23,546 nucleotides of DNA from a virus, in the IMG/VR virus record IMGVR_UViG_3300035698_009595, positions 1 through 23,546 of that record; one strand, written 5' to 3'. A program made the position numbers and the translations under genes. Below are positions 1 through 23,546 of the stretch, one piece after another (positions within the stretch are counted from its first letter, which is position 1; each line of letters opens with the position of its first letter). A model generated the notes under the pieces. That model was not told the origin of the DNA and ran no database searches. It saw only the letters and a program-made list of their open reading frames with translations.

Positions 1-127
1 CTATTACAGAATCCCACTTGCACCGTGTTGTTCCATAAGGAGGATCGGTTAAGACCATATCAATAGAGTTATCAGGGATTAATTTCATTGCTTCTAAACA
101 GTCACCCTTTATAAGTTTGTTAATCAT
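1..127 (-). CDS. DNA methyltransferase, N-terminal part (cut by window edge)
   Basis: The minus-strand reading from the ATG at 127 runs open to base 1 and gives 42 residues. It begins MINKLIKGDCLEAM and contains the motif IV segment TDPPYGTTRCKWD (about residues 26-38). DPPY is the catalytic motif of N6-adenine/N4-cytosine DNA methyltransferases. An N-terminal motif IV followed by GTT-C-WD is typical of the phage Dam-like, beta-type enzymes, which methylate phage DNA with S-adenosylmethionine, often against host restriction. The start codon overlaps the stop of the upstream gene as ATGA, so it is translationally coupled as the last visible gene of the leftward operon. The rest lies beyond the left edge, so specificity cannot be judged. 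Confidence 0.88.
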   Translation of the reverse strand, partial: MINKLIKGDCLEAMKLIPDNSIDMVLTDPPYGTTRCKWDSVI

Positions 128-444
128 TCTTTCACCTTTGTTAATGCTTCATTAGCCCTGTTTCTGATTATCATGTCCTCATGTACATAGCTTTTTGTCG
201 AAGCTATTGTATTTTCAGTCATAGTTTTGTAGTACTCCAAAGCCACTACACACCCCGCAAGCTTGGCTCTTAATTCTTTTATAGTCTCCATGTAACCTAC
301 TATGTCATCACCATAGGCTACTCTTTCAGATAGGTTTTTCTTATGCATATATTCACAAGCTGCCATCCATGAATCATAGCTACCGCTGTACTCTGCTGTT
401 TCATCCCAATTCGAGAAAGCATTAGACCATTCTTTACTCATCAT
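124..444 (-). CDS. hypothetical protein, about 107 aa
   Basis: I do not recognise this protein. The open frame could begin at 486, but that would overlap the upstream gene by more than 50 bases. The paired ATGs at 444 and 441 leave an overlap of about 10 bases and are preferred, although no strong Shine-Dalgarno is visible. The product is soluble and mixed-charge, with two Trp near the N-terminus, a predicted helical middle (residues about 50-75) and a C-terminal Arg/Lys/Glu-rich helix. It lies between a small acidic protein gene and the methyltransferase in the leftward early-type operon. Its stop overlaps the methyltransferase start as ATGA. Confidence 0.65.
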   Translation of the reverse strand: MMSKEWSNAFSNWDETAEYSGSYDSWMAACEYMHKKNLSERVAYGDDIVGYMETIKELRAKLAGCVVALEYYKTMTENTIASTKSYVHEDMIIRNRANEALTKVKE

Positions 445-652
445 CTTCTGGTTCCCATCCAAAATTACACATACCAACGTCTTCATTACAGCAAGCTGGC
501 TTTAAGTCACCTATACAATTTGGTTGCATACCAGCCTTCAAGAGCCTCGCCAAAATCTCCTCACAATTAATAAACGTACCCCTTAAGTAGGTGTAGTCTA
601 TGGTGTCAGCAATAGCGTCTTCTATAATTTTTATGGCTTCTGATTTTCTCAT
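434..652 (-). CDS. hypothetical small protein, 72 aa
   Basis: Unrecognised 72-residue protein. The N-terminal third is a likely amphipathic helix (MRKSEAIKIIEDAIADTI). A Cys-rich stretch follows (C29, then C46, CC at 54-55 and C62), and the tail is strongly acidic (WEPEDDE). Its ATG overlaps the TGA of the upstream gene as ATGA at 649-652. The cysteine spacing does not match a classical zinc finger, so metal binding is only a possibility. The acidic tail and position among other tiny genes fit a phage host-interaction ORFan, which is inference only. Confidence 0.7.
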   Translation of the reverse strand: MRKSEAIKIIEDAIADTIDYTYLRGTFINCEEILARLLKAGMQPNCIGDLKPACCNEDVGMCNFGWEPEDDE

Positions 653-831
653 TTTTCCATCTCCTTCAAGCCAGCTTGTGCCATCTTTGCTTCTAGTGTT
701 GGCTCAACTTTAAAACCTAGATGCTCAACTTCTAGAGCTATTTTTTCTAGAGTAAAAATAGCTATAGCTAATTTTTTCTCAAGGTTAGAAAGCCTTTTAT
801 CTATGACCACAAAAGTGTCTTCAATGCTCAT
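649..831 (-). CDS. hypothetical coiled-coil protein, 60 aa
   Basis: Unrecognised. The ATG at 831 is chosen over the GTG two codons upstream (837) because a GGAG lies seven bases before it. The product is almost entirely helical with heptad-like Leu/Ile spacing in the middle (VIDKRLSNLEKKLAIAIFTL, about residues 9-28). It is probably a small coiled-coil or oligomerising protein. It overlaps the end of the upstream 61-aa gene by about 11 bases and couples to the 72-aa gene downstream by an ATGA overlap. No catalytic motif is visible. Confidence 0.65.
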   Translation of the reverse strand: MSIEDTFVVIDKRLSNLEKKLAIAIFTLEKIALEVEHLGFKVEPTLEAKMAQAGLKEMEK

Positions 832-1006
832 TTTCACTCTCCGTAATTAGCTTATCCCACCCAAATTCTTCAGAAAGTTTCTGGTAAACCCTGCGGTTAA
901 CAGAGTAGATATTGTCTTCTTCACCTTCCATAAGATCACCATTTTTAATGGCATGGGCAGCGGCTACTATTGCCTCCCGGACCTTGTACCACTCACCTCT
1001 TTTCAT
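821..1006 (-). CDS. hypothetical small protein, 61 aa
   Basis: Unrecognised 61-residue protein preceded by a good ribosome binding site (AGGAG five bases before the ATG at 1006). It has a basic, helical N-terminus (MKRGEWYKVREAIVAAAHAI) and an acidic middle (about residues 25-32), and ends in Glu-rich residues. Its 5' end overlaps the 3' end of the CxxC-rich upstream gene by 14 bases. It is one of five consecutive short genes in the leftward block. No known domain is visible. Confidence 0.7.
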   Translation of the reverse strand: MKRGEWYKVREAIVAAAHAIKNGDLMEGEEDNIYSVNRRVYQKLSEEFGWDKLITESENEH

Positions 1007-1274
1007 CTTCGCTCCTGGCTTCTCTAGCCTCTTCTAACCTATCTTCACACAGCATATCTACATAGGATTCAGCTTGGTATATACAAGACCCACAAATCCA
1101 TTTTGTACCATGGCGCGGTATAGTGTACTGCTCTAATTTTTCAGTGACTTCTTTTTTACATTGCTCGCATGTTTCTAATTCTTCGCAAGTGGTAAGGTCT
1201 TCGTCAGTAAAATGATCCACATCTGTATCAATATCTATTAGCTGGTTGCATCCTTCACAATAAGTAACTGCCAT
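993..1274 (-). CDS. CxxC-rich zinc-ribbon-like protein, 93 aa
   Basis: The frame extends to 1298, but the ATG at 1274 has a clear AGGAG site and overlaps the upstream 35-aa ORF as TAATG, so it is the start used here. The product has three CxxC pairs (C6/C9, C36/C39, C61/C64) plus C30 and C76. This is the pattern of a protein holding one or two structural zinc ions, as in zinc ribbons or rubredoxin-like knuckles. The C-terminal 20 residues are a highly charged helix (EEAREARSEDEKR). Zinc binding is inferred from Cys spacing. The role may be nucleic-acid or protein binding; no specific family is recognised. Confidence 0.72.
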   Translation of the reverse strand: MAVTYCEGCNQLIDIDTDVDHFTDEDLTTCEELETCEQCKKEVTEKLEQYTIPRHGTKWICGSCIYQAESYVDMLCEDRLEEAREARSEDEKR

Positions 1275-1381
1275 TATAATTCTCCTATGTAGTGCCAACT
1301 TCTAAGGTCTAAAAACATGGAGCACCAGACAGGTGTGTCCACATAAAATTCATTAATTTTTGGGTTGTAGTAAACTTTCAT
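1274..1381 (-). CDS. hypothetical micro-ORF, 35 aa
   Basis: A 35-codon open frame read from the ATG at 1381 (begins MKVYYNPKINEFYVD, ends WHYIGEL). It has a GGAG seven bases upstream of the start. Its TAA overlaps the ATG of the CxxC-rich gene as TAATG, the same junction used throughout this genome. That organisation, plus the absence of any other gene in the gap, argues that it is translated. The sequence is aromatic-rich (four Tyr, two Trp) and carries one Cys. It could be a functional microprotein or a leader peptide whose main job is to couple translation into the next gene. It has no recognisable homologue by eye. Confidence 0.55.
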   Translation of the reverse strand: MKVYYNPKINEFYVDTPVWCSMFLDLRSWHYIGEL

Positions 1382-1411
1382 TCATTGGCTCCAGTTAAAT
1401 TTTGAAGTTCC

Positions 1412-1440
1412 AATATGGAATAGCAAGACAAGAATGTAAA
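1412..1440 (-). promoter_or_regulatory. possible sigma70-like promoter
   Basis: On the minus strand, TTTACA (1440-1435) and CATATT (1417-1412) are separated by 17 bases, matching five of six and four of six consensus positions. It lies between the lipoprotein-like gene and the 35-aa ORF and could drive the small-gene cluster. AT-rich sequence produces such matches by chance, so this is tentative. Confidence 0.28.
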
Positions 1441-1452
1441 GAGGCTTAAAAC

Positions 1453-1644
1453 TTAGTAGTCTTTTTTACAGTGTCCATCGCAAAAAAGATTATCGAATTG
1501 ATCTTGGAGACAAGTCATCTCGCAGATCTTATCTTCTTTTAAAGGACAGTCAGCAGGTAGCTCAGATGCTTTAACGAAGTTGATAACTTCTTTCCCGCAG
1601 CTCGGAGCTAACGCCATAAATATAAAAAGTAGTACTAATTTCAT
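1453..1644 (-). CDS. small Cys-rich putative lipoprotein, 63 aa
   Basis: The N-terminus (MKLVLLFIFMALAPSCGKE) is a short basic start, a hydrophobic stretch of about 11 residues and a lipobox-like APSC ending at C16. This suggests export and lipid attachment, although Pro at -2 is not ideal. The mature part is about 48 residues with five more cysteines (C33, C41, C45, C55, C59), so disulfides in the periplasm are likely. It is not beside the lysis genes, which have their own spanin pair. It lies in the early-type block, where small phage lipoproteins known elsewhere act in superinfection exclusion or receptor blocking; that role is inference here. A hairpin surrounds its start codon. Confidence 0.7.
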   Translation of the reverse strand: MKLVLLFIFMALAPSCGKEVINFVKASELPADCPLKEDKICEMTCLQDQFDNLFCDGHCKKDY

Positions 1645-1660
1645 ACTGTTATACTACTTT
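1626..1660 (-). repeat. inverted repeat flanking the lipoprotein start codon
   Basis: Perfect 9-bp arms, AAAGTAGTA (1660-1652 in the transcript sense) and TACTACTTT (1634-1626), enclose a 17-base loop that contains the ATG at 1644. Two more T follow the second arm. In mRNA this would put the start codon in a loop and could modulate translation. The stem is AT-rich, so its stability is modest. Confidence 0.45.
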
Positions 1661-1679
1661 AACTTCCAAAAATAGCTAT

Positions 1680-1889
1680 TTATTTTTGTTGGACTGGCGC
1701 ACTCAGCTTTTCCAAGTTATGGATTTCTTGCTCCGCTTCCAGCTTTTGGATACGAAGTTTTAGCATGTAGTCTTTTATTTCATTTATCTCTTTTTCTCGG
1801 AAAGTTAGCTCCCTAGAATACCCTGCAATTTTACCCGCAAGGTCATAGCGTAGCTTGTCTACCATTTCTTCTTTTGTTGCTGGTTGCAT
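1680..1889 (-). CDS. coiled-coil protein coupled to primase-helicase, 69 aa
   Basis: Begins at the ATG at 1889, which overlaps the TAA of the primase-helicase gene as TAATG, so it is translated from the same message. After about 15 residues it is one long charged helix with hydrophobic heptads (ELTFREKEINEIKDYMLKLR, then QKLEAEQEIHNLEKL). This indicates a two-stranded coiled coil. No catalytic motif is present. The tight coupling suggests it may assist or bind the primase-helicase, but that rests on position only. Confidence 0.72.
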   Translation of the reverse strand: MQPATKEEMVDKLRYDLAGKIAGYSRELTFREKEINEIKDYMLKLRIQKLEAEQEIHNLEKLSAPVQQK

Positions 1890-4195
1890 TAGTGTGTCCT
1901 ACTTTCTGCTATAAAAAGGTTATCTTTAGTTAGTTTAATCCCGGAGATTCCAACTAACCTAGTATTGCCGCCTTCACTGTTGAAGCGCATACGCCCGTAC
2001 TTTACACCTTCATTCCTAACAAGGCTCTCTTTTATTTCTTTTATAATTTTTCGCTCAACGGCTGGGTTGATTTTATCAACCTTATAGTTTTCAGTGTAGT
2101 GGTTTATAACTTCTTGGAGGGGGTATTTGTTTTCTTCTTCCCCGGTTATCTCTACGTAGTTATAAATAAAATCTTGAATATCACTAGAGGCTTCCACCAT
2201 ACAGTCTACAATTTGTTTGCTCTCGGCGGTCTTTATAAAGTCTCCCCGCTTCTGCAATTCTATATAACCGTCTACCCAAATATTTACAATACCTGCTTTT
2301 TCATTTTCAATCTTTTCGTAAAGATCTTTAATTTTTAGCTCCGGCTTAAGTTCCAGGTTTACCCCAAAGTTTACAATCAGAAGACGTCGCAACATTCCCA
2401 CAGTAATATCTCTAAGGAATGGTATCTTGTTGTACGTCATAATTATTTTTGCAAAATTCAAAAGATCGAATGGATGCTGAAATTTCTTCTGCGCTTCTAT
2501 AGGAGTGTTACCAGTAACCTGCTTTATAATCCCTGTATCTGAAAAGCACTCCGGTGGTTCTTCTTCACAAAAGTTTACAAGTTTTCCTTCTAACCCCGCA
2601 GCCCCAAACGTCTTTTTCATACTCTGCAATGGGATACTGCTACAATTTCCTCTTCCTAGTACTCTAGAAAACGCTTCACACAGTGAACTCTTTCCGTTAC
2701 TTCCTTCCCCATCTAAAATCAAAACATAATTCAGATGGTAGTCGCAACCACTGAGACAATAACCGCCCCACTCATTTATAACTCTGGTTTTTGTCACGCA
2801 TCCTTCTAAAATATTTTCCAAAAGTTTCTGGTAAACCGGAGCCTTTGCTTCGGGGTCATAGTCACAGTCAAGAGCCGACAACGTGTAGTACTCAGGAGAG
2901 TGCGGAAGTAACTTCTTATTAAGTATGTCAAGTATTCCGTTATTCATATTTACCATATTTTTCGGAAGAGGCTTCATTGAATCTCTTCTGGTCACGTAAT
3001 TTGCAAGCACACTATTAAGGAACTCTTTTCTCTCAGACTCTTTTACAGGAGAAGCAAAGTTATCTTCGGCGAAAGAAATTATTTCCGACTGAAAAATTTG
3101 CTCATAGTATTTACCATTGAAAATTAAAATTTCTTTGGTATCTGCCATAGTTACATAGTGCTTTTCTTCTTTGAAGTACTCTCTTAGCGCATCGTAATCC
3201 CGGATCTTGCTTTTCTTACCTTGGTAAGTGAATCCGTTTTCTTTTGTCCCACCGTGACTTAGCTTTGTACTTGCACCATCTGTTCCAAGTAAATTGCTAG
3301 GACTGTGGCACTTTTGAAAGTAAGGACAAGCTCCACACTTCCCCCAACGCTCGTTTATATCAGTACAGGTCCGGGGGTTATCGGTAGCTGCCCTTGCTTG
3401 ATCTATTTTTTTATCGGTTTCTTCTCTTGTATAACCGGGGTGTCCTTCACTAAATGTGTGTATGATGGCTCGGTCTACGTTACCCATTGAGTCTATAGCT
3501 GCGTACCATAAATCTTCTGAAAGAGTTGCGGAATTTTCGTAGCACTCTTGTAAGAAGGCGCACTTAAACACAAGTTTCAGATCAAAGACGCCAAGTGGAG
3601 TAGCAGTAGACTGTAGTACAGCGTGTTTTAAATTTACGCTGTCACTGAAAGGGTGAGACATAGGTTTTCTATTCTCAGTCCCAGGTATTCTTGCAAGCCC
3701 TCCTGGTTTAAATACAGACGTATCAAATTTTCCTGGAAGGTTCGCTTCTTTTAGTCTTGAGTTTATATGCTCGCAGTAAATTTTATTATTTGGTTTAAGA
3801 AGTTTTAGTTGGTCTTTACTGTCTATAGATACTTTTAGTTTATAGAGAGCTTGGATACCATTACCAGAAGTTATAACGTGTCCACCCTTCGGTAAAATTT
3901 TCACGTACTCGTCGATGCGTGTAAAATCTATAGGCTCTACGACGTTACCTTCTTTATCTTTTTCTGGATCTATATCTATAAGGTAGTAGTCTTGTTTTAC
4001 AAATTCTCTACGCTGTACCTTACTGTGGGCTATAGTATAGAAAAGATTGTAGCGTTCTTTCTTTGTAAGGGTTTCAACAAACACACCATTAAAAAGATCG
4101 TCCATGTTTTCAACGCTTCCCATGTGTACATTAGTTACAGAATCTTTTTGTTCTTTTTCGTCCCGCCAAGGACGCAGCCCATATATTTGAATCAT
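1889..4195 (-). CDS. AEP-type primase / SF3 (D5-like) replicative helicase
   Basis: A 768-aa fused replication protein. The N-terminal archaeo-eukaryotic primase domain shows the metal motif as D74-x-D76 (YYLIDIDPE), a motif II region SGNGIQ (110-115), and the third acidic region at D158 followed by RIPGTENRK (169-177). A Cys cluster (C277, C287, C290, C296) probably binds zinc. The C-terminal superfamily 3 helicase has Walker A GEGSNGKSS (496-504), an acidic Walker B (EEE 544-546), a sensor Asn (N589) and an Arg pair (R603/R604) in the usual place. It should prime and unwind phage DNA at the fork together with DNA polymerase A encoded in the divergent operon. Motif II carries Gln where many AEPs have His. 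The start overlaps the upstream gene as ATGA. Confidence 0.93.
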   Translation of the reverse strand: MIQIYGLRPWRDEKEQKDSVTNVHMGSVENMDDLFNGVFVETLTKKERYNLFYTIAHSKVQRREFVKQDYYLIDIDPEKDKEGNVVEPIDFTRIDEYVKILPKGGHVITSGNGIQALYKLKVSIDSKDQLKLLKPNNKIYCEHINSRLKEANLPGKFDTSVFKPGGLARIPGTENRKPMSHPFSDSVNLKHAVLQSTATPLGVFDLKLVFKCAFLQECYENSATLSEDLWYAAIDSMGNVDRAIIHTFSEGHPGYTREETDKKIDQARAATDNPRTCTDINERWGKCGACPYFQKCHSPSNLLGTDGASTKLSHGGTKENGFTYQGKKSKIRDYDALREYFKEEKHYVTMADTKEILIFNGKYYEQIFQSEIISFAEDNFASPVKESERKEFLNSVLANYVTRRDSMKPLPKNMVNMNNGILDILNKKLLPHSPEYYTLSALDCDYDPEAKAPVYQKLLENILEGCVTKTRVINEWGGYCLSGCDYHLNYVLILDGEGSNGKSSLCEAFSRVLGRGNCSSIPLQSMKKTFGAAGLEGKLVNFCEEEPPECFSDTGIIKQVTGNTPIEAQKKFQHPFDLLNFAKIIMTYNKIPFLRDITVGMLRRLLIVNFGVNLELKPELKIKDLYEKIENEKAGIVNIWVDGYIELQKRGDFIKTAESKQIVDCMVEASSDIQDFIYNYVEITGEEENKYPLQEVINHYTENYKVDKINPAVERKIIKEIKESLVRNEGVKYGRMRFNSEGGNTRLVGISGIKLTKDNLFIAESRTH

Positions 4196-4395
4196 TTTTT
4201 ATGTTCCCTGCATTGTACACAATCTTTTTTTGATGTGGTGGGCTCTATAATCAGCATATCCGTTTCAAATTGTACGTAGCGTTCCTTGCAGGTACATAGT
4301 TCTCTATTAAGTAGTGCTTCTTCCAACGCTTGTAGGTCGTCGAGAGTTAAACTAATTTTTTTAGCATTTGCTTTACGCAAAAAGTTTGTAGGCAT
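4192..4395 (-). CDS. Cys-rich small protein leading the primase operon, 67 aa
   Basis: First gene of the leftward operon. It has a good GGAG site before the ATG at 4395 and starts about 15 bases after the inferred transcription start. Two CxC/CxxC pairs (C34/C36 in LCTCKE and C59/C62 in CVQC) could hold one zinc ion. The N-terminus is basic with a helical segment (LTLDDLQALEEALLNREL). A small zinc-binding protein encoded first in a phage early operon could be a regulator or host-takeover factor, but no family is recognised. Its stop is coupled to the primase start. Confidence 0.72.
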   Translation of the reverse strand: MPTNFLRKANAKKISLTLDDLQALEEALLNRELCTCKERYVQFETDMLIIEPTTSKKDCVQCREHKK

Positions 4396-4417
4396 TTATA
4401 GCTCCAAGTAATTTCAA

Positions 4418-4446
4418 ATGTTAGTTGCGAAGATGTGCAATGACAA
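4418..4446 (-). promoter_or_regulatory. sigma70-like promoter for the leftward operon
   Basis: Minus strand TTGTCA (4446-4441), a 17-base spacer and TAACAT (4423-4418) match five of six and four of six consensus positions. It sits just before the first leftward gene, so transcription would start near 4411, right before the ribosome binding site. Host RNA polymerase would be the reader. Confidence 0.6.
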
Positions 4447-4457
4447 GTAGTTTAAGA

Positions 4458-4524
4458 TGAAGACTCACTTCTATCCTTTCGATCTTGGCTCCAACTAATT
4501 TAGTTTTGACGGAGTGGGTCTTCA
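4458..4524. repeat. inverted repeat spanning the divergent promoter region
   Basis: TGAAGACTCACT (4458-4469) and AGTGGGTCTTCA (4513-4524) are complementary over 12 bases with a single mismatch that is a G-U pair in RNA. The left arm sits 11 bases upstream of the leftward -35 box. The right arm lies entirely in the -35/-10 spacer of the rightward promoter. This looks like two half-sites or two copies of an operator acting on both promoters. A 5' transcript structure is unlikely because both arms lie upstream of the inferred rightward start. Confidence 0.55.
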
Positions 4525-4534
4525 CGCTTAAAAT
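4506..4534 (+). promoter_or_regulatory. strong sigma70-like promoter for the rightward operon
   Basis: TTGACG (4506-4511), an exact 17-base spacer and TAAAAT (4529-4534) each match five of six consensus positions. This is the best promoter match in the window. It precedes the whole rightward replication block, with transcription expected to begin near 4541, about 40 bases before the first start codon. Confidence 0.72.
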
Positions 4535-4579
4535 TTTTTATGGGAGGCTAAGGGAGATATAAAATTGGAGCCGATGATA

Positions 4580-4771
4580 ATGCAAAAACTAGAATACTCA
4601 ATTTTAAATAGCGAAGTCGCTATCATAAAAATTAATAACCAATCGTTCTCCTTAGAAGAAGCAGATATTGTGGACCTTCTTGAACTCTTAGTAGCCGCAG
4701 CAGCAGCTATGAACAGAGCCAAAGATAATAAATACAATACTGAATTTTTAGGGGCGGAAGATTGGAATTAA
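4580..4771 (+). CDS. hypothetical leader-gene protein, 63 aa
   Basis: First gene of the rightward operon. Of three in-frame starts (TTG 4565, ATG 4574, ATG 4580) the last has proper spacing, nine bases, to the GGAG at 4567. The product is acidic and helical with an Ala run (VAAAAAAMNRAK), with no recognised domain. Its end overlaps the helicase start by 10 bases, so the two are coupled. It may be a small regulator or helicase partner, which is inference from position. Confidence 0.7.
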   Translation: MQKLEYSILNSEVAIIKINNQSFSLEEADIVDLLELLVAAAAAMNRAKDNKYNTEFLGAEDWN

Positions 4772-6183
4772 AACTTTGGGAACATCAGAAAACTGGCGTT
4801 AGGCGGTGTAAAGATCTCGACTCCCACATGCTCACGATGGAAGTAGGTACAGGTAAAACTGCTACACTACTACGCATCTATGCAGAGAAATGTAATCAAG
4901 AAAGACGTATCGTACCTATGCTTATTTTTTCTCCACCAATTACTTTAAGTAACTGGAAGAATGAATTTAAGTTGTGGTGTCCTAGAATACCTGCTGAAAA
5001 AATAGTTGTATTAACAGGACCTCTTAAGAAGAGAGTAGAGCTGTTTGAAAAAACAATCGCTCGCCACGGTGAAGAAGTTATCTTTATAACTAACTATGAA
5101 TGTTTGGTACAAGCCAATCTAGATTTGTTCATGTTGTTTAAAAGATATGCTGCAGAGAATGATATTTTTCTTTGCTGTGATGAATCACATAAACTGAAAG
5201 ACTCTACTAGTAAGACAAGCAAAAGAATGTACCAGATCTCTCAGTTTTGTAAGTATAAATTTTTACTAACTGGCACGCCCGTTCTAAATTCTGAAATTGA
5301 TATTTTCCAGCAGTTTAAGATTATGGCTCCCGATGTTTTCGGGAAAAGTATTACAGCTTTTAGGGCGGCGTATTTTACGAATATCTACGCCAACGTATCG
5401 CACATGAGTTTTCCAAAGTACGAAGTTATACCTGAGATGATACCCAAGATAAACGGTAGGCTAAATGCAAACTCTTACCACGTTAAAAAAGAAGAGTGTC
5501 TTGATCTACCTCCTTTAGTTAAGGAGCGTTATGAAGTAGAGATGGCGCCTGACCAGAAAAAAGTTTACAACCAGATGAAGAAACAGTTTGTCGCCTTCTT
5601 AAAAGATGACGTACAATCTACAGCCAGTTTAATAATTACCCAGACGCTTAGACTACAGCAAATAGTTTCGGGGTTTATGCGGGACGAAGATGGAGTGGAC
5701 CATTTATTTAAAAAGAACCCAAGAGCTGAAGCGTTGCGTGATTTATTAACTGAGATCACACCTAACCATAAAGTTATAGTGTGGTGTATTTACAAGAAAC
5801 AGTATGAAATTGTAGCTAAGGTTTGTAACGATATAGGAGTTGAGTATGTTGAATGTCATGGTGGGACTAAAGATAAGGATAGCGCAGTTGAGAGATTTGA
5901 GTCTGGATCTGCACGGATATTTGTGGCTCATCCTGGAAGCGGTGGTATCGGCATTAATCTCATTTCTGCTTCTTATAGTATTTATTATGCTCGTTCCTTT
6001 TCCTTGGAACAAGATCTACAGAGTGAAGCAAGGAATTATCGGGCTGGGTCGGAGAAGCATAAGAAAATCACAAGAATTGATCTGGTCACTCCAGGAACGA
6101 TTGACGAAGATATTTTACTGGCACTAGAAAGCAAAATGAGTATGGCGGCTAGAGTAACTATGCTAAAGGAAAAGTATAAATGA
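4762..6183 (+). CDS. SNF2-type superfamily 2 DNA helicase/ATPase
   Basis: 473 residues with a full set of SF2 motifs. These are a Q-motif-like LWEHQ at the N-terminus, Walker A GTGKT (29-33), DESH box (140-143), TGTP (170-173) and motif VI QSEARNYRAG (420-429) with its Arg finger positions. The arrangement and the second-lobe segment HPGSGGIGINL indicate the SNF2/DEAD-like phage helicase family, which remodels or unwinds duplex DNA using ATP in replication or recombination. It starts at a TTG at 4762, because the first internal ATG would remove the nucleotide-binding N-terminus. It overlaps the 63-aa gene and couples by ATGA to an HNH endonuclease. Confidence 0.92.
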   Translation: MELKLWEHQKTGVRRCKDLDSHMLTMEVGTGKTATLLRIYAEKCNQERRIVPMLIFSPPITLSNWKNEFKLWCPRIPAEKIVVLTGPLKKRVELFEKTIARHGEEVIFITNYECLVQANLDLFMLFKRYAAENDIFLCCDESHKLKDSTSKTSKRMYQISQFCKYKFLLTGTPVLNSEIDIFQQFKIMAPDVFGKSITAFRAAYFTNIYANVSHMSFPKYEVIPEMIPKINGRLNANSYHVKKEECLDLPPLVKERYEVEMAPDQKKVYNQMKKQFVAFLKDDVQSTASLIITQTLRLQQIVSGFMRDEDGVDHLFKKNPRAEALRDLLTEITPNHKVIVWCIYKKQYEIVAKVCNDIGVEYVECHGGTKDKDSAVERFESGSARIFVAHPGSGGIGINLISASYSIYYARSFSLEQDLQSEARNYRAGSEKHKKITRIDLVTPGTIDEDILLALESKMSMAARVTMLKEKYK

Positions 6184-6668
6184 AAGAAATATGGAAAGAT
6201 ATTGCGGGGTTCCCCAACTACCAAGTTTCTAATCTTGGGAGGATCTATAGTAGTAAAAGTAATATCTTTTTGCGACAGAGTCCCACTAATGGGGGGTATC
6301 TAAAAGTTTGTATTTACAATGAGGATAAAGTTAAAGACAGCTATGTACATCGACTTGTATGCCTAGCTTTTTTAATTAACCCTAAAAATAAACCTACTGT
6401 TAATCATATAAATTCTATAAGGGATGACAATAGGCTTACTAATCTTGAGTGGAATAGTTACAGCGAGAACCAAAAACACGCCTTTAGAGTAGGTCTACAG
6501 AACTCACAGGGAGAAAATCATAGTAGATCAAAACTGACAGAGAAAGATGTTTTATTTATTAGGAACAGTAAAAATATAGCTACGAAAGATTTAGCTGAAA
6601 GGTTCAACGTAGTTGAACACACTATACGTAGCGTAAGAGCAAGAAGAAGCTGGAAACATTTAAAATAA
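6180..6668 (+). CDS. HNH homing endonuclease (NUMOD4-HNH-HTH)
   Basis: A 162-aa freestanding homing endonuclease. Residues 4-25 are a NUMOD4 module (WKDIAGFPNYQVSNLGRIY). The HNH core follows, with H57 in YVHRLV, N75-H76 in TVNHINS and N88-L89-E90 in TNLEW. The C-terminus (about 115-160) is a DNA-binding helix-turn-helix of the intron-endonuclease repeat type. Such enzymes nick or cut phage DNA lacking the gene and spread by recombination. Its ATG overlaps the helicase stop as ATGA, so it is expressed within the replication operon; the next gene follows after nine bases with its own ribosome site. All catalytic residues appear present. Confidence 0.92.
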   Translation: MKEIWKDIAGFPNYQVSNLGRIYSSKSNIFLRQSPTNGGYLKVCIYNEDKVKDSYVHRLVCLAFLINPKNKPTVNHINSIRDDNRLTNLEWNSYSENQKHAFRVGLQNSQGENHSRSKLTEKDVLFIRNSKNIATKDLAERFNVVEHTIRSVRARRSWKHLK

Positions 6669-6677
6669 GGAGAAAAC

Positions 6678-7136
6678 ATGGCAACGATTGATAGAAAGAA
6701 TGTAACAGTTGATTTTTTACGTGGACAGATTGATAAAGCTGCAGACTTACGTTTGCAACATGACGAGCTGAAGAAGCGGACAAGTGCAGTATGGAGTGAG
6801 TACGTAACAATCGCTGACGATGTTATGGCTACCATGATGGCTCTTGACTTAAAGAAAATGGACGGTAAAAAATCTGGAAAAGTTTTTTACTGGACTGAAG
6901 GACAAAAAGTAAAAGTTCCTAAAAGTATTCAGGAGTTTGCATTTTTAAATGAACAACTTACTGAGCAAGGTTTGTCTGGCTATCTAACTATTAACTATCA
7001 AAAAGCTAATAGTCTCGCCAAGGAAATACTTGAAGAACAGGGAGACTTAGACACCCCTGAAAAGAAACAAACATTTTTAGAGAAGTTTGGGTTTGAAGTA
7101 GACACAGTAAACTCATACGGAATGAGAAAAGGTTAA
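6678..7136 (+). CDS. hypothetical protein, 152 aa (replication operon)
   Basis: Strong ribosome site (AAGGAG) before the ATG at 6678. The N-terminal half is helical and charged with a likely coiled coil (residues about 12-40). The middle is Lys-rich (KKMDGKKSGKVFYWTEGQKV) and the C-terminal half mixed alpha/beta. Size, helical N-terminus and location beside a putative ssDNA-binding protein and a helicase resemble Gam-like or other DNA-end-binding recombination accessories, but no diagnostic motif is seen. It is best kept as an unknown DNA-metabolism protein. Confidence 0.82.
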   Translation: MATIDRKNVTVDFLRGQIDKAADLRLQHDELKKRTSAVWSEYVTIADDVMATMMALDLKKMDGKKSGKVFYWTEGQKVKVPKSIQEFAFLNEQLTEQGLSGYLTINYQKANSLAKEILEEQGDLDTPEKKQTFLEKFGFEVDTVNSYGMRKG

Positions 7137-7141
7137 ACAAG

Positions 7142-7159
7142 TGGAGCAATTTTGCTCCA
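7142..7159 (+). terminator. intergenic RNA hairpin without U-tract
   Basis: TGGAGCAA (7142-7149) is followed, after two bases, by TTGCTCCA (7152-7159), giving a stem of seven or eight pairs in the 47-base gap before the next gene. No T-run follows, so it is a weak terminator at best. It could be an RNA-processing or stability element between two genes needed in different amounts. Confidence 0.4.
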
Positions 7160-7183
7160 GCAATCCTATAGGAGGATTTGAAT

Positions 7184-7903
7184 ATGAATGATTTAACGCA
7201 GGTAAATGGTAACGCAGTAAGTACAGTAACAAGTAAAGAAGACTTGATGGCACAATTTAACAGGGGAGTAGCTACTTCTCAGTTAACACCAACACTTATT
7301 CTTTTAACTCAAGCTCTTTCTTCTGCAGTAGAAGAAGGCAAGGTAACTGCAGGTTGTTTCATTAAACATGAAAACGCAGAGATTGTAGCAGAAAGAGAGA
7401 CACCTTTTGAGTTCATTCCAGTAGCACGTTCTACTTACTATGATAAAAAAGAAGGTCAATCTTGGCTAGGGAAAGAATATGTTATGGAGTTTGATAACAG
7501 AGAGTACGATAAAAACGGGCAGTATAGCTATGATAAATGTAGTGATTTTGTTTTATTTACAGTGGACCAAATTAAAAACAATGTACGTGTTCCATGTACG
7601 TTTGCATTTAAATCAGCTAACGAGAAGAGTTGCCAACCAATGCTTAAAACACTTGATAGCTTGTCTATGGGTGATTGGCATACAAAGGTTTTCTCTATGG
7701 CTAGTATTCCGAAGAAGAACAAAGCAGGAAAAGCATATTACTCATGTAGAGTAGAATATGTAAGAGATGCAACAAAAGAAGAGTTAGCTTTTATGGCTCC
7801 ACTAGCAGCGTCTATTGTACCTGCGATTGGTGAGCAACAAGTTAATGGTGTTCTAGCTGTAAAAGAAGAGGCTTCTGTTACAGATCAACTAAGGAAATTC
7901 TAA
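7184..7903 (+). CDS. putative phage single-stranded DNA-binding protein
   Basis: 239 aa starting at the ATG at 7184, eight bases after an excellent AGGAGG; an in-frame TTG at 7178 is less likely. The chain is beta-rich in the middle (about residues 60-190), with a Trp/aromatic-containing core, and ends in Ala-rich residues and TDQLRKF. The strong ribosome site suggests abundant synthesis. The gene order helicase, this protein, exonuclease, polymerase is where phages place their ssDNA-binding protein. However, the acidic C-terminal tip usual for SSBs is absent. The function is an inference from size, expression signal and neighbours; it could instead be another replication accessory. Its stop overlaps the exonuclease start as TAATG. 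Confidence 0.8.
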   Translation: MNDLTQVNGNAVSTVTSKEDLMAQFNRGVATSQLTPTLILLTQALSSAVEEGKVTAGCFIKHENAEIVAERETPFEFIPVARSTYYDKKEGQSWLGKEYVMEFDNREYDKNGQYSYDKCSDFVLFTVDQIKNNVRVPCTFAFKSANEKSCQPMLKTLDSLSMGDWHTKVFSMASIPKKNKAGKAYYSCRVEYVRDATKEELAFMAPLAASIVPAIGEQQVNGVLAVKEEASVTDQLRKF

Positions 7904-8643
7904 TGCTAATCCTCGGAGTTGATATAGAAACAGGTGCTTCTTTTGATAAGGGAGTCAGTGAAAATTTTATTACAGAAATTGGTGCTGCTGTATTTGATAC
8001 CAACTACAACCAGCCTGTAAAAATGTTTTCAACTATAGTAGATGAAGAGGGCTTTGATGTAATTGCTCCCGAAGCAGAAATCTACACAGGTATTCCCCAA
8101 TCTATGCGTGATAAGTACGGAATAGATGGTAAGAGTGCGTGTGAAGGATTGAGAGAAATTACTCTTGGGTGTGATTACTACATGGCTCACAATGGATTGA
8201 AATTTGATATACCAATATTGAAACAATCTTTTGAGCGGTATGGAGTTGAGTGGGTGGATCTAGTTTGTATAGATTCACAACACCACGTTCCTTACCCGGA
8301 CCGCTTTAAAAAAAGTTTGGGCGCACTGGCTAATGCACACTTAACCATGAACCCCTTTCCGCACAGGGCTTTAGCAGATGTACTTACAATGTTCAATATT
8401 ATATTCCCTCCCAAACGTGAGGAATATAATTTGGCAAAGATTGTACAGTACGCAAAAGAGCCGAAGTATTTAGTGAAGGCAGAAACCTCTTACGCTAAGA
8501 GAGAACAAGCCAAGAAAGCTGCATTTTTTTGGGACCCTAAAGAGGGCGAGAAAGGTGCGTGGTTAAAGGAAATGAGCGAACAACAAATTAAAGATCGTGA
8601 AAATTCTCTACCGTTTCGTATGACAATACTTAGGAAAGTATAA
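7903..8643 (+). CDS. DnaQ-like 3'-5' exonuclease (DEDDh)
   Basis: 246 aa with the RNase-H-like exonuclease signature. Exo I is D7-x-E9 in GVDIETG, Exo II is N97 with D102 in HNGLKFD, and Exo III is H154-x4-D159 in PHRALAD, the DEDDh subtype. The C-terminal 70 residues (about 175-246) are a Lys/Glu-rich extension outside the nuclease fold. It removes 3' nucleotides from DNA (or RNA) and could serve proofreading, end processing or host DNA recycling. The polymerase next door has its own exonuclease domain, so this is a second, separate nuclease. The polymerase ATG follows its stop directly. Confidence 0.92.
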   Translation: MLILGVDIETGASFDKGVSENFITEIGAAVFDTNYNQPVKMFSTIVDEEGFDVIAPEAEIYTGIPQSMRDKYGIDGKSACEGLREITLGCDYYMAHNGLKFDIPILKQSFERYGVEWVDLVCIDSQHHVPYPDRFKKSLGALANAHLTMNPFPHRALADVLTMFNIIFPPKREEYNLAKIVQYAKEPKYLVKAETSYAKREQAKKAAFFWDPKEGEKGAWLKEMSEQQIKDRENSLPFRMTILRKV

Positions 8644-10431
8644 ATGCAAATCTTAGTAAACATGGAGTGCCTAGAGGAGGTGGCGTCTCTCCTTTCTCGA
8701 AAGCAATTCCTCTCTGTGGATACTGAGACTACTGGCTTGTCCCCCTATAAAGGGGACAAGCTTTTTTCCATCATGATAGGGGACGGCGAAAACGAATACT
8801 ATTTTAACTTTAATTCGTTAGCTGAGAAAAACAGTTTACTCAAGTATAGCCTCATACCTTTTCTCCTCCCCGGAGCGCATACTCTATTTTTACATAACGC
8901 CAAGTTTGATATGCACTTCTTATACAAAGAAGGTTTAGACCTGAGCGATCCCCGGTTCACTATACATTGCACCCAAGCCATCGGAAGAGTCGTTAAGAAT
9001 GATCTTCTTAATTATTCGCTTGATAGTCTTGCCAAAGAAATCGGGTACGAAAAATCTGATGAAGCTAAGGAATGGTTGATAAAAAATAAAGGGTATGACT
9101 GGATCAAGCGCCCAGGAAAGGCTTCAAGAGAAAAAGATTTCCATTATGAATTAGTACCCTTTGATATTATGTTTAAGTACGGATGCAGGGACGCCGAGAT
9201 TACACACAAACTTGGTATGCACCAACTGAACGAGTTACATGAAATGTCCGTCGGAAATTTTAGCGACGTTAAAGTAATGAATATACTGCACCAGGAACGA
9301 GCACTAACTAAAGTTCTATTTGAGATGGAACGAACCGGGATAAAAGTCGATGAAGAATACACCATACGAGCAAGAGATCATGAGCAGGAAGTTCAGCGAC
9401 GATGTGAAGGAGAGTTTACAAGTATTACAGGAGTACCCTTTAAGGATTCTCGTTCTGTACTTGCCAACGCTTTTGATAAGCTCGGTGAACCTTACCCGAA
9501 AACGGCAAAAGGAAATGCTTCTTTTAAGAATGACGTCCTTGAAAAAATGACCACTCCCCTAGCCAGGGTACTGCAGAGGCAGAGGAAAGCACATAAGAGT
9601 GCGGGCACATACTATAGTAATTTTTTATATATGATGGACGCTGACCATACCATTCACACAAATATAAAACAGGGCGGCACAGGTACGGGGCGTATGAGTT
9701 GTGCAGAACCTAACCTCCAGAACCTTACGAAAAAATATGAAGAAGGAGCAGAGTTTTTTGTGCGTAAATGTTTCGTACCCAGAGAAGGGTACAAGTTCGC
9801 TATGATTGACTACGACCAGATGGAGTACCGCCTGATGCTAGAGTACGCAGAGCAGATGGAGCTTATAGAGCAGGTTATAGGCGGAGTAGATGTACACACT
9901 GCTACGGCGGGGGTAATTGGCAGAAGTAGATCTACTGCAAAAAAAATAAACTTTGGTCTTCTTTACGGAATGGGGGTTAAGAAACTAGGGGAAGACTTAG
10001 GGGAAACTTATAACTCTGCTAAGGATATTAAAGAAGATTACTTTAGTAAGCTGCCTGACGTTGCCAAACTTATTAACGGAATTATATCTACGGCTAGAGT
10101 ACAAGGTAATCTGTTTAACAGAGCAGGGAGGGTCTACAGATTTGAAGATCCAAACTTTGCATACAAAGCACCCAACTATTTAATTCAAGGTCATTGTGCA
10201 GACATAGTGAAGAAAGCAATGATAGATCTACATGAATATTTAAGAGATAAAAAATCTAGAATGATTATGCAGATACATGATGAAATCTTATTTGAAATTC
10301 ATGAAAGTGAAGATAGTATATTGCCAGACTTAAAACGAATAATGGAAGAGGCTTTTCCATATAAACTTTTGCCCCTTACTGCAGGTATTGAAACCAGTGC
10401 GGTTAGTTGGAACGACAAACAGGAGATGTAA
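8644..10431 (+). CDS. family A DNA polymerase with 3'-5' exonuclease domain
   Basis: A 595-aa phage replicative polymerase, somewhat shorter than T7 gp5. The exonuclease domain has D26-x-E28 (SVDTETTG), N85-x3-D89 (NAKFD) and D183 (CRDAE). The palm has motif A IDYDQMEYR with D389, motif B R429-x3-K433-x3-F437-x3-Y441 (RSTAKKINFGLLYG) and motif C HDE (545-547). The TGRMSCAEPNLQN segment (about 348-360) is also conserved. All catalytic residues are present, so it should copy DNA with proofreading. F437 corresponds to E. coli Pol I F762. The early coding sequence contains a terminator-like hairpin. The stop overlaps the next gene as TAATG. Confidence 0.97.
   Translation: MQILVNMECLEEVASLLSRKQFLSVDTETTGLSPYKGDKLFSIMIGDGENEYYFNFNSLAEKNSLLKYSLIPFLLPGAHTLFLHNAKFDMHFLYKEGLDLSDPRFTIHCTQAIGRVVKNDLLNYSLDSLAKEIGYEKSDEAKEWLIKNKGYDWIKRPGKASREKDFHYELVPFDIMFKYGCRDAEITHKLGMHQLNELHEMSVGNFSDVKVMNILHQERALTKVLFEMERTGIKVDEEYTIRARDHEQEVQRRCEGEFTSITGVPFKDSRSVLANAFDKLGEPYPKTAKGNASFKNDVLEKMTTPLARVLQRQRKAHKSAGTYYSNFLYMMDADHTIHTNIKQGGTGTGRMSCAEPNLQNLTKKYEEGAEFFVRKCFVPREGYKFAMIDYDQMEYRLMLEYAEQMELIEQVIGGVDVHTATAGVIGRSRSTAKKINFGLLYGMGVKKLGEDLGETYNSAKDIKEDYFSKLPDVAKLINGIISTARVQGNLFNRAGRVYRFEDPNFAYKAPNYLIQGHCADIVKKAMIDLHEYLRDKKSRMIMQIHDEILFEIHESEDSILPDLKRIMEEAFPYKLLPLTAGIETSAVSWNDKQEM
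8735..8767 (+). terminator. intrinsic-terminator-like hairpin inside the polymerase gene
   Basis: GCTTGTCCCC (8735-8744), a seven-base loop CTATAAA and GGGGACAAGC (8752-8761) form a perfect 10-bp GC-rich stem. Six T (8762-8767) follow directly. This is the full architecture of a rho-independent terminator, in the sense orientation, about 90 bases after the polymerase start. It encodes residues 31-41 (GLSPYKGDKLF). Premature termination here would reduce polymerase mRNA relative to upstream genes unless translating ribosomes disrupt the stem. Confidence 0.7.
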
Positions 10432-10814
10432 TGAGCGAAGTACAATCAATCAATCACAAGGGTGGGTACATTATAGAGAGCACCGGGAGAGTTTACGATC
10501 TCGTTAAGAAGAAGATGCTCGATATAAAAACTGAGACAGAGACAGGGGAACTTTTTGTAAGTATGCGCCCGTACCCTACCGCTTCACACCAGAATAGAAA
10601 GTACATGAGAAATCTTATAGCTAAAAACTTCCTACCAGATAGAGAATTTTTTAGAACCAACGCGAGAGTTGTTTTTAAAGATGGAGACATAAGAAATATT
10701 GATCTGGAGAACCTGGAGATTGTACACACCATAACTTCTTCCAGTGCTAAGCGTCTTAACAAGGCAAGCAAGTCAGACTTCTGGAACATCAACGACTCAG
10801 CTCTGTATAGTTAA
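10431..10814 (+). CDS. HNH-fold protein lacking the catalytic histidines
   Basis: 127 aa from the ATG at 10431, which overlaps the polymerase stop as TAATG; a longer frame from 10407 is disfavoured. The layout follows HNH homing endonucleases: a GRVYDL segment near residue 19, a KYMRNLIAKNFLPD helix (57-70), and VVFKDGDIRNIDLENLEIV (80-98). The last aligns with the NHINS...TNLEW core of the HNH enzyme at 6180. The positions expected to be His are Arg60 and Phe82, so the nuclease is probably inactive or uses different residues. It may have been kept as a DNA-binding or structural factor. The NLE signature is retained. Confidence 0.85.
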   Translation: MSEVQSINHKGGYIIESTGRVYDLVKKKMLDIKTETETGELFVSMRPYPTASHQNRKYMRNLIAKNFLPDREFFRTNARVVFKDGDIRNIDLENLEIVHTITSSSAKRLNKASKSDFWNINDSALYS

Positions 10815-11113
10815 TGGCTAAGAAGCCCGAAACTCTATTCAAAGAAAAAGTTCTAAAGCAACTTAGAGCTTTGCCCTATAGCTGGTGGGAAAAAATACAG
10901 CAGGTAACACTAAGGGGAACCCCGGACCTAATAGGCTGCCTCAATGGGAACTTCATCGCAATAGAATTGAAACGATCTGCTAAGGCGGAGATAGAGTTGT
11001 TGCAAGTAATAAAGTTAGAACGAATCGGGAAAGCGGGGGGTACGGCAATAATTGCCTACCCTGAAAATTGGGAAGTTGTTTACGCACAGTTAGTAAAAAT
11101 GTCCCAGTTGTAG
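10814..11113 (+). CDS. VRR-NUC domain nuclease
   Basis: A 99-aa stand-alone nuclease of the PD-(D/E)XK superfamily. It has RGTPDLIG (D38) and FIAIELK (E51, K53) followed by Q64 and the GG turn at 75-76, the pattern of the VRR-NUC family. Stand-alone phage members cut branched or flapped DNA and may play the part that T7 endonuclease I plays, resolving junctions and degrading host DNA; the specific role is inferred. It starts at TAATG with the HNH-like gene. Its 3' end overlaps the antisense nuclease gene by 34 bases. Confidence 0.9.
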   Translation: MAKKPETLFKEKVLKQLRALPYSWWEKIQQVTLRGTPDLIGCLNGNFIAIELKRSAKAEIELLQVIKLERIGKAGGTAIIAYPENWEVVYAQLVKMSQL

Positions 11114-11481
11114 CGATAGGCGTAGTGCTTATCCTTCTTACTAAAAGGATAAATACGTAGGGATGAGGTAGTTCCAACGTCCTCGAACGGGAAGAAGTAC
11201 CACATATCTAAAGGGTGTAAGTACACCGCAAAAACGTCTACCTGTGCCTTAGTATATTTAGTTTTATTGGAAGCACCTTTAGATGTATTTATACGAAAAG
11301 AATTTGGGTTCTGGCTGTCTACGACAGCGGAAGATTTTACCTGTACACGCAGAAGTTTTTCACCTGTGTCTATAATGAAATCGTAGCTCTCTGCACTATG
11401 CGGAACGGCGATGATAAATCCTTCCTTTTCCGCTAGGTACTGGAAATGCAGCTCTGCTATATCCCCGTTATGTATTGCCAT
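11080..11481 (-). CDS. antisense PD-(D/E)XK endonuclease (PDDEXK_11-like)
   Basis: The only leftward gene inside the rightward block. The ATG at 11481 (MAIHNGD) is preferred over one at 11529, which would overlap the neighbour's start. Its 133 residues follow the group I intron-associated/PDDEXK_11 nuclease pattern. NGDIAE has E10, ESYDFIID has D34, RVQVKSS is the (Q)xK motif at 47-49, and VDVFAVYLHPLDMWYF (81-96) is the usual C-terminal strand pair. Such proteins are often freestanding homing-type nucleases. The reversed orientation and overlap with the nuclease before it suggest insertion of a selfish gene into the operon. No clear ribosome site is visible, and only a weak TATATT box precedes it. 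Confidence 0.88.
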   Translation of the reverse strand: MAIHNGDIAELHFQYLAEKEGFIIAVPHSAESYDFIIDTGEKLLRVQVKSSAVVDSQNPNSFRINTSKGASNKTKYTKAQVDVFAVYLHPLDMWYFFPFEDVGTTSSLRIYPFSKKDKHYAYRYNWDIFTNCA

Positions 11482-11504
11482 ACTAATATTGTGCTTGCTA
11501 ATAT
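11475..11504 (+). promoter_or_regulatory. possible sigma70-like promoter restarting the rightward operon
   Basis: TTGCCA (11475-11480), an 18-base spacer and TAATAT (11499-11504) match five of six and four of six consensus positions. It lies just before the gene at 11528, where the antisense nuclease breaks the operon, so a fresh promoter would make sense. Confidence 0.4.
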
Positions 11505-11527
11505 ACAGAAAAGCAAAGGAGCTAAGC

Positions 11528-11947
11528 ATGATAGAAATTTCAAGACAGTGGCTTAATAACCCAGAGTTTATGGAAACGATTGGTGTAATACGTGACCAAT
11601 TAGATTTTGTATTACCTACCTATAAAACAAATTTTAATAAGATTTTTCATGGCGTAGAGCTAGAGATGCAGAAGGCTACACAGATCGTCCAGATAGGGCT
11701 TTTCAAGCACTGTACGATAGAAGATGGTGTAGTTAAGGAAGACGAACAGGGACCCTTTTTTAAGACGCCTCAAGACTGTACGGACTTTGATGCTTCCTTA
11801 AAAATATATTTTGATAAGACGTTCCAAATCATGGCTGACCCTGTAAGATTAGATACTATAAAGGAAGGGACCATCCCTTTCTCTCAGCGGGACAAAGACG
11901 CTTTAGCGCCAGTTATAGATCATGAGCATAATGAATGGGAAGTATGA
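11528..11947 (+). CDS. hypothetical protein, 139 aa
   Basis: The frame is open from 11411, but the ATG at 11528 has a strong AAAGGAG site six bases before it and marks the start of protein-like sequence (MIEISRQWLNNPEF). The product is soluble and mostly helical with a possible beta hairpin in the middle (about residues 65-80), and ends in HEHNEWEV. No known motif is visible. It is separated from the upstream operon by the antisense nuclease and may be driven by its own promoter. It overlaps the last rightward gene by about 26 bases. Confidence 0.8.
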   Translation: MIEISRQWLNNPEFMETIGVIRDQLDFVLPTYKTNFNKIFHGVELEMQKATQIVQIGLFKHCTIEDGVVKEDEQGPFFKTPQDCTDFDASLKIYFDKTFQIMADPVRLDTIKEGTIPFSQRDKDALAPVIDHEHNEWEV

Positions 11948-12113
11948 ACCAGTTCTATTAGTAAATCCAGATGGTGATTTAGCCGGACACCTTTTAGAAT
12001 TTCTTGAAAGTGTAATGCTTGAAGCATCTTCGGAAGACCCGGAGCTTGATATGGTTTTAGAACATATAAGAAGTGCTAGAGAAATCTATAAAGACTATCA
12101 AGAAAGTTTCTAG
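11922..12113 (+). CDS. hypothetical acidic protein, 63 aa
   Basis: Last rightward gene. It is a small acidic helical protein (LLEFLESVMLEASSEDPELD in the middle) with no recognised domain. Either the ATG at 11922 or the one at 11931 could be used; neither has a strong ribosome site, so translation probably depends on coupling to the gene it overlaps. Its TAG stop at 12111-12113 lies in the CTAG palindrome that also provides the stop of the facing leftward gene. Confidence 0.65.
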   Translation: MSIMNGKYEPVLLVNPDGDLAGHLLEFLESVMLEASSEDPELDMVLEHIRSAREIYKDYQESF

Positions 12114-12262
12114 CCCTTCTTTTTCTTCTCTTTTTTATCTAGTAATTCGTAGACACTTTTCTTAGCGTTCTTAATGATATTAGAAAAAGATTTTTTTGCA
12201 CTTCTGTCCAAGAAACCTTCTCTAGTTTTTTTGATTTTATTTCTGTCGTAGTATCCGCTCAT
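12110..12262 (-). CDS. lysine-rich small protein at end of virion block, 50 aa
   Basis: An ORF of 50 codons from the ATG at 12262, which overlaps the stop of the large ejection protein as ATGA. The product is highly basic (17 Lys), ending in a run of Lys and Gly. Residues 30-40 (IKNAKKSVYEL) resemble the C-terminal end of the preceding 616-aa protein (MKDRSKSVYEA), so the two share a short KSVYE motif. It is the last gene of the leftward virion block and ends on CTAG shared with the opposite operon. The role is unknown; the motif and charge suggest a packaged partner or DNA-binding accessory of the ejection proteins. Confidence 0.7.
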   Translation of the reverse strand: MSGYYDRNKIKKTREGFLDRSAKKSFSNIIKNAKKSVYELLDKKEKKKKG

Positions 12263-14109
12263 CGGTTATTCCCCTGTTTCTTTAGTGCTTCGTACACTGA
12301 TTTACTTCTGTCTTTCATTACTTCTCTTTTTATAGCTGCTCTCACTAGAGGAGTTTTTGTAGCAGTCTTAATACCTGCCTTAATCATCCCCGGAGATAGT
12401 AGAAGTGCAGGCACAGCCCCACCAACTCCAGCACCTAAGAACCCACTGGCTCCTTGTGACCTAGCAATCTCTGCTCCAGCAGCTCCACCTAGCATAGCTC
12501 CTACACCGCCTACTTTAGAGTAGTGTTGGACAGATCCGTATAAACCATCAGGTTTTCCGAAGGTGGAGTATGCGCTTAGAAGTCTTGCTTCGTCTGTTAG
12601 GTTTGTACCCAGCGCTTTGTCAGCTCTTTTAACGGTGCTCATAAGCACACGTTTATTTTTCTTGTTCATGTTACTTAGGATATTGAAAGCAGTTTCGGGG
12701 TTACTAAATTTGTTACCTAGTTGTCCCTGTAAAAGCTTAAGCTCTTTGTACTTTGACTTAAGACCTTTTATATCTATGCTACTTCCACCGTTGTCGGCTA
12801 GTGCTTCTACAGCATTGTCTAATTTAGTACTCAAGTCAGTCCAAGCTGCACCCGCAGCTCCTGCTAATCTTTTCTGAAATACTGGCTTACTTTTTCCGAA
12901 CCTGTCAGCAAGACCCATCTTGGTGTTACCGAGTTGGGCTAGGTCACTAAGTGATTCTTTTAGCGCCAATGCTTTCTCTGGAGTAACGATTGTCTCAGGC
13001 TCGATAGTTCTTATAATGTTTTTACCACTCTCGTCTACGATACCTGTGTCTACTTTTTTTGTGGCCCCGAATATATTTTCTAACTCACTTCTAACAGTGG
13101 CTATTTTCTCAGTCATATCAGCAGTTCTTGAGTCTACAGGAATCTGCTCATACTCTTTTAGTATCCCATCGAAGTTCTCTCGTAGATCTCCTATATCAAT
13201 TTTCTGATCAAGCTCGTCAAAAGCGGCTCCCATCTCTTTACCGATTTTGGTTCTAGCCTCATTGTATTTAGTACCCATCTTACCGAGCTTCCCTTCCATG
13301 AAGGTTCCAAGATCTACCTTGTCTAAATTTTCAATGGCTTCCATATTTCTTGTGGCGTACTCAATTACATCTTGGTCTACGCCAGATAAAACTGATGTTC
13401 CTTTGGTCATTACTTTGCTTGTAGCGTTTCCGATAAGTCCTGCATTATGCTTAGAAGATTTTATCAAAGCAGCGGCAAGTTCTTTACTCCCCGGAGCATA
13501 CCCCTTTTTTAAAAGAGATTTTCCCATTTGTTTTAACGTAGCCCCGGACCCCGCTATAGGAGCGGCGATACCACCAGTTAAACCAGCAATGGCTACGCTT
13601 CCTGCATCAAAGTCTTGATCCATTCCACCTAGTTGTCCTATCGTTTGTCTAATTCCTTCCATACCAGCGCCAGCGGCAGAACCCGCTGCTATAGCTCCGG
13701 GTACACTTCCTGCTAAAAATCCTGCAGTAGTAGCAGCGCCTTCTACAGCCATGGAGGTTAAATCCCAGGCTAGGTCTGCAACATCTCTTCCCGCTTCAGC
13801 TATGGAAAAAGCTCCGGGGTCTAATTTTCTGTACTCAGTTTCCCCTGCATCCCTAAGTACAATGTCTCCTTTTTTAATCTGGACATCCATATCTGGGAAT
13901 TGGCTCTTTATATAATTGGCTTGCTTCTCTTGGTCGTTACCAAAACCTTTTGCGAATACTCTTGAGCCAAGATTATCTTTTATAGCAGGATGGATCTCGT
14001 CTTTTATTTCTAGCTTGTCACTATTCTGAGCAAGGTACTCATTATATTGTTGATCTTGTTGTTGTTTTACAAATTGTACATACTCTTCGTATTCAGCGTC
14101 GTCGCTCAT
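12259..14109 (-). CDS. large internal virion / DNA ejection protein with hydrophobic Gly-Ala segments
   Basis: 616 aa. The N-terminus is Gln-rich (QQQDQQYNEYL). A compact region (about 45-100) runs through KGFGNDQEKQANYIKS and ends with DPGAFSIAEAGRD. Two or three Gly/Ala-rich hydrophobic stretches follow (about 119-150, 170-188 and 535-575), able to insert into membranes as glycine-zipper helices. The centre (about 260-500) is long helical and charged. This composition is typical of podovirus internal proteins that leave the head before the genome and build a trans-envelope channel, the role inferred here. It is last of five ejection-type genes and starts by TAATG coupling. Confidence 0.82.
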   Translation of the reverse strand: MSDDAEYEEYVQFVKQQQDQQYNEYLAQNSDKLEIKDEIHPAIKDNLGSRVFAKGFGNDQEKQANYIKSQFPDMDVQIKKGDIVLRDAGETEYRKLDPGAFSIAEAGRDVADLAWDLTSMAVEGAATTAGFLAGSVPGAIAAGSAAGAGMEGIRQTIGQLGGMDQDFDAGSVAIAGLTGGIAAPIAGSGATLKQMGKSLLKKGYAPGSKELAAALIKSSKHNAGLIGNATSKVMTKGTSVLSGVDQDVIEYATRNMEAIENLDKVDLGTFMEGKLGKMGTKYNEARTKIGKEMGAAFDELDQKIDIGDLRENFDGILKEYEQIPVDSRTADMTEKIATVRSELENIFGATKKVDTGIVDESGKNIIRTIEPETIVTPEKALALKESLSDLAQLGNTKMGLADRFGKSKPVFQKRLAGAAGAAWTDLSTKLDNAVEALADNGGSSIDIKGLKSKYKELKLLQGQLGNKFSNPETAFNILSNMNKKNKRVLMSTVKRADKALGTNLTDEARLLSAYSTFGKPDGLYGSVQHYSKVGGVGAMLGGAAGAEIARSQGASGFLGAGVGGAVPALLLSPGMIKAGIKTATKTPLVRAAIKREVMKDRSKSVYEALKKQGNNR

Positions 14110-15440
14110 TAAGCGCCTCCTTGACTTGCTTTCTGCTTATCAAATTCTTCTCTACTTGGGATTGAGTACGTAAAGTCCGCTCTAGATTTTAACCCATTCT
14201 TATTAGCTACTTTCTGCTCTACAAGGATTTGGTCCGCACTCTTGTCAGGACTTCTCTCAGATTCGTAGATGGCTTTTGCTTGGTCGTAAGCTCCACCTGA
14301 TTCTGCTTTTAGTCCCGCAATTCTCTTCTCTCTTCTTCTACGTTTTGCTTCAAGAATTTGAGGTGTATCAGTAGGCTGTGCAATATAGTCAAAGTCGGAT
14401 GCTTTTAATTCAAACTCGGCAATCGCTGCACCTGTATCAGGTCTTAGTACATTCATAACAAAAGATTTTGCTGCGTTTTCATATGCCTTAATCTGCGGAT
14501 CTTTTTCTCGCATAGAGAATAAGTCTAACATGTTAGACACACCAAATTGTTCCATCTTAGCGTCTAGTCCTAACATAACTTCGTCGCCTACTTTAGTCAT
14601 ATCTCGGTGAGCATCTTCAGCTCCCATAGTAAAACGAGCTGCTTTGTATTGGTTAGCTTTAAAAGTGGTTGGCGCTAATTGTTTTAACTTCGCCAGCTTC
14701 ATAGCATTACCTTGTGCCTGGTTAGCTGCAAGTGACTTCACAAGACTTGCCTGTGAATTAGCCATATTTAATTTTTGATTATTTATTGAGCTTCTAAGTT
14801 TTAACACTAATTGTGCTTTCTCTTCAGGAGTCTGTGGTGCTTTATATAGTTTAGCAAAGTTACTCCCGGTCCACTGGTCAGTAAGTGCCATTAACGCTGA
14901 GTAATTAACAGGCGTATCTGCACTTTGTATTTCATTAAGTTCGTCCTCTAGTCCTGAGATACCTTTTCCGTACTCATTGATTGAACGCATTTGTCTTCCG
15001 ATCATGTACCCAAATTTTTCATCCTTAGCCATACCATCAAAATCTTCCAGCTCGTCGTCATTTAACGTGAGTGAATCTTTCTGAATCTTCTCGTACACAG
15101 AGCTGGTTTTTTCTCCTATGTATTCTGGGGCTGAAGCTGCATAACTTACTTGGTCTACGTTTACTGCGTTGTCATACTCACTAGGTTTTGGTGGTTTTTC
15201 TTTTTTACCATTGGGACTTCTTCCCGCAGATTGCTCCGGGGATGCTTCGTTATTAGCTGCCTGGCTCATATTTTGTTGTGCTGATACTTGCGCCCAAGGA
15301 CTGTGATTAAATCCTTCGACAGGCTGAATATTATCTGCTCTTTCTTGTCTTACTTGGTCCATTCCGGCTAACCTATCATAGATAGCAGAAGGGTCTATAC
15401 CTTGCCCTCTGTTTAACCCTGGATTATATACACCTGCCAT
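14109..15440 (-). CDS. internal virion / DNA transfer protein with TGAAI motif
   Basis: 443 aa with a disordered Pro/Gln/Asn-rich N-terminus (about 1-110) and a helical remainder. The segment LRPDTGAAI (residues 332-340) followed by the acidic/aromatic FELKASDFDYIAQPTD and a Lys/Arg-rich helix is a motif I associate with phage DNA transfer/ejection proteins. It was probably carried in the head and ejected with the DNA; that follows from family resemblance and gene order. It has an AGGAG site before the ATG at 15440 and couples to the 616-aa protein by TAATG. Confidence 0.84.
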   Translation of the reverse strand: MAGVYNPGLNRGQGIDPSAIYDRLAGMDQVRQERADNIQPVEGFNHSPWAQVSAQQNMSQAANNEASPEQSAGRSPNGKKEKPPKPSEYDNAVNVDQVSYAASAPEYIGEKTSSVYEKIQKDSLTLNDDELEDFDGMAKDEKFGYMIGRQMRSINEYGKGISGLEDELNEIQSADTPVNYSALMALTDQWTGSNFAKLYKAPQTPEEKAQLVLKLRSSINNQKLNMANSQASLVKSLAANQAQGNAMKLAKLKQLAPTTFKANQYKAARFTMGAEDAHRDMTKVGDEVMLGLDAKMEQFGVSNMLDLFSMREKDPQIKAYENAAKSFVMNVLRPDTGAAIAEFELKASDFDYIAQPTDTPQILEAKRRRREKRIAGLKAESGGAYDQAKAIYESERSPDKSADQILVEQKVANKNGLKSRADFTYSIPSREEFDKQKASQGGA

Positions 15441-15450
15441 AATATTCTCC

Positions 15451-15768
15451 TTAAGGTAATTGCTCTTGGGTCATGAGTCTGTTAGTAGCTTCTCCACCAG
15501 ATGCTCCACCCATGTCTCCATAGACACCTCTATCTTTTCCGGGCTTTTTACCTGGATTCTGGGCGTCAAATTGAAGACCCATCATAGCCCCTTGCATCAT
15601 GCTGCCCATAGGATCGGCTTCTTTTATAGCCCCCATATTTGGTGCTATGCCTGTGTAAGGACTTACTCTTGCGAGTTCCGATTGCAATTTTCTTTGTGCA
15701 TCCGCTTCTCGTTCTTGTTTCTTAGCTTGGATTGCTCCCATTGCTAAACCTGCTACTGCTGACCACAT
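15451..15768 (-). CDS. small virion-associated (ejection-type) protein, 105 aa
   Basis: 105 aa. The N-terminus is a short hydrophobic Gly/Ala helix (SAVAGLAMGAIQ) followed by a charged helix (AKKQEREADAQRKLQSEL) and an SPYTGI element (about 36-41). The rest is Met/Gly-rich and disordered. This pattern is common in small podovirus proteins encoded with the internal virion set. Its excellent AAGGAGG site suggests high synthesis. It lies between two larger ejection-type proteins. A role in the ejectosome is inferred from composition and context only. Confidence 0.75.
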   Translation of the reverse strand: MWSAVAGLAMGAIQAKKQEREADAQRKLQSELARVSPYTGIAPNMGAIKEADPMGSMMQGAMMGLQFDAQNPGKKPGKDRGVYGDMGGASGGEATNRLMTQEQLP

Positions 15769-15778
15769 ATAATCCTCC

Positions 15779-16879
15779 TTAAAAGCCGAAGCCCCCTAAT
15801 ACTTTTGATACTACTTTACCTACTCCACCTTGTTTCGGGGCGCTATTAGCTATGCCTTTTCCCGCTTTCTCTGCAGAGTACGCTCTCTTCTGCCCGCTCC
15901 ATCTGTCAAAAATGGCTTGGTCTTCTAAGCCTCTTTCTTGTAGTGATTGCTGAATATTAAACTGCTTAGGCATAGTCTCTGCCTTATCTAATCCTACTTG
16001 TTTGTTTAGTTGGCTCATTCTATCTTGCGCTTGTCCCGCTTGTAACTCTCTTTGTTTATTTCTAAGCTGATCTCTTGGGGCGCTACGAGCAGCTAATCCT
16101 GCGCCGCTTCCTCTAATAGCTCCTAGCTCTCCAGACCCACTACCGCCTGCAAACTTCTGTCTAATCTGAGAAAAGTTTTGGGCTGATTGTCTTGCTTGTC
16201 CGTCCTGCGCTAAGTTTGCCGCAGTACCTAATCGCTGTGATTGGATCTGCCCAGATGCGTCCAGTTTATCCATGCCTTGCATAGATCTATCTCTAAGAAG
16301 TCCTACTCCTTTTTCAAGGTTACTTCCGTCAAGCTGCCAATCTTTCTTAAGCATCCCGCCTTCGCCAGTTATCTTGTTATATCCTTTCCATTCTGGTTGA
16401 CCGTCGCCAAAGCTCCCGCCTTTTAAAAATCTATCGGCGACCCCTTCAGGAGATTCTATCTCCGCTCTTTCAGCGTCTAGTAAAGCTTGGTCTGCTTCCC
16501 AGTTACCCGCTTCTTCAGCGCCAAAAGTTCTTCTAAACTCATTACTATTGCTATCTCGTTGGTCCCATATTTCTTGTCGGTGAGCTTGCTCCCTACCCCT
16601 TGCTTCGTCGGCTCGTTTTTGCTTTTCCTCTGGAGACTCATTTTTTCTTGTAACTTGGTCAGCGTAAAACTTTTCTCTATCTTTTGAGTACTGCCCGTAG
16701 TTACCACCTGCTCCGAACTCCTTGTACAGATCTCGTTTACCGAAAGCTTGCTGATCTCTATCAAAGTTCTTTTTCCGTCCCTGATAAAGCCCCCACGCTT
16801 CCCCAGAATCTTGCCTACGAAATTGCCTGTAGCCTCTCTTTGGTCCTTCCTCTGGTATGTTTTGATTGTCATTAGCCAA
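15779..16879 (-). CDS. internal virion-type protein, paralogue of the upstream 242-aa protein
   Basis: 366 aa beginning at a TTG (16879) that overlaps the end of the preceding gene by 8 bases and has a G-rich site (AGGGGG) about six bases upstream; no in-frame ATG exists nearby. The N-terminal half is Arg/Lys/Glu/Gln-rich and charged. The C-terminal 150 residues are Gln/Ala/Arg-rich helix ending in GIANSAPKQGGVGKVVSKVL. That ending matches the C-terminus of the 242-aa protein upstream (AYANSAPEQSIFGKLTGGLL), and the Gln-rich helices before it also align, so the two are tandem paralogues. It is a likely virion interior protein. An ORF of 131 codons in another frame also starts here but is probably a shadow. 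Confidence 0.8.
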   Translation of the reverse strand: MANDNQNIPEEGPKRGYRQFRRQDSGEAWGLYQGRKKNFDRDQQAFGKRDLYKEFGAGGNYGQYSKDREKFYADQVTRKNESPEEKQKRADEARGREQAHRQEIWDQRDSNSNEFRRTFGAEEAGNWEADQALLDAERAEIESPEGVADRFLKGGSFGDGQPEWKGYNKITGEGGMLKKDWQLDGSNLEKGVGLLRDRSMQGMDKLDASGQIQSQRLGTAANLAQDGQARQSAQNFSQIRQKFAGGSGSGELGAIRGSGAGLAARSAPRDQLRNKQRELQAGQAQDRMSQLNKQVGLDKAETMPKQFNIQQSLQERGLEDQAIFDRWSGQKRAYSAEKAGKGIANSAPKQGGVGKVVSKVLGGFGF

Positions 16880-17600
16880 GAAGACCCCCTGTTAGTTTCC
16901 CAAAAATACTTTGTTCGGGAGCGCTGTTTGCATAAGCGTTACCTGCTACGTCAGCCCCGTATGATTTCATTTGTTCTCCAAAAATTCTATTCTGTAACCC
17001 ATCTTGTCTTCTCTTCTCGCCCAATCTGTTCTTAAGATTAAACTCGTCAACCGATAGCTTACCTAGTTCTGCCTGAGGTAGCATCTCTTGTGCATTTCTT
17101 TGTACGTCTGCTTTTTGCTGTAAAATACCCATGCCCCTGTCAGCCGAACCTGCTCTTTGTCTTTGCTGACTCATCATAAGATTTCTTTTCCCAGCTCTAG
17201 CAATTCTATCAGAAGCGGCACTTGATACTCCGCCTGTCTGAGCTAAATTTGATTGCGCTTCGTCAGCACCCGTAGCCGCTAATTTAGAAGAGTGTCCTAA
17301 GTCTGCGGTGAGGTTACTGGAGTTCTGCTCCATCATACGGTTAAAAGGATCGTTAAGAGCTGCACCGCCGCCAGCTATACTTCTCATTCTGCCCAGTGCT
17401 TGCTCGTTCATTCCAGCGGTCATATCGCCTGATAGTTTACCGTCTTTATTTAGAAGATTTCTAAAATCAATCTTCCCTGGGTCTGATACTGATCCTACTT
17501 TGTTCCCCTGTAATAGTTCCCTATTCTTTTCCATGTTCATACGTGGCTTAGAATAGTAGTTGGCTCCGTTAGGATCTTCGGGGTTGTTGGCGTAACTCAT
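16872..17600 (-). CDS. internal virion-type protein, 242 aa (first of a paralogous pair)
   Basis: 242 aa starting at TAATG coupled to the adaptor gene. Gly, Ala, Gln, Asn and Arg dominate. A Gly/Ala region (about 75-82) precedes a long Gln/Arg/Lys helix (about 130-215) and the C-terminal AYANSAPEQSIFGKLTGGLL. The last part resembles the neighbouring 366-aa protein. No enzyme motif is visible. Position directly after the connector adaptor and before the other ejection-type genes suggests a structural protein in the tail channel or head interior. Confidence 0.82.
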   Translation of the reverse strand: MSYANNPEDPNGANYYSKPRMNMEKNRELLQGNKVGSVSDPGKIDFRNLLNKDGKLSGDMTAGMNEQALGRMRSIAGGGAALNDPFNRMMEQNSSNLTADLGHSSKLAATGADEAQSNLAQTGGVSSAASDRIARAGKRNLMMSQQRQRAGSADRGMGILQQKADVQRNAQEMLPQAELGKLSVDEFNLKNRLGEKRRQDGLQNRIFGEQMKSYGADVAGNAYANSAPEQSIFGKLTGGLLG

Positions 17601-18292
17601 TAGGTAGACTCCGAGTACATTGTTAAGTCTAGCTCTAACTCTGTTTCGCCGTCAGCAGCCATTCTTGAAAGTGTATCTTGCATAAGTTTTCGTTGGTTCT
17701 CCACAGCACTTGCTGCAAGAGGTAAGTTTGGATGACCCTCTTTTTCGTAGCACTTCATTTTCATGAAGTTATATATAAACATAGAAAATTCTGGAATGTC
17801 ACATACAGAAGTATCCGACTCCATCTTGTTTGCGTTACGTATAAAGTAAACTCTAAAGCCACTGGCTAGAGTTTCATTAGGCGTTGGCGTTACATTTATT
17901 TGTGGTGCTGCCTGAGCTGCATTGTTTAAGACAAAATATCTATACCAATCAGTCGTAGGGTATTGATCCTGGACTTCAAGTAATTCAAACATGTCCCTTG
18001 GCTTAAGTTTTTTGACTGTATATATAGTTGAGCCGTTACGGTAGATAATACTTCTAATCTTATTAGCGTATATAGTAGCAGGTAAATCGTATGAGTCAGT
18101 GCCACTAACCAAACTAATGGCTTCAGTAGCAAGAAAGTAATCTTCATACAACGTATGAATTTCCGCTTCACATTCATCTATAGCCTCGTTGTGATAATCT
18201 AATAACTCAGTTGGAGTGATGAAGATTTCATCTTCCAAGTCCAAAGCTCTTTGTACTTTTAGCTTCAGCTCTAAATGAGTAAAATATTCCAT
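17600..18292 (-). CDS. head-tail adaptor (connector) protein
   Basis: 230 aa. The architecture resembles podovirus adaptor proteins that bind below the portal (T7 gp11/P22 gp4-like function). There is an N-terminal helix hairpin (about 5-55, with LLDYHNEAIDECEAEIHTLY), then VSGTDSYDLPATIYANKIRS (62-81), then beta strands. A final helical segment (about 165-215) ends with an acidic tail. The Y-DLP step after a charged helix pair is the clearest family feature. It has a GTAGGAG site before the ATG at 18292. It probably docks the tail nozzle encoded two genes earlier. The specific function is assigned by similarity of layout and gene order. Confidence 0.82.
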   Translation of the reverse strand: MEYFTHLELKLKVQRALDLEDEIFITPTELLDYHNEAIDECEAEIHTLYEDYFLATEAISLVSGTDSYDLPATIYANKIRSIIYRNGSTIYTVKKLKPRDMFELLEVQDQYPTTDWYRYFVLNNAAQAAPQINVTPTPNETLASGFRVYFIRNANKMESDTSVCDIPEFSMFIYNFMKMKCYEKEGHPNLPLAASAVENQRKLMQDTLSRMAADGETELELDLTMYSEST

Positions 18293-18300
18293 CTTTACTC

Positions 18301-18672
18301 CTACGGGGCAGTTTCTATTCTGACCACGTATGTTGGGGTGATTTCATCTACACAATGAATATATACCCAGTTTGTTTTTGCACCGTTATAAGTTCCGCTG
18401 GTGATTGTCCCAAGTGGGATCGTCAGCGCAAAGCTACCTGTACACTCCAGAACTACTGTCTTGTTAAGCTTTGGATTTCTAAGTGTTATCTGGGTTGCTT
18501 CAGTTAGTAGTTTATGTCTTATATAGCTGTTTGCAAAGTCCAGAACCGTATCCGCTAGGAACTTTCTACCCTCTACAATGTCCCTATTGGCGTATTCTTC
18601 CAGCCTTCTAAGGCTTTCCCTAGCGTAGGTGTCTTGTACTTCGTTAAGTAGTAGGGTGATGTTCTTAGGCAT
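18301..18672 (-). CDS. hypothetical virion protein, 123 aa
   Basis: Unrecognised with certainty. The N-terminal half is a long amphipathic helix region (LLLNEVQDTYARESLRRLEE, then a second helix to about residue 60). The C-terminal half is beta-rich (VVLECTGSFALTIPLGTITS, then YVVRIETAP). A helix-plus-beta protein between the nozzle and adaptor genes is likely a small tail-tube or collar component or a fibre anchor. Its ATG at 18672 overlaps the nozzle gene stop as TAATG. Its TAG stop lies just before the adaptor's ribosome binding site. Confidence 0.78.
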   Translation of the reverse strand: MPKNITLLLNEVQDTYARESLRRLEEYANRDIVEGRKFLADTVLDFANSYIRHKLLTEATQITLRNPKLNKTVVLECTGSFALTIPLGTITSGTYNGAKTNWVYIHCVDEITPTYVVRIETAP

Positions 18673-20930
18673 TACTCACCCTCTCCTGACCTGAAAGGCT
18701 TCTGAGTCTTTCCTAGCCCCGCAACGTGCAGCGTATAACCAACCAAATTAAGAATCTGATTTTTCGGCTTCCCTTTAAGTTTCCACCCTGCACCAGTTGT
18801 ATTAGCTATGGCACTCTGCGTATCCTGGAAAGTTGCTACTGTGGCACTATCCCTGGAAGTTACTAGGTGATCCGTAGCGTAAGCGTTGGAGCTAAAAGAG
18901 AGGTAGTAATCTATAAGGTCATTTCGCCAGGAAAAAGCGGTGTCGTCAAGAGTGGCAGTATCTGCCCCCGCATCGAGGTTCGCTGTAGTGTTGTCATCAC
19001 TATCTGTGATAACAACATAGGCGTTTGTAAATTGGACCTGTTTATATGTGCAGCGTAAATTCTTAGCCGGGAAGCGTCTTTGCTCCTCGATGATCCCTGT
19101 GAAGTTCCATATAAGACCTTCATCTCCCCAAGACACATCTGGGTCTCCCCATAAAAATGAGCTTGTGTTAACGATAGGCTTGAGAGCCTGGGTAACAACC
19201 CGGTCATCATTAATACTATTTATTTGCATCGCTAGTGAAGTTTCACTGGCAGCAATAACCCCGATCCTTGGTATAAACTTTCTCATAAAAACTGAGCCAA
19301 AAGAAAAGGCGCAGCTTACATAGTTATATATAATCGCTTCGGTTTCCCATAGGTTAGCATCAATACCTGTAGTTACTTTTGGATCGGTAAGTGTAGCCGC
19401 TGCGTGCTGAAAAATATATCCGTCTGAGTTTCCTCGTATAAGTTTTCCCTGGTAGTACTCTAATGCACTTGGAGAAAACGAACCATTGCCGTTATCACTC
19501 CAAGTGGTAAAGCAAGAATCAGGACGTACTCCAAAGCTAAGTTCCAACGAATATATTCTGTCGTTATCGTCCGAGCTTGCGTCTTGCTTGCACGCCCAGA
19601 GCACTCTTGAGTTCTCTTTGTCGTAGGTTCCATATACATCACTTCCTGTGTTTGCCGCCATGATTAGATATCGCTCATCAAATTCACGGGAAATCTTTTC
19701 CACTGTGAAACCGTTAGTAACGTAGAAGCCATCTGCACCGGCAAAAAATACCCCTTCCCTAGTAGAAACTATGGAGTCGTTGGATATACAACCAGTAGTT
19801 GACGATATTTTTTGGACCTGGGCAAAGCCCGATCCATCTGATTCAAAACGTCCATCTATTCTATAGAGGGAGTTTTTACAGAAGATAATAGGAATATATT
19901 CATGTGACCCCATACCCGTAATGTCATCATCTACTTCGACAAAAAACGCTTCAGGACAAGAATCAGGATCGTTAGGAACAGATAGCCGTATTCTATTGGG
20001 TACTTCATCAGCTCCCGATTTAAGGAATCCATAGTAACCTACGTTGTTTACAACGTGGAGAAATTTACAAAGCGGTGGAGCATCCCTGTCTACGGACCCA
20101 TCAGTAATGTAAAGAGTAGCGTTAGTAAGGATAGTAGCATCAGACGAAGTATCGTTGTACGTAGTGGTCCCATTTGTAACTTCCCCGACGTAATAAAAAA
20201 CATCGCCGTTACTTTGCGTTCTATATACTTTTACTTTTATACTTCCTGTATCTCTGTTTCCTGTGGCGCCGTTAGCGAGTACAGGGATAGAAGTTATGTT
20301 AATTGTATTTGTTTGGGCAGGACCTACGTTTAGTTCTGAGTCTGTTACTACAGAACCAAAGTCCTCAAAGGTTACATCACCTATTTGATAGGTGTAAAAG
20401 TAAGCAAAGGCGTATATATAATTACTCCCTGTACCGCCACTTGAAGCGATAGCTGGAGTTGACGCCAATGCAGGTAAGCCCATGTCTCTGATCTGTAAAA
20501 CATCTGAGTTATCTTTGTACGCTTTCATTGGAAGCATGAACTCATTGTTTGTAATATATAGATGCCCGTTCCACTGTGAAGTGGAAAACTTAGCCGCTGC
20601 AGAGGCGGTAGAAAAAGCATCATTACTATCTACTGGACCGACCAATGATGCCATTGTGCCCGCTAGTAGGTAGCGAAAATTTACTCTGTCAAAAAAGAAA
20701 ATGTCACTATCATTATCGAAGTTTACAATCTTATTTATACGCTGCTCGGAATCAGGACCAAGTTGATTAGCCATGTCCCATATGAGGGAGCCGGGTCTTG
20801 AGTATAGTTTATTATTAAAAGTTACGACGAAGTTATCAGCCTCTTTATAGCGATTAATAGGACCATCAAGATAGTTATCTGTAATTCCGCCGCTAAAATC
20901 TGAAACCTCGAATGGTTGAGTTTGGAGCAT
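18672..20930 (-). CDS. tail nozzle / DNA stabilisation protein (T7 gp12 or P22 gp10-like)
   Basis: 752 aa, almost all beta structure. The N-terminal signature SDFSGGITDNY, then KEADNFVVTFNNKLYSRPGS (29-48), is typical of phage tail tubular protein B/gp10-like proteins, which fold as a beta-propeller. They form the nozzle that holds in the packaged DNA. The mid part has repeated FxxGxDGFYV and GKLIRGNSDGYIF blades (about 395 and 497). The C-terminal 130 residues include an Asp/Thr-rich region. It is the largest structural protein here, next to a small tail protein and the adaptor-side genes. No TM segment or enzymatic motif is visible. Confidence 0.86.
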   Translation of the reverse strand: MLQTQPFEVSDFSGGITDNYLDGPINRYKEADNFVVTFNNKLYSRPGSLIWDMANQLGPDSEQRINKIVNFDNDSDIFFFDRVNFRYLLAGTMASLVGPVDSNDAFSTASAAAKFSTSQWNGHLYITNNEFMLPMKAYKDNSDVLQIRDMGLPALASTPAIASSGGTGSNYIYAFAYFYTYQIGDVTFEDFGSVVTDSELNVGPAQTNTINITSIPVLANGATGNRDTGSIKVKVYRTQSNGDVFYYVGEVTNGTTTYNDTSSDATILTNATLYITDGSVDRDAPPLCKFLHVVNNVGYYGFLKSGADEVPNRIRLSVPNDPDSCPEAFFVEVDDDITGMGSHEYIPIIFCKNSLYRIDGRFESDGSGFAQVQKISSTTGCISNDSIVSTREGVFFAGADGFYVTNGFTVEKISREFDERYLIMAANTGSDVYGTYDKENSRVLWACKQDASSDDNDRIYSLELSFGVRPDSCFTTWSDNGNGSFSPSALEYYQGKLIRGNSDGYIFQHAAATLTDPKVTTGIDANLWETEAIIYNYVSCAFSFGSVFMRKFIPRIGVIAASETSLAMQINSINDDRVVTQALKPIVNTSSFLWGDPDVSWGDEGLIWNFTGIIEEQRRFPAKNLRCTYKQVQFTNAYVVITDSDDNTTANLDAGADTATLDDTAFSWRNDLIDYYLSFSSNAYATDHLVTSRDSATVATFQDTQSAIANTTGAGWKLKGKPKNQILNLVGYTLHVAGLGKTQKPFRSGEGE

Positions 20931-20934
20931 AGTA

Positions 20935-21330
20935 TTACCTATAGATTATTTTGACGTCTACACTAGAGTCATTAATAAATACGTCGAAAGTTGTTGCGGT
21001 TAGTCGCTCGTATCTAAGGCAGACAAAGCAACCATCGTCAGTGCCACTAGCAATTTTGAATAGAATAATATGATTATCAATTTCTGAAATCCCGGTGGGC
21101 ACAGTGATAGTATCTTTATATAATCCATTAGATTCCACATTCCAATCTCCACTTGATATAGTAGCGGTTCTTGCGGTAATCGCTTCTGGGTTTAAACTAG
21201 GAGAATTTGTACCTTCATGATTGTGGGCATCATCTTTGATAATGTTCGCCTCTAACGCTGGGAAAAACACAGTTCCCTTATCACCTGTAGCAGGTAGCTG
21301 ACTACCGTATGTTAGTGTTGTAATTGCCAT
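20935..21330 (-). CDS. small tail / fibre-like protein with DAHNHEG motif
   Basis: 131 aa, beta-rich. The segment KDDAHNHEGTNSPSL (about 32-46) is a D-H-H-G-S motif often seen at the base of phage tail fibre and receptor-binding proteins. A compact C-terminal domain with several aromatic strands follows. It directly precedes the nozzle gene in the transcript, so it may be a tail-tip or fibre-attachment component. Assignment rests on the motif and location; no catalytic residues are seen. Confidence 0.75.
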   Translation of the reverse strand: MAITTLTYGSQLPATGDKGTVFFPALEANIIKDDAHNHEGTNSPSLNPEAITARTATISSGDWNVESNGLYKDTITVPTGISEIDNHIILFKIASGTDDGCFVCLRYERLTATTFDVFINDSSVDVKIIYR

Positions 21331-21331
21331 C

Positions 21332-21583
21332 CTATTTTACCACCCTGAGCGCAAAGCCCATATCTTTTAATTTTTGATGCATCTGTTTATCTGCTAGATC
21401 AAAGTACTCAATTTTTCGATCACACTTCTCATAGATCCACATTATCTTTACACAGTCCTCATAAGAGTACCTGAATATCCCAGGTTTGTCAGTTGGATAT
21501 AACGTCCTATATTCAAGCCTGGGAGCCGTTTTAGAGGTAGCGCAGCTACTTACCAGAATAGCGAAGGCGATCAATTTCAGCAT
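21332..21583 (-). CDS. outer-membrane spanin lipoprotein (o-spanin, Rz1-like)
   Basis: The ATG at 21583 is preferred, since AGGAG lies seven bases before it; the ATGs at 21586 and 21598 are alternatives. The N-terminus is a lipoprotein signal (LKLIAFAILVSSC) with a lipobox VSSC, giving a mature lipoprotein of about 70 residues starting at C14. Its 5' end overlaps the i-spanin gene in a different frame, the classic Rz/Rz1 arrangement. With i-spanin it should bridge and fuse the inner and outer membranes in the last step of lysis. It is longer than lambda Rz1 and has two extra Cys (EDCVK and EKCDR), which may form disulfides. Confidence 0.8.
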   Translation of the reverse strand: MLKLIAFAILVSSCATSKTAPRLEYRTLYPTDKPGIFRYSYEDCVKIMWIYEKCDRKIEYFDLADKQMHQKLKDMGFALRVVK

Positions 21584-21713
21584 CATCTCTCTCCTCATCT
21601 GATTTACTCAGCTCCTTAAAAATACGATAGTCTCTCTCGTCAGCTTGCTTACTTTTACGTAAACCTGACAAGAAAGACACGACAAAGGCTATAACTGAGC
21701 CCAGTATCTTCAC
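21546..21713 (-). CDS. inner-membrane spanin (i-spanin, Rz-like), 55 aa
   Basis: Read from a GTG at 21713 that overlaps the holin stop as TAGTG. Residues 3-18 form one hydrophobic segment (ILGSVIAFVVSFLSGL). A charged helical domain follows (KQADERDYRIFKEL, then SDEERDDAEIDRL), suggesting an N-in, C-out protein with a periplasmic coiled coil. It ends inside the o-spanin gene, overlapping it by about 38 bases in another frame. It is short for an Rz, but topology, partner and gene order fit. Confidence 0.75.
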   Translation of the reverse strand: MKILGSVIAFVVSFLSGLRKSKQADERDYRIFKELSKSDEERDDAEIDRLRYSGK

Positions 21714-21883
21714 TACTTCTTCTTACGAGAGAACTTTTTGATTAGATCAAGAGCTTGTTGCAAAGTTTTGTCTGGTTCATCCCCAGGTAAAACAAGGGCA
21801 ATTGCCAGTAATGCTGAGATAGCGACAGTTGCGAATCCCGCAACTTCTGTAATTTTTGCCAAGATGGCTAGTAATCCTTCCAT
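21713..21883 (-). CDS. holin, 56 aa, single transmembrane segment
   Basis: A 56-codon ORF with a GGAG site before the ATG at 21883. One hydrophobic segment (about 14-32, VAGFATVAISALLAIALVL) follows a short amphipathic start. The polar C-terminus ends in a basic cluster (KKFSRKKK). Size, topology and position directly after the endolysin and before the spanins identify it as the membrane-pore protein that times lysis. Holins share little sequence similarity, so this rests on architecture and context. Confidence 0.78.
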   Translation of the reverse strand: MEGLLAILAKITEVAGFATVAISALLAIALVLPGDEPDKTLQQALDLIKKFSRKKK

Positions 21884-21892
21884 GATTAACTC

Positions 21893-22264
21893 CTATGGGG
21901 AAACTTGTAAGTGGGCGTGGATGCCATCACCAACAGAATTTCCATGTATATAAATTGGTCTATGTTTTTTAGTTTTCTTGGAGATCGCTCCCAGGTAATA
22001 TTTGTGTGGACCTCTTGTCTCGTATGCGTTTTGTAACACATACTTTTCAAGCTCAATTATCTTTTGCTTGGTAAAGCCGTTGCTTTCTTTTAGTGAAAGA
22101 TCGAAAGCCCTATCTGTAGAATGTGTGTTACTTACTGCACCTATTTGGGCATCTCTCGCTGCTGTTCTATAAACAGAAGTAAGCTCACATGTTATGTCGT
22201 GGTTTTTGCAAAACATTAATACAATGCCTAGCAACTTTACAAGTTTTGGATTCATGAACATCAT
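21893..22264 (-). CDS. M15-family endolysin (peptidoglycan peptidase)
   Basis: 123 aa from the ATG at 22264, which follows AAGGGAG. The frame is open from 22351, but that would overlap the upstream gene by 47 bases. The M15 zinc-peptidase pattern is visible: R33 in VYRTAARD, H48-x6-D55 in THSTDRAFD, and the terminal GIHAHLQV with H118 as third zinc ligand and D113 nearby as a candidate catalytic acid. M15 phage enzymes cut L-Ala-D-Glu or D-Ala bonds in the cell wall. There is no signal peptide, so release depends on the adjacent holin. It is compact and lacks a separate wall-binding domain. Confidence 0.87.
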   Translation of the reverse strand: MMFMNPKLVKLLGIVLMFCKNHDITCELTSVYRTAARDAQIGAVSNTHSTDRAFDLSLKESNGFTKQKIIELEKYVLQNAYETRGPHKYYLGAISKKTKKHRPIYIHGNSVGDGIHAHLQVSP

Positions 22265-22267
22265 ATC

Positions 22268-22322
22268 GAAATCGACTCCCTTTTTTATATAGAGATATTG
22301 TGTCCTATTTCGTTTCGATTTC
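22268..22322 (-). repeat. 8-bp inverted repeat before the endolysin start
   Basis: In the transcript sense, GAAATCGA (22322-22315), at the end of the upstream gene, can pair with TCGATTTC (22275-22268), located between the endolysin ribosome site and its ATG. It could lower endolysin translation until needed. The loop is 39 bases and the stem short, so this is weak. Confidence 0.25.
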
Positions 22323-22835
22323 CAAGATGTGAATAACCTTTTTAAGGGCATCTTTTACTCCAGCTAAGTCTAACTTATCGACATCTAGTTTATCTAACGC
22401 AAGTGCTGCGTCTTTTTTATCTTTAGATTTTTTATTACGCTTCGCTTCCTTCGCAGCTTCTTTCGAGGTTACGTCTTCAGTAGCGATTGTGTAATCTGCG
22501 GGAACATGAATGTCGTATCCAAGAAAAGCATCTTTCTCAGTGTAAGCAGCTATTGCCTCCACTAAAACTTCTACCGCTTCCCCAGCTTTATTATAAAGAA
22601 ACTCCCCTATTACCTCAGGGCGAAATTTATCCCCTCTTATTTCTCTGCGGTCATCTTCTCTACCTCTTTCAAAGTCGTCGGCTTTTTCTAGATTGATCCA
22701 TCTTGCAGGGTTGCCGTAAGCGTTCTTAGCGATTTGTTTTGCAAGCCACTTATCTCCATCTTCTTTGCTCATTGTTGCTTTTGCCCCATTTCTTCCGGGT
22801 CTGTGTCTTGTTATTTTGTATTCGATCATTGCCAT
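22305..22835 (-). CDS. hypothetical virion/tail-fibre-linked protein, 176 aa
   Basis: Unrecognised. It starts at TAATG coupled to the tail fibre gene. The N-terminal 125 residues are a mixed alpha/beta region with Arg/Asp-rich stretches (DDFERGREDDRREIRGDKFR, about 52-71). Then a Lys/Ala linker (KEAAKEAKRNKKSKDKKD) leads to a C-terminal helix with Leu/Val periodicity (DKLDLAGVKDALKKVIHIL). Its position between fibre and lysis genes suggests a fibre chaperone or tail accessory, but no sequence motif supports either. Confidence 0.82.
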   Translation of the reverse strand: MAMIEYKITRHRPGRNGAKATMSKEDGDKWLAKQIAKNAYGNPARWINLEKADDFERGREDDRREIRGDKFRPEVIGEFLYNKAGEAVEVLVEAIAAYTEKDAFLGYDIHVPADYTIATEDVTSKEAAKEAKRNKKSKDKKDAALALDKLDVDKLDLAGVKDALKKVIHILEIETK

Positions 22836-23546
22836 TATCTACCCACCTTTTCTATTGTTATCACGTTGTATGCTCCATCCGCTTCTAATGATTCAGTAGA
22901 GTCTAACCTAATCCTAATCTCAAGGGTCTCCCCTTTTAAAAGAGGTATAGAATCACTTGTGGATATTGATTTAGCTATTACTGAACCACTCTCATTTCTA
23001 AATCTACTTGTGGCATGTAATGGAGTTGCTGCGCTATTCTTTGATATACCTATAAACATATCGTCCCCATTGTTCAGCGAAGCCAAGCTATACGTACCAC
23101 GTATTTTAAACGTAGAAGAGTAAGGAGCAGTAAAAATTCCAGTTGTACTATTGTAAGCACCATGTGAATTAACGTCCACATCTTCGTAAATTAGTGCTGC
23201 CCAACTAGTGCCGTAAGAGTCACCTGCATTAGTAGTTGCCCGAACAAGTATTGATTCATCTGCAATGATTTGGTTTTGTCCTGATATTTTGCTTACACTA
23301 AAATTAGTTCTAGCATTACCTTGGAGTGACACACTTTCTCCCCAATTATTAGCGTAGCTGGTTTTTAATGTTTCACCTTTTAATAAGTAAACTGCTGATA
23401 TACTTACGTGATGTGAAAAGAAAGTATTAGTCGATGATGATTCTGCTTCTTGCTGACATTCGCCTATTAATGTTGATCCATTTTTGTATAAAAGGAGTTG
23501 CCCTTTATTTCCTGCTGTAGGACTAGATACTTGCAGCCCAGTGTTA
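22835..23546 (-). CDS. tail fibre with tandem C1q/TNF-like domains (5' end beyond window)
   Basis: The frame is open to the right edge: no stop occurs between 23332 and 23546. The GTG at 23332 is therefore only an internal codon and the protein is the C-terminal part of a longer chain. The last domain carries HGAYNSTTGIFTAP, an IGISKN strand and LLKGETLEIRI, a jelly-roll of the C1q/TNF-like type found at phage fibre tips. The preceding about 70 residues repeat the second half of such a domain, with LLYKNGS, LLKGETLKTSY and NFSVSKI. It is probably trimeric and receptor-binding. Immediately downstream are the 176-aa gene and lysis cassette. Confidence 0.85.
   Translation of the reverse strand, partial: NTGLQVSSPTAGNKGQLLLYKNGSTLIGECQQEAESSSTNTFFSHHVSISAVYLLKGETLKTSYANNWGESVSLQGNARTNFSVSKISGQNQIIADESILVRATTNAGDSYGTSWAALIYEDVDVNSHGAYNSTTGIFTAPYSSTFKIRGTYSLASLNNGDDMFIGISKNSAATPLHATSRFRNESGSVIAKSISTSDSIPLLKGETLEIRIRLDSTESLEADGAYNVITIEKVGR

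Follow-up and report, generated by a model that had tools for sequence, protein, structure and literature searches.

The window (the whole stretch of viral DNA analysed here, 23,546 nucleotides) contains a hairpin with the shape of an intrinsic terminator inside its DNA polymerase gene. We consider, with a probability of about 0.7, that it arose chiefly as a by-product of the motif that the protein carries at this site, combined with codon drift. The hairpin occupies positions 8735–8767 of the plus strand, where the window reads GCTTGTCCCC-CTATAAA-GGGGACAAGC-TTTTTT: a 5′ arm (8735–8744), a seven-base loop (8745–8751), a 3′ arm that is the perfect complement of the 5′ arm (8752–8761), and a T6 tract that abuts the stem (8762–8767) and is followed by CC. 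The stem has ten Watson–Crick pairs, seven of them G-C, and is extended by a wobble pair between G8734 and T8762. A T-tract follows the stem on the plus strand only, which is the sense direction, and the stem begins 91 nt into the polymerase gene (ATG at 8644). The first-pass annotation had described just such a perfect 10-bp stem in the polymerase coding sequence, with its seven-base loop and T6 in the sense direction, and is confirmed on these points. The isolated hairpin has a calculated folding energy of −18.0 kcal/mol, and it is kept in the minimum-energy folds (the only folds computed) of the transcripts 8600–8770, 8644–8770 and 8644–8800. Its terminator score, which combines hairpin energy and T-tract by a published formula, is 26.6 and serves as a relative yardstick only. 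Two sequence hallmarks of an intrinsic terminator are present, namely a G-C rich hairpin with a short loop (8735–8761) and a U-tract directly after the stem. The element thus has the outline of a canonical intrinsic terminator, and is ordinary in kind.

The polymerase gene (8644–10431, plus strand) encodes a family A DNA polymerase of 595 residues with a 3′–5′ exonuclease domain (PF00476, 9e-68; PF01612, 1.4e-12; PHROG 17). The hairpin overlies the exonuclease I motif DTETTGLSPYKGDKLF and lies inside the codons of the motif region, DTETTGLSPYKGDKLFS (8719–8769, plus strand), within the PF01612 match to protein residues 7–190. Upstream is a gene for an RNase T-type exonuclease (7903–8643, plus strand), whose stop codon abuts the polymerase ATG. 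The exonuclease/polymerase block is flanked by two genes for HNH-type endonucleases (6180–6668 and 10407–10814; NUMOD4/HNH_3, PHROG 959), which are possibly mobile insertions. The coding strands of the window are purine-rich (57% overall, and 64.5% in 15779–16879), unlike the first 300 nt of the polymerase gene, where the purine content is 43–53%.

In a general scan, no other terminator-like site in the window comes close to the hairpin in strength. The scan of positions 1–20000 gave 13 terminator-like sites, compared to 15.2 ± 4.6 in shuffled sequences, so the genome is not enriched in such sites. The hairpin at 8735–8761 is also the single perfect stem of at least 8 bp with at least four G-C pairs in the coding sequences of the window. 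Chance was estimated by synonymous recoding, with codons drawn according to the window's own usage. Recoding all 22.3 kb of coding sequence gives 0.010 expected sites that combine a stem of at least 10 bp and a T-rich tail, and recoding the hairpin peptide alone gives a probability of 0.0022. Real coding sequences contain no sense sites of this kind in 985 kb of viral DNA and three in 746 kb of bacterial DNA, a rate over the total of about 1.7 Mb of roughly 0.04 per 22 kb, based on crude gene calls. Such a hairpin is unusual for a single phage fragment, yet expected somewhere when many windows are scanned.

A second perfect 10-bp hairpin, at 736–763 (AGCTATTTTT/AAAAATAGCT, loop of 8), is A-T rich, has no T-tail, and lies in a small minus-strand gene. 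An unlisted lysine-rich ORF of 50 residues (MSGYYDRNKIKK...KKEKKKKG; 12110–12262, minus strand) occupies a convergent gap, and its stop overlaps that of the plus-strand gene at 11922–12113. Nothing terminator-like was found where the two genes converge near 12110, and neither the Rfam nor the tRNA scan of the window gave any match.

The pairing is in part supplied by the encoded peptide. Numbering from the first base of the GL codons, the stem falls in the register i+j=30, which matches third codon positions with third positions, such that the conserved proline pairs with glycine, and GL pairs with KL. Over synonymous encodings of the peptide, a mean of 6.57 of the 10 register pairs is formed by the peptide alone (counting G-T pairs), and all 10 are formed in 1.5% of encodings. 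When all the coding sequence of the window is recoded, the site is a hot spot, with one 30-nt bin accounting for 15 of the approximately 25 T-tailed stems of at least 8 bp. The KLF codons readily yield the T-tract AAGCTTTTT. The hairpin is thus the joint product of the motif and of codon choice. It had originally been attributed to codon choice, which holds in so far as synonymous sites complete the stem, but leaves out the pre-pairing by the peptide itself. The further remark that the codons are unusual for this genome is correct in that GGC, TTG, TCC, CCC, GGG, GAC and AAG are all minority codons in the window, but is weakened by CCC, which encodes half of the prolines in the polymerase gene.

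In our reading, the motif GLxPxxGD[K/R]LF pre-pairs the RNA, by matching the proline CC to the glycine GG and the G-L codons to the K/R-L codons, while L-F supplies the T-tract. In the window phage, synonymous sites would by chance have completed a perfect stem. RNA free of ribosomes would be expected to fold, and RNA polymerase of the bacterial type to stop there in a fraction of its passages. In infection, ribosomes starting at 8644 would probably lessen termination without abolishing it, and termination would cost some of the polymerase mRNA. The hairpin is probably competent to terminate. Some termination is plausible at 91 nt, a position that appears compatible with partial activity, because an E. 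coli terminator placed 30 bp after the start codon remains largely effective, with a loss of about 10% to translation (PMC4824070). The leading ribosome reportedly catches up only after approximately 100–200 nt, and it has been argued that putative terminators in ORFs need to be repressed, in order to avoid nonstop mRNA (PMC4824070). Given the small effect of translation and the argument from nonstop mRNA, a mild and tolerated cost fits better than a dedicated switch, which is less probable. A purine bias has been reported in bacteria with runaway transcription (PMC13323073), in which case the RNA would go without the protection of ribosomes. The 57% coding purine of the window resembles that bias; this argument, which depends on the host, was set aside.

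Viral contigs, searched both by protein and with degenerate patterns for ETxGL-4-GDxxF, were the source of the relatives; 88 other viral polymerases carrying the motif were scored, with duplicates removed and the window excluded. Annotated phages provided relatives only at about 30% identity or less, which are of no use for synonymous comparison, and genome contigs provided one at 39% and the remainder at about 30%. No relative was found above about 50% identity, so that the comparison speaks to older rather than recent selection on the hairpin. The perfect stem and T-tract of the window are kept in none of the 88. The terminator score at the motif site does not exceed 0 in 85 of them, and is positive in three: L020 (28.0; GCCTGCGCCC...GGGTGACAGGC TTTTTT), L228 (7.2) and L235, which is the same contig as L059 (2.5). 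The hairpins in L020 and L059/L235 sit 85–91 nt after the start, and that in L228 56 nt after it. The synonymous null predicts about 0.36 such relatives at the motif site, giving a Poisson probability of 0.006. Across 148 kb of the relatives' genes and short upstream stretches, 11 sites were found where the null gives 1.9, some of them upstream of the true start, and the shortfall of the null outside the motif is roughly two- to four-fold. Since the null under-predicts to this extent elsewhere, the expectation at the motif becomes approximately 0.8–1.4, and the probability of at least three moves from 0.006 to about 0.05–0.17, a rough figure in which shared ancestry is ignored.

The first-pass annotation proposed attenuation inside a replication gene. 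A selected attenuator would stop transcription unless a ribosome follows closely, and so tie polymerase output to translation. This is favoured by the rarity, under synonymous recoding, of a perfect stem followed by T6 on the sense strand, and by the similarly placed hairpins in L020 and L059/L235; for E. coli it is established that ribosomes can suppress terminators (PMC4824070; PMC5021804). An attenuator would be expected to be kept among relatives, or to covary at synonymous sites, and neither was seen in these relatives, which lie below about 50% identity. Mean register pairing in the 88 is 5.22, compared to a synonymous expectation of 5.07, and covariation is absent at the third positions paired as 3-27, 6-24 and 9-21 (z of −0.66, 0.46 and 0.75). 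Whole-register shuffles gave z of 1.5–1.7 for the hairpin register c=30; the unrelated register c=33 scored highest, and register z was therefore dropped as support for the hairpin. Local fold energy at the motif site is below synonymous expectation in the 88 relatives (z −0.54 ± 0.12), which may reflect codon preferences missing from the null. The stronger mRNA structure at the motif in these relatives follows no common pairing pattern.

Individual relatives also break the stem. L025 is identical to the window over GLSPYKGDK and has pairs 2-28 and 9-21 broken, while L248 is identical over GLSPYKGD and has four pairs broken. These two come close to what had been named beforehand as evidence against a function, namely relatives in which the peptide is unchanged but its codons disrupt the stem. 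L234 and L020 are identical over 12 residues, GLRPYQGDRLFS, and L234 lacks the hairpin of L020. L013 keeps all 10 pairs, via one two-sided change (6-24) and wobbles, and has lost the T-tract. Moreover, early E. coli terminators are relieved only about 10% by translation, which would make a terminator at 91 nt a poor sensor of translation, and termination at the hairpin would leave nonstop mRNA. We see no sign in these comparisons that the hairpin was selected as a switch, and consider a selected attenuator unlikely. Comparative support for attenuation is thus lacking at the distances available, and the earlier interpretation as a whole is partly supported. The wider proposal, that intragenic attenuation recurs at the exonuclease I motif of this group of phage polymerases about 85–91 nt after the start (window, L020 and L059/L235, and weakly L228) and limits polymerase synthesis, is equally doubtful, and the case made for it by the L020, L059/L235 and L228 hairpins is weak.

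Relative L013, 44% identical to the window polymerase, has a canonical intergenic terminator (GAATAGGGGG...CCCCCTATTC TTTTTTT) that begins 57 nt before the polymerase ATG, and further terminators lie upstream of the polymerase in L065, L247 and L108. A terminator could act as a constitutive cap, lowering polymerase expression compared with that of the upstream exonuclease and of further genes for replication, with no sensing of translation. The abutment of the upstream gene on the polymerase start would suit such a cap, as would the intergenic terminators of L013, L065 and L247. However, upstream terminator-like sites occur in only 6 of 138 polymerases and the intragenic hairpin is not conserved, and we regard a cap as slightly less likely still than an attenuator. 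A role as a DNA or RNA–protein site (an operator, a replication signal or an autoregulatory site for the polymerase) would suit a perfect inverted repeat within a replication gene, and has a precedent in the T4 polymerase, which binds a hairpin at the ribosome-binding site of its own mRNA. Such a role is very improbable here: the repeat is inside the coding sequence and not at the ribosome-binding site, and the same palindrome was absent from the viral contigs in which it was sought. A DNA operator was rejected, as the half-site TTGTCCCC is not enriched: with at most one mismatch it occurs 17 times in the window (12.9 expected), matching exactly only at the hairpin.

Origin mainly as a by-product of motif and codon drift is not free of difficulty. 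Drift into a perfect stem is itself an event of 0.2–1% per such window, and the three terminator-scoring relatives against 0.36 expected, the lowered fold energy and the 10 pairs of L013 all count against it.

The hairpin resembles lambda tR2 placed in E. coli ORFs (PMC4824070) in its G-C rich stem, short loop and U-tract, inside an ORF near the start codon; those terminators were placed and measured by experiment, whereas the window hairpin is natural and known from sequence alone. It would also share a possible 3′ end within an ORF with RNA ends described in E. coli, although the latter were mapped in RNA rather than read from DNA (PMC7815308). Most ends of E. coli internal sRNAs are ascribed to RNase processing, and one (aceK int) to intrinsic termination (PMC7815308). 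As in leader-peptide attenuators of the pyrBI type, the position of the ribosome would decide whether the terminator folds; in contrast to these, the window has no identified leader peptide, pause or antiterminator structure, and the ORF is that of the polymerase itself. A literature search gave no matching report of a terminator within a phage polymerase gene.

If the hairpin terminates, it would be a natural case in which the codons of a conserved protein motif can make transcription stop, and would bear on how phages set the dose of their polymerase and on constraints on codon choice. If it does not, it is a useful caution that apparent intragenic terminators need to be compared with synonymous recodings of the encoded peptide, given that certain conserved motifs readily produce hairpins of this kind.
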